This document shows, piece after piece, positions 1-64,000 of a stretch of DNA of 64,000 bases; position 1 is the stretch's first letter, and every line of letters starts with the position of its first letter. Under the pieces are notes generated by a model that saw only the letters and a program-made list of their open reading frames with translations, did not search any database and had not been told where the DNA came from. The DNA lies in contig JAQMWT010000322.1 in NCBI GenBank assembly GCA_029834535.1, positions 496,001 to 560,000 on the forward strand, read 5' to 3'. The stretch comes from Chrysophaeum taylorii. Lineage: Eukaryota > Sar > Pelagophyceae > Pelagomonadales > Pelagomonadaceae. The position numbers and the translations under genes were made by a program.

Positions 1-858
1 CCACTCACCCCACTCTCCTTCGAGCTCGTCGCTCTCACCTCCGCCAATCTAAGCCGCTTTTACCCGTACACGCCGCTAGCCTTTGCGTTCACTCTAAAAA
101 CCCCTGTAAGTTCACTTGGCCCCAGTAAGTTCACCTGGTCACTCCGCTCACCTAGTCCCAATCTCTAACCCCAGTAAGTTTACCTGGTCCCAGTAAGTTC
201 ACCTACAGTGCGCGTGTAGACGCCGGGAGGGGGCTTATCGGTATTGCGCAGCACGTGTGGTAGGGTGGAGTCGTCGACCAAGAAGAGGATATCCTCGGGG
301 TTGCCGATCGACAGAGAGCCACGTAGAGCTGGACGTGACAGAAGACGGGCTTCGCCAAGAGGACGCCGACCTCGCGGGGCGTCTGGCCCTGCCTCTTGGT
401 GATCGTTTGGCGTCGGCGGGCCTTAAGGGATACAGGTTGGAGGAGCCTCGGTGACAACGACACGATCGATCATGTATCTGGTACCGTTGCAGTGGCCGAG
501 CGACGGGTCGAGGTTGCGAAGACTTTAAGCTCGCGATCAAAGTCAGCATGCCGTTGGTTGTCAGGGAGTTCAAAACTCGACTCTTGAGAGCGAGGCGTCG
601 GCTTCCGACCCAACCTAGTCGGCCGAAAAGAACTCCGACGCCTCGTCTTCGGGAAAAAAAGGCCGCGGTCATGCGCGCGTTGTCAGCATCGACAACATCG
701 TTTCGACGGGGCGTGAGAATGGCGCGCTGAAAGAGCCGCCGCGGGTCGTGGAAACAGTCTGCGAGGTCGCCGTAGACGGCTTGGAGGATCACTGTCTGGC
801 TCTCGCGCCTACCTGATCCTTACTCTCGCGCCTACCTGATCCTTACCCTAAATCGAGG

Positions 859-898
<40 letters not shown>

Positions 899-916
899 TC
901 TGTCGATTAGTAGTTA
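1..916 (-). repeat. Dispersed ~1 kb Helitron-like repeat, copy A (cut by window edge)
   Basis: This is the first of five related copies (A 1-916, B 20039-21091, C 36168-37251 inverted, D 46234-about 47205, E 59683-60685). Complete copies run from ACAAGTGCAGGCC, through about ten degenerate AGTAAGTTCACC iterons, to GACAAACATCTGTCGATTAGTAGTTA. Copy A lacks roughly the first 140 bp because the window begins inside it. The minus strand encodes a decayed PIF1/Helitron-type helicase end: a block around QRAILTPRRNDVVDADN (about 792-670), then in other frames NGTRYMID-like and SQGQTPREVGVLL / QLYVALCR blocks. A (GACA)n tract lies at 862-897. The copy is noncoding now. Assignment to Helitrons rests on the helicase homology, not on canonical TC/CTRR ends. 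Confidence 0.75.
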
Positions 917-1109
917 AGAAGAAAAGTAGGCTTCGACTGGGAGGCCTCAAGGCGGAGAGATTTTCCGGGCCTGCTGGGGCGTCGGCGCGCCACGCGACGC
1001 AGTCCGACCAGAATCTGAAATCGTCGTAGATGGGATGGTAGAGGTCCGAGCGGCAGGAGACAGACAGAGTTCCTCCCGACGCGCGAAGTTAAAAAGCTCC
1101 CACAAAGAG

Positions 1110-1582
1110 CCAGGAAACCGTCTTTAATACGGGGCGGCGGTCGAACCGGAGGAGATCTAAGTGGCCCTCGACATCAATTTTAAGAAGGCCGATCTTTCCA
1201 GGGAGAAGAAGGTCGTCGAGGGTGCTAGCGTCGAAGACCCGCAAAGAAGTTTCGGTCGTCGCCAAAGGCTGCTCGAGAGACCCAAACGGGTTGCCGTAGC
1301 CGCTCTGGTCGCGGGTAAAACGGCACCCGTCCAGTCCTCGATGACTCGCTTGATAACGCGCGTCTCGAAATCATCTTGCCGGACTACCGCGAGGGGATTC
1401 GTCTCGACGGCCGCGACCATCGGGGCCTAGGCGACGCGCGCGACGGTACTGAGGTACGCGCCGACATTCGCGCCGACGTCGACCCCGAGGTCCGAAGGGG
1501 CAGCCTCCATCCTCCCCAAGACCCTCTCGGCCCGCTCGCCCCAAAACTCGCTCTCGCGTGGGAGGCATTATCGATGCTATCG
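1110..1582 (-). pseudogene. FkbM-type SAM-dependent methyltransferase relic
   Basis: On the minus strand, one frame from about 1582 down reads ESEFWGERAERVLGRM and then DLGVDVGANVGAYL, the glycine-rich SAM-binding motif of FkbM-family methyltransferases. An in-frame TAG follows (about 1430). Further down another frame gives GLLKIDVEGHLDLL (about 1185-1145), the second FkbM hallmark (LLKIDVEG). The two halves are in different frames and separated by stops, so the gene is dead. Its 5' side abuts the short repeat at 1581-1977, which may have truncated it, and its 3' side abuts helicase repeat copy A. The family methylates sugars and other small substrates; the substrate here cannot be told. Confidence 0.6.
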
Positions 1583-1977
1583 GCTAGCTTAGCTTCAGAC
1601 CTCTCCCGAGCATGGGAGCCGGGCCGGACCGGCAGGAGCCGGTACGGAATCACAGAGGAAAATCACGCAGTTGGGGCAGAGGCGAGGGACGAGGACGGAC
1701 TTGTTGATGGTGGACCGCCACTGCGCGCGGTCTTGTGCGAGGTCGTGCAAAAGCGTCGCAGGCCGCGGACGTGTTTTTCCACGAACAATCGACCTGTCCG
1801 TCGCGTTCTGCCCAACCGAGCGAACCCCATGATTCCCAGCGCGGACTTTTTTTCCGGGTGCTAACCGGCCAGCCCGGGAGGCGAGCAGGCACCGTCTCAC
1901 TCCGGGACGGCCGGGGCCGCCGCAGGGAGTACGCGTGTTAGGCGCCGTCCTCCATCGCAACCAACGGTTAGCGATCG
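1581..1977 (-). repeat. Short LINE-like 3'-end repeat, copy 1
   Basis: This is the reverse complement of 15534-15931, with a ~20-bp indel near 1830. Both copies start at the same point (CGATCGCTAACCGTTGG on the sense strand). Copy 2 ends in a (TTAG)n tail and copy 1 in a degenerate one (GCTAGCTTAGC). The sense strand translates to a stretch with TLLHDLAQDRAQWRS followed by LCPNCVIFLC, which resembles the C-terminal tail and finger of RTE/L2-type LINE proteins. A common start plus a simple-repeat tail fits a 5'-truncated LINE or a SINE-like derivative. The family assignment is inference. Confidence 0.55.
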
Positions 1978-2020
1978 CAGGGTAAGGGTGAGCTATCGGC
2001 TAGCCCCCCTAACTTTGAGG

Positions 2021-3439
2021 ATGAGGGTTTGTTGTTCTTGGTTGGGCGTCATCGTCGTCGTCGTGGTCTTCGTTTCGCTGCAGATGGTCACGCTCCGGCA
2101 CCCCGGTCCCGTAGAGCGCGAGCACGCGAGGCTCCAACGGCCAACTCAAGGCGTGCTGGAGCGCACCGCGCTGGTTGTCGTCGCGCACGATCGCGTCGAG
2201 TCGGTGCGAGTGTGCTTGTCGGGCGTCGTCGCGCTGCCCGAGTCGCGGCGGCTCGCGGCTCTGGCGGTGTCGGTCGACGCGCCCGGCGCGTTCGAGGCCA
2301 TCGAGGCAGTCGCGCGCGATGTGGCGCCGAGCGCGCGGGTGTGGCGTCACGCGTACGCGAGACGCGTCGCGGGCAAGTTTGGCGGCACGGCGCTCGCGCG
2401 CGTCAGCGAGCACGTGTTCGCGGCCGTCGAGGCGGGGTTTTCCGAGACCGGGGCGAACTGGACGATCGTGCTCGAGGACGACCTGCGCGTTGCTGGGGAC
2501 TTTTTTCGCGTCTTTGAACTAGGAGCGACGGCGCGCGACGCGTGGTGCGCGAGCGCCTGGAACGATAACGCCGCGAGAGGGGGGTCCTGGCGGCCCGAGG
2601 CGTTTCAGCGGACGCAGTACTTTCCAGGGCTGGGGTGGATGGTGTCGCGGCGCGTCTGGGCCGAGCTCCGCGCGGTATGGCCCCCCGCGCCGACGACGGG
2701 CTGGGATCACTGGATCCGCGCGGCCTCGCCCGCGCGACGCGGCGTCTGCGTTTTTCCGGAAGTACCCCGCGTCCGTCACGCCCGCACGCCCCGCTCCGTC
2801 AACGTCGGTGCTGCCCAGGCGATCGAGCTCGAACGCTTTGAATTTTGGGATGCCCCCCCCGGGACGCCGTCGCCGCTCCTTCCGCCAGAGCCGAGAGACG
2901 TCTACGACGCCCGCTTGGCCCAAAACGTCCGCGACGCGACAACCCACCTCGTCGTTGCCGACATCCCTGCCGACCTCCCCGCGCTCTCCGCGTCTCTCGG
3001 CCTCTGGCCGACCGATCTCCGAGGGGACTATCGCGGACTCGTCGTCGCGAGGCGCCCGTTCAACCAGACCGTCCTCGTGGCCGACGATCGTCGCTGCGAC
3101 TTCCTCCCATCCACCCTCCGCCGCCTTCTTCCCGCCGCGGCGCGCTTCATCCCCGCGGCCCGGGCCCAATCCTGCGACGACGCCTGTGGTGGCGAGCACC
3201 ACCTTCGCTGCCGAGATGACCTCCTCCCGTTCGCCGACGACTGCGACGTGCTCAAAGCCCACTTCCCCTGCGAGGCCGGCTGCGGCCACCAGATCGGCCC
3301 CGACCTCCCGGTCTACGTCGACGACCCCGCTCAGCCGACGCACCGCCAGTGTCTCCTCGCCAACCGCGGCGGCGTTCGACCGACCTGCGCCGCCAAACAC
3401 CAGTCCACTTCCCGCCTCTGCGTCTGTTCTCCATCATGA
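2021..3439 (+). CDS. GT13 family glycosyltransferase (GnT-I / MGAT1-like) with Cys-rich C-terminal domain
   Basis: GnT-I transfers GlcNAc from UDP-GlcNAc to the alpha-1,3 mannose of N-glycans in the Golgi. The open frame starts upstream at a GTG (1988), but the ATG at 2021 directly precedes a hydrophobic segment (residues ~5-24), giving the expected type II membrane topology; about 472 aa. GT13 hallmarks follow in order: VLEDDL (metal-binding EDD, ~2468-2485), SAWNDN, FPGLGWM, WDHW and a PEVPRVRH segment. The last ~90 residues (about 3165-3435) are Cys-rich and end RLCVC, resembling the C-terminal Cys module of MGAT5-type enzymes and not the normal GnT-I end. No introns are seen. It is unrelated in composition to the transposons to the left. 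Confidence 0.85.
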   Translation: MRVCCSWLGVIVVVVVFVSLQMVTLRHPGPVEREHARLQRPTQGVLERTALVVVAHDRVESVRVCLSGVVALPESRRLAALAVSVDAPGAFEAIEAVARDVAPSARVWRHAYARRVAGKFGGTALARVSEHVFAAVEAGFSETGANWTIVLEDDLRVAGDFFRVFELGATARDAWCASAWNDNAARGGSWRPEAFQRTQYFPGLGWMVSRRVWAELRAVWPPAPTTGWDHWIRAASPARRGVCVFPEVPRVRHARTPRSVNVGAAQAIELERFEFWDAPPGTPSPLLPPEPRDVYDARLAQNVRDATTHLVVADIPADLPALSASLGLWPTDLRGDYRGLVVARRPFNQTVLVADDRRCDFLPSTLRRLLPAAARFIPAARAQSCDDACGGEHHLRCRDDLLPFADDCDVLKAHFPCEAGCGHQIGPDLPVYVDDPAQPTHRQCLLANRGGVRPTCAAKHQSTSRLCVCSPS

Positions 3440-3472
3440 CTAAAATTTATTTATTATTCTGAGGATTTTTGA

Positions 3473-4573
3473 TTACCACGGAAAGTCGGGGTCCTGACCA
3501 AAGGCGAGGACGGTGCGCCCGGCCGCCTGGAGGCGCATCTGGCAGCGGAGGTCGTGGTCGGGGGTAAAGGGCGGGGCGAGATATCGGCGAAACGCGTCGG
3601 CGTAGGAGTCGGCGTCGAGGGCATGGAGGTCGCGGAGTGCCGCCGCAAGGACATCGGCGTGGTCGGCGGGAAGGAAGGGGGTCTCGTAGACCCCCAGGAT
3701 TGACGCGTATCGGGCCCGAAGCGCGGGGGGCGGGAGATGGGCCCACAACCAGGCGGCGTAGCCGTCGTAGGAGACTCGCGGGTGCTGCCGCGCGAAGGGC
3801 GGCCACAGCTCAAAATCATCGGAGGACCGGAGGGCGTCGTAGGCTTCGACGGCTCGAGCGAGACGGCCGTCGATTTGGTCGAAGAGTTCGCGCGATCGCT
3901 TAACCGCGGCCGTGCCCGGTTCCGGGGGGACAAAGTGCGAGACCAATCGAAGGTCGACGCGCGCGAAGTCCATCAGGAAATGCGACGCATGCTCGAGGGG
4001 CCGCAGCCAGAAATTCGCCCCGTATGTCCGAAAGAGTTCCTCGCCGCTCGCGACGTCGCGCGTCGCGCGCAGACCCTGCAGCCGCGTCCGCTCGCGGCCG
4101 CCCACCTCGATAACCTCGCTGCCCGCCGCGAAAAAGACCTCCACATTCGCCCGCTCGCACGACTCGCGCACGTACTGGGTGACCAGATCAGCGCCGTCGG
4201 TCCGCGCGACCGACGGAATCGCCGCGCCGTCGTTCACTACGTGCGCGACGCCGTCAAGGTCCGGCGATCGCCGCCGCCGGTCGGCGAGCTCGAAACCGCC
4301 GTAAGCGTCGTGCCACTCGAAGTAGTTCGACAAGTACGTGTTGCTCGCGCTCACCTCCTCCTCGCTCAGCGAGAACTCGAGCCACGTCAGCGTTTCCCCG
4401 GCCGCGACGTCCCGCGTGGCGAATACGCCGTCCCCAGCCCCCGGTATACTCGAGGGCCCGACGCGCACCTTGGGATCCGCAAGGAGGCTAGCCGTGTCGA
4501 GGTCTTGGACGAGCGCGTGCCGAGCCCAGCGTCCTGGCCGACAGGAACCGACGATCAAGTTGAGGACCCGCAT
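3473..4573 (-). CDS. SET-domain protein (putative lysine methyltransferase)
   Basis: This is a 366-aa protein. The N-terminal half carries a split SET domain: IPGAGDGVFATRDVAAGE (SET-N, residues ~42-59), VNDGA (~112) in place of the usual NH.C, NVEVFFAAG (~143) and LRATRDVASGEELFRTYG (~167-184), the SET-C part with the conserved Tyr. A C-terminal helical region of about 180 residues may be a Rubisco-LSMT-like substrate domain, which is inference. SET proteins transfer methyl groups from SAM to lysine; the target is unknown. The NHS/NHC motif is replaced by NDGA, so activity is uncertain. The stop lies 34 bp from the convergent GT13 gene, and the gene is divergent from peroxiredoxin. Confidence 0.8.
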   Translation of the reverse strand: MRVLNLIVGSCRPGRWARHALVQDLDTASLLADPKVRVGPSSIPGAGDGVFATRDVAAGETLTWLEFSLSEEEVSASNTYLSNYFEWHDAYGGFELADRRRRSPDLDGVAHVVNDGAAIPSVARTDGADLVTQYVRESCERANVEVFFAAGSEVIEVGGRERTRLQGLRATRDVASGEELFRTYGANFWLRPLEHASHFLMDFARVDLRLVSHFVPPEPGTAAVKRSRELFDQIDGRLARAVEAYDALRSSDDFELWPPFARQHPRVSYDGYAAWLWAHLPPPALRARYASILGVYETPFLPADHADVLAAALRDLHALDADSYADAFRRYLAPPFTPDHDLRCQMRLQAAGRTVLAFGQDPDFPW

Positions 4574-5014
4574 CTGTGACGCTTACCCTTCGACCCTATC
4601 GCGACGACTCGAGGAGCCCTTGCGCTTCGGCGGCGCCACAAAAGACCGCGGCTCGAAGAAAAATAACAATAATATGCAAGGCCCGCCGGCAGTAGGTAGT
4701 CACGAGAAAGCAACAACGCAAGCCAAGACGAGATAGTTCGCGTGGCTCTCCCGATGACCTCGCCGTTCGACGACGAAAAACCTACTTTACTCCCCGTTCG
4801 TGACGAAGACGATCGTTCTCTGGGTAAGCGGTCGGCCCCATGCTGTCGACAGTGACGACCTCGCCGTCGATCGCTTGCTTCTCGGGGAGACCGTCCAACA
4901 ACAACAAGACGAACACAGCAAAACACCAAAAGGCGGGAACTACTAGTCTACGGGGCCTTGTCGGAAGTTTTGTTAATTAACTAACCACCCTCCTGACGCC
5001 TCCAGAGAAAAGAG
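4574..5014. promoter_or_regulatory. Divergent intergenic region between SET and peroxiredoxin genes
   Basis: This 441-bp stretch must hold both promoters. A short AT-rich run (TTTTGTTAATTAACTAACC, 4967-4985) lies about 30-50 bp before the peroxiredoxin ATG. No clear TATA box or other motif is recognisable. Open frames here look random. Confidence 0.4.
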
Positions 5015-5572
5015 ATGTTCTCGAGCGTCGCAAGAAAGGTCGTAAAGATCCGCGCGGCGCGGCGCGGGATATGCGCCATCGGCACCAAGCTGAGTGGCGT
5101 TACGTTGCAGCCTGCCCGTTCGTGGGACGACGGGGCCGCCGATGGGTTCGCGGGAAAGTCGCTCGCCGAGGTGTTCGGAGGCAAGAAAGTTGTGCTGTTC
5201 GCGCTTCCCGGCGCTTTCACGGGGGTGTGCGAGCTGGGGCACGTGCCGAGTTTCGCCAAGAACGTGGAAGCATTCAAAAGCAAGGGCGTCGACGACATCG
5301 TGTGTGTCTCAGTCAACGATCCGTACACTATGCACGCGTGGTCAAAGCTCATGGGCGCGGATGGAATCTCCTTCTATGGCGACACCGAAGCCAAGTTCAC
5401 CGAGCTTGTCGGCGAGACGCGCGACCTCAACGTCGCCGCGCTCGGCCCCGGTCTGCGCTCCAACCGGTACTCTCTCCTCCTGGACGACGGCGTCGTCGTC
5501 CAAGCCTTCGTCGAGGATTCGCCGGGCGACCTCAAGGTCTCCGATGGGGACACGATGCTCGCCGCCCTCTAA
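5015..5572 (+). CDS. PRX5: Atypical 2-Cys peroxiredoxin, PRX5 / type II
   Basis: PRX5-type enzymes reduce H2O2 and alkyl hydroperoxides using thioredoxin or glutaredoxin. The protein has 185 aa. The catalytic motif PGAFTGVC ends at the peroxidatic Cys72 (family PGAFTPTC). VNDPYTMHAW follows as in type II enzymes, with a second Cys near residue 97 (DDIVCVSVNDP) and the conserved Arg in RSNRYSLLLDDG. The first ~25 residues are basic and Ser/Ala-rich without acids, consistent with a mitochondrial presequence. The C-terminal stretch normally holding the resolving Cys (DGxxCTVS) ends in DTMLAAL with no Cys, so resolution may depend on glutathione or thioredoxin. No introns are seen. Confidence 0.9.
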   Translation: MFSSVARKVVKIRAARRGICAIGTKLSGVTLQPARSWDDGAADGFAGKSLAEVFGGKKVVLFALPGAFTGVCELGHVPSFAKNVEAFKSKGVDDIVCVSVNDPYTMHAWSKLMGADGISFYGDTEAKFTELVGETRDLNVAALGPGLRSNRYSLLLDDGVVVQAFVEDSPGDLKVSDGDTMLAAL

Positions 5573-7105
5573 GCGAACGCCCCTCAGGCTCTCCTCTCCG
5601 CGGCATCTTCGTGGCGACATTCATTCATTCGGAGCATGTATTGCAGACGGGCGCGTAATTTTTTTTAATAAGCTCGCCCTCTTCGAACTGTGTCTCCGAT
5701 CGCAGCAGCAATATGGCGCAAATCTTGATGCCGGGTAGTCAAGTCCAAGGGGCCTCGTGCTGTGCTCGGTTGTATACAGCTACGACTGGCTGACTGGTAA
5801 CGAGCGGGGATTTTGGACACCGCGACGATTTTATGAGACGGACCTGTCCGAAATTCGGCGTCCAATGACAAAAACACTGGGGTTGCGCGAGGAAGCTGTA
5901 CGCCACCATTGTCTCGGGTGAATGGGGCAAAGTCGAGCTGCATATTGGGTCCGGGACGCACGTGCGTAGATTGAATTGAAATACTGGTGGCCAGTTCGAA
6001 GCCCAAATCGAGCCAGCGCGCCTGGCGCATTGCGTGTTAGGGTATAGGAGCGACGCGAATGGTCTTCGTCGTATCTTAGCGGGACGTTTGCGGATACCTT
6101 ATGCCGTAGCGCGAAACACCGCGTTGGAGGCCCCGATTGGGTGGCGTTGCTTTCGTTGCCACCGTAAAGGATCGAGTCGGCAGTTGAGCTTGAGTGGAAG
6201 GGATCGTGGGCTGACCTGGGATCACCACTTCCTTCCTGGATGGTGTCCTTGTTAACAATGTATTTTTCATAGAATCACACTAGGAGAAAATGTGCGGCTG
6301 AACGACGGGGAGTTTTTGATGTGATAATAAACGGGAACTAAATTGGCAGAAGCGTGCCATAGATTGGCCGATTTTCGGGTTAGAAATGGTGTTTCCGGGT
6401 GAGCAGGAGACTGCTGCAAAGGGCACTAATCTCAAGAGACTCGAAACACCTCTCGAAAAAGGTGGGGCCGTATGGCACGCGGATCATCATGGCCCCGTCG
6501 GCTGTGATGGTGCCAGTGCATCATGATGCAACCGAGTTCGGTTGGGAGCCAAGCACGGAGGCCTGTGCTGAAATGTCGGATGAATTTGGCGAGGTTATTT
6601 TGACGATACGATGACGCAAGACAATGGCCGCGACAACACACCACTTAAGTGCCCTTGTTAAGAACAAGAGCGCTGGGTAGTCGATGCTGCCCATGGCGAC
6701 CAGGAAGTAAAGGCCGGACATACTCGCCCATCCCTTTGGTGAAAGCCGTATAGAACGCACACCCCCTCATCATAACTGCCAAATTTCAAACAGCAACGGA
6801 ACTATGTCCTTCACAGTGGACCTGAATTAGGGTTTGGCTATGAATGTGACGGCACGGACTCCAATAATCCAGATACACCCGACGCCCCACCAGGTCCCCC
6901 ACGTTGTCGCCACATCCACCAGAAGAGCTGCGGTCTCGGAGGGGGCGCAAGGTAGAGGAGAAGAAGTGAGAGCGCGCTCAACGCGAATGAATAGACGGTA
7001 ATAAGTCTCTTTTCTAGATTAGGAGACAAGAAGGATTATAGATAGCCTTGGGGTGCGTAAAACTTTCGGAGTGCGAACTTGGTGTATAAACAATGCCTCG
7101 GAGTT
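5573..7105. other. Intergenic region without recognisable gene
   Basis: About 1.5 kb of lower-GC sequence lies between peroxiredoxin and sedolisin 1. A T-run at 5659-5667 just after peroxiredoxin could belong to its 3' end. Short frames on both strands (for example 6838-7029 minus, with a hydrophobic Leu-rich stretch) match no family I recognise. No repeats shared with the rest of the window were noticed. Confidence 0.4.
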
Positions 7106-8903
7106 TTAGTACGAGAGCGCGAACTCCTCGAGCTTGGAATAGATGATGGTGCCGTAGCCCGTCGCGGCATCCCAGCCTTCCTCCGCAGTGAAGCCGCCCG
7201 AGTAGCCACCGTCAGTGGTTCCGGAAGTGACGTCGTTGAAGCAGCCGCCAGCCTCACCCGCGGCGTAGAGCATGGGGTTGAGGAAGCCGAGGGAGGACTT
7301 GCCGGCGGAGAGGCGCGCATCGTTGATCTGGGCAATGATAGCCGCAACCACGGGGGAGGCAGCGGACGTGCCGGACACGCCGCCGTAAGTGCCATCCTTG
7401 TACGAGATGAGGTACGGGTTGACCTCGCCGGCGAGGGCCGAAAGGTCCGGGTAGCCGCGGCCATCGGCGTTGTAGAAGGAGGAGCTGGGGAGATCGTCGG
7501 TCTTAAGGTAGGCCGAAACCTCGTCGGTCTGCCACGAGGCAGTGTCGAACTCGTCAGAGAAGCCCGAGCCGCCGTCTTCCCACGCCGTCTCGTCGCCGAT
7601 GGTGGACTTGGTGACGAAATCAGTGCCGCCGACGGCGGTAACCTACACGACGGGTGAAAAAAAAAAAACCTTGTTCTCACGTAAGGGGATCCCGCGGGGA
7701 AGTCGGGGTGGTACTCTGTGCCGAGGCCCTCGCCTGCGAAAAGACGTCACCAACGAAGATAAAACGTCGCGACTCACGGCCCCAGACGCCCTGGTCGCCC
7801 GCGGCGAAAATGATGGAGATGCCCTGGGCGCCGTTTTTCATAAAGGCCGTGTTGACCGACTCCATAAACGAAGAGCTCGTTTGCTGCGCCTCGTCGTTGC
7901 CGTACGACACGGAGATTACGAGAGGAGGATCGTCAGCGTCAGAGAGAGTCGAGGCGAGGTCGAGAAGGCTGTAGGAGGTCGAGTAGTAGACCTGGAGCGG
8001 GATGGCGCCAGCAATCGCACCGACGTACTCGATGTCGAGCAGGCTCTCGATGCACGGCTCGAGGCCGAACGAGCAATAGCTGTCCGAGTTGCCGCCGACA
8101 GTCTTGGATACGGTGACCGTCTGGCTAAGCCCGCAGAGTTCCGAGAAGTCCTCGAGATCGGTATCATCGTAGTACTCCTCCTCGAATTCCGCGACGGCGA
8201 TCGAGTTGCCGCTCGCGTACGAAGTCTTCGGGAAAGCAAAGCCGTACCGAGCCGCGAGGACCGACGGGTTCACGTACGCCGAGTAACGCGACCCGCACGC
8301 CGACCACTCCGAGGAAGCACTCGTGCTGACGGTGAGGTTGGTGACGGGCGTGACCTCGGCGAACCGCATGCGCGGGAACCGCACGAGCTCGCCGACGACG
8401 CTGACGTGGCGCGCGACGCGGGTAGGGAGCGAGTACGGCTCGACGGCGCGCACGATGTCAACCTTGGTGTACTTGGCGTGCGTGTGGTGGAAGAGACGGG
8501 TCTCGAGAGCACGCTCGACGGCGCCCGCGGGGACCTTGACCTTCACGACCGACTTGTGCTTGATGACGTGCACGTCGCTCGCCCCGAGGTCGTTCACAAC
8601 AAAGTCGAGGACGACGTCGATCGCCTCCCTCGATGGCGAAAGCTTCTCGACGACCTCCTCCGGAGAGAGCCACTTGGCATACCGGGGGCTCCCCGGCGTC
8701 GAAAGCTCGAGGAGCTCCTTTTCGAAGTTGCGGATATCCTCCTTGTCGTGCTTGAGCCAGAACTCGATCGCGAGCTTCTCGGACTCCTCGACGCGCGCGC
8801 CCACCTTCCAGTTCGCCGACGAGAACTTCTTTACGTCCTCCTCCATCTGCGTGCGGAAGGCCAGCACGCCGCTAGCGACGACCAACAACTTACTCATCAA
8901 CAT
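7106..8903 (-). CDS. Sedolisin (S53) serine-carboxyl peptidase, copy 1
   Basis: Sedolisins are secreted or lysosomal proteases active at acid pH. Three exons: 8903-7778, 7733-7681 and 7642-7106, giving about 571 aa. Both introns (7777-7734, 44 nt; 7680-7643, 38 nt) begin GTGAG and end AG. Splicing restores GVWG-R-EGLGTEYHPDFPAGSPYVTAVGG, the conserved S53 core. The order is: signal peptide (~1-17), pro-domain, catalytic Glu/Asp in ESLLDIEY, oxyanion Asp in FAAGDQG, nucleophile Ser in SGTSAASP, and a C-terminal Ca2+-site region GWDAATGYG. All catalytic residues are present, so the gene should be active. It has a close paralogue at 31818-33615; sequence outside the coding region diverges at once. 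Confidence 0.92.
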
Positions 8904-9009
8904 GCTTGCCTTGACTACTACCTAGGTTACTGAATAGGTGCAGTACTAGGACCTGAAATTGTAAACACCCAATCAAAGTTTCTCTAGGTTAAGGATTACG
9001 GCTGGTACT

Positions 9010-9690
9010 TGAAGGCATGTTATACACCGGTTGTAAACCGGTTCTCACTTTTTTCCGCGTCCACAGTCCACAGAGTTGACACAGAAAACGCTCAGAAAAA
9101 AATGTAGGGCGTCAATTTGCGGTCAGGGAACTTTTTCTCTTTTGTGCCACGGCTGGCTGCCTCCTATCGACGTTGCACAAAAACCGTTGACCATAATAGT
9201 GACCAGGGCGGCCCAAGAGTGTGGTGGCGACTGCGTGATCACAACGCATAAGGGCGACGACACGTTCGAATGGAAATGCGCGGCACGCGGCTGCACGCAC
9301 TCACGCACGGCCAACTGTCTTAAGTCAGCTCAATGGGCTGAGCGGGCGTCCTCGCCATGTTCGCCTCGTCGACGTCAAGAAGACATGGAAGCAAAAGGAA
9401 ATGACTTCTATTGCCTCCGGCTTGGCCGTCCACGGCGCTGCCCGGTTCCTCCTGCTCGCCCCTCGCCTCCGACTCGATGGCCTCGCCGCCCAGTCCGCCG
9501 AGCGCTGCTGCACGGCCCACAAGGTCGTCCACACCAAGGCCCGACACTCCCTCCACACCAAGACCGTTCACCAGCTCCTCTTCACCTACAACAACCTTAG
9601 CCCCGCCCGCACGCCGCTACAGGTACTGGGACCGGGGGCAAGAGGGGTTGAGCTGACGTGGTGGTACGAAACCTAACCCCCCCCAATTTA
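9010..9690 (+). pseudogene. hAT transposase relic, copy 1
   Basis: A BED-type zinc finger fragment (FEWKCAARGCTHSRTA, about 9268-9315) is followed, in another frame from about 9470, by a hAT dimerisation segment with QSAERCC, HTKARHSLHTKTVHQLLFTY and NNL. The same two blocks, better kept, occur in the hAT element at 37354-38836, aligning as QSA..ER.C..HK..HTK.R..L. Most of the RNase-H-like catalytic core is missing, so this is an internally deleted relic. Its ends could not be defined. It lies between sedolisin 1 and the Copia-1 LTR. Confidence 0.6.
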
Positions 9691-9869
9691 CGTGTCAGTT
9701 TTTTTTCCGATTTACGCCTCCAGAGAGTTGACTCATAATATGCGCGACGCTCTGGAGCTCTTCGCACCTTTCTCATACTCCATCATCATGAGGGTTTTCT
9801 CTCCGAATTAATACGGCTTCCCCTCATGCTTACCCTTCTTCCCCTTCCGCATTCCATTCATTCTAGATA

Positions 9870-10129
9870 TGAGATATCATCTAGAGCTTCTCTTCTGACA
9901 AGGAGAAATCCACCAGGTGCGTGCCGTAAGGTCCAGAGTCTTTTGCTTAATTAGCAGGAGCTCTGTCCCTCGTTGTCAGTGTGAAAGCTTCTACGGGACT
10001 TAATGTCCCTGGGGAAGTTAGGAGCTAATTCCTGCCTTGTGTAGTAACACGTGACATGCGGAATGGTCTATTGCACCTAAGACCGCACGCGGTCTCTACC
10101 ATATACCCGGAGAGGGTCAAATCTCTCCA
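9870..10129 (+). repeat. Probable 5' LTR of Copia-1
   Basis: The right end (CTCTCCA, 10129) is fixed by the primer-binding site that follows directly. The left end is placed at a TG (9870) giving TGAGA...TCTCCA ends, which is a guess because the matching 3' LTR is absent. A related LTR fragment in the opposite orientation lies at 54420-54640 and shares the blocks GCGGAATGGTCTA and CCTAAGACCGCACGCGGTC. Confidence 0.5.
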
Positions 10130-10146
10130 GGCTATGGGCCCAGAGC
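10130..10146 (+). promoter_or_regulatory. Copia-1 primer-binding site (half-tRNA type)
   Basis: GGCTATGGGCCCAGAGC directly follows the LTR. It is close to the complement of the anticodon stem-loop of initiator Met tRNA (CTGGGCCCATAACC). This is the mode known for Drosophila copia and yeast Ty5, which prime from a tRNA-iMet half. Confidence 0.55.
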
Positions 10147-10525
10147 GCGTAGGTGTGTTAGTCCAATTGTTTTGTGCGTTTAATGAAGTGATCAGTTCAT
10201 GCCTGATTACGAGTACGATACGACAATTGTGTTTGGCGTTGGTCTACTGTACATATTTGTTATGTGACGGTGCGTGCCCACCAGTTAAAAAGTTCGTGAC
10301 CGAGTTGGGTCGGTCATTGGACACGTGCACTTACATGATGCAATAAAACTAATTTTTTTTTCTATCGCATGCTGCGGAAACATGCGCGGGTTCTTTCCTA
10401 CATTCCCAACCCAGGACTGTCTGACAGGGAAGTAAGTATTGCCTATCAGTCTCAGGTCACCATGCTTAACTGGCATGTTGATTTGTTCGGTTCTGTAAAT
10501 AAGCCCACGCTTTAAAGATAGCGTA

Positions 10526-12259
10526 TTGTACATATTACACGTGCACATTAGAGCCCTTCCTTCATATGCGTCGCATTTGTTTATCACTCCTCTAACCTAT
10601 CTCCACAGGTTACACATATACACCCCCACATCAACTCCAATTCAAGACCCAAGCACGGCAAAGTCCAAGCCCGTCTCTACGACGGATATACTAAAGCTAG
10701 AACAGATGCTAGTTGACAAGGTCGCCGATGGTCTACGCTTCCAAGATAATTCTACAAAGGTCAGTTTGCAGTTGGAAATGCTTCGCAGGCACATGACTTT
10801 TGCGCACGCGGACGCGTTGTTCAGCTTCGACTCGTACGAGGCTTTCATAAGGAATGCCCCGGACTACAACATCATGCTCGATGGAGCAGTCGACGAAATC
10901 TTTGTTCAGTGGAAGGCTGAACAAGTTCAGGCTTTTCATCTGCCTGATGAATCAGCCCTCCCGGAGCATCTCAAGACATGGCATGTCAACAGTTCACATC
11001 GTTTAACTGATGACGAGCGCAATGATCTTGAACGCTTATTTTTCCTGGAATCCTACGACCTCATTCGTCCAGAATTAAACGCCGAAGTAAAAAGAGTCTT
11101 GAGCCAACTAAATGTCCAATTCCCTAAATCAATTGTGTATGATTCGTCTCTAACCAATACAACTTTCTCAGGTCTATCTATAGCCGACTGGGTCAAGTAT
11201 TCGGAGACGTACGCAAGCCTCCTCTACACGTTCTTTAATTTAGAATCAATCGATAAACCCGCCCTTGCCATTTGGGCACAATTTAAAGAGGTATACGCAA
11301 CCAGCGCACATCCTAATAAAACACGAGCGATATATATTCCTTTCTTCTTATTATTATGAGACGGTCGCTGCGACCGACGTCTCCGAGCTTAAACAGCTAT
11401 TTAACAAAATAAATTTGAACGTTAACTGGTACGCTCATGTATTTGTTGAACAATTGCTTGCTTTTCAGACTCAGGCAAAACAGCACAACAATGAAGAAGC
11501 GAAGATACAGTTTAGTGATTCCATCATTGCGCTTAAAGCGCATGAGGAGATCTACAAGCTGTATGCGAATCCTTCCGACCGTGAAGATACTCACAGTCTC
11601 TGATGGAGTGGTCCGAACTCTACGAGATACGCTCCAGCAACGACTCTGCCCGAGATCCTGCCCTGCTAAAATTAGTGGATCCCAATGACGTACGTTCGTT
11701 GCTTGAGTTCTTTCTAAAGATATACAATGAGACGAAGTTCACCACTAGTCGTCGCTTGGACAAACCATCTTCTTGGATTCCTTATGTACCTGGGACGACT
11801 ACATCGAAACCCCCTAAGGTGTTATTAATGGACACCATACAGGAGTCGCAAGATAGCGCCAATAGCACTTACTCTCTTTTGGCTACAGTTACAGGTAGAT
11901 CTGGTTTCGATGCTCGTACGTCGCCTAGAGACACGTCATACTATCGACCACCTTCCAACTATAATGTCAAAGGCCATAGTTATGACCGTCCTGTGTACTC
12001 GCAGACTACTAATCGCAGCTCACGCTCCAATATGTCTTTAATGGAAACGGTCTATTATCAAGACGAGCGGCTTCGCCATCTGTTTGGTAAACTCCAGGAC
12101 GCTAATCCTAACCCGTCCACCGATGTTAAGAATGTGCAGGATGAGATGAAGACGCTTTTAAACACCCTGTGGACTACTGCCTCTCAGGCTTCTACGCAGG
12201 CACTTGAGCCCGAAGAAGCAACTCAAGTGATATGTGTCTCGCGTGGAGGCCATGTCTAA
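10526..12259 (+). pseudogene. Copia-1 gag
   Basis: A gag-like protein lies in at least three frames: 10526-11359, then a one-base shift near 11350 to about 11603, then 11603-12259. It aligns with Copia-2 gag throughout: ILKLE near the start, HADALF.FDSYEAF, DW.KYSETYASLLYTFFNLE, NWYAHVFVEQLLAFQTQ, and SSRSNMSLMET near the end. No ATG opens the first frame, so the start is lost or lies elsewhere. No CCHC zinc knuckle is visible. I know of no closer named gag family. Confidence 0.6.
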
Positions 12260-13371
12260 TGCTATTTCTAGTTTTCTCGAATCCGATTCATCTTCTTCTG
12301 GCACGGGAGAAAAGGCTGAAGTAAATACTTCTGCTCCTACAACGTCCGCCAGTGATGCGCAGCAGAGGGGAACCGTCGATACGGAGAAGTCGTTTCATAC
12401 TTTTCTATCCATTAAAGATTCCGACATCGATAATATCCCGCAACCGCCATTGCAGCACATAAGTGCCAAAGCTCAAAGTGCCGTTGTCCGCCGTCAAGCT
12501 CTGGAGGCTCCCCCTAAATCTGATGAGCCTCAGGATAAGACCCAGCAAGATGGTGAAGCAGATGATGGTACAGCACCACCTAGGTTACTTCCAAAGCTCC
12601 CGCTTAATAATGCCTTCACTTTGGTAGTCCCGCCTTCCGAGCAAATGCAAACCTTTCTAACCCAGTATGCGTTTCGTCAAAGTTCCACGCATGCATGCTA
12701 TGCTACAATGCTCAAACTCTACAATGAATATAGTCTTCTCATCATGACGACACCAGGATACGCTGATTCTTGCGCTTCACAGCACGTTATTAATTTTTGG
12801 ACGTTATGCGGATCCCTTGCATATTGTTAAGCGGCCAGATTCACTGTCACCAGCAATTCAGAGTGCTACTGACACGCAAAGTATCACCCACGCTATGATT
12901 ATACGTACAGTCATCCCAGCACTCCCGAAGCATCCTGATGTTGGCTACGTAAAACTCGATGTCGCTTTGTTTCTTCCTAAGCTCAATCCACACAACGACC
13001 CTGATCTTCACATAATCAGCATGTCGCAGTGGGGTGAAGACAAGCGTGGCATGCATCTCTTCGGCATTGAATTCAAGGGACAATCAAACATCACTAGTAA
13101 AATTGATGATAATGTTCAGATTCCGTTGTTCAGGCTGGAGAATCTGCTTCCCACGCTTCCCATTTATTCGCTACAACAAGCTAAGGCACGAAAGATGGAG
13201 CTTCGCCCTTTACAATTTAAGCTATGTTCTTTCAATGAGCAACGTGAGATGCAAGGACTCTATACCAAGCTGCTTAAACGTGTAATTTATGTTCCTTGGC
13301 TCAAGTCAATCTTGGAGTCCATGTATTCGCAGCTTCACTATATCCGCAAGCATCACTCACCGCCTGTATGA
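12234..13371 (+). pseudogene. Copia-1 protease region
   Basis: Frame 12234-12830 starts with a Ser/Thr/Gln-rich linker containing SDAQQRGT and ends with ADSCASQHVI, the aspartic protease active site, in which the usual D-S/T-G is D-S-C. A frameshift near 12805 moves the reading to 12817-13371, which continues the fold (ITHAMIIRTVIPALPKHPDVGYVKLD). A helical tail aligns with the end of the Copia-2 protease region. The D-S-C triad is shared with Copia-2. Confidence 0.6.
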
Positions 13372-13389
13372 CGCAGATTTAACCCCAAT

Positions 13390-15260
13390 TTGCTACATAC
13401 TGTAACATCTACATCTAATTCTCGTGCGCCCTCGGTGACTCTTCGTTGCTCTGGCTTGTCTACTCCAGCATTTCTAGTCTGTGCCACTAATGACTTGCGA
13501 ATCAACATTAACGTCAAAGTTCTTGTCGAGAGCGATGAAACCCTTACGCACATGCTACGATCAAGGTTTGGCAATTCTATTGAAGTTTTCCCGTCTCTTC
13601 CTAAGTTTCTCACGTATTTGCACCGTGCGTCCGATAATGAACGCGCCAAATACTACTCGGATATCGTGGATTGACGTCTCCGTGCACAAATAGAAATGTA
13701 ATCAACGGGAGAACCATCTCGACTTTCGAGCGAGATATTGACGATTCCCTATTTCCAAGCGCATTAAGTGTGCCTGAGCTCATTAAACCTCTTGTCCTCC
13801 TTATAGAGATGACACCGCCGCACGGCGCATCCTATGAGGATCACATCAGAATCGCTAACTTACTTTTCTCTTCGATGCACTACACGGTCGATATCTGCGA
13901 CCGCTTTCCTTGTTATTTATGTGGCGACTATCAAGCTAGGGAACGGTGGATCCTCGTTGCCCGCAAATTCAACTCTGGTCCGCTAGATTTACTCTCCTGG
14001 CCCAATAAACGGGTCACTTCATTTCTTGATATTGCTGATAATAGCAATGCTATTAGTCGAAAATTATATGTCGATGAACCATGGACGCAGGTATTTCCAG
14101 ATGCGCCTTATGTGTCTCATCCTAAGACCTTCGCTTCCTTTAATCGCACAGGGTCTGTTCGTATGATCGTAGCAGAGCTTGAAAAATTGACCATGCTTTT
14201 CCTGCGTCTGCACTCTCAGAAAACGACAGAACACCCATCTCAAGATGAAATAAAGAATACCGCTAATTTTCGCCTTGACTTCTTAACGAATTCCAAGCAG
14301 CCCCTGCCTTGTATGACATCGCCTATTGAACTCAAGACATCTGTCATCTTGTATAACATTATGGGGCGCTTGTTCCCTAACTCAATCACTTTACCTGTGT
14401 CTTTTCGTATTACAACGTTCGAAACTAACCAACCTTCGCACAGGTTATTCCTAAATAAATCTTCAAGTTCCCCCATCATCTACATCACAGGTGGAAGACA
14501 TACAGGTGGTGACATCACCGTCACCAGCCCTTCTTCCAAGTATGTAGCTCACATTTTTTCTTTTGGTGAGACCTACACACTCCAATCACATGAGAGTGGA
14601 GTCGACAAAATGGCCATCCTTGAATCTGCAACTGGATCTCTATGGCTTTGTCAGGCTTATCACCATGGTGGTGAACTGCGGGACACACGTCGCCTAATCC
14701 AAACTCTAGTCTCGCGAAGTTCTCCTGTGCTGCAGGATTCACTTCTCTTCTACTCGAAATCTAATCATCTCGAATTTGTCGACAGATCCTTTGCACTAAG
14801 TGACATGCACTCGTCTCAAAGCATGTATCTGGGCTTCAGTACATCTAGCGACAGGAAAATGGGCGCTAAAGTCCATTCCATTTATACTCCAACTCCCACT
14901 ATCCGTGGATATGCAAACATGTTGGTGTTCGACCCAAGAGTTGGTCGTCTTCGACACTACTCGACACGAGAATTGGCACGAGCCAATAACTTCACCGCGC
15001 GCCAAATTAATTTTCTTTTGTCTATACCTCCTGATCTGTGTTGTGACATGATTGCTAATGCTATTCCAGCTGGCACCTATCATATATTGTATACCAGTTT
15101 GTGTCAGATCGTTTATGACTTGCGTAAATTAACGCTATCTCCATCTTTTCGATCCCGATCATGCCCCACTAACCAAAACATACAGGTCAGCTTTCTTCAC
15201 CAACATCTTACAACTGATCATTCACAACAGTTTACTCAAAGTTTTCTTACAATGCAATAA
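13390..15260 (+). pseudogene. Copia-1 DNA cytosine-5 methyltransferase-like domain
   Basis: Two frames, 13390-13674 and 13671-15260, together show C5-MTase landmarks in the right order. Motif I/II: LRCSGLSTPAFL...VKVLVESDETL (~13440-13545). Motif VI region: LVLLIEMTPPH (ENV replaced by EMT, ~13795). Motif VIII: GDYQARERWILVARK with QxRxR kept (~13923-13968). Motif IX: GRLRHYSTRELARANNFTA (~14942-14998). Motif X: ANAIPAGTYHILY (~15056). The catalytic motif IV (Pro-Cys loop) expected between I and VI is not found. Between VIII and IX lies ~300 aa of target-recognition-like sequence. It sits between protease and integrase, as in Copia-2. Activity as a methyltransferase is unlikely. Confidence 0.65.
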
Positions 15261-15533
15261 TTAAACGCTAAAACCTTCAAGTGTCCTGAAAATCTGTCCT
15301 CTAATCCCGAACTTCTTTTGTTTGATGTCGACTCTGTTGCACGTGTATTTATGTCTAATATCTCGTCTTTAGATGATACATCAACTTCATCCTCTATCTC
15401 CAAACCCAAGCATATTCTCCTAATAACTCCAAGGCATGAACATGAGAAACATGCTTCATACGACAGAAAGGTACATTCTCGTGGTACAATCGCTTTTTGC
15501 GATGCACAGAGACGCGACAAATTTCCACAATAC

Positions 15534-15931
15534 CGATCGCTAACCGTTGGTTGCGATGGAGGACGGCGCCTAACACGCTTGCTTCCTGCGGCGGCCCCGG
15601 CCGTCCCGGAGTGAGACGGTGCCTGCTCGCCTCCCGGGCTGGCCGGTTAGCACCCGGAAAGTCCGCGCTGGGATGGGGTTCGGTTGGGCAGAACGCGACG
15701 GACAGGTCGATTGTTCGTGGACCAACACGTCCGCGGCCTGCGACGCTTTTGCACGACCTCGCACAAGGCCGCGCGCAGTGACGGTCCACCATCAACAAGT
15801 CCGTCCTCGTCCCTCGCCTCTGCCCCAACTGCGTGATTTTCCTCTGTGATTCCGTACCGGCTCCTGCCGGTCCGGCCTGGCTCCATGCTCGGGAGAGGTC
15901 TGAAGTTAGTTAGTTAGTTAGTTAGTTAGTT
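15534..15931 (+). repeat. Short LINE-like repeat, copy 2, inserted in Copia-1
   Basis: This is the same element as 1581-1977 in the opposite orientation, ending in six or more TTAG units (15905-15930). It interrupts Copia-1 coding sequence between a segment ending RRDKF (about 15520) and one beginning around the integrase zinc region (about 15935). The GC jump relative to Copia-1 marks both edges. Confidence 0.65.
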
Positions 15932-16381
15932 CATCACTCTAGTGACTCTCAAGCCATAAAGGCTGTTCAGGTCATCTCAAACCCTGGTCATCATCCTTCT
16001 GACGTAACATATCGGAAATTCTGTGTGAATTGCACTTTACACAAGAAGAAGTTCCCGCACTCCCATCTCTTAAAGCAGCAGCCCTCCTTCGAGAAAACGT
16101 TTCAACCTGGCGAAGCCTGGGCATGTGATGGTGGGTATGTTTCAGTACTCTCCGAGTGGGACCACTTCCGCCACATCTTGGTCTTCAAGCGTCTTATTTC
16201 AAAATTTATCTTAGTTTACTTTTGTCGCACTACAAATGCTAGTGAATTTTGTAACGCTCTCGAGTTTGTTCGTAATTTCTGTTCTGCTTAAGTTCATGTG
16301 GAATTAAAACACATATACTGTGACTCCTATAAACACTATTTGTCCAGGTATGTCACCACTCCCTATCGTGTTGAGCATGGC
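15932..16381 (+). pseudogene. Copia-1 integrase, N-terminal part
   Basis: This part reads VTYRKFCVNCTLHKKKFPH (zinc-binding Cys pair) and then GEAWACDGGYVSVLSEW, with the first catalytic Asp in ACDGGYV. A stop at 16289-16291 follows NFCSA. The next segment, CDSYKHYLSRYVTTPYRVEHG, holds the second Asp and stops at the Copia-2 insertion. The protein continues at 29159 with INISAFPPYLHVFN, matching the continuous order in Copia-2 integrase. Confidence 0.75.
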
Positions 16382-16693
16382 TGCGGAGAAATCTGCTGCC
16401 TCTTACCCTTATCCGTCTGTTGAGAACGTGATCTCTTCCTTACCCTTCCTCTTCCTTTCTACACAATCAAATAGTCCTCTGATTTGTGCCTACGCTCATC
16501 ATCATGGTCTAGCGCGTCCCGAGGTATGTAGCACTATACATTTAACCTTTCTCGTGTAGTTCTAGATGCCGCCTGTCGTGTTCTGAGGATATAGGGAACA
16601 TAACTTTCATTCCCCGAATTAACCTTCCAGACGCTCACGATGAGACGGGATGGTTTCCCAGGTGACTTACCACTGCTTGCTAAATGCTCTGCA
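16382..16693 (+). repeat. Copia-2 5' LTR (312 bp)
   Basis: TG...CA ends with the short inverted terminus TGC/GCA. It matches 28842-29153 with only a few differences (for example CTTCCTCTTCC versus CTTCTTCTTCC near 16446). It is flanked on the left by ATGGC (16377-16381). Confidence 0.93.
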
Positions 16694-16710
16694 GGTTATG
16701 GGCCCAGGCG
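16694..16710 (+). promoter_or_regulatory. Copia-2 primer-binding site complementary to tRNA-iMet anticodon arm
   Basis: GGTTATGGGCCCAGGCG starts at the base after the LTR. Its complement reads CCTGGGCCCATAACC, which is the anticodon stem-loop (CAT anticodon) of initiator Met tRNA. Priming from an internal tRNA half is the copia/Ty5 mode, so the primer is recognisable from sequence. Confidence 0.75.
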
Positions 16711-17158
16711 GGTCCCTGAGAAACCATGTGTCAACATGCACGTAACCTATGGGTATTGGGTCGTTACTGCGCCGACCTAGCCTCGACATGTGACACGCTT
16801 GTCAATATATCGCCATTACCATTGGGCTGTATATAATATCTTTTTGCACACGTGATCGTGTAACCTTGTGTGCACCTGTTCATAGCATCGTATTGTCATG
16901 TTAATGTTGATGTGTGTGTAATTGGCTAACCTGTACTCTTGCACACATGTTATGGAATATTTTGGGTATGTCCACTCGTACATTACATGGCAATGCTTAA
17001 CAAGCTCCTTGAGAGCACCAAAAACTAACCAGCTGCCTGAGTGACTACGCTTAGCGACACTACTCTGGACTCACAGCTTGCACAGTCGTCTTATAGACAC
17101 ATTTTCCATCGAAAAATCGATGAGTGTACATAGACACCGATAGACAGACCCCCTTAGA

Positions 17159-19321
17159 ATGTCTAGACAGTGTCAGGTGACTGAACCCACAGGTTCCCCG
17201 TCAACTGCTATGGCAGAACACGCAGCACGAGCCGCACCTAAGGCGATCACGGGTGCGGATATATTGAAGCTCGAAGCTCCTGTAGTTGAGTTTCTTAATG
17301 AGGGCAACCGCTTTCAGCTTCAGAACCGCAAGGTATCCTTGCAAATCAAGCATATCAAGCAATTACTACGGTCCAGTCATGCCGATGCTTTCCTCGAGTA
17401 CGACTCGTATGAAGCATATACTCGGTCATGCAAGGACTACGAAATCCTCCGGAATCAAATTCTCGATCGCGTTTTCCTGGAATGGAAGGCCAATAGGGCT
17501 GCTGATCTCCGTTTAGCTGTTGATGAGTTACCCCCTGAGTATCAGGAATGGCATTTCACCAACGAAGCTTTCCCCCACTTACTTGATGCAGAAGTAGCTC
17601 AGCTAACTACCGTCTGTTACGACTATGAAGTCAAGGCATTACGCCCTGAAATCAACGCTCGTTTCTTAGAAGAGGAACGAATCTTAAATCGCGCGCACCC
17701 GAAGACACTAGCTTTCGACACTCGTGTTCGTGCCCCGGTTACCATGTTTTCTTTAACTGCAGCTGACTGGCACACTTACCAGGACGCGTACACTACATTA
17801 TTGCATACTTACTTCAATCTTGAAGGTGTTGGAAAACCGGCACTTGCGGCCTGGCCCGCCATCAATTAGATATACAACAAAAGCTATTTACCCAACAAGG
17901 CTCGAGCTATTATGCTCATCGCCTTTAATCACTACGAGTCTGTTACGACTACTGATGTGTCTTACTTGAAACAGCAATTTAACTCTGTTGTTTATAATCC
18001 TAACTGGTATGTCCATGTATTTATCGAAGCTGTCCTAGCATTTAGGCAAATCTCTTACCAACTTAACCAGGAAGAGACTGACCTTCAATTCGACTTTGGC
18101 ACTCTTTGCAGAAAAATCTATGAAGAGATACATCGGCACTATGCCGATAATACCAGCAACAACCGCTACGATCGTGGTTGGGTAGATTGGTGTTATATGT
18201 ACGAAACCCGATCTTCATCTCGACCTGTACCAGAAGCTGAACGATTGTGTCACCCTACCAACCCAAGCTACATTTTAGAATACGCATTAGACCTTTACAA
18301 TGTCGTATCAAATGGGTCGAACAAAAGACGCTTAGAACGCCCTGTTTCTTGGCAACCCTATGTCGAAGGTTTATCATCTCAACCAAAGCCAAAGTTACTC
18401 CTTACACATACTTTGGACTCATCGGACAAAAGTCTGACTCAAACTGCTAACACACTCGCCTTCATCACTTCGTCCCAACCTGGTACATCTTCCACGTTTA
18501 ATGCTAGACGCTTGCGTAACTCTAATGATGCTCGCCAGCCTTTCTCTCGCAGCGATTTATCGTATTATCGTCCTGGTGATTCTTACGTCACCAAGAAAAC
18601 TGCCGGACAGTCCCATGACCGTCCAATTTACCCCCGCACTTTTGACAGGTCCTCTCGGTCTAACATGAAATTATTAGATCGAACAAACCACACCTTAAAC
18701 ACCCTGCGAGAACAGTGTAGCGAACTCACGAAGCATGTGACAGATAATGATACCACGGCTCAGCTACAACATAATATCAACAAGTTATTTGAGACTTTGC
18801 TACAATCAGCCGATATCCTGTCAACAACATCTACTGAGGACAACAGTAGTTTACTTCGTCTAAACGAACAGCTCATGTTTGCAGAAGACATCATTTATGA
18901 TGTAGACGTTCATCTATCCTCGACCGAAAAGTCGTTAAACTACGTGGAGCCACAACACCATACTGTCGTTACTGCTCCCACCCCAACAACAACTCCTCCT
19001 ACTACAAACACACAGGGTAATCCTTCCAATACTGTGTCTAACTCTTTACCGCTTCCGCCATCTCGGCTTTACCACCAGCATTCTTGTCCTCGCTATCTCC
19101 ACCAGCATTCTTGTCCTCGCTATCTCCACCAGCATTCTTGTCCTCGCTATCTTCATAGGTCCAATCTGCCCTCAACCTACCGTCACAAGCCGAAACCAAA
19201 AGGGATGCCGATCACACCTCTCTATCGTCATTTGACGAAAAGCACGGCATGGCTGATGAGGCTGACGAGCCATCACCACCTGTTCAACCGATCATTATTC
19301 CAACGAATCTGTTATTGCTGA
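17159..19321 (+). pseudogene. Copia-2 gag
   Basis: Starts at ATG 17159; an in-frame TAG at 17867-17869 breaks it (Copia-1 has a sense codon there). The same frame continues to about 19000. Conserved blocks with Copia-1 gag: ADILKLE, HADAFLEYDSYEAY, ADWHTYQDAYTTLLHTYFNLE, NWYVHVFIEAVLAF, SSRSNMKLLD. There is no CCHC knuckle. A 27-bp unit is repeated three times at about 19071-19157 near the gag-protease boundary. The motif encoding STEKSLNY lies at 18920-18943, shortly before the boundary, where a protease cleavage site would be expected. The protease follows in a different frame, either by programmed shift or decay. Confidence 0.7.
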
Positions 19322-20038
19322 AGAACTTCTTTACCGCCAGCCTCTCCACTACTTGCCCACATTCGGAAAACGCCTTCCTCACCAACTACATGAAGGTAAA
19401 CAGTGTCCCTCCACATTGCTCTTTTCTATATTTTGACTCTTGTGCTACCATCTCATTGATGTCCACCTACGATTTCGCAATACCCAATCATATAATTCCA
19501 TTGAACTCCACGTACGCTCCGATTGTTATTCAGACGGCAACAGGACAACAACGGGCATCACACATGATGTTAACACGCAACATCGTTATTCCCCTACCAG
19601 ATCATCCACAAGTTGGCTACGTTAAGATCGACTTCGCTTTATGTCTTCAACCAGTGCATGACCGACATCTCGCTATCCTGAGCATGCTCGAATGGAACCA
19701 GACTAATCTTACCACCGTGTTCAACGATCGAGCTGAGCCAAAGCTCAGCGCTGTCACGAGCCGCATAGACAACGATGTACGTATACCCATACACTATGTA
19801 GCAGCTAATTTACCGCTCTCCCTTGTATCACTTACAACATCGCGCGCGACAAGCGGCTGGAACTTCGCTCCCTTGCATTTCCCCTCAACCGATACCATGA
19901 AAACAGGGACCTACTGGCATACTACAATTACCTACTCCAACGAGTTTTACCAGATCGGCCGTGGATTCGCCCTTTGGTTCTTAATCTTCGGAAACAGAAC
20001 AAATTCGTTCAGCAAAATACGCAGTCATTAAGTTGACT
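19249..20038 (+). pseudogene. Copia-2 aspartic protease region
   Basis: Frame 19249-20031 contains LYFDSCATISLM (active-site D-S-C, ~19431-19466), then MLTRNIVIPLPDHPQVGYVKIDFALCL, aligned to the Copia-1 protease. A frameshift near 19830 follows: the homologous helical tail (RDKRLELRSLAFPLN) continues in another frame up to about 20028. The region is cut off from the rest of pol by Helitron-like repeat B. Retroviral-type proteases process the polyprotein; Gly to Cys in the D-S-G triad is unusual. Confidence 0.65.
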
Positions 20039-21091
20039 ACAAGTGCAGGCCAGTAAGTTCGCCAGTAAGTTCACCTGGTCCCAATCTCTAACCCCAGCAA
20101 GTTCACCTGGCCCCAGTAAGTTCACCTAGTCCCAATCTCTAACCCCAGTAAGTTCGGTGTAAGCCCACTCGTGCTCACATCCACTCACCCCACTCTCCTT
20201 CGAGCTCGTCGCTCTCACCTCCGCCAATCTAAGCTGCTTTGATCCGTACACGCCGCTCGCCTTTGCGTTCACTCTAAAAACCCCTGTAAGTTCACTTGGT
20301 CTCAGTAAGTTCACCTGGTCACTAAGTTCACCTAGTCCCAATCTCAAACCCCAGTAAGTTCACCTGGTCCCAGTAAGTTCACCTACCGTGCGCGTGTAGA
20401 CGCCGGGAGGGGGCTTATCGGTATTGCGCAGCACGTGTGGGGTAGGGTGGAGTCGTCGACTCAGAAGAGGATATCCTCGGGGTTGCCGATCGACAGAGAG
20501 CCACGTAGAGCTGGACGTGGCAGAAGACGGGCTTGGGCAAGAGGACGCCGACCTCGCGGGGCGTCTGCCCTGGCTCTTGTTGATCGTTTGGCGTCGGCGG
20601 GCCTTGAGGGATACAGGTTGGAGGAGCCTCGGTGACACGACACGATCGATCATGTATCTGGTACCGTTGCAGTGGCCGTGCGACGGGTCGAGGTTGCGAA
20701 GACTTTAAGCTCGCGATCAAAGTCAGCATGCCGTTGGTTGTCAGGAGTTGAAACTCGACTGTAAAGAGCGAGGCGTCGTCTTCCGACCCAACCTAGTCGG
20801 CCGAAAAGAACTCCGACGCCTCGTCTCCGGGAAAAAAAGGCCGCGGTCATGCGCGCGTTGTCAGCATCGACAACATCGTTTCGACGGGGCGTGAGAATGG
20901 CGCGCTGAAAGAGCCGCCGCGGGTCGTGGAAATAGTCTGCGAGGTCGCCGTAGACGGCTTGGAGGATCACTGTCTGGCTCTCGCGCCTACCTGATCCTTA
21001 CTCTCGCGCCTATCTGATCCTTACCCTAAATCGAGGGACAAACAAACAAACAGACAAACAAACAGACAAACATCTGTCGATTAGTAGTTAA
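20039..21091 (-). repeat. Helitron-like ~1 kb repeat, copy B, inserted in Copia-2
   Basis: Full-length copy, ACAAGTGCAGG at 20039 to TTAGTAGTTAA at 21091. It interrupts Copia-2 between protease and methyltransferase-like domain. GACT occurs on both sides (20035-20038 and 21092-21095), a possible 4-bp target duplication; classical Helitrons make none. The left 350 bp carries about ten AGTAAGTTCACC iterons. The decayed helicase is on the minus strand (QRAILTPRRNDVVDADN around 20890; QLYVALCR around 20510). It is younger than Copia-2. Confidence 0.85.
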
Positions 21092-21140
21092 GACTCACAC
21101 GGCCAGTTTTTCTCTCACAAGAGTCCAATCCCCGCAAACC

Positions 21141-22900
21141 CTCTGTCATGTTACTTTGTTCTGGTTTGTCAACTCCGGCGTTCCTGTCTCAAGCCACTAA
21201 TGACTTAGGCTTAAATATCAATGTAAAAGTTGTTGTTGAGTCTGATGATACGCTTGTTCGTATGTTACGCCACCGTTTTCCTACTGTACTATTATTTGAA
21301 TCTCTCCCCGCCTTTATTAACCATCTTCACAACAAAAGTCAGAAGACTTACACAGCCTGCTGGATGATTCTCTTTTCGACAGCATGCTGTCTGTCATCAA
21401 ACTACTCCAGCCCTTGGTACTACTGGCTGAGATGACGCCTCCGCATAAGTACTGTCACCAAGACCACATCACAGTGGCCAACCTTATCTATGCTACTCTT
21501 GATTACTGTGTCGATGTTGTTGATAGGTTCCCGACCTACCTATGTGGCGACTACCAATCTAGAGAAAGGTGGATATGCGTCGCCCGCAGATATTCTACTG
21601 GACCAATTAAACTATCATCGTGGCCCATCCTCCATCCACGCCCCTTCCTAAAGATCGTGGATGATCTACAAGCTATTCCCAAGCGCCTTTGGCTACCTAA
21701 CCACATATCCAAAGACTGGATCCGGGTGTTCCCCGATCCTCCATACATATCCGTTCCTAAAACGTTTGCACCTTACTCTCGCACAGGTTCTGCTCACTTA
21801 TTATGGCTGACCTTGAATCCCTCAATATGTTACTACTTCGCCTTCACTCACAACAGGCTCACGAGCAACGTACTCACTCTGTTCAACCCGAGTGTACTTA
21901 CCATCAGTTGTGCTTTAAACGCTCCTCTATGGAGCCATTACCCAATGCAACACATCCTATACACGTCAAGATTTTTACAATCCTCTATAACGTGTTCGCA
22001 AGCTTACATACTAACTCACCCACTCCTGTGTCCTATTACATAACCGTTTTCGAAACTAACCAACCGTCACACAGGTTATTACTTACAACCTCATCAACAT
22101 CACACAACTCCTACTTCTTAACTGGTGGCCACCATTCCGACGGCGACCTCACCATAGAGAACGCCACCACGAAAAACACCACTCCCATTAACGCCTTTGG
22201 GAGCACGTATACGTTCACTGCTTCCGACATCCCCCGCGACCGGGACAGGTCCATATATCTGGAGCCGTTTATGGGTTACTTGTGGATAGTCCAAGCCCTT
22301 CCCCAAGTTGGCTCCGCTACCACCTATGGCACCGCCATACAAAACCTCGTGTCCAGATGCGCTCTCATTATGCCTGGCTGCCTTACCTACAAGGCCACCG
22401 ACAACTCTTTCGATTACAAGGATTCTCTTTTTGCTCTGGAAGATCATCACCTATCTCATAGTCGCTATATAGGGTACCTTCGTGGAAGTGACCGCAAACT
22501 CGGCTCTAAAATCCACTCAATGCTTGCTCCATTGCCAACCGTCCGAGGGTATGCCAATATTATTTTACTCGACCCTCGCAACGGGAAATTACGCTACCCC
22601 ACTCGACCGGAGTTGATTCGTGCTAACAACCACACCAAACAACAGGAATCTTTCCTATTGTCTCTACGCCATGACCTTTGCTGTGACATGCTCAGCAATG
22701 CTCTGCCTGCCGGTACGTATAGCACTCTGTACAAGCACCTTTCGCTCATCGTCGCCGATATTAAATCCCTTATGTTGGACCCTACCTTCCAACATACTGC
22801 TGCCGTGACGAAGAAATCCTATGTATCCAATTTCATGACCGTTGACCAAGCCTCCACCACGTGCAGCACAGATACCTTGTCTTTGGCACAATCTTTTATG
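21141..22900 (+). pseudogene. Copia-2 DNA cytosine-5 methyltransferase-like domain
   Basis: Same order as in Copia-1. Motif I/II: LLCSGLSTPAFLSQATNDL...VKVVVESDDTL (~21148-21255). Motif VI region: PLVLLAEMTPPH (~21408-21443). Motif VIII: CGDYQSRERWICVARR (QxRxR, ~21543-21590). Motif IX: GKLRYPTRPELIRANNHT (~22582-22635). Motif X: SNALPAGTYSTLY (~22693-22731). Frameshifts occur near 21350 and 21810; from 21803 the frame runs on into integrase, so the domain is part of the pol polyprotein. No PC(Q) catalytic loop is found between motifs I and VI (about 30 residues, DDSLFDSMLSVIKLLQ). STEMSLNY-like motif 2 marks the integrase boundary. Confidence 0.68.
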
Positions 22901-22945
22901 ATGTCTATTTCCAGCAACTGCTTGACCGAAATGTCGTTAAACTAT

Positions 22946-24469
22946 ATATCGTCGTCCTACGAAGATACTCTCGCTACTCGTGATAATGAGGATGCACCTC
23001 CAAGTGACCCTGCTGTGCACCAGGATGACGACGCACCGCCTTCCACTGCCTTAGACACCGAACTCAAGTTCGATGTTCGGCGCAAACGGCACATTCCCGC
23101 TCATCCAATTCCTCGTAAGTCCCTCGCACACGGATCCACCGAATATCTCAATGCCAAAGAACGTGCTAATCGCTTTCACCGGGTGCATCACTGCCCCGAC
23201 AACGTCGCTGCCAAGGCCCCCAACGTACTTGCTCGCCCTGGATTCTCTGCTTCTGACATACCATATCGCGACTTATGCACCGACTGCATCGCACACAACA
23301 AGCGCCACCCGCACAAGCATTTCAATGCGACCAAGCCTTCTTTTGAGCAAACCCACAAAGCCGGTGAAGTCTGGGCGTGCGACGGCGGCTATGTGACCAT
23401 CCCATCCGAATGGGGAGGCTTCACACATATCATCGTCTTCAAGGAACTCATTTCGAAATTTCTCTTGGTGTACTTTACACGCACCACCAACGCCACGGAG
23501 TTCACTCAAGCTCTGGATTTTGTGTATGACTTCTGTCGTACACAACTCAATGTGCACATGCGCACCCTCTACTCCGATGCATTCAAGCCTTACTTTAGCC
23601 AGCACATTACCTCCCCGTACCGCGTCGATAAGGGCATTCAACTCATTGCCTTCCCGCCGTACATGCACCACTTTAACTTTGAAGTTGAGTCTGCCATCGG
23701 TTTCATCGCCTCCGCCTCCTCAACTCGCCTTCGTTCTCTCCTTAATGCTCACTATCGTGGCGCCAAGATCGTGGAACCCGCTATCATGTTCCCATGGGCG
23801 GTGATACACACCGTTCAAAGCTATAACCTTCTCCCGAACGCCACGCTCGAGCGCATTCATCATGCTATTCTGAGTCCGCAACAGCTACTCTACAACCAAC
23901 TCAGCACTCCCCAACACGATATGCTCAAGATTTTTGGCGCTGAATGTTACCTCCTATTGGAGCCCCATGAACACCACAAGTGGGAACCGTGCCGCCGCAA
24001 ATATCTGTATCTCTGTTGCGCCAACGCACAAAACCCGCTCGTCTCCCCACGCGTCGACCATCTCGCTGACGTCGTCCTCAACCCTGAAAACGGACAAATT
24101 CGTGTTTCGTCCAAGCTGCAATTCCTCTACATGTTGCAGCATCCTACTCCTGATCCTGAACTAGCTCCTCCGCCACACGCTCCTTCCGCGCCTTTCTCGC
24201 TCACACCCCACACCACTATGCAAGACCATGTCATTCAGAGGGGGACAAGGACTTCTCATCCTCAGAGGGGGCACTCCCCACCTCCTTCAGCTCCTCCTTC
24301 TTCGTCCCCTACTCCGGCCTCTTCTCCCTCTTCTGACGCTACCGCCGACGAATCTGGCTCTATGTCACCGCCGCCCTTGCTTCCTTCTTACAAATACCTT
24401 TTGCACACGATGACCTCATTCTTGTCCCAGGTTCCAAACAGCCTAACACTCGCAAGGCCACTTCTATGA
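22946..24469 (+). CDS. Copia-2 integrase (part of pol)
   Basis: This is the downstream part of the 888-aa frame that starts at 21803. Zinc-binding region: FHRVHHCPDN (~23170) and LCTDCIAH (~23275). Catalytic triad: Asp in WACDGGYVTI (~23380), Asp in TLYSDAFKPY (~23572), Glu probably in ATLERIHHAI (~23845). The integrase domain is intact. The C-terminal tail (after ~24150) is Pro/Ser-rich with two QRG-coding purine runs (CAGAGGGGG, 24236 and 24265). The enzyme would insert the cDNA, making the 5-bp duplication seen around this element. Confidence 0.82.
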   Translation: MSSSYEDTLATRDNEDAPPSDPAVHQDDDAPPSTALDTELKFDVRRKRHIPAHPIPRKSLAHGSTEYLNAKERANRFHRVHHCPDNVAAKAPNVLARPGFSASDIPYRDLCTDCIAHNKRHPHKHFNATKPSFEQTHKAGEVWACDGGYVTIPSEWGGFTHIIVFKELISKFLLVYFTRTTNATEFTQALDFVYDFCRTQLNVHMRTLYSDAFKPYFSQHITSPYRVDKGIQLIAFPPYMHHFNFEVESAIGFIASASSTRLRSLLNAHYRGAKIVEPAIMFPWAVIHTVQSYNLLPNATLERIHHAILSPQQLLYNQLSTPQHDMLKIFGAECYLLLEPHEHHKWEPCRRKYLYLCCANAQNPLVSPRVDHLADVVLNPENGQIRVSSKLQFLYMLQHPTPDPELAPPPHAPSAPFSLTPHTTMQDHVIQRGTRTSHPQRGHSPPPSAPPSSSPTPASSPSSDATADESGSMSPPPLLPSYKYLLHTMTSFLSQVPNSLTLARPLL

Positions 24470-26980
24470 AAACTATCCGAGCCCGGTTACAAGCGTCTAC
24501 TATTGGTGCTTACAAAGCCGCTGGTGGCAAGCTCGCCGATTTCCGCTGGGATCTTCGCCACCACTTTCTTACGTTCAAGTCTCCCGCCCTCTCCGCCCTT
24601 CATCTCCGTGGTGGTATCCTCTGGTCTGCTATCTGCTCAGAGGGGAACATGCGTTGTTAGCTCGTCTTCTTCTCCCGTTGCGTACTGACTTACTTGCCCG
24701 CTACCCGCACGTCGATGGTTACTTCGCCCACGCCAAGTGCGCATCCAGCATCCCAGCTGCAACCTTTTTAACTGCTGATGGTTCACCTACGTGCCCTATT
24801 CCTCAGCCCCTTTTATCTGCGTTCACTGAACACGCTGCTGCCTTCGGCACTTCTTCCTTACAATATGCACTTACGTACCTGGCGCCGACCAGCTTTATTG
24901 ATCACAACTCATCCGAGTTTGGCGCTACTTCTGCATCTCTGGCTGACTTGGAGGAATACCTTCTGGTCTCTACAGAGTTTATCACCCAGGTCTTACGTAC
25001 CGACCCTACTATCCATATCCAACTGGAATCTGCCCCTACTACTCCTACCGACGCTGTTTCCGCTTATCCCGAAGTTGCGCACACTGCCTCGACCGCAACG
25101 TCGCTAAACTATAATTCACCAGCCACTGTTGGTCCTGACGAATATAAGGTCCAAGAAGCGGACGTTTCCATTGACGAATATAAACTTAAGTGCCTCCACG
25201 GTTTGTCGCCTGAAAACAGGCACGCCTACCTCAAGGCCATCGCCAAGGAACTCCACGACATTATCCGCTTTGGCTGCTTCAAACTTTCCTTACCCGACGG
25301 TGTCTCTCGTCCTATTGACAGCAAGATGGTGCTGAAGATTAAAACAGACTCTGCAGGCAAATACGTTAAGCACAAGGCTCGCCTCGTACTACGTGGCTTC
25401 CTAGCATCTCTTGGCGCCGATTTCTTTGGTACCTTCAGCCCCATGGCCACTATGACCGCAATCCGGGTACTACTAGCTATTGCAGCATACAAGCAATTGC
25501 CTGTCTACCATGCAGACGTCCCGAACGCCTTCGTTCAGTCTGACATCGATGCCAATGTCTATGTTCAATTACCAGACGGCATCAAGCTTATCGACCCCGA
25601 TGACGCTAAGTACAAGGGCCGACGTCTACCGAAACTGCTGAAGTCACTTTATGGACTTAGGCAATCACCATCCCTTTGGAACAAAGAGATAGACGGCTTC
25701 TTCCGTAGCCTTGGTTACAAACGCCTGCATTCGGACTCTTGCCTATATGCTCGAGTATCCGCACATGCTAAGTTCGTCGTATGCAGTCTGTCTGTAGACG
25801 ACATTGTTATTGTGTCCAATGACGACCCTCTTCGTACTGAATTACAGGATGCCCTCCACAAACGGTATGCTGTAGAGCAGTTTGAACCTGTCCATACCCT
25901 CCTAGGCATGCGTGTGTGTCGCACATCTGACGGCTCCATTTCTCTGGATGTGCAAGCCAAGCTGGATGAACTCTTCGCTGATCACCCAGTCTTGCAGCAA
26001 CTGACCCCGCTTAAATATCCTATGTCATCGTCCTTCAAGTATAAAGATGGCACTCCCAGCACTGAAACAGAGTTGTACATCAATTCGCACTTTGCCACCC
26101 TCCTTGGCAAGCTGGTGTTCATGCAAGTTGCCTGCAGACCTGACTTCTCGCAAGCCTTGGGCAGATGTTCGCGTGGTATGCATGCACCCACATATGTTCA
26201 CGTCCAAATGCTAGAGCATTTGCTTCGCTACCTCAAGAAGCCGGAAAACCGCTCACTTCGCCTCTGGTTTCACCCTAAAGGTAATGCCATTGAAGCTCAC
26301 CTTCGCACTGTCTCCGCTAATCGAATTGATCTATCCACTGTGGTCGACTACCAACCACAGGATGTATCTACTGGACAGTTTGACCCCTTAGTTGCCATGG
26401 TTGACGCTGACAATGCCCCTTCCTTAGCACAGGAAGATAGGAAATCTACCACCGGGTTTGTCTTCTATCTTTTCAACTGCCTTATTGGTTGGAAAAGCAA
26501 ACTTCAACCGATTGTCTCCTGCTCAACTCACGAAGCTGAGTTGATTGCCCTCAGTATTTGTGCTGATGAAGCTGTTTGGCTACGCAAGCTGCTGTTGGAA
26601 CTCTCCTTTGTCGTCAACCCCACCTTCTACGTCAACAATGCTAATGGTGAGAACACCGCTGACCCTGTTGACTTCGATGACAATGACAACCCAATTGCTG
26701 AAGATATGCGCTTCATCAGAAGCCTACCTCTTTGTCTGACAATGCTGCCGCTGTTCACACCTCTAATAACCCAGATGGGTCCTCTCGATCCAAGGCACTG
26801 TCGACCAGATGGTTCAAAATCCGTGAGTACATATCGCTTCAGAAAATACGAGTCCATCATGTTCCCGGCAAGCTGAACGTGGCGGATGGCTTTACAAAAC
26901 CACTTGCGGCTGAGTTCTCCACTTTTCGTTCTCTACTCGGTATGCATCATGCCTCTCACGACAATCCTTTACAGGATTGA
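24466..26980 (+). pseudogene. Copia-2 reverse transcriptase and RNase H
   Basis: A short linker frame (24466-24660) passes into the RT frame (to 26876). RT (RVT_2 type): KHKARLVLRGFLASLGADFFGTFSP, VYHADVPNAFVQSDI (catalytic Asp), LYGLRQSPSLWNKEI, and LSVDDIVIVS in place of YVDD. RNase H: VAMVDADNAPSLAQEDRKSTTG, SCSTHEAELIALS (catalytic Glu). A one-base shift near 26725 moves the end to 26732-26980 (SDNAAAVH, SRSKALSTRWFKIRE, VPGKLNVADGFTKPL). RT and most of RNase H are otherwise intact. Motif 3 (STATSLNY, 25089) precedes RT and motif 4 (26996) follows RNase H. Confidence 0.85.
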
Positions 26981-28841
26981 AGATACCTAACTCTAGTGAC
27001 CGCAACGTCGTTAAACTATCCCTGGCCTTACCTTCTCTTGCCACATTTTTTGTACACGGGCGAGTGTTGTTCATGTCTTCTTGACACTCCCGTGGCCGTG
27101 GCATCTCTCCCAAGTTGTTTCAAAAGCGACAACCCATAACCACTGTCACTCCTACTACCTCCCAGGCTGCTACTGTCTCACCGACACCAGCGATGGCCTC
27201 AACATGGATTTTGCCCTGATTGAACGAGGATTCTCTCGTTCTGAGAGCTTCCGTACTCCTGCCACGCCCTTTCTCTCTTCTGTTATGCGAGCGGAAATCT
27301 CTACGGCACTCAACTCGATATATGAATCTGCTGACTCTTTACTGTTTGTGGAACTTACGACGTTCATATCCATGCGCGTTTCATCCTGTCATCCTACATT
27401 TCTTGCTTCCACCACATATAATTCAAAGTCACAAGCACCTAGTGAACTCCCCACTGAAGTGCTGAGTCACCTTAACACAGATGACCACAAGAAGAATGGT
27501 CATATTCCCATCTCAACTATCACCACTAACATTTGTTGTGCTTGTCACAACACCGATCAGGCGCCCATACAACCTAACGTATGTGCACGTAATGCTACTT
27601 CCTTCCAACCCTCCTGTAACGGGTGCTCAGCTGGTCATATACGCGCAACCATCATACGCACGTATCATTTGCCAAAGGAGCTACATGTTCTCTTGACTAG
27701 AATCTAACGCAACACTCGTCACTTGCTCATTTAGTCTTATCAGTAACCGATGCAGCCACAGACTCCACTACTCAATTACCATTGGCACTGGATCTTCGGC
27801 TTATTACTCAGATGCACCTGGAGCATCTTAACTTTCTTGTAACGCTCGAGCAAACACAAGCTCGTAAAACTCAGGCTATGTTCAAGCCCACCAAATACCA
27901 CCATGTGATTCATACTGTTATCTGATCGCGTGTACAACATCTTAACAACTACGCATCATCCTCTGATGATACAGAACCGCTATTACTCCGGGATGTAATG
28001 TTCGGCCACACTTATGTTCAGGCAGAACATTAAGGCTTCCTGCACCCCTTTTTTTTAACGTTGACCGAAACGTCGTTAAACTACTCACACTCCACGCTAG
28101 ACGCTACTCTGGAGATATCTTCGCCACCGTTACCTACGCCTTCTGCTTCGCTTGTTGATTCCGACTTCTTGTGCCAACAAGTCGACCAACTCCAGGAAAC
28201 ACCATCCTGGAGAACCGGCTCTCCCCTCCTACAGCCAACACCCACGTGTTACTTATACACGGTACAAGATCACAGAACTGTTGTCTCGCTTAATACTCAC
28301 CGCTCATGATCAACATGCTACCAACTACTCCTCCCGGACGATCACCTCCTTCATCTACGTGACAAGTTGCTCTCATGCTTCAGAGCATTCCGTCCGCTCT
28401 CATGTGAATCTGAAGACTCTTCTATCTTCGTTCTTCGTTCGCCAAGTCCAACCTTTTTTTTTTTGAAAACCAACTGGACACCTTTCAACTAGATTCTCTA
28501 TCGCCATCCATACTGAATGCTCTACTTGCACTCACCCTTCTCTTGGCACCACATCGTTCAGCTATTGGTGTTCACCACCTTACAGCAGAAGCTGACGATG
28601 ATTAATAATCCTAACACACTGTCTGTTGTATCTGTGTTTCTTAATGTTCTGTTCAAAAGGGTCAAATCGACTCTCAGCTCCACCAAGTCCAAGTCCAAGT
28701 CCTAAGACCCTTCTATACTCTTGATGCTTCGTATGTGACCTCTGTGACCATCAAGACTGTATTCCTTCCTTTTTTCTTCATCATCATCTTTCTCAAGAGA
28801 TGCTCTACAGTCGCACCTTGCGCTTAAGACATCTCGAGGGG
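26981..28841 (+). other. Copia-2 post-pol region of unknown content
   Basis: About 1.86 kb between RNase H and the 3' LTR, more than Copia elements usually have. Frame 27081-27707 (208 aa, no clear family) has a Cys/His-rich segment (CCACHN...CARN...CNGCSAGH) that recalls the integrase zinc region. A second short frame starts at 28061 with motif 5 (LTETSLNY). The rest has many stops. GAGGGG just before 28842 may be the polypurine tract. An extra gene or the decayed remains of one cannot be excluded. Confidence 0.5.
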
Positions 28842-29153
28842 TGCAGAGAAATCTGCTGCCTCTTACCCTTATCCGTCCGTTGAGAACGTGATCTCTTCCT
28901 TACCCTTCTTCTTCCTTTCTACACAATCAAATAGTCCTCTGATTTGTGCCTACGCTCATCATCATGGTCTAGCGCGTCCCGAGGTATGTAGCACTATACA
29001 CTTAACCTTTCTCGTGTAGTTCTAGATGCCGCCTGTCGTGTTCTGAGGATATAGGGAACATAACTTTCATTCCCCGAATTAACCTTCCAGACGTTCACGA
29101 TGAGACGGGATGGTTTCCCAGGTGACTTACCACTGCTTGCTAAATGCTCTGCA
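28842..29153 (+). repeat. Copia-2 3' LTR (312 bp)
   Basis: Near-identical to 16382-16693; starts TGCAGAGAAAT after GAGGGG and ends TGCTCTGCA. Followed by the target duplication ATGGC (29154-29158) and then Copia-1 integrase sequence. Confidence 0.93.
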
Positions 29154-31066
29154 ATGGCATTAATATTTCTGCCTTCCCGCCTTACTTGCATGTGTTCAAT
29201 CATGAAGTAGAAGCTGCTGTTGGTCACATAGCAACCGCTGCAGCCACTAGACTTAGGAACCTACTAAACGTGTCATACAAGGGTCACCCAATAACTGACC
29301 CAGCTCTACATTTTCCGTGGGCTGTAATTCATGCTCTTCAGTCGTATAATCTCCTTCCTAATGTCTCTCTCGAACGCATTTATAATAAAGTGTTAAGTCC
29401 CCAACAAATGTTGCTTCACCAATGTAATGTTCCCCAACAAGACTACCTAAAACAAATTGGTTCTGTTTGTTGTTCGCATTTAGAACCCAACGAATTTCAT
29501 AAATACGAACATCGCTGTCGCCCCTACATCTACTTATGTATGTGGCGCTAACGTATTAACCCGCAGGTTACACCTCATGTTACCCATACAGCTGATGTTG
29601 TTCTCAATCCCAAGAACGGTCAAGTCCGTGTCTCCCTCCTCTAAACTTACTTTTCCTTATCTAACTTCGAAATCTCCTCCCGATTATGAACAATCCCCAC
29701 CACCTGCACCTTCGCCTAAGGTCCCCTTTTCAGCTCAGAGCACCCCCAGTGATGCGTTGCAGAGGGGGATTGCTGTGTCAACCGACACTGAACACGAGAG
29801 GGGGACTACCTCGCCACCATCACCAGCTCCAGCTCCTGCTCCCGCTTCTGCTGCTCCAGTCGAGACACCTACGGCATCTGAGTTCCCGTAAAATGCTTTG
29901 CCAGTTATGCAAACATTTTGTGAGCTGTTTTCCCAAGACCCTCTCCGTCTCACCCAAGGTCCTAATCAACCTCAACCTCGACGTAAAACTAATCTCCAAG
30001 CAGTCCAAGCTCGCCTTGCTTCGCCCACTATCGCCGATTACAAGCAAGCCGGTGGTACTTTGGCCGATTTTAAATATGATCTCTCCAAGCACTACATCAC
30101 CTTCTTGGATCCCACCCTCCACTCCCTGCATGCCTGCCTCCAGAGGGGGAATTCACACAGACCCTTCATCATCACGTTTACCAAGCTCTTTCGCAATCAT
30201 CTTCACGTGCATCTTCCGCTGTGGATCAGAGCAGACATATCCATCCATCATCTGCCTCACCAGTTCACTTTCTCGACACGCCCTGCCCCTCGGATTTCCA
30301 TTTACCACGTGCACTCGTTCACCTAATCACAGAACATGCTCAAGCATTTCAAGTGCCCACCGCTCAATATGCTTACGCATTATTGACGCCCCACGCCTTG
30401 ATGGCACATAATCAAGCTTCCTATGGAGATTCCGAACCCCACCTCTCTGACATCGAGACCTACATCACGGTGCAGGCTCACTATATTGAGGCCCACCTAC
30501 AAGCTGATCCTCTACTCGTTGTTCAACTAGTCGAAATTCCCGAATATGCTCCCGCTCATTCTGATGCCGATTCTTATGCTATCACATATTTGACCCAAGA
30601 TCAAGACCCCAGCACCTTCGGCCCTGATGAGTACAAGATTCAAGCCAAAGACATCAAGATTGATGAGTATGAGTTGACCTGCCAAAAAGGTCTCTCAGAC
30701 ACCGATCGCAAGGCGCCTACATCTCTGCGATTTCCTAGGAGATCTTCGACATAGTCAAGTTCGGCTGCTTTAAATTATTGCTGCCGATGGCCAACTCCAA
30801 GCCCATTGATACTCGGCTCGTGTTGCGCGTAAAGACCAACGCAGCCGGCGAGTATCTCAAGCACAAGGCGAGGTTGGTGCTAAGGGGGTTTCTCGCTTCC
30901 CTTGGCACCGACTTCTTCAACACTTTCAGCCGGGCGATGGCGCAGCTCACCGGCATCCGTTGTGTTCTAGCTCTGCGCATCTTCGGCTTCCTGTCTATCA
31001 TGTAGACGTGCCTAACGCGCTCGTTCAAGCCCCCATCGATTCTCACGTGTATGTCAAGCTACCGTA
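29154..31066 (+). pseudogene. Copia-1 integrase C-terminal part and truncated reverse transcriptase
   Basis: 29154-29551 continues integrase (INISAFPPYLHVFN, FPWAVIHALQSYNLLPNVSLERIYN with the probable catalytic Glu). A linker in shifted frames has three QRG purine runs (29760, 29792, 30140). RT starts in 30221-30754 (DPSTFGPDEYKIQAKDIKIDEY) and, after a frameshift near 30715, reads KHKARLVLRGFLASLGTDFFNTFS and HVDVPNALVQAP (frame-shifted), stopping at VYVKLP near 31066. Sequence beyond is unrelated, so the element is truncated there. Confidence 0.75.
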
Positions 31067-31817
31067 AGGCATATTGGTATGTGGAATTTGCGGAGTGGCT
31101 TGTTGAGACCCGGCCGTGAACGGTGGAAACCCGCGAGGGCGTACCAGGAGGAGAGCATCTTCGGAGGGAGCCGGTTTCCGGGCAAACGTAGCAGAGTCGG
31201 CTTTGCCCGCGACCACGGTGATATCGGGATGCCACGAAAATATATTTGGTGGTTGCGCCATGTCTATACGCAATTGCCAATGGCGAACATCTACGCTTGG
31301 GTGTATTCCTCATTATCCGCACCTTGCTTCAAGTGGTGTTTCACATGGCCATACCGCGCTTGCTTCCGCACTGCCTTTGAGACTCTCGTTCGGTTGACCG
31401 CCGCCAGCACTGCGACTTCTTCCACTAAATACGGCTTATCAAATTTTCCACCAGAGCTTTTGCAGCGGGGAAACGGAGGTTCGAAGGAGTGAACAACGGT
31501 AGATGCAACACTGGAAGAAGTTTTGTATTAACATGGTGATAAACCAAACAATGTCATTTTTGTCAAGTGTCTAATGCTGTATGACATTGTCTTGCAAGCA
31601 CGAAGTAGGCTTATGCAAGTATGCGACTACACACGCCGCTTCGACAACAGCCAACCTCATTGCGTGCAAAAAGGGGCGGTCGCAATAGGCAGGAGGGACC
31701 TTACGACGCCGAAGCGTGATAGGGTCGTAGCGCAAAGATGTGCGAGCGCGAGAAGAGTTTGCTGCTCTTAGCGACACGTGTTGTTAGTGCGCGCGACCTT
31801 AGTGTCTACGGCAGTTT
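31067..31817. other. Unassigned sequence between Copia-1 truncation and sedolisin 2
   Basis: A 137-codon frame (31079-31492, plus) shows no recognisable family and is GC-average. The break at 31066 could be a deletion or rearrangement point. Nothing else supported. Confidence 0.35.
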
Positions 31818-33615
31818 TTAGTACGAAAGCGCGAACTCCTCGAGCTTGGAGTAGATGATAGTGCCGTAGCCCGTCGCGGCGTCCCAGCCTTCCTCCGCAG
31901 TGAAGCCGCCCGAGTAGCCACCGTCAGTGGTACCGGAAGTGACGTCGTTGAAGCAGCCGCCCGACTCACCCGCGGCGTAGAGCATGGGGTTGAGGAAGCC
32001 GAGGGAGGACTTGCCGGCGGAGAGGCGCGCATCGTTGATCTGGGCAATGATAGCCGCAACCACGGGGGAGGCAGCGGACGTGCCGGACACGCCGCCGTAA
32101 GTGCCATCCTTGTACGAGATGAGGTACGGGTTGACCTCGCCGGCGAGGGCCGAAAGGTCCGGGTAGCCGCGGCCATCGGCGTTGTAGAAGGAAGAGCTGG
32201 GGAGATCGTCGGTCTTAAGGTAGGCCGAAACCTCGTCGGTCTGCCACGAGGCAGTGTCGAACTCGTCAGAGAAGCCCGAGCCGCCGTCTTCCCACGCCGT
32301 CTCGTCGCCGATGGTGGACTTGGTGACGAAATCAGTGCCGCCGACGGCGGTAACCTACACGACGGGTGAAAAAAAAAAAAAAACCTTGTTCTCACGTAAG
32401 GGGATCCCGCGGGGAAGTCGGGGTGGTACTCGGTGCCGAGGCCCTCGCCTGCGAAAAGACGTCACCAACGAAGATAAAACGTCGCGACTCACGGCCCCAG
32501 ACGCCCTGGTCGCCCGCGGCGAAAATGATGGAGATACCAGAGGCACCGTTCTTCATGAAAGCCGTGTTGACCGCCTCCATGAAGGCCGAGCCAGTTTGCT
32601 CGGCCTCGTCGTCGCCGTAAGAAACGGAGATAACGAGCGGAGGATCGTCCGCGTCAGAGAGGGTCGAGGCGAGGTCGAGAAGACTGTAGGAGGACGAGTA
32701 GTAGACCTGGAGGGGGATGGCGCCGGCAATCGCACCGGCGTACTCGATGTCGAGCAGGCTTTCAATGCAGGGCTCAAGTCCGACGGAGCACCTGGTAGCC
32801 GAGTTACCGCCGACGGTCGTCGATACCGTGATCGTCTCGCTCAGCCCGCAGAGTTCCGAAAAATCCTCGAGGTCGGTGTCGTCGTAGTACTCGTCCTGGA
32901 ACTCCGCGACGGCGATCGAGTTGCCGCTGGCGTAAGTTCTCTTCGGGAAAGTGAAGCCGTAGCGTTCGGCGAGCACCGAAGGGTTCACGTACGCCGAGTA
33001 GCGAGTACCGCACGCCGACCACTCCGACGCGGCATTCTCGGGGGCGGTGAGGTTGACGACCGGCGTGACGTCCGCGAATCGCATGCGCGGGAACCGCACG
33101 AGCTCGCCGACGACGCTGACGTGGCGCGCGACGCGGGTAGGGAGCGAGTACGGCTCGACGACGCGCACGATGTCGACCTTGGTGTACTTGACGTGCGTGT
33201 GGTGGAAGAGGCGGGTCTCGAGGGCGCGCTCGACAGCGCCCGCGGGGACCTTGACCTTCACGACCGACTTGTGCTTGATGACGTGCACGTCGCTCGCCCC
33301 GAGGTCGTTGACGACGAAGTCGAGGACGGCGTCGATCGCCTCCCTCGATGGCGAAAGCTTCTCGACGACCTCCTCCGGAGAGAGCCACTTGCCATACCGG
33401 GCGCTGCCCGGCGTCGAAAGCTCGAGGAGCTCCTTCTCGAAGTCGCGGATATCCTCCTTGTCATGCTTGAGCCAGAACTCGATCGCGAGCTCCTCGGACT
33501 CCTCGACGCGCGCGCCGACCTTCCAGTTCGCCGACGAGAACTTCTTCACGTCCTCCTCCATCTGCGTGCGGAAGGCCAACACGCCGCCAGCGACGATCAA
33601 CAACTTGCTCAACAT
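31818..33615 (-). CDS. Sedolisin (S53) serine-carboxyl peptidase, copy 2
   Basis: Exons 33615-32493, 32448-32396 and 32354-31818, about 570 aa; introns 44 nt (32492-32449) and 41 nt (32395-32355), both GTGAG...AG at the same positions as in copy 1. The ATG at 33615 is chosen because it starts the signal peptide (LSKLLIVAGGVLAF) and matches copy 1; the frame stays open further upstream. All S53 residues are present: ESLLDIEY, AAGDQG, SGTSAASP and the C-terminal GWDAATGYG. Exon 3 is almost identical to copy 1, while exon 1 differs more (for example around 33030, 32790 and 32590), suggesting gene conversion at the 3' end. Extracellular or vacuolar acid protease by family. Confidence 0.92.
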
Positions 33616-33675
33616 GATGATTCCGTCGATTGGTCTGTGCCCCTCTTCGGTTTTGTTCTTAGATTCCAGGCTACG

Positions 33676-33682
33676 TATAAAA
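33676..33682 (+). promoter_or_regulatory. TATA-like box upstream of the Kelch gene
   Basis: TATAAAA, 112 bp before the Kelch ATG and about 60 bp upstream of the sedolisin 2 ATG on the other strand. Orientation favours the Kelch gene. The ~180-bp divergent spacer must serve both genes. Confidence 0.4.
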
Positions 33683-33793
33683 GATCGAGTGCGCTGTACG
33701 GCACTCACTCATCCGACCAATGAGCGTCAAGCATTATAGAACGGACGTGATATCCTTCCTCAACGGACGTGATATCCTTGCCAACGCCGTCTC

Positions 33794-35845
33794 ATGTGGC
33801 GCAAGGTGGTGGTCGAGAACCAGAGCCCGCCGATGCGCCTCAAATCAGCGTCGTGCGTCATGGGTACGAAATGGTACGTATTTGGGGGGTTGGGCGCTGG
33901 TGCCTCGAGCTCGCTCTGGGCCTTGGACCTCGTCTTGAACATCTGGCAGCGGCTTTCAGGAACGGAGCCAGGTCCGCTGCCGCGCAGCAGCGCGACGCTC
34001 GTGGGCCACGGCGGCCTGTTATTTTTGTTTGGGGGGCTCGGCCAGGTCGAGCGCGGCGTTGATCGCCTGCGCGACCAGACGTCGGCGGGGCTCCGTATCA
34101 GAATGCTCGCGGCGAGGGAGACGTTGGCTGACGTCTGGGTCTTCGACGTCTCGACGCGTACCTGGCGGCTAATTTCTGAGGCCCAGATGTCACCCTCGCC
34201 GCGCCGCGGACACACGGCCAGCCTCGTCGTCGGCAAGCCGCTGTTCGGCGGTAGCGACGACGACCAGCATTCGATCGAGAGTCTCGACACCGTCGCGAGT
34301 GCCGCGATCCGCAACGCCGCGAATGGCCGCACAAATGACGACGACGACGGCAGCACCGACGCTCTTTCGACGGCTGCGCGGTACATGGTGGTCGTCGGCG
34401 GCGCAGGCCCCGACGGCAAGGGCTTTGAGGTCGCACTCGGGAACCCGGTTGTTTGGGTCCTCGACCTCGACACGCAGCGATGGCGCCATCTCCCGACGAC
34501 GGGCTGCGTTGAGGCGGCCGACCGCTTCGAACACACGACCACGCGCGTCGGCGACCGGCTCTTCGTCCTCGGCGGCCTCACGTTCCCGCAACTCGACGGC
34601 ACGAGCCGAAGTTTGGGCACCGTCGTGAACGACGTCGTCTCGCTCGACCTCGACACGCTTGTCTGGGTGCGCCTCGCCATAGACGGCCCGCCGCTCGCCG
34701 TGCATGGCCACTCGGCGTGCGCAAGCCCGGTCAGAGACGACGAAATCATCCTCGTGGGCGGCCGTCACCTCTCGCAGCGCCAGCAGCATCAGACGAGTCT
34801 CAGGGCTCCGCGTTCTATGAATGGTGCCGTTGCCGCCGACGATGAGGAGGTCCTTCACCTGTACGCGATCAACGTCGACGGCGCGCGAGCGGCGTCGTGG
34901 CGCACGCTTCCATCGCACGGCCAGCAGCCGAGGTCGACCTACGGCCAAGTCTGCGTCGCTTGGTCCTCGCGTCAGCTCGATCTCGCCGAGTTGCGACGTG
35001 ACCGCGGTGACGAGTTGGAGGCGCGGGGAATAGACATCGACAAGCAACGACACGCGACTAGCGACATCGTCCCTGAAGTGGGCGTGGTCGTGCCCGGCAT
35101 CTCGGCAGCAGCACTCGCCAACCAGAAAGGATGCGTGGTGGTCTTCGGGGGCTCGGTCGTCAAACAAGCGCCTTCGAAGCACTTCGTCGACACCGATCTC
35201 TTTCTTTACGATGGTCTCTGGACGCCACCCGAGGAGCACGAAGACGACACAGACAAGCACAACAAAGAAAGGCAAGCTGGCCCGCGCGCGACGTTCGGGA
35301 AGAACGCTAACAACAACGGCGACACCAGCACGCGACGGCGACACGCCCTAGAAAGCGAGACGCATAACGACGGCTGCGAGAAAGATTTTCAATTTATCCT
35401 CGAGCAATTAAACAAGCATGTAGGCCAGCTTCCGGAGAGGTACGAATCGATGAAAAAAATGTTGCGCGCTTACGGCACTAGTACCAAACGCGTCACCCAG
35501 AGAACCCGACCCTCGACCGCAACGCGACTCGCCCCGGTAGCGTCGGCCGTCACGCCACTGGCCGGCTCTCAGTCACGAGGTAGCCTCCGCGACTTTCATG
35601 CGTGGACTGTCGCCAACAGAGCGGAACAGAGACGGCCTCAGACTGCGTCGCCCTCGACACTCTCGCAAGAAGAGCTGACTGCCCACGGCAAACAGGCTCT
35701 GGAGCACCTGCCCCGCGGCGCCACAGTCAGAGAAGCCCGTCGTCTTTTCAAACGCACAATTGCGGGCGCCGACCCTGCTTCGACTTACTTGACCGCGCCA
35801 TCTCGGTTTACTTTTTCCTTTGAAAGACCAAAACTTAGCCGATGA
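33794..35845 (+). CDS. Kelch-repeat (beta-propeller) protein
   Basis: A 683-aa protein. At least five Kelch-type blades: YVFGGLGAGAS..LWALDL..N.W (residue ~20), FLFGGL..DVWVFDVSTRTW, MVVVGGAGPDG...VWVLDLDTQRW, LFVLGGLTFPQ...DVVSLDLDTLVW, ILVGGRH...LHLYAINVD...W, and CVVVFGGSV...DLFLYDGLW. Long Asp/Asn-rich insertions break blades (34330-34370). The C-terminal 200 residues are basic and low-complexity with a predicted helical KDFQFILEQLNKHVGQLPERYESMKKML. Kelch propellers mediate protein-protein contacts; no BTB or F-box domain is present, so a ubiquitin-adaptor role is not supported. Intronless. Confidence 0.85.
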   Translation: MWRKVVVENQSPPMRLKSASCVMGTKWYVFGGLGAGASSSLWALDLVLNIWQRLSGTEPGPLPRSSATLVGHGGLLFLFGGLGQVERGVDRLRDQTSAGLRIRMLAARETLADVWVFDVSTRTWRLISEAQMSPSPRRGHTASLVVGKPLFGGSDDDQHSIESLDTVASAAIRNAANGRTNDDDDGSTDALSTAARYMVVVGGAGPDGKGFEVALGNPVVWVLDLDTQRWRHLPTTGCVEAADRFEHTTTRVGDRLFVLGGLTFPQLDGTSRSLGTVVNDVVSLDLDTLVWVRLAIDGPPLAVHGHSACASPVRDDEIILVGGRHLSQRQQHQTSLRAPRSMNGAVAADDEEVLHLYAINVDGARAASWRTLPSHGQQPRSTYGQVCVAWSSRQLDLAELRRDRGDELEARGIDIDKQRHATSDIVPEVGVVVPGISAAALANQKGCVVVFGGSVVKQAPSKHFVDTDLFLYDGLWTPPEEHEDDTDKHNKERQAGPRATFGKNANNNGDTSTRRRHALESETHNDGCEKDFQFILEQLNKHVGQLPERYESMKKMLRAYGTSTKRVTQRTRPSTATRLAPVASAVTPLAGSQSRGSLRDFHAWTVANRAEQRRPQTASPSTLSQEELTAHGKQALEHLPRGATVREARRLFKRTIAGADPASTYLTAPSRFTFSFERPKLSR

Positions 35846-36167
35846 CCCACTGCGACTCTGTTTCACTGGACACCCGTGCTGTGTCGGCCCCCGTGTATGC
35901 GTCGCCAGGCGGATGATCGCCGTAGACTTCATGTTGTCGCTTGGCGCACACGTTGGCCACGTCTGTCATCGTGTGGGGGCGATCACGAGTACTCCCCAGC
36001 GGGTCACGTGGAATGCCGTCGTTGCGCGGAAAGGGGCCGTCTATGCATGAGGAGCGCGCATAAAATCCGCCGACATCTCTAGCGTAGTCTTGCTTCTACA
36101 GCCCCGCATCGCGCGCGGGACGCGCTTCGAGCCGCCAGACGGTCGGAGGATAACGACCTCGTTATCC
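35846..36167. other. Intergenic spacer after the Kelch gene
   Basis: No gene recognised. Ends in a palindrome GGATAACGACCTCGTTATCC (36147-36166) at the edge of repeat copy C. Confidence 0.4.
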
Positions 36168-37251
36168 TAACTACTAATCGACAGATGTTTGTCTGTCTGT
36201 CTGTTTGTCTGTCTGTTTGTTTGTCCCTCGATTTAGGGTAAGGATCAGATAGGCGCGAGAGTAAGGATCAGGTAGGCGCGAGAGCCAGACAGTGATCCTC
36301 CAAGCCGTCTACGGCGACCTCGCAGACTATTTCCACGACCCGCGGCGGCTCTTTCAGCGCGCCATTCTCACGCCCCGTCGAAACGATGTTGTCGATGCTG
36401 ACAACGCGCGCGTGACCGCGGCCTTTTTTTCCCGGAGACGAGGCGTCGGAGTTCTTTTCGGCCGACTAGGTTGGGTCGGAAGACGACGCCTCGCTCTTTA
36501 CCTCGGCCTTTTTTTCCCGGAGACGAGGCGTCGGAGTTCTTTTCGGCTGACTAGGTTTTGTCGGAAGACGACGCCTCGCAACCTCGACCCGTCGCACGGC
36601 CACTGCAACGGTACCAGATACATGATCGATCGTGTCGTTGTCACCGAGGCTCCTCCAACCTGTATCCCTTAAGGCCCGCCGACGCGAAACGATCACCAAG
36701 AGCCAGGGCCAGACGCCCCGCGAGGTCGGCGTCCTCTTGGCGAAGCCCGTCTTCTGTCACGTCCAGCTCTACGTGGCTCTCTGTCGATCGGCAACCCCGA
36801 GAATATGCTCTTCTGAGTCGACGACTCCACCCTACCCCACACGTGCTCCGCAATACCGATAAGCCCCCTCCCGGCGTCTACACGCGCACTGTAGGTGAAC
36901 TTACTGGGACCAGGTGAACTTACTGGGGTTTGAGATTGGGACTAGGTGAATATAGTGACCAGGTGAACTTACTGGGACCAGGTGAACTTACAGGGGTTTT
37001 AGAGTAAACTCAAAGATTAGCGGCGTGTGCGGATCAAAGCACCTTAGATTGGCGGAGGCGAGAAGCGACGAGCTCGAAGGAGAGTGGGGTGAGTGGGTGT
37101 GAGCACGAGTGGGCTTACAGTGTAAGTTACACCGAACTTACTGGGGTTAGAGATTGGGACTAGGTGAACTTACTGGGTGAACTTACTGGGACCAGGTGAA
37201 CTTACTGGGGTTAGAGATTGGGACTAGGTGAACTTACTGGCCTGCACTTGT
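36168..37251 (+). repeat. Helitron-like ~1 kb repeat, copy C (inverted)
   Basis: Reverse orientation relative to the other four copies, so the helicase relic is on the plus strand. Contains an internal tandem duplication of about 87 bp (36420-36506 and 36507-36590) spanning the palindromic GAGGCGTCG...CGACGCCTC segment, unique to this copy. Iterons (GGTGAACTTACTGGG in this orientation) occupy 36890-37245. The outer end lies 102 bp from the hAT element. Confidence 0.85.
36296..36862 (+). pseudogene. PIF1/Helitron RepHel helicase C-terminal relic
   Basis: The most readable copy of the helicase in the repeat family. Frame 1 gives QAVYGDLADYFHDP and RAILTPRRNDVVDADN, matching the PIF1-like block RAIL.P.N..V...N. 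After an inserted hairpin segment, NLDPSHGHCNGTRYMIDRV matches the RNLDPS.GLCNGTR block. Another frame has ITKSQGQTPREVGVLLAKPVF and QLYVALCRSATPR, matching the final INKSQGQT...VFSHGQLYVALSR motifs. Frames differ and the middle is deleted, so it is nonfunctional. Walker A/B motifs are absent. Such ends occur in Helitron RepHel proteins and in cellular PIF1; spread in multi-copy repeats favours Helitron origin. Confidence 0.75.
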
Positions 37252-37353
37252 TGTTATTATTTTAGTATACGAAATAGCAGCACCCTAATAAGTCTATGAC
37301 GCAACGGACTATTGCATCTGATTCAACGGACGGACACGTGTACCACACACCAC

Positions 37354-38836
37354 TATTGAACAGCTTAAAACGTTTTTTATAACGGGCCAAAATATAATTT
37401 CGTTTTATACCGGTATTATTTTAATATTATATCGTTTCGTTTGTATTTTTTCAATTTTCGCTTTGAAAACCCTCTCAGAGCGTCAGTACTTGGTTGTCCA
37501 GTACTTTTGAGAGGCGGCTGCGTCGACGAAGGTTGGTCGCAAAAAGAGCATCGTCACGGACTACGTCGTCAAGGGACCTACTAATTCCGAGAATCAAACG
37601 ACGTATTCTTGTGCGGCGCATGGTTGCACCTATTCGAAGACATGGACGGCGTCGTACTGGGCGGATCATATTGTTGGGTGCAAGTTTACTACTGATGAGG
37701 TCAAAATTGCCGTCGCCAAGTCCACCAATACGACGAGGACGCGGGGCTTTTTGGGAACTATGGAGAACAGGGCCACGGAACTGGTGACGTGCGCCATGTC
37801 TGAATCGATCCCCTCTAAGCGAACAGCCGAGTCCGAGCCAGCCGCGAGCAGTAAGAGTAAGCAAGCCCGGGTAACACACTGGCTGCTTTGACCGTTGTGG
37901 CGACGCGCGTGCACAGCGCATCACCGCGACGATCACCAAGTTCGTTGTCGGATGCGCTCTCCCGTCCCGTTCTCCATCGCGGCAGGTTGGTCTCCTGGAC
38001 TCGCTGCATATCTTCGCCTGGCTGGTAGACCCGTTCACAACGCCGACGTATGATGAGCTTTTTAACGTGAGATACTGGGAAGACCACGGCATCAAGATAA
38101 TCGAGCGGTTCTTCCCAAACTCTACTGAATCGCGAGGTGGCCTTCACCGAGCTCAAGCAGATCGCTCTCCGCCGGGGCCAGTGGGGCGCGCTCATCGAAC
38201 GCAAGCAGTCCCTCATCAAACCGCCCGCCGACATGCGACTCAAGGCGTCCACCGAGCGCGAGATCTTCAAGCAGTCGCGGATGATGTCCGTCGCCGACGA
38301 CTGGCGACTCACCGGCATCAAGCAATTCCCAAAGATCACCCCCATCGCCATCCGCATCGACGAGATGGCTGTCCAGTCTGCCGACGTCGAGCGAGTCTGC
38401 AAGACCCACAAGCTCATCCACACCAAGACGCGCAACCGCCTCTACACCCTCACCGTCCATCGCCTTCTCTTTACCTACGTCAACCTCCGCCTCCTCAACA
38501 AGTGCACTGAGGAGATCGGCGACTTCCTCATGCAGACGCTGAGCAACTGCCACGACGAGGACGAGCCCCCTCTCGAGGCCGGGCGCTCCGACTACGAAGA
38601 CCCAGCCGCAGTCGCCGATGACGCCTCCTTCATCGCCGATGACGCCTCCTTCGTCGCCGCAGTGCTCGACGACGAGAGCATTTATTTCCGAGATCTAAAA
38701 GTTCGGCTGTTGGCTGTTGGTTTGTCTAATTTTGTATAGGCGATTTTTATTTAAAAACGGCTTCTATATAATATCAATATAAAACGAAAAAAAACGATAT
38801 TATATTTTTGGCGATATAATATAGCCCTGTTCAATA
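37354..38836 (+). mobile_element. hAT-type DNA transposon, 1.48 kb, internally deleted
   Basis: Ends TATTGAACAG (37354-37363) and CTGTTCAATA (38827-38836) are a perfect 10-bp inverted repeat, followed inward by similar AT-rich sequence (CCAAAATATAATTTCG / CCAAAAATATAATATCG). Flanks CACACCAC and ACCACCAC match at 6 of 8 positions, as for an old 8-bp hAT duplication, though the area is CAC-rich. Encodes BED finger and hAT dimerisation domains. The right end is only 35 bp before the ATG of the AAA ATPase. Confidence 0.75.
37528..38739 (+). pseudogene. hAT transposase, deleted and frameshifted
   Basis: BED-type finger CAAHGCTYSKTW...WADHIVGC (~37605-37680: C-x4-C spacing, then H and C). After frameshifts, CDRCGDARAQRITATITKF (~37888) is followed by YDELFNVRYW, and then 38137-38739 gives the C-terminal half with the dimerisation core IDEMAVQSADVERVCKTHKL and HTKTRNRLYTLTVHRLLFTY. 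The catalytic RNase-H core is largely missing. hAT transposases cut and paste their element; this one cannot. Related relic at 9010-9690. Confidence 0.7.
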
Positions 38837-38871
38837 ACCACCACCAACCAAACCAAACCAACCAACTATAT

Positions 38872-40908
38872 ATGGAGGGGGAGGATCCGTGCTCCGAGTA
38901 TGGTTCGGTGGTGATCGAGGAATTGGGGGACGAGGTGAGGGTGTCGACGCGGTGGCCCGGGTCGGCGTATTCGCGGTCCGCGCGGCATTGCGCGGACGAA
39001 GATGTCCGCGTGGGCAGGGGTGTGTGGAGCACGAATCATCACCATCTGATGCAGCATCATCACAAGGGCGCCGGCGCCGGCGCCGCCGGTTTTACGAATA
39101 AGGCGCGCGTCGCGAGTCACGTCGAGGCTGTCGCGGAGTGCAGGGCGTGGGTCGCGTCGAGGGCGACGGCGGCGATGGTCGGGCGACGGCTGCGGAACGT
39201 CTACGTTCGCGCGGGCGCGGTCGCCCGGTTCGAGTCGCTCGGGGAAATTGTCCCGAGGATACGTATCCGAGCGACGACGCCGGGCGGGGTGGTCGCGATC
39301 AGGGTCGCGACCCGCGTGTCGGTGGTGTGCGAGGCGTTGGAGGAGGAAAGCGCTCCGCGTCTTCTCGAGGACGACGAATCGCTGGTGGAGACTGCGGCGA
39401 GCGTTACCTTGCGCGAGCTGCGAGGGTCGGGGCCGTCGACAGTTCTGTTGCACGGCGTCGCGGGCGTCGGGAAGAGCGCCGCGGCCGTGGTGGCGTCGCG
39501 GGGAGTGCGGTGCGAGGTGTTGAACCTCGAGGACGCGGCGCGCTCGTCGCGCGGCTGGGACGAGTTGACAGCCCTATTCGAACGAGCTTACGACGCTCGG
39601 CGAAGTACGACGATCGTGCTGGACAATCTCGAGGCCCTGGGGGCGGTCCCGAAATTAGCGACGCCGGCGGACGAGAAGCGGCTCGCTTTGGCGACGCGGC
39701 TCGGCCGGCTCGCGCGAGGGGCGAAAAGAAATTCGAGCGTGTTCGTCGTGGGCACGACGCGACGCGTCGACGACCTCTCGGCGCCGCTCGCGGACGCGTT
39801 CGAGGTGCGGATGAAGGTGACGCCGCCGACGCGCGCCGAGCGACGCGACTTTGTTGAAAAGCTCCTCCGCGAGGCATCATCCCCCGACGTCTTGGATACG
39901 ATCGCGACGCGGGCCGTCGGCTACGTCGCTGCGGACCTCCGAAAGGCCTGCGAGGTGGCCGTTCGGTACGCCGAGAGGAGGCGGCAGAAGAACGAGGGCG
40001 TCGTCGTCGTGACGACGCGCGACGCGATGGCCGCGCTCGAGGACGTCCCCGCGTCTTGCCTCGTAGGTTTAAGGGCGACCGTACCGAAAACGAGGTGGGA
40101 GGATATCGGAGGGCAGCGCGAGGCCAAGCGGCGGCTCAAGCAGGCGGTCGAGTGGCCCATCACCAAAGCACATCTCTTCCGAAAGTTCGAGATCGAGGCC
40201 GCGCGCGGCGTCTTGATGCACGGACCGCCGGGCTGCTCGAAGACGATGCTCGCGCGCGCGTGCGCGACCGAGTCGGAGGCGGCCTTCATTTCGCTCAGCG
40301 GGGCCGACGTCTACTCGCCGTACCTCGGAGAGGCCGAGGCGACCGTGCGCCGGGCCTTCGACGCGGCCGAGACGGCGTCGCCGGCCATCTTGTTCTTCGA
40401 CGAAATAGAAGCCCTCGTTACCAACCGAGCGACAAACCCCGACGCGAACGCGGCAGAGAATCGGGTCCTCGCGACTTTTCTCGAATGCATGGACGGCGTC
40501 GCGGGGCCTCGCGAGGGTGTCGTCACGATTGGCGCGACCAACCGGCCCCGCGAAATCGACGCGGCCCTCTTGAGGCCGGGAAGACTCGAGACTAGAATAT
40601 ACGTCGCGCTTCCGGATCGCGCCGATCGCCTCGAGATTTTAAGGATCCACGTGCGAAAATACAACCTCGCCGACGACGTCGACCTCGACGACATCGCTTC
40701 AAAGACTCGCGGATATTCCGGCGCGGACCTCGCGTTTTTGTGCAAGGAAGCGGCGAATTCCAGACCCCGGACCTTTGTGGACGACGATCTCGACTCGGCG
40801 GATCCCACCTCCCTCCGCGCCCGCGACTTTCGTTTCGCCCTACGAAATTCTCGCCGCACGTACGACCTCACTCGAGCCCAACACCTCCTCAAATCTTCGC
40901 CTTTCTAA
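38872..40908 (+). CDS. AFG2: AFG2/SPATA5-type AAA ATPase
   Basis: A 678-aa type II AAA+ protein. D1: Walker A GVAGVGKSA (residue ~195), Walker B region TIVLDNLE where the usual DE is DN, sensor-1 VFVVGTTRR. D2: Walker A GPPGCSKT (~450), Walker B ILFFDEIEAL (~505), sensor-1 TIGATNRP, arginine-finger stretch LLRPGRLE. GPPGCSKT is typical of AFG2/Drg1/SPATA5, which strips early maturation factors from pre-60S ribosomes in yeast. The N-terminal domain is short and His/Gly/Ala-rich (~residues 45-75), and the protein is shorter than yeast Afg2 (~780). D1 hydrolysis is probably impaired. Start ATG lies 35 bp beyond a hAT element. Intronless. Confidence 0.85.
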   Translation: MEGEDPCSEYGSVVIEELGDEVRVSTRWPGSAYSRSARHCADEDVRVGRGVWSTNHHHLMQHHHKGAGAGAAGFTNKARVASHVEAVAECRAWVASRATAAMVGRRLRNVYVRAGAVARFESLGEIVPRIRIRATTPGGVVAIRVATRVSVVCEALEEESAPRLLEDDESLVETAASVTLRELRGSGPSTVLLHGVAGVGKSAAAVVASRGVRCEVLNLEDAARSSRGWDELTALFERAYDARRSTTIVLDNLEALGAVPKLATPADEKRLALATRLGRLARGAKRNSSVFVVGTTRRVDDLSAPLADAFEVRMKVTPPTRAERRDFVEKLLREASSPDVLDTIATRAVGYVAADLRKACEVAVRYAERRRQKNEGVVVVTTRDAMAALEDVPASCLVGLRATVPKTRWEDIGGQREAKRRLKQAVEWPITKAHLFRKFEIEAARGVLMHGPPGCSKTMLARACATESEAAFISLSGADVYSPYLGEAEATVRRAFDAAETASPAILFFDEIEALVTNRATNPDANAAENRVLATFLECMDGVAGPREGVVTIGATNRPREIDAALLRPGRLETRIYVALPDRADRLEILRIHVRKYNLADDVDLDDIASKTRGYSGADLAFLCKEAANSRPRTFVDDDLDSADPTSLRARDFRFALRNSRRTYDLTRAQHLLKSSPF

Positions 40909-41192
40909 CAACAATCACAATGGTTGCTGTGATGCCCCCCCCAACTCCCCTCTCCTCTTTTTGGCACTCCTTTTCAAGAAGCGAGTCGTGTAGTAGTAGT
41001 AATGAGAGGGGGGCTTCCAAGTAAGTCCTCCAGTCTGTCTGCTGCGACGGGGCTCTATCCGCCCGCACAAGAAGAAAGAAAAAAACACGTCGTGTTGCGG
41101 TGAGCGTCCTCTTTCGATCAACCCGCATTGTGGGTGGGTGGGTGGATCCCCATACGCGTCTTTGTGTTTGTTTGTTTCATTGCTTGCTTGAT

Positions 41193-41504
41193 TCATTGAA
41201 GAACGCCCTCAACGAGCGGATCGTTGTCAGCCGTGATGGCCTTCCAGCGCATGATCCTGCGTGTGCGTTCGGCTTGCGCCCGAAACCACTTGTCCGAGGA
41301 ATTGGAAGAGGACTCGGAGAGCGAGGAACTTGAAGTCGACGAGGCGCAAGCGTCCGTATCGTCGTCGTCGTCGTCGTCGTCGTCGTCGGCACAATCGACG
41401 CCTGCGAGGAGCGCGTCAACGTCGATCGGCGAGTCCTCCTCCTCCTCCTCCTCCTCCTCGCGCTGAACGGTATGGTCGACGTTGTGCTGCTGCTCGGCGT
41501 CCAT
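41193..41504 (-). CDS. Small acidic low-complexity protein
   Basis: 103 aa: runs of Glu (residues ~16-23) and Asp (~40-49), a Ser-rich stretch, then a conserved-looking end DKWFRAQAERTRRIMRWK. Codon periodicity follows GAG/GAC repeats (microsatellites at 41358-41390 and 41437-41461), so the frame could be an accident of simple repeats. I do not recognise the family. The non-repetitive C-terminal half is the main reason to keep it. Confidence 0.4.
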   Translation of the reverse strand: MDAEQQHNVDHTVQREEEEEEEEDSPIDVDALLAGVDCADDDDDDDDDDTDACASSTSSSSLSESSSNSSDKWFRAQAERTRRIMRWKAITADNDPLVEGVLQ

Positions 41505-44500
41505 TGTTTGTTTGTCCCTTCAAGGAATGGTGTCCCGTCGTCTTCTTCGACACTAGGGATACAACATCGATGTCTGGAAGTCTCGAAACAATGACGACAA
41601 CGTAAAGAGCGAAACTGGGCATGTCCGGTCAAAAAATGATCTCGGATTGCAGCCAGGTTCAGTAGGTTAGTTCTTTGTGACGTGGCCACAAATTTCAATG
41701 TCCGAGGGAATGAGCCGTTCGGCAAAGTGGGGAAAAGGTCCGGCCGAGGAAAGTCCGTTGCGAAAGAGACGCCCGCCCCCAAAAAAAATGTTGTTTGGTG
41801 TTGAAAACTGTCGGTCTACACTACCGCACCTCACGGTTATTAACCGAAAAAGTGAATTATAACCGGGATAAACCGGTTATTATTAACCAGTTGTTGTTAT
41901 TTGCGACCACGAACTCAAGGAGGGTTAATGTTTAAAACCTCGCCATCGCAGCTTATCCCCCTATTTTCACGACGCCACTCTGGACAGTGTTTATTGCGGC
42001 GCTGCTGCCCGCAGTTCTTCACATTTCGCTCGCTCGTGCGTGGCGCGACCCCACCATGACTACGTACGCCTGGCGCTCACCCGGCGCCGCCCCCGCCGCT
42101 TGAGCTCTCGCGGCTCGCCTCTATCTTCGCGTCCCGCCGCATCGCAAGGTTGGTTCATTGGTCCATTACAAGCATATTCGACCATGAACCATATAACATG
42201 GTGCACGATTTTGTGAGGGTTTAGTATCAAGTTCGTTGTTCGGCCCGTGATGGTGGTGATTGAGGTTTGGTAACCACCGTCAACAGTGGTGGTTAGGATT
42301 AGGCTCGAGCAGATTATTGGCCCGCTGAACGCAGGCGCCCTGCTGCGTCGAGCCAAGCAGGCTGAATGCCGACGCCGCAAGCGCCAACGCGATCGCGAGG
42401 CAGTGTTGGAGGGCGATGAAAAAAAAGGCGCTCAAACGCCGAGAAAACGCAGCCGAAAAACAAACAGCGATCACGCATGAAAAAAAACTTGAAGTTGCAG
42501 ACACCGCTCGCAAGCAAGTCAAGCTCACGGAAGAGAAGAGTTCGAGAAGTTAGCCTGGGGACGCGAGTGGGACGATGGTGTCCAAAGCGGCAGGGAGGAT
42601 CGTCTTGCGGCTACGGTACTCTACCAGCGCCCAACCTCAAACGCCATCGGAGGGGACCGAAACTCGCGCTCTCAAGCGCAATACCGTATCGGATTATACC
42701 ATCTCAAGCTGTCCGACGTACCGGATGATGGAATTCTTCCCCGCGACGACTATTGGCTGTACTTGGAGGCGAGAGGTCCTTTGTTGGAGTTGACGGGAGT
42801 CCGAGGGCGCGAGCGCGTTGAAGGCGGAAGTGGATCTGTATCGCGTCGAGGCTGCGTATGAATACGCGAAGAAATGTAACAACGATCGAATGCGAGAAGT
42901 CGCTAGATCCGGCGCTCGTCGGGCGACGTCGCGGAAGCCGCGGGAGGTCGCGACAGGGCCGAATCCGCCCTTGAAACTAGGCAAGCGATACGACGTTTTA
43001 ATCGAGGCCCGCGTCGACTCGATTCTCCGCGATTTGAAGCGGGTCGCTTCGACCGACGAGCGGTCGAGCCGCTCTGGATCCGCGCTCGGCGCGGATCCCA
43101 AGCAGCTACCGATAGCTGCGAAATTTGCGACGTCGAAGCACGTGCGCAACCTGAAGCCGCGCGTTAATCGCTGGAGTCGTTTTAACGGCGGCGCGGCCTC
43201 CACCAAGCAGCGCCCTGCACTTCTTGATCCAGAATGCGACCGGAGACGCCGAAGAAGCGTGCGACGCCGCAGAGTACCGGTACTGACTTGCGGCGCGAGG
43301 CCGCCGAGGTCGAAAAAGCCGGCGACGAAGCGATCGCCGCGAGCAACATCGCCGACGAATTTGGGGCCAATGCCTCGGACGAGCCCTCCAGGCCAACAAA
43401 GCACCTTGGTGGCCGACCCACGACCAAGTACGCGGCTGACGACCGGAAAAAGGCCAAGGCGGACGCGACGGACGAGGCGGCGAAGCGCGTCTCGGAGGCC
43501 AAGTCGAAGCTGACGGCGACGGCGGCGATCGCCGCAGTCGTCGCCGAGCGCGGGCTCGCGCCGCGCCGAGTCTCTTGCACCAAGACCGTACGCAACCGCG
43601 ACAACGCTCACGACTGTGGCGAGCGCCTCCTTCGCAACCCCTCGGGTCAGATGGGCGTGCAGTCGTCGCCTTTTCTGGAGATCGAGCCCGCGATCGCGAA
43701 GATGGTCGTCGAGCTCGGCTCCGTGGCGTGGCGCCGGCTTGTCTGGAACTCTGTAACGTGGCGCCTTTGACCTCATCAAGGTCTCCCCGCTCGGCGAGCG
43801 CTACAAGCTCTGCGCTGCTCGCTATCGCGGCGAGCCCGACAGCCATATGGCGGCATTGCGGTGTACGAGGAGGACGCGACTCCTGGCCCGGGCGCCCCCT
43901 TCCAAGCGTCCGCGTCGATTTGTGGCCGAGTCTCCTCCGACGGCCTCGCCCGTGTTTAACGCGCTCGAGCGGCGGACGATGCGGTCCGTTCTCGCCGTGC
44001 CCGCCGCCGCCGAAATCGAGGCATGGAGGCGCTCGGCATCGACTACAATGCTAAAGCGGGCGAGCACGACCGGCCGGTCGCGTCGAACGAGCTCGAGACC
44101 ATCCACGACTGCCCGGCGTACTGCTGGCGGCTTCTTTGCGCAGGGCTACGACTGCATGACCGACGATGCCGTCGTCAATCGCGTCGAAGCAGCCGACATC
44201 AACGCCCAACTCATCGCGTCGGCTCCCGTTCCCGACCCCGACGCCATATGGCTGCCTCGACGGCCACCTCCGCGCCGAACCCACCTCGTGACCCCGCCCG
44301 AGGCTAGGGCCGCTCTGGGGCTTCAAGTCAAGGCCCTCCTCGCCGTGGTCCCGCGCTCGTGGTCCCGCTGAAAAAATCCGGCCGCGTCCGCGAGTCACCG
44401 AAATGATGGCCCAACTCGATGCAGCCCGCGTCGCTCGAGCCCCACCCGCCCCTTATACGTCCTAAAGTTCGCACGAAGATGATACTCTCGTGGTGGTTTT

Positions 44501-44736
44501 AAAAGCGGGCGTTCTGGCCCTTTGTTTCTGGCGTCGAGTTTTTTCCCCATATAGGCAGGCTGGCTGGCTGGTAAAAAAAGTCCGAGGCCGACTTTTACTA
44601 AAAAAATCATCCCAGCCGTTGTTGACCCGCGGGTGCCCGGGCCGGAGTCCGCGGAAACGGCGACTGTCGCGTGTCTTGGGGGGTACAGTAGTAAAACGAA
44701 AGTCCCCAAATCGGTTTGTTTTTTGCAAGGAGGAGG
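41505..44736. other. 3.2-kb region with decayed coding traces
   Basis: 41505-42280 shows no gene. It includes an AT-rich stretch rich in TTATTAACC and AACCGG (41838-41895) that may be part of a small inverted-repeat element. From 42300 to 44400 GC rises and frames on the plus strand have coding-like composition but change frame often: 42286-42480 (KQAECRRRKRQRDRE), 42818-43513, 43234-43770 (GRPTTKYAADDRKKAKADAT; MGVQSSPFLEIEPAIAKMV) and 43847-44371. These could be pieces of one dead transposon or host gene. No family could be assigned. 44400-44736 is a 3' spacer. Confidence 0.35.
43234..43770 (+). pseudogene. Fragment of unknown protein
   Basis: The longest coherent piece in the decayed region, 178 codons. 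Lys/Ala/Asp-rich N-terminal half, then CTKTVRNRDNAHDCGERLLRNPSGQMGVQSSPFLEIEPAIAKMVVELG. Adjacent frames before and after seem to continue it. It may belong to a transposon ORF, but no diagnostic motif is visible. Confidence 0.3.
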
Positions 44737-46173
44737 CTAAAAGGAGGAGGAGGAGGTCGACCCCGGCGCTGTCGAGGAGGCGGCGGCGAGGCGTTTGGAG
44801 GTGTTGACCTGGATACCGCGGAGGCTCGCGAGGCCCGCGGCGGAGAGGACGAGGGCCCCCGCGACGGCGAAGCAGGCGGTGTCGCCCCGGGCGTGGAGGA
44901 GCGCGCCGAGGAGAATGGGGGAGATGGCGCGGGCGAGGGTGTTAAAGATAGAGTCGACCCCCATGGCGAGGCCGCGGCGGTGGGGGGGGACGCAGCGGAG
45001 GAGGAGCGTCGGGAGCGTCGGGGCGTAGAGGGGCTTGCCGAGCTGGTAGAGGGACGCAGCGAGGACGAAGGCGTGGAGGGAGGTCGAGGCGGCGCCGACG
45101 CCGACGAGGCCGAGGCCGACCAAGGCGAGGCCAAAAACGGCCGTGGGAACGATGCCGACGGCGCGCGATACTCGGTCAAACGCGAGCGTCGATACGGCGA
45201 AAGATGCGCAGGCACCCGCGGTCAAAAGAGCGCCGACCTCGCTGGGGCCGAGGCCGTAGCGCTGCTGTGCGACGACGGCACCGAAGGCGTCCCAGGTGGC
45301 CGAGCCGGCATTCTCGAGCGTAGATACGCAAACGATGGTCGCGACGGCCGCCAGGAGACGAGTCCCGAGGGGGCAGGCGCTACCGTCGTAGCCCGCCGGG
45401 ATGACATTGTCGTTGTGATGTCGAACATGTCTGGTCCGCGGGGTCGTCGCGAAGAGCGCGACCACGAGGGCCGCGAGGAGCGAGCCGCCGCTCGTCGCGC
45501 CGACGACCGCGCCCAGACTACCTGTAGCGCAGTACAAAAAACCGCCGAGGCTCGGGCCTACGATGAAGGCCAGGGTCGCCGAGGCCTCGCGCCAGGCGAG
45601 CCACCGCGGGAGCTCGTCGGGCGTCGCGACGTCGGCGAGAAAGGCCTTGGCGACGGGACTAGCGCCGGCGCACGCCCCGCTCAGCGCTCGCAAGCCCAGG
45701 AACGACCAGAGAGGCCATTCAAGCTCGAGGCACGTTGCCTGGAGCGCGAGTCCGCACCCGACGCCAGCGAGGGACCCCACGAGCACGGGCTGCCGCATCC
45801 CGCGGCGGTCGCTCACCCAGGGCCACAGCAACAGCCCGAAGACCATGCCGAACGGGTATGCGGCCGTGAGCGCCCCCACCTTGGACCCTGCCGTCAGCCC
45901 AAAGTGCGCGGCGAGCTGCGGGTTGATGGGCCCCGCCATCGTGAACCCGAGGAGATTCAGGAACGCCGCCGACAAGATCGCCGCGACCGAGATCGGCAAG
46001 CCGCGCGAGGCCTTTTTATCGACCGCCGCCGCCACGCTTAAATCCTCGTCCTCGCGCCGGGCGGCGTTCCGCACCGACGACGCACCCATCTTGCGCACCC
46101 GCAATTCGCGCACCGGTGACACCAAAAATGCTTGCGCGCTCAGCCACGTCAGGAAAAACACCGCGCTCGACAT
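44737..46173 (-). CDS. MFS transporter with putative plastid-type signal
   Basis: 478 aa with about 11-12 hydrophobic helices from residue ~58. The MFS signature lies in the loop after TM2 (WPWVSDRRGMRQPVL, family G.l.DR.GRR) and its pseudo-repeat in the second half (CVPPHRRGLAMGV). It resembles the TetA/drug-sugar antiporter group; the substrate is unknown. N-terminus: signal peptide MSSAVFFLTWLSAQA followed by FLVSP, then a basic/Ser segment, resembling the heterokont ASAFAP bipartite plastid signal with Phe at the cleavage point. This suggests the plastid envelope or a membrane of the secondary plastid (inference). No introns. The C-terminus is a Ser-rich tail. Confidence 0.85.
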   Translation of the reverse strand: MSSAVFFLTWLSAQAFLVSPVRELRVRKMGASSVRNAARREDEDLSVAAAVDKKASRGLPISVAAILSAAFLNLLGFTMAGPINPQLAAHFGLTAGSKVGALTAAYPFGMVFGLLLWPWVSDRRGMRQPVLVGSLAGVGCGLALQATCLELEWPLWSFLGLRALSGACAGASPVAKAFLADVATPDELPRWLAWREASATLAFIVGPSLGGFLYCATGSLGAVVGATSGGSLLAALVVALFATTPRTRHVRHHNDNVIPAGYDGSACPLGTRLLAAVATIVCVSTLENAGSATWDAFGAVVAQQRYGLGPSEVGALLTAGACASFAVSTLAFDRVSRAVGIVPTAVFGLALVGLGLVGVGAASTSLHAFVLAASLYQLGKPLYAPTLPTLLLRCVPPHRRGLAMGVDSIFNTLARAISPILLGALLHARGDTACFAVAGALVLSAAGLASLRGIQVNTSKRLAAASSTAPGSTSSSSF

Positions 46174-46233
46174 AGCGCGCCGCGCTAATCGCCCATCCGC
46201 GTACCCTCCTTCCTCTCAATGTAATAATCAGTA

Positions 46234-47205
46234 ACAAGTGCAGGCCAGTAAGTTCACTTAGTCCCAATCTCTAACCCCAGTAAGTTCACCTGGTCCCAGT
46301 AAGTTTCATATGAGTTCACCTGGTCAGTAAGTTCACCTAGCTCACACCAACTCCTTTGAGCTCGTCGCTCTCGCCTCCGCCAATCTAAGCTGCTTTGATC
46401 CGCACGCGCCGCCAACCTTTGAGTTTACTCTAAAAACCCTTTACTCTAAAAACCCCAGTATGTTCACCTGGTCCCAGTTTCACCTGGTCACTCAGTTCAC
46501 CTCAAACCCCAGTAAGTTCACGTGGTCCCAGTAAGTTCACCTATAGTGCGCGTGTAGACGCCGGGAGGGGGCTTATCGGTATTGCGCAGCACGTGTGGGG
46601 TAGGGTGGAGTCGTCGACCCAGATGAGTATATCTCCTCGGGGATGCCGATCGACAGAGAGCCACGTAGAGCTGGACGTGGCAGAAGACGGGCTTCGCCAA
46701 GAGGACGCCGACCTCGCGGGGCGTCTGGCCCTGGCTCTTGTTGATCGTTTGGCGTAGGCGGGCCTTAAGCGATACAGGTTGGAGGAGCCTCGGTGACAAC
46801 GACACGATCGATCATGTATCTGGTACCGTTGCAGTGGCCGTGCGACGGGTCGAGGTTGCGAAGACATTAAGCTCGCGATCAAAGTCAGCATACCGTTGGT
46901 TGTCAGGGAGTTGAAAACTCTACTGTAAAGAGCGAGGCGTCGTCTTCCGACCCAGCCTAGTCAGCCGAAAAGAACTCCGACGCCTCGTCTCCGGGAAAAA
47001 AAGGCCGCGGTCATGCGCGCGTTGTCAGCATCGACAACATCGTTTCGACGGGGCGTGAGAATGGCGCGCTGAAAGAGCCGCCGCGGGTCGTGGAAATAGT
47101 CTGCGAGGTCGCCGTAGACGGCTTGGAGGATCACTGTCTGGCTCTCGCGCCTACCTGATCCTTACTCTCGGGCCTACCTGATCCTTACCCGAAGTCGAGG
47201 GACAA
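46234..47205 (-). repeat. Helitron-like ~1 kb repeat, copy D
   Basis: Starts ACAAGTGCAGGCC (46234), same orientation as copy E. Helicase relic on minus strand, with the best-kept TINKSQGQTPREVGVLL block (46770-46700). The copy stops at GTCGAGGGACAAAACAAAACA; the usual (ACAGAC)n plus ATCTGTCGATTAGTAGTTA end is missing and the retroelement gene begins. Its left edge lies 61 bp from the MFS start codon. Confidence 0.8.
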
Positions 47206-47273
47206 AACAAAACAATGTGAGCTCAGTGTGCACGTCGACACGGGTTGTCATAGCTGACGCAAGTCCCGCCACC

Positions 47274-50200
47274 ATGGCTTCGGGCAGTCGGGGACTGGCT
47301 TTCTCGTGCTTCCGGCGTCTCCTGCTCCTTTCCACCATCTTCGCTATTTTTCTCATTGTCGGCTCGCCATCAGCCCCCGCGAGTCATCCATTCCGTGTTT
47401 GGTCTTCGCTCTCGGTCCAGGTCTCCTGCGGCGTCACGCGGCTCGATGTCTTCCCCACCGACGTCGATTACTTTTGGTCCCAGCGTCGCATGTTCCTCAT
47501 AGGCTTTACTGTGCTTACGTTAGTGCGGCTCTTGACTCTTCTCCTGGTTAAGCGTTGTATGGTCACTATCTCGCAAGCTGCTGCTGCCGGCTCATCTGTA
47601 GCCACCGCCTGCAACTCTTTGCCTTGCGCACCCTTCAAGGCCGCTTGCATTGGACCTCTTACCGCCCTCTGCAACTTGGTCAGCACGCTCGTGCGGATCT
47701 CACACGCTCGTGCTCGCCACCGCCTCGCCCACCGCAATCATCGTTGCCACCGCCATTGCTGCTACTCGCGGGCGGCCCAGCTGCGTCTCATGCGCGGCTT
47801 CTGGTCGCTCCGCCGTGCGGTTCAGCGTGATCCTTTGCATCGATCCGCCCGATGCCCTGCCATCTATGGTTGCCTTATTCTCACGCACGCCGAGGCACGC
47901 AGAGTCTACGGTCATGTCCCGCGGCCTTTCGCCACCTTCTTCAAACGCGTTGCTTTTGTTTCGCGCCATGCCACTTCCGTGGCCCTTGGCCTTGCTCTTG
48001 ACGCGTTTCTCCCTTACGAGCAACATCGCGATCCCCGTGGAGCTGCCTCGGAGTCCGCCCCTCGTGCGGCGTCACCTGCAACCTCGGAGCCACCCCCAGC
48101 CACACCCGCTCGTCGGCCTCGCCATCGACGCCGACAGGAGTCCGCCCCTCGTGTGGAATCACCGGCACCCTCGGTTGCGCCCCCAGCCACGCCTGCTCCT
48201 CATCCTCCCCACCGGCACCAACAGGAGTCCGCCCCTCGTGCGGAGTCTCCTGCAACCTCGGATACGTCCTCAGGTCCGCATGCTCCGCGTCCTCGTCGTC
48301 AGCGCCGACAGGAGCTCACCACTCAACCGTCCACGGACATGGGGCTGGATTCCCCTCCTCCCGCACCCGGACCAGACCGACACCACTCCCGTCGCCGCAG
48401 GTCTTCCCCCACGCCCACTGACACCACACCTCCTGGGCCTGTGGCTATGGACCTGGAGTCATCGGAGGCAGGGTCCGCTACTTCCCCCCCTCGCCGACGG
48501 GAACCCACCAATGCGACTCCCCCTCCGCCCGCTGCGACACCGGCACCGCGCCGCCATGGCCCCCGCCGCCGCGCGCCACCATCCGGGTCTGTTGCTACGG
48601 ACATCGCGCCTCCACCGATCGCGGGGAACGCCAATACCACCGCGCCCCTCCCAATACCCACCACGGCGCCAGCCACCCACCCTCCCGGCCCCTCTGCCGA
48701 AAACTCTCCTGCATCGCGTCGCCGCCGCCCACACCGCCAGCGGTCCTCCGCCACAGTTCATGACCCCGTCCCACTTGAGCCTGCGCCTATGGACCTCGAA
48801 CCGTCCTTCATGTACACCCACATTGCCGCCGAGAACCTCCCATCGTCTGGCACACACCCTCTTCCCACCGGCACGGACATGGACCTTGAGGTCGACCATC
48901 CTCCGCCACCGGTTCCCGCGCACACCGCTGCCCCTGACATCTCTCCGCCATCTCCCGCACCCACGCCAACGCCTTCGCCCTCTGTCGAGGCTCCTGGCTC
49001 GTCGCACGCCCCCCTACCGCGTCTCCACGCCTTGCCTACCGATCGTGCTCGAGCCTGCACCCATCCCACTTTGCCAGCGGTCGCCCGCGCTGCACGCACC
49101 CAACATCTACACGCCCAGGCGCGTGCAGCCCGGCTGAGCCTCGTCGCAGCTCGGCGCCACGATCCTGGTGAGTCTCGCCACCACGCTGCGACTCGTCTCC
49201 AGCGCCGCTTTCGCGCACGGACTCAACCCCAGGGAGCTCTCGCTACCGACAGCCCTCCATCGTCTGCTGCGGCCACACCGGCTCACTCGCCGCCCGCCTC
49301 CGCGACCCAGATCTCGCCAACTCCCCCTCCGCCACCACAACCGGCTCTGCCTCCGACCCCTGCCCCGCACTCTACTTTCTCGTCCACCGCTCGTGCTGCC
49401 CGAAGTCGCGCTCATCATACTCTTGCACGTGCTGCTCGACAGAACCTCGTTGCGACCCTGCGCCGCGCTCCTGGTCAGCCACGTCACACCGCCGCGCTCC
49501 GTCTTCAGCGCTTTGTTCGCGCTCGGCAGCACCTCCGTGCCCGTCGCTCACCTGCTACGCCCACACAGTCCGTCACACCCACTGCCACCAATACTTCCCC
49601 GGCGTCTGCCACACCCACGCCAAATTCCTCGCCACCCTCGGGCCTGTCACCTACCTCTCAGCCGCCGCTATCTGCCTCGCCTTCACGCGCATGCACCAAC
49701 TCTGCACATCCGGATGTCGCCCGCGTCATACGCACCCGCGCTCAACACGCTCAAGCACGTGCTGCCCGGCAAAACCGCGTCGCGGCCTTGCGCCAGACTC
49801 CTGGCCCGCCACTCCACTACGCAGCGGCCCTTCTTCAGCACCAATTTCGAGCCTGGAAGCGATTACGTGCTCGTCGATCCCTGGCAATAATCCGCCGCTT
49901 CCTGCGCCACACGGCCGGCCGCTATGTCAGCTACCTCCGGGACCGCGCTTGTCCTATATGCTCCAGCCCTTGCTTTACCCGTTGCCAAGTCCGCTGCTGT
50001 CGCGTGGTCCTGCACCACGCCTGCGTTGGTCAGTGGGCGCTAAGCAACCTCGCCGGCGACCAAGGCGACCCTGACGTGGCGCCCACCAACCGCGCGCGCC
50101 TTCCGCCGTGCCCCAACTGCCGCAGTCCTATACGGATGGTCCGCCCTCATCAACGCTGGGTGTCTGTGCACTCTCTCCCCCAGGTCCGCGCTGCCGCACC

Positions 50201-51593
50201 CCACCGCATTTTCCCACTTGCTGCAGCACTTGCCGCCACTACCGCCCGATATCGCATTCGAGCGCGTATGTGCGACGCCGCCCTTGCCGCTCGAGCCGCT
50301 GCTGCTGCGGAACGCCATCTCGCCGCTATGCACGCTGCTGCTGCCGCTGCTGCGGCACTCCAACTCGACACGGGACGGGCCGCCGCCGCTGCTGCCAGCG
50401 CCGACGCTTACCTCGCCCATCGCGCTGCCGCCCACGCTGCTCAAGCTGCCCGTACCGCCCGCCTCTCCCACATTGGCTCCCGCACGCGATCCACTGGCAC
50501 CCGCAACACCCCTGCCACCCCTCCCGCTGGCAACCGCCGCACCACTGCGTCTGGCAACCGCACTGCGAATGCAACAGCCAGCCGCCACACCCCTGCCGCT
50601 GGCACCCGGACCACCCCCACTACTAGCACCTCCTCCACCCCCGCCGCTGCCGCCGGCAACCGCCGCGCCCCTGCCCCTGCCACCAGCCACCGCAACACCC
50701 CTGTCACGGCTGCAGCCCCCACGAGCGCGTCTCCTGGCATTTCTCCCATTGGGCCTCGGTCACATTCGGCGCCACCGTCTGTTGCCCCCGCCCACCCTAC
50801 GTCATCCGGGCCAGCCCCCTCCCTCCCGACACGCCGTCCACGTGACCTGAGCGATTTGCGCTCTGCGATCGACGAGGTCTCCATCAAAGACCTCATTATA
50901 TCGCCGTGCTCTTGCATTCGCACCATTCCCGCCCAATTCCGCGAGGCATGGGCGAGCGCAATGGCCGAGGTGTGTTCATGGTTTGAAGACGCCACTTCCG
51001 ATAACGCTCGTGACCGTGCCCTCCTTTGGTACATGAGCCTTCACAGCCTACTTCTTCGGCGAGCACCACGAGGCGGCGCTCGTCGGCCCGACGTGCTCAC
51101 TGACCGCTTTACAGCCTTCGCCGCAGGGCGTTACGACCTCCTCATTGACGGCTACCTCCACGACGTGACTCGCGTGCGCTCCCATGTACGCTCACGGGCG
51201 GCCCCCGACGATGACGCGGACGCACTTCGTGCATTGCGACTCGCTGAATCTGGCGACCTCTCTCGGGCGTGCCGTATTCTCACCAGCCTGGGCATCGCCG
51301 ACCCATGCCACCCAGACGTCATGCGCCAACTCGTGTCCAAACATCCTGCTCGCAAGGAGGACCTTCACACTTTCCCCAACCACCCGCAAGGGCTCGCCAC
51401 ACTCTCGGTCGCCCTGCGTGAAACTTACCGCACGCTCCGGCCGAAGGCTGGTGTGAGCCCCGACCAGTGCCGCAATGAACTCCTCTCCGTTTTCGCCCAG
51501 CCCTTCCCGAGCAACGTCAAGGCACGCTCGGCGATGGACAAAATCGACAACCTTGAGACCTTGTTCGTTCGTGGAGCTCTTCCTGACTGGTAA
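47274..51593 (+). pseudogene. Retroelement protein, N-terminal part (membrane segments, Pro-rich repeats, RING-like finger)
   Basis: Start ATG 47274 in a strong context (GCCACCATGG); the frame is open upstream only from a GTG. About 1439 codons to the stop that lies 1 codon inside the inserted element. Residues ~5-30 and ~70-95 are hydrophobic helices. ~250-600 is Pro/Ala-rich with repeated QESAPRxxSPA units. Three Arg-rich helical repeats (AQARAAR.N.VA.LR..PG..RH.AA..LQ..FRA) follow. A RING-like finger CPICSSPCF...HHAC...CPNCRSPI is at ~893-950, then Ala-rich helices and a helical pre-RT domain ending FVRGALPDW. Continues at 56850. Transmembrane helices are odd for such a protein. Confidence 0.7.
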
Positions 51594-51600
51594 ATAAAGC

Positions 51601-51649
51601 CAGGAGACAGACGCCGCGTCTCCCAAACCAACGGATTGTCTCCTGGCAG
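51601..51649. repeat. Inverted repeat at left Crypton end
   Basis: CCAGGAGAC (51601-51609) and GTCTCCTGG (51641-51649) are perfect 9-bp arms around a 31-bp spacer. A second pair GAGAC/GTCTC is nested inside the left arm region (51605-51630). It lies 9 bp from the GGTA junction and could be a recombinase arm or core site. Confidence 0.55.
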
Positions 51650-51817
51650 ACGCGTCGCGTTCGAGCCGTTGGGGCGTCCCAAGGCGACCGGTCCGAAACC
51701 CAGAGTCGCAGCGACAACGAGAAACTTGCAGTGCTGACGCTGCGCGGGCGGCCGGTCGTTGATGCCGTCGGCGACACTTCAACGCGCAGTCAACGAGAAC
51801 CCGCGCGCGCTCGAGCG

Positions 51818-54354
51818 ATGGACGAACGCGGCGAGCGGCCGGCGGACGCCGCTCTCCGCGCGTCGCGTCTCGCGCGCCGCGAAGTTGTCGAGGCGCATCG
51901 AAAGAATAAGGGCACGGCGGAGGCGTACGACCTCTGGGCGAGGCAGTGGTATGCTTGGTGTCACGCGAGGCCGGGCGACGTCGTCTGCGGCATGACGATG
52001 CCCGTCGACAAGCAGGTGTACTCCGGCGCCGCGGTGCCGTCGACGGTCGAGCTCTGGCTCGCCGCGTTCGTAACGGTTCGGCCGAAGCTGAAGAACGGCA
52101 AGCCCGCGCCCGGCACGGGCGGCGCCGGGAGGGGGGTCGGGATCGAATCCGTGCGCCAGGCCATCAAGGCGGTCACCGACTTGCAAGCGGCTCAGAGGCT
52201 CGACGATGAGTTCCGCGCGGAACTGGACGGCGTTCCCGCGCCTCGCGCTGGTGGCCAGGTACGCCTCGCGTTTTGGCCGATCAGCCGTCGTCTTGACAGC
52301 GTCTCGTTCTCGCAGCTCAAAGCCATTCTCGAGGAGCACGCGCACCAGACGGCAATGCGGCGCGAGGAGCTCTGCGGAGATAGGGCCTCGGGTCGTAACA
52401 TCAACGGCGACTACGACGACAAGCAAAAGTACCAGTTGAGCGCAATCGGGCTGTTCGAGGACTCCGCTCGCCCTCACAAGCTCGCCGAAAAGCAGGCGAT
52501 GCTCATGCGCGTGTCGCAGCTGCTTCGCGATTCGCTTTCGTTTCGAGGGGACGACGCGAGGAAACTCCAGCTGGCCGACGTATTTCTGGCGTGCGCGATG
52601 GCAAGAGAGGGACCGCAACCGTGCCGGGTAGTTGTCTTTGCGCTCAACAACGGAAAATCCAACCTCGACGGCAAGGTTATGTTAAGCGCGTCGATGCGAC
52701 ACGCGACGAAGCCCGAGCTGTGCCTGCAATTCCACTTGGCGCTGTCGTTCTTCGAATTGTATGTCGTATTTAAGGTGGACGTGCCCCGGCGGCGCCCCGA
52801 ACGCGACGAGGAGGGTTGCCTCCATCGAGATTTTTATTCCTTCCACGTGCTCCCGGGCTGCAACTGTCGCAACGGCATTTTTAACGTGCGCACAAGCCTC
52901 ACGCCGCAGACGATGTCCAACCACTGCAGCTGGATGTACGCGAACATTCGCAACCCGCTGGTGAATGCCCCGAAGAAAGTCCACCTCAATCGCGGGAGGT
53001 CGTTGCGAGACGGGATTGCCAGCGGCGTCTCGGAGCAGCAAGTTGGGCGCGCCGGGAATTATCGTGGATTCACGGCGCTGAACCGAAGCTACCTCACCGA
53101 CCTGCCGTGGGATATGATCCGGCATACCGCCGGGTTCCCGACCCGATCCGGATACTTCTTCTTGTTGCGTGCGTTGGTCCAACCTCCCGAGCCGTTGGTG
53201 AAGAAGGTTTTCGCGACATTGCTGGACTCATACTACGAGTGGCTCGAATCGCCCGACTTTAATAAGGACGACCTCGACCTCGCCACGAAGCAGTTTGTCG
53301 AGGTCGTCGAGCATCTCGCCGTCGTACTCTGCCAGGACCTCGCGGTCCTTTACGGGAAAATGAAGCACTTCCACGTCTTCTCTCACGCACCTTTCAACGA
53401 CGACGCCTACGGCTTCTTAACATTCCGACAGGAGCTCCTCCAGGCCATGACGGACCAAGGCGCCAACCAGCTGCAGCGCACTGCGGAGGCAGCGCAGGAA
53501 CGGGGAGATGAGAAGTGCGCCGCCTTCGCTCGCGAGGTGCTTGGTTCGGTCGCGACGATGCTGGAGCAGCACAAGGTCACAGGCTCGGCCAGCGGTCCAC
53601 CTGCGCAGCCAATCCAGATGCGATTAAGCGGAACGCCTGCTAGGCACATCAGCGAGATCCACGACCAAATATGTGGCAATGACGCGCCGCGGCGTCTCAC
53701 CGGCGCGATATCGGACCCCCCTGCGACCACTCCCGCTTTGTTTCCAGAGACACCGCCACGGGCTTCGGCCGCCGACTCAAACGACGCCTCAGACGACGCC
53801 CTTCTGTTTGGTCAACAAAGACTGGTTGTGTCGGATAAATCGACCTGGCCGGTTGACCCCCCCGCGCTTCCAAACTTCGCTCTTGCGACGAAGCTCGCCT
53901 CATGCCCAGCGACCATAGGGGAGTTGGCCGAAGAGTACTTCCGCGGCGTCGGCGGCGGTGCTCCTCTCAAGTACCTTGACGAGTACTACCCATCAGGCGC
54001 CCGGGTACCGGCAAAACGGGTTTCTCCTGGCGCAGCGCCAGAGCGCGCGATCCGAGAGGCAAAAGCCGCAAGTTTAACACGGCGTACGAGAAGCGCAAGC
54101 CTATCTTCGACTATCTCGAAAAGCACGGCGAGCAGCAGGGTGTCAAACTGCTCAAGGATCGCGTCAACGCGCGTCTGCAACCCGGTCAAGAATCCAACTG
54201 GAAGGCCATCTGTGATCTCCTCCCGGAGATTATCAAGGAACTCCGTCCCGAATCCTTCGAAAAGAACAGCAAGCGTGCTCAGGTGGCGCGAGCCAAGACG
54301 CGGGATGCCAAGCGCCAGCGCGTGGTGCCGCACGCGTCGAGGACGAACGACTAA
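51818..54354 (+). pseudogene. Crypton-type tyrosine recombinase
   Basis: The ATG at 51818 is preferred over an upstream GTG (51731). About 770 residues to a frameshift near 54000-54060, after which the domain continues in the next frame to TAA 54352-54354. Tyrosine recombinase residues: Arg in FRGDDARKLQLADVF (~52550), H-x-x-R in KVHLNRGRS (~52978-52996), and the nucleophile Tyr in LNRSYLTDLPWDMIRHTAGF (~53083). The block G.SEQQVGR.GN....LNRSYLT.LP resembles Crypton enzymes. C-terminal GCR1_C-like DNA-binding domain: ATIGELAEEYFRGVGGGAPLKYL then FNTAYEKRKPIFDYLEKHG. The enzyme would excise and integrate circular DNA; the frameshift probably inactivates it. Confidence 0.78.
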
Positions 54355-54419
54355 ACTGCTGGCTCTTTAGCCTGGGAGTTCCTTACCGTTACTACGGCGA
54401 TAGATCCTTCTTCCCCCCG

Positions 54420-54640
54420 CTTCCCGAGAGGTGGGTAGCGACCGCGTGCGGTCTTAGGTGGCACTAGACCATTCCGCCTCACCACATGCTACGTGCGAGG
54501 GACAAATAGAGTGCCTGACATCACAGGTACACAGTGACCTGCTAGCTTTCACACTGTCAGAGAGACACATAGCTACCGTCATCTTCACGAGAGGACTCTG
54601 CATCTTTCGGCAAGCATGGTGGAACGCTTCGAGAAAGAGG
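54420..54640 (-). repeat. Copia-1-related LTR fragment
   Basis: The reverse complement shares with the Copia-1 LTR the blocks TCCACCA.G..TGCCG.AAG...CAGAGTC, TGTCAGTGTGAAAGCT, GCGGAATGGTCTA and CCTAAGACCGCACGCGGTC in the same order. It is a diverged, partial LTR from a related Copia element, lying just after the recombinase gene inside the Crypton. Confidence 0.6.
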
Positions 54641-54659
54641 AAGGGCCAGACGGGCTAAA

Positions 54660-56847
54660 TGCCTAGTTTAAAAGTGGAAAACGGGAAGGAAGGACCGGGG
54701 TATGAATCGAGGGAAAGCCGTACTGAACGGAGAGAAAATCCGCAAAGAAAGAGAGGTTGAAGTTGGTCTAGGGCATCAGAAGTGAAGTGTCGGAGTTCCA
54801 GAAAGTCATACACAAATACAAACATAATAACTCTCTGGTCCGCCTCTGACGAATTCGCCGGTCCATGCTGGCTTGGCGGAATCCAGCTCGTAGCTACGGT
54901 CCTGAAGCCGGGTCTGCAGAGCCCCACCCGTGCACGAGATACCTTCGCTTTTCCCGCATCCCTCACGTCTTCGCGCAATCAACCAAAACCCCTCGACGCC
55001 CTTGCCCCCCCTCTGAGTAGTCGACTTCAAAAAACCCACGGTTCTTGGCGCAACGGACGCCGTTTCAGAGAAGAAGATATGGGGGATCCAGAGCGCTTCG
55101 ATTTGACAGCAGTATGGACTCCATTAAATGGAGCGACCGTGATAGCGATGTCGACGATGTTATAAGGGTGATGACTGCACATTCCTCGATAACGAAGACG
55201 AGCGCCCCAGCGAAGCGACGACTCTATCGCACTGCTGGCGTGTTTGCGCCTTTGCATCAAGCTCTCCAAGCGCAAACCTGTAGCCGAGGCGACCGACTGC
55301 GATGCGATGAAGGTACGCCGCCATAGCGACGAAGGATGCCGCGCCGCTCTCGTCGAGCCGACTTGGGCATGATGAACGATGAGTCCGTAAACAACGGTTC
55401 TTACTACGTCTTCGTCCTCGAAAACCACCACCACTAGGTGTACAGTGGATCCTCATACGATCCGTCCTCTCGACTCCAAAAGCACAACACCATGCACAAG
55501 TCCTCGTCGTGCAATGGCCGCCCAGGGAGGCTGGCTGTCGTTATCGGGCCTTGTCGCAACAGGATTCCCGCCACGCGTGTTGAATCCGACGTCAAGCGAG
55601 CCAATCCTGGCCTCAAGCCCAAGGTCAAGAAGGCTGAACTCGCGTTGAACCAGGACGATGTCGTGATGTCGTCGTGTAAGTTGATCATCGTGGCGCGTTG
55701 AAACGGCCTGCTCTGCTCTGCCCGAGGGGCTTCCATGCGAGCACCAACCACAGCTCACTCGACTCGAGACTCCCGACAAATAATATGCTAAGCACCGACT
55801 ACTCCAGGGAAGTGGGAATTGGGGGAGCTCGGGGAGGGTCGGCGTGGGTCTGGTTTAGTGCAGTCTGCACGCGCGCGCGCGTGCTAGTACTATGTGTCGT
55901 GCAGGCAGCGTTGGTGAGCACCGTGTCCAATCCCGTTGCTTGAGCCCCCCATAATACTCCAGAGACCTTATTTTACGACATAGCAGTATTACGTAGGTAT
56001 TGGTGAGCTTATACTGTCTTTGATGGAAACATTTTGCCTTGAACTTTGTACAAATTTACTGCGTAAAGTGTCTCCTGTAACTTGTCCGGGGCAAAGCGGA
56101 TTGCTACGCACATGCCGTGCCCGACGCGGACTCTACCCGCTAGCCCGTATTTACGCGCACTCGTGGCAGTCCCCGAGGGCCTCCACCTCGTCGATCTATC
56201 GACAGATACCTACGGCGCGACCTGCCTCGCTGCTGCCTCCTTGCTGCGAGTCGTATATTAGGGGAAGGCTGGTCGATGTTACTATAATATTCAGGGGTGC
56301 GCAATGACCACTTTCGTTGTTCATCGGTGTTCACGTTGCGGCATAAGACGGTCGATAAGGTGGGCGACTGCGGTGAGAACGATATTTCCGACAGTTGTCC
56401 GCAGACGCAGACGCTCTCCGCGAGGCTCGGAGCGCTTGATCGATGCCGAGTCAGGTTGGTTGTGCTGAAGCGTGCATAAAGCCCACCAACATGTGCATCG
56501 CGCTAATGTAGGGTCGATAACCTCGCGAGTTCCCGCAGTGAGTCCCCGCATATCGATGCTCGCTGGGCCCATCGCCTCGGCGCGCAGGGCATACCTTCTT
56601 CTCTATTGGATGATTGGCTGAAACCAAGGCGGAAAGCAAAACTGCCACCAGTCGTATCGACGGTCTCTGTGCCTCTAGGGGTCACGAAGGGTCTTGAGCA
56701 CATGTTTGGTGGCCTCTGCGGCGCTAATACCAACCTTGAACACCTTCCGTCCCGGTCCAGTCTCTCAAGCTTGGGGACACAAGGGAGAACGTCTCTCAAC
56801 AGGGCTAGAGACAATGCAGACTATGTTGAATCTACCCATACCCTCTA
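54660..56847. other. 3' part of the Crypton insert, no gene recognised
   Basis: 2.2 kb with moderate GC and many short frames on both strands (for example 55045-55326 plus, 55438-55701 plus, 55027-55434 minus), none with a known domain. A short alternating GC run (CGCGCGCGCG, 55871-55880) is present. May hold the right recombination sites of the Crypton or further inserted fragments. Confidence 0.4.
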
Positions 56848-56849
56848 GG

Positions 56850-59525
56850 TATTACTTCATCACCACCACGGTAACCCTCATTCCGTTGGTAAAACGACGC
56901 GCCGCTGACGCTAACCAAGCACCTGACGTTCGACCTATCGGCATTGGCACCGTCCGCCGCCGTGCCACTGGACGGTGCCTTGTGCGTAGCCTCCACTCCG
57001 AGCTCTCTGAGGCACTGTACCCGATCAACGTTGCCGTCGGGGTCAAGGGCGGCCCCTCGCGCCTCGTCTTTGGCGTCCGCACCCACGCGGAGCAGTACCG
57101 CGACCAGGTCATCATCAAGCTGGACAAACGCAACGCCTTCAACGAGCTCAAGCGCCGGACCGTCGTGGACAAACTCGCAAACCACGCCAACGCTAAGCTG
57201 CGTGCCTTTGGCCACTTTATGTTCAAGCAATTGCGGCCGGCATCCTGGGTGGCCCTCCACGGCCCCACCGGCCTCGATCGCGCCCCCTTCGACTCTCAAG
57301 AAGGCGGCCAGCAAGGCGACCCCACCTATCCACCGGCGTACTGTCTGGCAACGCATGACGCCGCTCAGGCCCTTGACACCCGCTTACGTTCATGTGCCGG
57401 CTACGCCCGATCTGGCATGGATGACGGCGTCATCTCTGGTTCCCCTCGTGAGGTTGTCGACGCCCTCCTGCAGTACGCCCGCGACATCCAAGCTAGCGGC
57501 GAGGAGCTCCGCCTCGACAAGCGCGAGGCGTTCTGTCCGGCACTTGGCATGGGGCTTCTCGACCACCCCGATGTTCACGACCACGTCCAAGTTGCGCCTG
57601 ACGGCACGCGTACTCTTGCTGGTATCCCCGTTGTCGCCGACGGCCTTGTAATCTACGGTATGCCCATCGGCTCCCCCGGCCACGCCGGAGATGCCTATGT
57701 CGAAGCTACCTTGCAACGCGAGGTTGACGCGCAGGTGAGCTACATGAGCCGTATTCGCACCAAGCTCCAGAACGTCTCCCTCCACTGCATGTACTCGTTG
57801 GGCCGCTACTGCATCGCCCCGCGCATGGACTACATCGCGCAACACTGCTACCCCACCAATGCCTTGAGCGCGCTCCGCCGCTTCGACGTTGCCGCCCTCA
57901 GCTTCGTCGCCACAGCACTTGGCGCAGATCCGCGTCAGGTTTTTGACTCCAACGGCATCGTCCTCCAACGCCTCCGTCTTCCTGCTCGAAGTGGGGGTGG
58001 CGGCATTCGCTCCTGCGCCGACCTCAGCCCCGCCGCCTTTGTTGGCACGGCGGCCCAGGCCCTCCCACACCTCGTCGACCTTCGCGATCCTACGGGTGCC
58101 TTGGAGGTCCCTGGCTACCTCCCCCGCCTCGCCTCGGTCCTGGGTGCCACTTCTTTTCGCACAGGTAACGAGTTGCACCGTTGGCACCACCTCCTCGCAT
58201 CCGGTTGCCGCCTGGGGCGGGCACTCGAGACTGCGTGGGACGGACTTCGGGCTGATCTCCGTACCACGCTGGCTTCCCACGGCGGCGCTGGTTCCGGCGA
58301 CCCCGCCAACGTTCATCTCGTCGACGGTCCTCTCTCCCACGAATTCGTCTCCATGGGCGTCCTCGTCGACCCCACCATCTCGACACCCGTGCTCATACCC
58401 CAACTCCAGCGTGCTCTAACCTCCCAGCGCGAGACAGCTCGGGCCACTGCACTCCAGCGCCTTGCGGCCACCCTTCCCATCACCGAAGCACTTCGAGTAG
58501 CGGCGTCCTCATGGGATCGCTTCTCGACCACGTTCATCAGCTCGTGGCCCAGCTCTGGCCTTCAAATCCCCAACCGCTGCTGGGCTGAGATGTGTGCCCA
58601 GTACTTTGGCTACCCCTCTCCAGCTTGTTTGGGCCTCGTAGGCACTCGCATTCTGGGCACTGACGTCGTTCTCGACGCTCACGGCAAGGTGCTTCTCACG
58701 CAGGCCAACCTTGTCAACCGCGGAGGAGCGCGGACCACCTGGCATGACGGCCAGCTCGACTGCGTCCACGGCAGCGTCAAAGAGGCCGGCATCCCAGCCC
58801 TGTCCGAGGTTTTCGGCATCTTTGCTGACGTCGTCGCCCCTACCATTCGCACGCGCCTCTACGGCCGGTACCGAGGCAATCTCGCCCAACGTCAAGTCGT
58901 TCCAGACATCCTCACCACGCTCGACAACAAGGAGCAACTCTACGACATCAAAACCCTCGCTTGGGGTTCGTTGTACACCGCCCACGCCCTCCATCCCTCC
59001 CACCCGTCGCCTGTCGATCGGCGCGCAGTGCAAGTCCACTCCGAATACCTCGCTCACGCCCGCGGCATCGACGCCATCATCCCCCAGCCGGGTACAGCAC
59101 CACCGCCTGGCTTCTTGGGCCCTGTCGAACAGCGGCTACGTAGCTACGGCACCGTCGCCGGCCTCGTCTTTGGTGCCTTCGGTGAGGCCAGCGCGGCGTG
59201 CCACGCTCTCGCCCAAACATGCGCAGAGCGCATCGCTGCGCGAACCTGGGTGACAAGCGGCTGCGCCAACTTCACAGAGGCAAAGGCGGCCCAAACTCGC
59301 CGCATCTACCGTGAGTGGGGGATCGCCAACGCATTAGGCCGGGCTCGCTGTGCCCTCACCGCCCTCACCCATGTCGCCGCCTCGGGGAACCCCGCCCAGG
59401 CCGCCCGATCCCAGCAGGACGTCACCCTTCGTCGCACATACGTCCGGCGGCAGCATGCGCACGACCTACGGGCGGGGCCCGTCCTCTCTTCGCCTGCCCC
59501 ACGCCTCGGCGATGACCCCGACTAG
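56850..59525 (+). pseudogene. Retroelement protein, C-terminal part (reverse transcriptase and PD-(D/E)XK nuclease)
   Basis: About 891 codons, no internal stop. RT: DVRPIGIGTVRRRATG (motif 1), VIIKLDKRNAFN (motif A, catalytic Asp, ~57109), EGGQQGDPTYP (motif B, ~57300), SGMDDGVISG (motif C, usual Y/F-x-DD changed to G-M-DD, ~57412), GMPIGSPGHAG (motif E-like), then a thumb with FDVAALSFV and LPARSGGGGIRS. C-terminal nuclease: VVPDIL...LYDIKT (PD..D-x-K, ~58893-58955), followed by EYLAHARGIDAII, GPVEQRLRSYGTVAGLVFGAFGEAS and a helical end. This would nick the target and copy RNA there. The frame is intact but cut from its N-terminus by the Crypton. Confidence 0.8.
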
Positions 59526-59633
59526 GTCCCGCGTACTTATCTCCGCCCGTCAGGCACATCCCTCATACCCCACAAACCCACCCACATCCTTCATGCTCCC
59601 CACACACACCCCCCCCTCTTAGCAGTCGACATT

Positions 59634-59682
59634 TAAAGACAAACAAACAAACACAAACAAACAAACAAACAAACAGACAAAC
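59634..59682 (+). repeat. (ACAAAC)n tail of the retroelement
   Basis: AAGACAAACAAACAAACAC and similar units for ~49 bp, ending exactly at the start of repeat copy E. Similar tracts occur near the right end of the Helitron-like repeats (GACAAACAGACAAAC), suggesting either insertion into such a tract or a tail acquired from it. Confidence 0.6.
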
Positions 59683-60685
59683 ACAAGTGCAGGCCAGTAA
59701 GTCCACCTAGTCCCAATCTCCAACCCCAGTAAGTTCACCTGGCCAGTAAGTTCACCTAGTCCAAGTTTCTAACCCCAGTAAGTTCGGCGTAAACCCACTC
59801 GTGCTCACACCACTCCTTCGAGCTCGTCGCTGTCGCCTCCGCCAATCTAAGCTGCTTCGATCCGCACACGCCGCTTATCTTTGAGTTTACTCTAAAACCC
59901 CCAATAAGTTCACCTGGTCTCAGTAAGTTCACCTGGTCACTTAGTTCACCTAGTCCCAATCTCAAACCCCAGTAAGTTCACCTGGTCCCAGTAAGTTCAC
60001 CTACCGTGCGCGTGTAGACGCCGGGAGGGGGCTTATCGGTATTGCGCAGCACGTGTGGGGTAGGGTGGAGTCGTCGACTCAGAAGAGGATATCCTCGGGG
60101 TTGCCGATCGACAGAGAGCCACGTAGAGCTGGACGTGGCAGAAGACGGGCTTCGCCAAGAGGACGCCGACCTCGCGGGGCGTCTGGCCCTAGCTCTTGGT
60201 GATCGTTTGGCGTCGGCGGGCCTTAAGGGATACAGGTTGGAGGAGCCTCGGTGACAACGACACGATCGATCATGTATCTGGTACCGTTGCAGTGGCCGTG
60301 CGACGGGTCGAGGTTGCGAAGACATTAAGCTCGCGATCAAAGTCAGCATGCCGTTGGTTGTCAGGGAGTTCAAAACTCGACTGTAAAGAGCGAGGCGTCG
60401 GCTTCCGACCCAACCTAGTCGGCCGAAAAGAACTCCGACGCCTCGTCTTCGGGAAAAAAAGGCCGCGGTCATGCGCGCGTTGTCAGCATCGACAACATCG
60501 TTTCGACGGGGCGTGAGAATGGCGCGCTGAAAGAGCCGCCGCGGGTCGTGGAAACAGTCTGCGAGGTCGCCGCAGACGGCTTGGAGGATCAATGTCTGGC
60601 TCGCGGGCCTACATGATCCTTACCCTAAATCGGGGGACAAACAAACAGACAAACAAACAGACAAACATCTGTCGATTAGTAGTTA
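59683..60685 (-). repeat. Helitron-like ~1 kb repeat, copy E
   Basis: Full-length, ACAAGTGCAGG (59683) to ATTAGTAGTTA (60685), same orientation as copies A, B and D. Longest single-frame translation of the helicase segment (60592-59978 minus), because a frameshift falls differently; the second half of that frame is not the native helicase reading. Carries the perfect 11-bp hairpin arms CGAGGCGTCGG / CCGACGCCTCG around 60390-60447. The right edge is followed by GTTAGGATAACG, similar to the edge of copy C. Confidence 0.85.
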
Positions 60686-60758
60686 GGAGTTAGGATAACG
60701 TGGACTCAAACAAACCCTTGGTTCATGAAACTTAGGACTCAAAAAACCAATTGCAGCG

Positions 60759-61298
60759 ATGTTGCGTCGGCTCCGCGTCCTTGGCCTCGCGCGGCCTTCG
60801 TCGGCGCTGTCGTCGTCGATGGTGCCGTCGGTCGTCCGCACGGAGGAGGTAGATGAGAAAAGGGACGACGACGCGAACGCCCCGATAGTCCGCGTGCGGA
60901 CGGTCGACGAGCTGGGCCGCGCCTACGGCACGGGCCGCCGCAAGACGGCGTCGGCGCGGGTTTGGGTCTTCGAGGGCACGGGCAAGATCACGGTGAACAC
61001 CAAGAGCCTCGTCGACTACTTTCCCCGGAACGCACACTGCGACGACATCGTCGCCCCCTTCTTCGTCACCGACACGGCCGCCCAGTTCGACGTCTGGTGC
61101 ACCGTCAAGGGGGGCGGCGTCTCTGGTCAGGCGGGCGCCGTCCGCCTCGGGATCGCCCGCGCCCTACAGAACTTCAACCCCGACCTCCGCCCACCCCTCA
61201 AGAAGGCCGGCTTCCTCACCCGCGACCGCCGCAGGGTCGAGCGCAAGAAGCCGGGCCTCGTCAAGGCCCGAAAAGCCCCCCAGTGGGTCAAGCGCTGA
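60759..61298 (+). CDS. RPS9: Mitochondrial small-subunit ribosomal protein uS9m
   Basis: 179 aa, nucleus-encoded bacterial-type S9. [14 protein letters not shown] (residue ~57), [37 protein letters not shown] (~115) and the C-terminal [20 protein letters not shown]...KAPQWVKR, whose basic tail reaches the decoding centre in bacterial ribosomes. The first ~25 residues are Arg/Leu/Ser-rich without acids, as expected for a mitochondrial presequence; a plastid location is possible but no signal peptide is seen. Complete and intronless. Starts 73 bp after repeat copy E, so its promoter must be very short or inside the repeat. Confidence 0.93.
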
Positions 61299-61447
61299 CG
61301 TCACTCTCCACCAAGCCACACAGTGAGTGTTGTTGCGACTTTTACAAAACCCTCGCGCCACAATATCTTCCGTATCTTCTTCTATTTCCTACAGGATACA
61401 TGAATACTTTACATACAGAGTTGTTGTTTTGTAGAAGTCTCGACGAT

Positions 61448-62267
61448 ATGATCACGTTCGGCGCCAAGCTCAAGTTCTTGAGCGAGTCGTGTCTGCAGCG
61501 CCGCGCGCAAAAGAGCGCGCGGGAGGCGTCGTCGCGCGCCAAGGACGCGGCACGGGCAAAACGGGAGCAGAAAAAGTTCGTGGTGACGTTCTACAACGGG
61601 CGTAAGCTCGACGTCCACGACTGGGAGGCGCACGACGCGCGCGTCCAGCGCGAACTGCTGCAGGAGCGCGCGGCGGCGGCGGCGCCCGACGACGAGTCGC
61701 GAAAGGAGGGCCTCGCCTCGCATCCGAAGCCGTTCCGCGTGGCGGGCGTTCCCGTGATCAAAGGGAGCGACCTACGACAGATCGCCGCGAGGGACGAGGT
61801 GTTGTACATCCAGGGGTTGCCGTCGGAAGAAGAAAGTGCCAAGCCGCCCGACGACCTCAAGAAGGGTCGCCGGATCGAGAAAGAGTGGTGCTCCTTGCCG
61901 TCGCGGCCCCAGCCGCGCGGCGACGCGCTCGTTGCCGCCAAGGAGGCGACCGAGATTCGAACCGAGGTCGGCAAACATCCGGAACCGCTCCAAGCCCAGA
62001 GACCCCGCGAACCGAAGTGGGTCCACTCATTTCGCCGGGGCCCCGACCAGTTCGAGCTAAGATGCCAGGCGGCAACGGCCGAAAAGGAACACGAGATCCG
62101 GGTGGGTCCCTTTTTTTTGTCTTTGTTATTTAAGCAACCTCGTTTTCGAACAGGTGGCGACCGAAGCGGCCAGGGTGTACGAGGAGCCTTTCGTGACGGC
62201 CTCACCGCCGCCGCCGCGTCGACGGCGGGCAAAAAGCAACACCACTTGTATTAACGCCTTGACTTGA
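61448..62267 (+). CDS. Unrecognised charged protein with one 52-nt intron
   Basis: Exon 1 61448-62101, intron 62102-62153 (GTGGGT...pyrimidine tract...ACAG), exon 2 62154-62267; about 255 aa. The start at ATG 61448 is chosen because GC content and codon pattern change there; an ATG at 61400 is in frame too. The N-terminal third is a basic Ala/Arg helix (QRRAQKSAREASSRAKDAARAKREQKK), then FVVTFYNGRKLDVHDWEAHDARVQRELL; the middle contains PFRVAGVPVIKGSDLRQIAARDEVLYIQGLP; the end is Arg/Pro-rich. No family recognised. If the intron is retained the frame stays open to 62254 with a different tail. Confidence 0.6.
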
Positions 62268-62439
62268 AAGTCCAACGTCCGAACGATTTGATTGGTTGGA
62301 ACCCCAACTGCCTGGAACTCGTGTGGGTGGTGGAGGACTTTTTTCGACGACGGGAAGAGGCCGGTGGAGGAGCCGAGGGACGTTAGCGACGCGCCGGCGA
62401 AGGTAGCGGGCGGCCCCGCCGAGAGCAGCGAGAAGAAGG

Positions 62440-63110
62440 TCGCGTGTGCTGCTACAATATGGTGCCCGTGGTGCAGTGCAGCGCGACGCACCCGTGCTGC
62501 TGCGGGGAGTGCCTCGAAAAGCTGCGTGTCGGAGGGAATCGTCGCGCTGTTGCGATGCGCGTCGGTGTGCGGGTGCGGCGAGGTGCTGCAGCCATTCCCG
62601 GGCCATGGGCGCAGAGGTGAAGAACGAGGCCTTGTTGCGGCAGCGCGACGCTCTGGACGACGCGCGGTCTGAGTCGAACACTTGGTGGTGTCCGTTTTCC
62701 GCGTGGTCTTGGCGTTCGAGCCACAATTTGGGTCGTCATACGACACGCGCAGTGCGTCGGCGGCCTCGCCGGCGTCGCCAGACGGAACGTGACGACAGGC
62801 GACGGCTCGCGCGCAACGCGCCGCGCGAGCCGCGTCCCGTGCCGCGCCGTTGGCCATCGCTGCGTCAGGGAGGCGGAGCCAACATCGAGACGACTGTCGG
62901 TATTTTCTCGACGACCGCGCTCGGCCAGATTCGTCAAGGACTGTAGCGAGACGAGATGGCCCTCGTGCGGGGTCGAGACCTGCTACGCGTGCCGCGGCAC
63001 GCTCCCGCGCACCTTCGCCGCTCACCCGGTTCCGACGCGGGGCGGTGTCGGTCGTGCGGCGGCGAGTGCGCGCTCTGGCCGGAAGACGACGACAACGACG
63101 GGATTTCGGC
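62440..63110 (+). CDS. Possible Cys-rich RING/IBR-type protein in several exons
   Basis: Coding-like segments in different plus-strand frames: CCYNMVPVVQCSATHPCCCGECLEKL (~62447-62525, RING-like C/H spacing), VALLRCASVCGCGEVLQPFP (~62540-62600), EVKNEALLRQRDALDDARSES (~62614-62680) and KDCSETRWPSCGVETCYACRGTLP (~62937-63008, IBR-like C..C). Together they resemble a RING-between-RING ubiquitin ligase cut by tiny introns like those of neighbouring genes, but no exon chain could be fixed. It may also be a pseudogene. A (CTG)n microsatellite lies at 63157-63180. Confidence 0.3.
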
Positions 63111-63245
63111 TGTGGTCGAGCACGACGACCGGACGATACCCACACAATATACCATTCTGCTGCTGCTGCTGCTGCTGCTGTCGTTTAGTATTATTATTAT
63201 TAGTAGGGGCGCCGTCCTTTAAAGCAACATCCCGAACAACACGAA

Positions 63246-64000
63246 TCACGCACCGATGTTGTTGGTGTCGTCCTTTTCGAGTTGGCCGCATGCGACGACG
63301 GTGCACTCGAGGGTGGGGCTGTCGTTCTCGAATTTGCGCGTGTCAGTCTTGACATTCTCGATTCGGCGGACGACGTCCATCCCTCCGACCACGCGGCCGA
63401 AGACCACGTGTTTGCCGTCGAGGTGGGGACAGGCGGCCGTGGTGATAAAAAACTGCGAGTTGTTCGAGTTCTTTCCCCGGTTGGCCATGCTCAGAAGACC
63501 CGGTCGATCGTGCCCGTCGAAGAAGCCCTCGTCGTCGAATTTTTCGCCAAAAATAGAGGCACCTCCGGTGCCGTCGCCCCGCGTGATGTCGCCGCCCTGG
63601 ATCATGAAGTCTTTGATGATGCGGTGGAACCTCGAATTTTTGTACGAGAGGACTTTCTCGCCGGTGCAGAGGCACCGGAAATTCTCGACGGTGTTGGGCA
63701 CGGTATCGTTGAAGAGTTCGAAGACGATCCGACCGACGCGATCGCCGTCGATGCTCACGTCGAAGAAGCACTTCACCAAAGGACCCGAATGTTCAGTATC
63801 CTCGGGAACGTCGACGACCTCGTCCCGGGAAGCGCGGTCGTCCGACGCGAACCCCGGAACCTTCTGGAAGATGCCGCCGAAAGCGCGCTTCTCTCTTCCT
63901 TCTGCGCCTTCTCCTTCTCCTTGAGGTCCCGGAGGGCGCGAGAAATCATCGAATTGTCGGGGTCGACAGTCTTCGCCGACAGCAAGTCGCCTCTCGCGGC
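63246..64000 (-). CDS. TPR-cyclophilin (peptidyl-prolyl isomerase), 5' end beyond window
   Basis: Cyclophilin domain 63779-63246: [36 protein letters not shown] with catalytic Arg, [27 protein letters not shown], and [12 protein letters not shown], where the cyclosporin-binding Trp is His. There is no ATG before the domain; the frame is open upstream ([33 protein letters not shown]). In another frame 63985-63880 reads [30 protein letters not shown], typical of the last TPR repeat of immunophilins. So TPR precedes cyclophilin, the reverse of CYP40. A one-base shift near 63885 separates the two, either a mutation or a sequence error. Runs off the right edge. Confidence 0.8.

Follow-up and report, generated by a model that had tools for sequence, protein, structure and literature searches.

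A cytosine-5 methyltransferase-type domain between protease and integrase in Ty1/Copia retrotransposons of the pelagophyte Chrysophaeum taylorii

Results

Two nested Copia elements and their domain layout

The window, that is, the whole stretch of 64,000 nucleotides analysed here, comes from the pelagophyte and reef alga Chrysophaeum taylorii and holds two Copia elements, Copia-1 and Copia-2, both with a cytosine-5 methyltransferase (C5-MTase) domain between protease and integrase. Copia-2 is flanked by LTRs with TG...CA ends and by a 5-bp target-site duplication, as expected of Ty1/Copia elements, and sits inside the Copia-1 integrase region. The features are as follows.

Copia-1
13369..13371, +, in-frame UGA at the boundary of the protease and MTase ORFs (TGA conserved)
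13441..15074, +, C5-MTase domain, motifs I–X, in two reading frames
13441..13473, +, motif I, LRCSGLSTPAF; in related copies this motif is aligned with its counterpart in other C5-MTases
13519..13536, +, motif II, VLVESD
13674..13697, +, motif IV, TSPCTNRN, with the Cys codon at 13683–13685, in another frame than motifs I and II
13806..13823, +, motif VI, EMTPPH (canonical ENV)
13932..13949, +, motif VIII, QARERW
14961..15074, +, motifs IX (STRELARANN) and X (ANAIPAG)

Copia-2
16377–16381 and 29154–29158, target-site duplication ATGGC
16382..29153, +, complete element
16382–16693 and 28842–29153, +, LTRs, 98% alike
19426..19449, +, LYFDSCAT, recognised by eye, which we take to be the protease active-site motif
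21151..22714, +, C5-MTase domain, motifs I–X, with motif IV deleted
21331..21335, +, site of a net loss of about 85 nt, private to this copy, that took away motif IV (related copies have TPPCTNRN here)
21429..21446, +, motif VI, EMTPPH
21555..21572, +, motif VIII, QSRERW
22604..22714, +, motifs IX (RPELIRANN) and X (SNALPAG)
23381..23413, +, start of the integrase core, DGGYVTIPSEW (rve E = 0.0014, below its cut-off), in one open frame with the C-terminal half of the MTase
24447..26876, +, reverse transcriptase and RNase H ORF (RVT_2 E = 4.9e-42; RNase H by eye)

A 1.8-kb repeat (7104–8907 and 31816–33622) was considered as the LTRs of Copia-1 and rejected; no TG..CA ends were seen in it and it apparently encodes a peptidase-like gene.

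Hereafter, family A comprises the Copia-2-type copies and family A′ the Copia-1-type copies, which are 45–46% identical to each other, and family B is a third one found in the follow-up. The scored copies were 69 of 1604 first-look candidates for A, 80 of 1383 for A′ and 68 of 809 for B, where the A and A′ sets may overlap; many copies are broken, both window copies among them. The Ty1/Copia order protease–integrase–reverse transcriptase, with an RVT_2 reverse transcriptase, was recovered with rve below its cut-off and the protease recognised by eye. A single-copy ORF of 1952 amino acids in family B reads protease–MTase–integrase–RVT_2 (PF00145 E = 1.1e-7, above its cut-off; RVT_2 E = 1.6e-38), and a single-copy frame of 1634 amino acids in family A reads MTase–integrase–RVT_2, with PF00145 unmatched. 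Motifs VIII and IX are separated by an insert of about 310–350 amino acids. The preliminary description of this DNA had proposed a C5-MTase-type domain within the Copia pol of two diverged elements, which is borne out here for their two families and extended to the third.

Homology to C5-MTases

A profile of 15 related copies was compared with the proteins retrieved with the genome's DNMT2-like gene. The whole A-type domain matched this DNMT2-type set in register (E = 0.0011), as did the N-lobe (E = 2.2e-4) and the C-terminal part (E = 7.9e-5), the two parts having been picked after the whole-domain result was seen; in none of the three comparisons did any of 100 column shuffles reach the score. 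The C-terminal match supports motifs IX and X of family A. For family B it is the likeness to A that supports these motifs, and its C-terminal part gave no significant match to the DNMT2-type set, with 19 of 100 shuffles equally good. Family B was matched by PF00145 in 8 of 11 members (E = 1.1e-7 to, at best, 1.2e-8; above the cut-off in member L040) and by TIGR00675 at E = 2.8e-8, below its cut-off. Among eight A-type members scanned against Pfam at E up to 10, PF00145 was the sole family to appear, in one of them (E = 0.029); no single sequence of A was matched significantly.

The two groups could also be aligned with each other by hhalign, over the C-terminal part (E = 5.6e-4) and the N-lobe (E = 0.0019), and weakly over the whole domain (E = 0.034 and 0.028). 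The HMMER profile of B found A at a best E of 0.0017, with the best decoy at 0.13. In the reverse search, the B members (E = 0.014–0.82) were interspersed with shuffled decoys, the best of which reached 0.028, and the A profile therefore lends no support. A PDB sequence search with B gave one MTase at E = 0.51. In the same database the A profile had no match in one search and just two ribosomal proteins (E = 0.97 and 1.5) in another. No relatives of A and B were found in protein searches that each scored fewer than 8000 word-sharing candidates, nor in IMG/VR scans. The window pieces, together with one intact A copy, had no MTase match in Pfam. In a structure prediction, as suggested in the preliminary description, AlphaFold2 on the window pieces reached a mean pLDDT of 32.6, a value too low to judge a class I MTase fold.

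Catalytic residues across families

Motifs I, II, VI, VIII (QxRER), IX and X were found in order between protease and integrase in both window copies, in agreement with the preliminary description, and its reading of EMT instead of ENV applies to both window families. Its statement that motif IV is missing holds for Copia-2, by a private deletion absent from the aligned relatives, and fails for Copia-1, where LTSPCTNRN is encoded in another frame and where all eight fetched relatives carry the motif in frame. A missing Cys as a trait of these elements was accordingly rejected, with Copia-1 encoding the residue and the relatives of Copia-2 keeping it; the apparent loss is an accident of two damaged copies.

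Among readable loci, counted with the query copy of each family, the Cys of motif IV is kept in 23 of 24 A (the only exception being the window's Copia-2), 9 of 9 A′ and 17 of 17 B, and in 8 of 8 further places of family B. The Glu of motif VI is kept in 24 of 25 A, 9 of 9 A′ and 16 of 17 B loci, and the Arg of motif VIII in nearly all. The Asn of ENV is present in 16 of 17 B loci, and families A and A′ have EMT, a change to Met that possibly reduces or alters activity. In A and A′, the two window copies among them, motif VIII reads QxRER, and some copies deviate by single residues; in B it is reduced to SKxRY, without the Q and the first R. Motif I is degenerate.

Selection and traces of methylation

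Pairwise dN/dS was computed from open frames of six A, eight A′ and eight B copies, leaving out L038 (A) and L046, L049 and L050 (B), in which parts are shifted or missing. Motifs I–VIII are under purifying selection and had the lowest dN/dS among the parts that could be computed, with 0.11 in A (15 pairs), 0.04 in A′ (28 pairs) and 0.13 in B (28 pairs), and the A integrase had 0.23; the A′ insert yielded no ratio, its dS being saturated. A scar of CpG methylation was not found: CpG observed/expected was 0.93–1.07 in the elements and 1.25–1.28 in the flanking host DNA, and the excess of CpG transitions over other contexts was slight and confined to one strand.

An in-frame UGA between protease and MTase

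TGA was present at every recognised protease–MTase junction, in 7 of 7 of the Copia-1 type (nine loci examined) and 18 of 18 of the Copia-2 type (30 examined). Since each of these junctions has one in-frame UGA, its arrangement suggests readthrough in A and A′. Downstream of the UGA, no conserved RNA structure was found (0 of 28 pairs changed on both sides), and synonymous conservation was nothing exceptional.

Discussion

Proposed role of the domain

It is fairly probable that a C5-MTase with a long insert between motifs VIII and IX was taken up by Ty1/Copia elements of a pelagophyte and acts on the element's cDNA, with RNA or tRNA as less likely substrates. The MTase is now the first domain after the protease (Gag–PR / MTase–IN–RT–RH). 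In A and A′ a fixed UGA splits Gag–PR from MTase–IN–RT, so that MTase, integrase and reverse transcriptase would probably be produced together as a minor readthrough product. The MTase could then be packaged in the virus-like particle and, as the most likely mechanism, methylate new element cDNA before integration, less likely element RNA or the primer tRNA. Methylation of the cDNA might protect or disguise it, or mark the new insertion. A stricter form, in which at least three high-copy Copia families have an active MTase, UGA gating is obligate in two of them, and methylation of the element's own cDNA takes place within the particle, outside CpG or in a pattern that is not maintained, is a tentative possibility.

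The preliminary description had taken the domain for an apparently catalytically dead fold that may serve target recognition or chromatin/DNA binding. The replacement of ENV by EMT in A and A′, the degenerate motif I and the unseen CpG scar would fit this account. Nevertheless, the Cys of motif IV, the Glu of motif VI and the Arg of motif VIII persist in nearly all readable loci, the strongest constraint falls on motifs I–VIII, and family B also has ENV, so that we consider a dead fold unlikely. Because the catalytic residues are kept in nearly every readable copy, it is probable that these Copia elements methylate DNA or RNA and do more than bind it; a purely binding role is not favoured, given this retention together with the lowest dN/dS in motifs I–VIII. 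It is very improbable that the captured MTase is a functionless, decaying passenger carried along by hitch-hiking, as the many broken copies, including both in the window, might suggest, but pairwise dN/dS is low, motifs I–VIII lie below the A integrase, and the domain is kept in families only about 45% identical.

An RNA m5C methyltransferase, DNMT2-like in action and directed at the element's genomic RNA or tRNA primer, is a rather unlikely alternative to methylation of the cDNA. It would agree with the DNMT2-type reference set that was matched, with the lack of a visible DNA-methylation scar, and with SymbioLINE-Dnmt, which gave no DNA methylation in a yeast test that its authors called inconclusive and for which they float an RNA substrate (PMC5890265). 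However, the DNMT2-type set is what the search returned and does not measure closeness to DNMT2 versus DNA MTases.

Comparison with known systems

LINE, DIRS and Gypsy elements with C5-MTases are known, and the capture of such enzymes by retrotransposons of Symbiodinium and Klebsormidium, which the preliminary description mentioned, is reported in PMC5890265. Among the closest parallels is KnitGypsy-Dnmt3 (de Mendoza et al. 2018, PMC5890265), from Klebsormidium nitens. As in C. taylorii, an LTR retrotransposon there encodes the C5-MTase within its Pol polyprotein ORF, key residues are kept and selection is purifying (Ka/Ks <0.2 in KnitGypsy-Dnmt3). That element is Gypsy and its MTase of the Dnmt3 type, whereas the C. 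taylorii elements are Copia, with a very divergent MTase that follows the protease and, in two families, a UGA. SymbioDIRS-Dnmt3, which methylates CG in yeast, and SymbioLINE-Dnmt likewise belong to high-copy retrotransposons, but these carriers are DIRS and LINE elements, and Symbiodinium Copia elements are stated to be without any DNMT domain (PMC5890265). For a Copia element with a C5-MTase, only a passing remark was found in the literature (PMC12344493, Mol Biol Evol 2025); it concerns streptophytes and dinoflagellates, in a text with no word beginning "pelagophy", and cites the 2018 paper, which in its passages names Gypsy, DIRS and LINE.

An in-frame UGA inside a retrotransposon coding region also has a precedent. 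Tca2 is a copia-type element. In Tca2 of Candida albicans, a UGA between gag and pol must be bypassed (PMC2194720); there it ends gag, whereas in C. taylorii it sits after the protease and before the MTase.

If the proposed reading is true, the recruitment of cytosine MTases by retrotransposons would extend to Ty1/Copia elements and to a pelagophyte, with at least three families in one genome. Given the large number of copies, many of them with open frames, the role of the MTase for the retrotransposon becomes testable.

Structure of the nested elements

The two Copia retrotransposons of the window that carry a C5-methyltransferase (C5-MTase) domain between protease and integrase form a nest. 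Copia-2 is bounded by 312-nt LTRs, which have TG...CA ends and are 98% alike, and its 5-bp target duplication reads ATGGC. It is inserted in the integrase region of Copia-1, the coding sequence of which resumes beyond it, and decay is greater in Copia-1 than in Copia-2.

13674-13697: motif IV of Copia-1, TSPCTNRN, in a frame differing from that of motifs I-II
16382-29153: Copia-2, complete nested element
20061-21093: dispersed repeat of about 1 kb within Copia-2, between protease and MTase

The 1-kb repeat contains short repeated units (CAGTAAGTTCACCTGG...) at 20063-20385 and recurs at 1-919, 37241-36165, 46244-47211 and 59693-60688, with 84-95% identity among the five window copies. A 380-bp repeat (15534-15908; inverted copy 1590-1977) is inserted in the Copia-1 linker ahead of the integrase, and the translation upstream of the MTase in L027, a family A locus, resembles that of this repeat by eye. 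The nest is flanked by a direct 1.8-kb repeat (7104-8907 and 31816-33622, 93% identity), the right copy of which holds on its minus strand a putative S53 (sedolisin-type) peptidase, a likeness seen by eye.

Conservation of motif IV

The preliminary description held that both domains lack motif IV and are apparently catalytically dead. All the motifs that it named were found in both elements; the absence of motif IV was borne out for Copia-2, where a deletion with a net loss of about 85 nt removed it, but not for Copia-1, which retains TSPCTNRN. Across loci of this genome, the motif IV Cys was present in 23 of 24 readable loci of family A (Copia-2-type; 30 loci with matches), the sole exception being Copia-2 of the window, and in 9/9 readable loci of family A' (Copia-1-type; 12 with matches), each count including the family's query copy as one locus. 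It was also present in all 17 readable loci of a third family, B, and in 8/8 further loci fetched. Motifs I, II, IV, VI and VIII share one frame in all eight fetched A' relatives, with residues altered in motif VIII in two (QARETW, QSRGRW) and in motif I in one.

Homology to C5-MTases

The genome searched, in which the window spans 496001-560000 of contig C322, comprised 70.8 Mb in 697 contigs; the published assembly of the pelagophyte Chrysophaeum taylorii has 702 contigs and 71 Mb (PMC10366177), and the main text of that paper contains none of the words "transpos", "repeat", "repetitive" or "copia". A PF00145 profile search gave 57 places, two of which are MTase genes that belong to none of the Copia families: a DNMT2-like gene (L001) and L002. 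The DNMT2-like gene on contig C634 is identical to CTAYLR_008533. L002 holds an 844-aa ORF (L002:1006-3537) with a C5-MTase domain (PF00145, E=7.9e-18), in which motif IV reads TSC instead of PC.

Of the other 55 places, 40 could be shown to represent family B, by overlap with 68 scored candidate rows (28 places), by tblastn (four more: L003, L005, L007, L008) and by confirmation in 8/8 places fetched for checking. One copy, L040, has a single 1952-aa ORF holding protease, MTase (LPCQ, ENV, SKTRY, ANAVP), integrase and RVT_2. PF00145 matched 8 of 11 members (best 1.2e-8), identifying the family B domain as a C5-MTase by Pfam; NCBIfam dcm reached 2.8e-8, below its cut-off.

For families A and A', the evidence of homology is profile-profile comparison with a reference set, proteins of 301-519 aa among 120 listed matches found with the DNMT2-like gene. 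The A-type N-lobe (E=2.2e-4), C-terminal part (E=7.9e-5) and whole domain (E=0.0011) all matched this set, with 0/100 column shuffles as good for each of the three. In the alignment the two motifs I coincide, TPPC falls on PPC, and LRYPTRPELIRANN falls on LRYFSPREIANLLGFP. When eight A-type members were scanned against Pfam at E up to 10, PF00145 was the sole family, in one member (E=0.029). Several results count against this homology: the A-type domain matched nothing in PDB or NCBIfam, its whole-domain comparison with B was weak, a HMMER profile of A run on B gave matches not set apart from decoys, and structure prediction on pieces from the window yielded no usable model.

A conserved UGA and expression

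In families A and A', protease and MTase share one frame interrupted by a stop; in L039 the gag, protease and MTase ORFs are all in one frame. With a search pattern that left the residue at the stop position free, the stop was TGA in 18/18 recognised family A junctions (30 loci examined) and in 7/7 recognised A' junctions (nine examined, two without a junction). The 12 family A loci without a recognised junction include Copia-2 of the window and L027, where foreign sequence occupies it, and L024, where TGA is likewise seen. The UGA lies upstream of the motif I anchor by 20 codons (A) and 23 codons (A'). Since it is constant across families about 45% identical, the UGA seems to be kept by selection, which suggests readthrough or another bypass, comparable with that discussed for Tca2, whose UGA separates gag and pol (PMC2194720). 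Downstream of the UGA, neither conserved RNA structure nor unusual synonymous conservation was found. The family B copy L040 has no stop at the corresponding junction, and its pol ORF (2597-8452) overlaps the gag ORF (900-2633) by 37 nt in the -1 frame, suggesting frameshifting in place of readthrough.

Selection and activity

Nei-Gojobori dN/dS over motifs I-VIII was computed for copies with open frames only. Six family A copies (15 pairs) gave 0.11, with a range of 0.06-0.48; eight A' copies (28 pairs) gave 0.04 at a mean dS of 1.06, which is close to saturation; and eight B copies (28 pairs) gave 0.13. The family A integrase, by comparison, gave 0.23. These values resemble those of Gypsy-borne DNMTs, reported to be under purifying selection with Ka/Ks < 0.2 (PMC5890265). 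MTase activity of these elements is likely, and the replacement of ENV by EMT may alter it in A and A'. CpG observed/expected was 0.96 in both A and A', 1.07 in B and 0.93 in Copia-2, while flanking DNA had 1.25-1.28. C-to-T differences were only slightly in excess at CpG (family A: 5.4% against 3.5-4.7% in other contexts), and on the opposite strand CpG was not highest (family A: 3.7% against 2.3-6.2%). A strong scar of the kind left by maintained CpG methylation is therefore absent.

C5-MTases are known from LINE, DIRS and Gypsy elements (PMC5890265; PMC6338049), and a single sentence of a 2025 paper names "LTR Copia and DIRS", citing the former work (PMC12344493). The literature search found no Copia element described as carrying a C5-MTase domain, most subscription papers and all preprints lying beyond its reach. 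The feature is real and unusual but differs from the apparently dead domain first proposed: Copia elements of Chrysophaeum taylorii carry a C5-MTase that probably works, and of these elements the window shows solely two broken copies.
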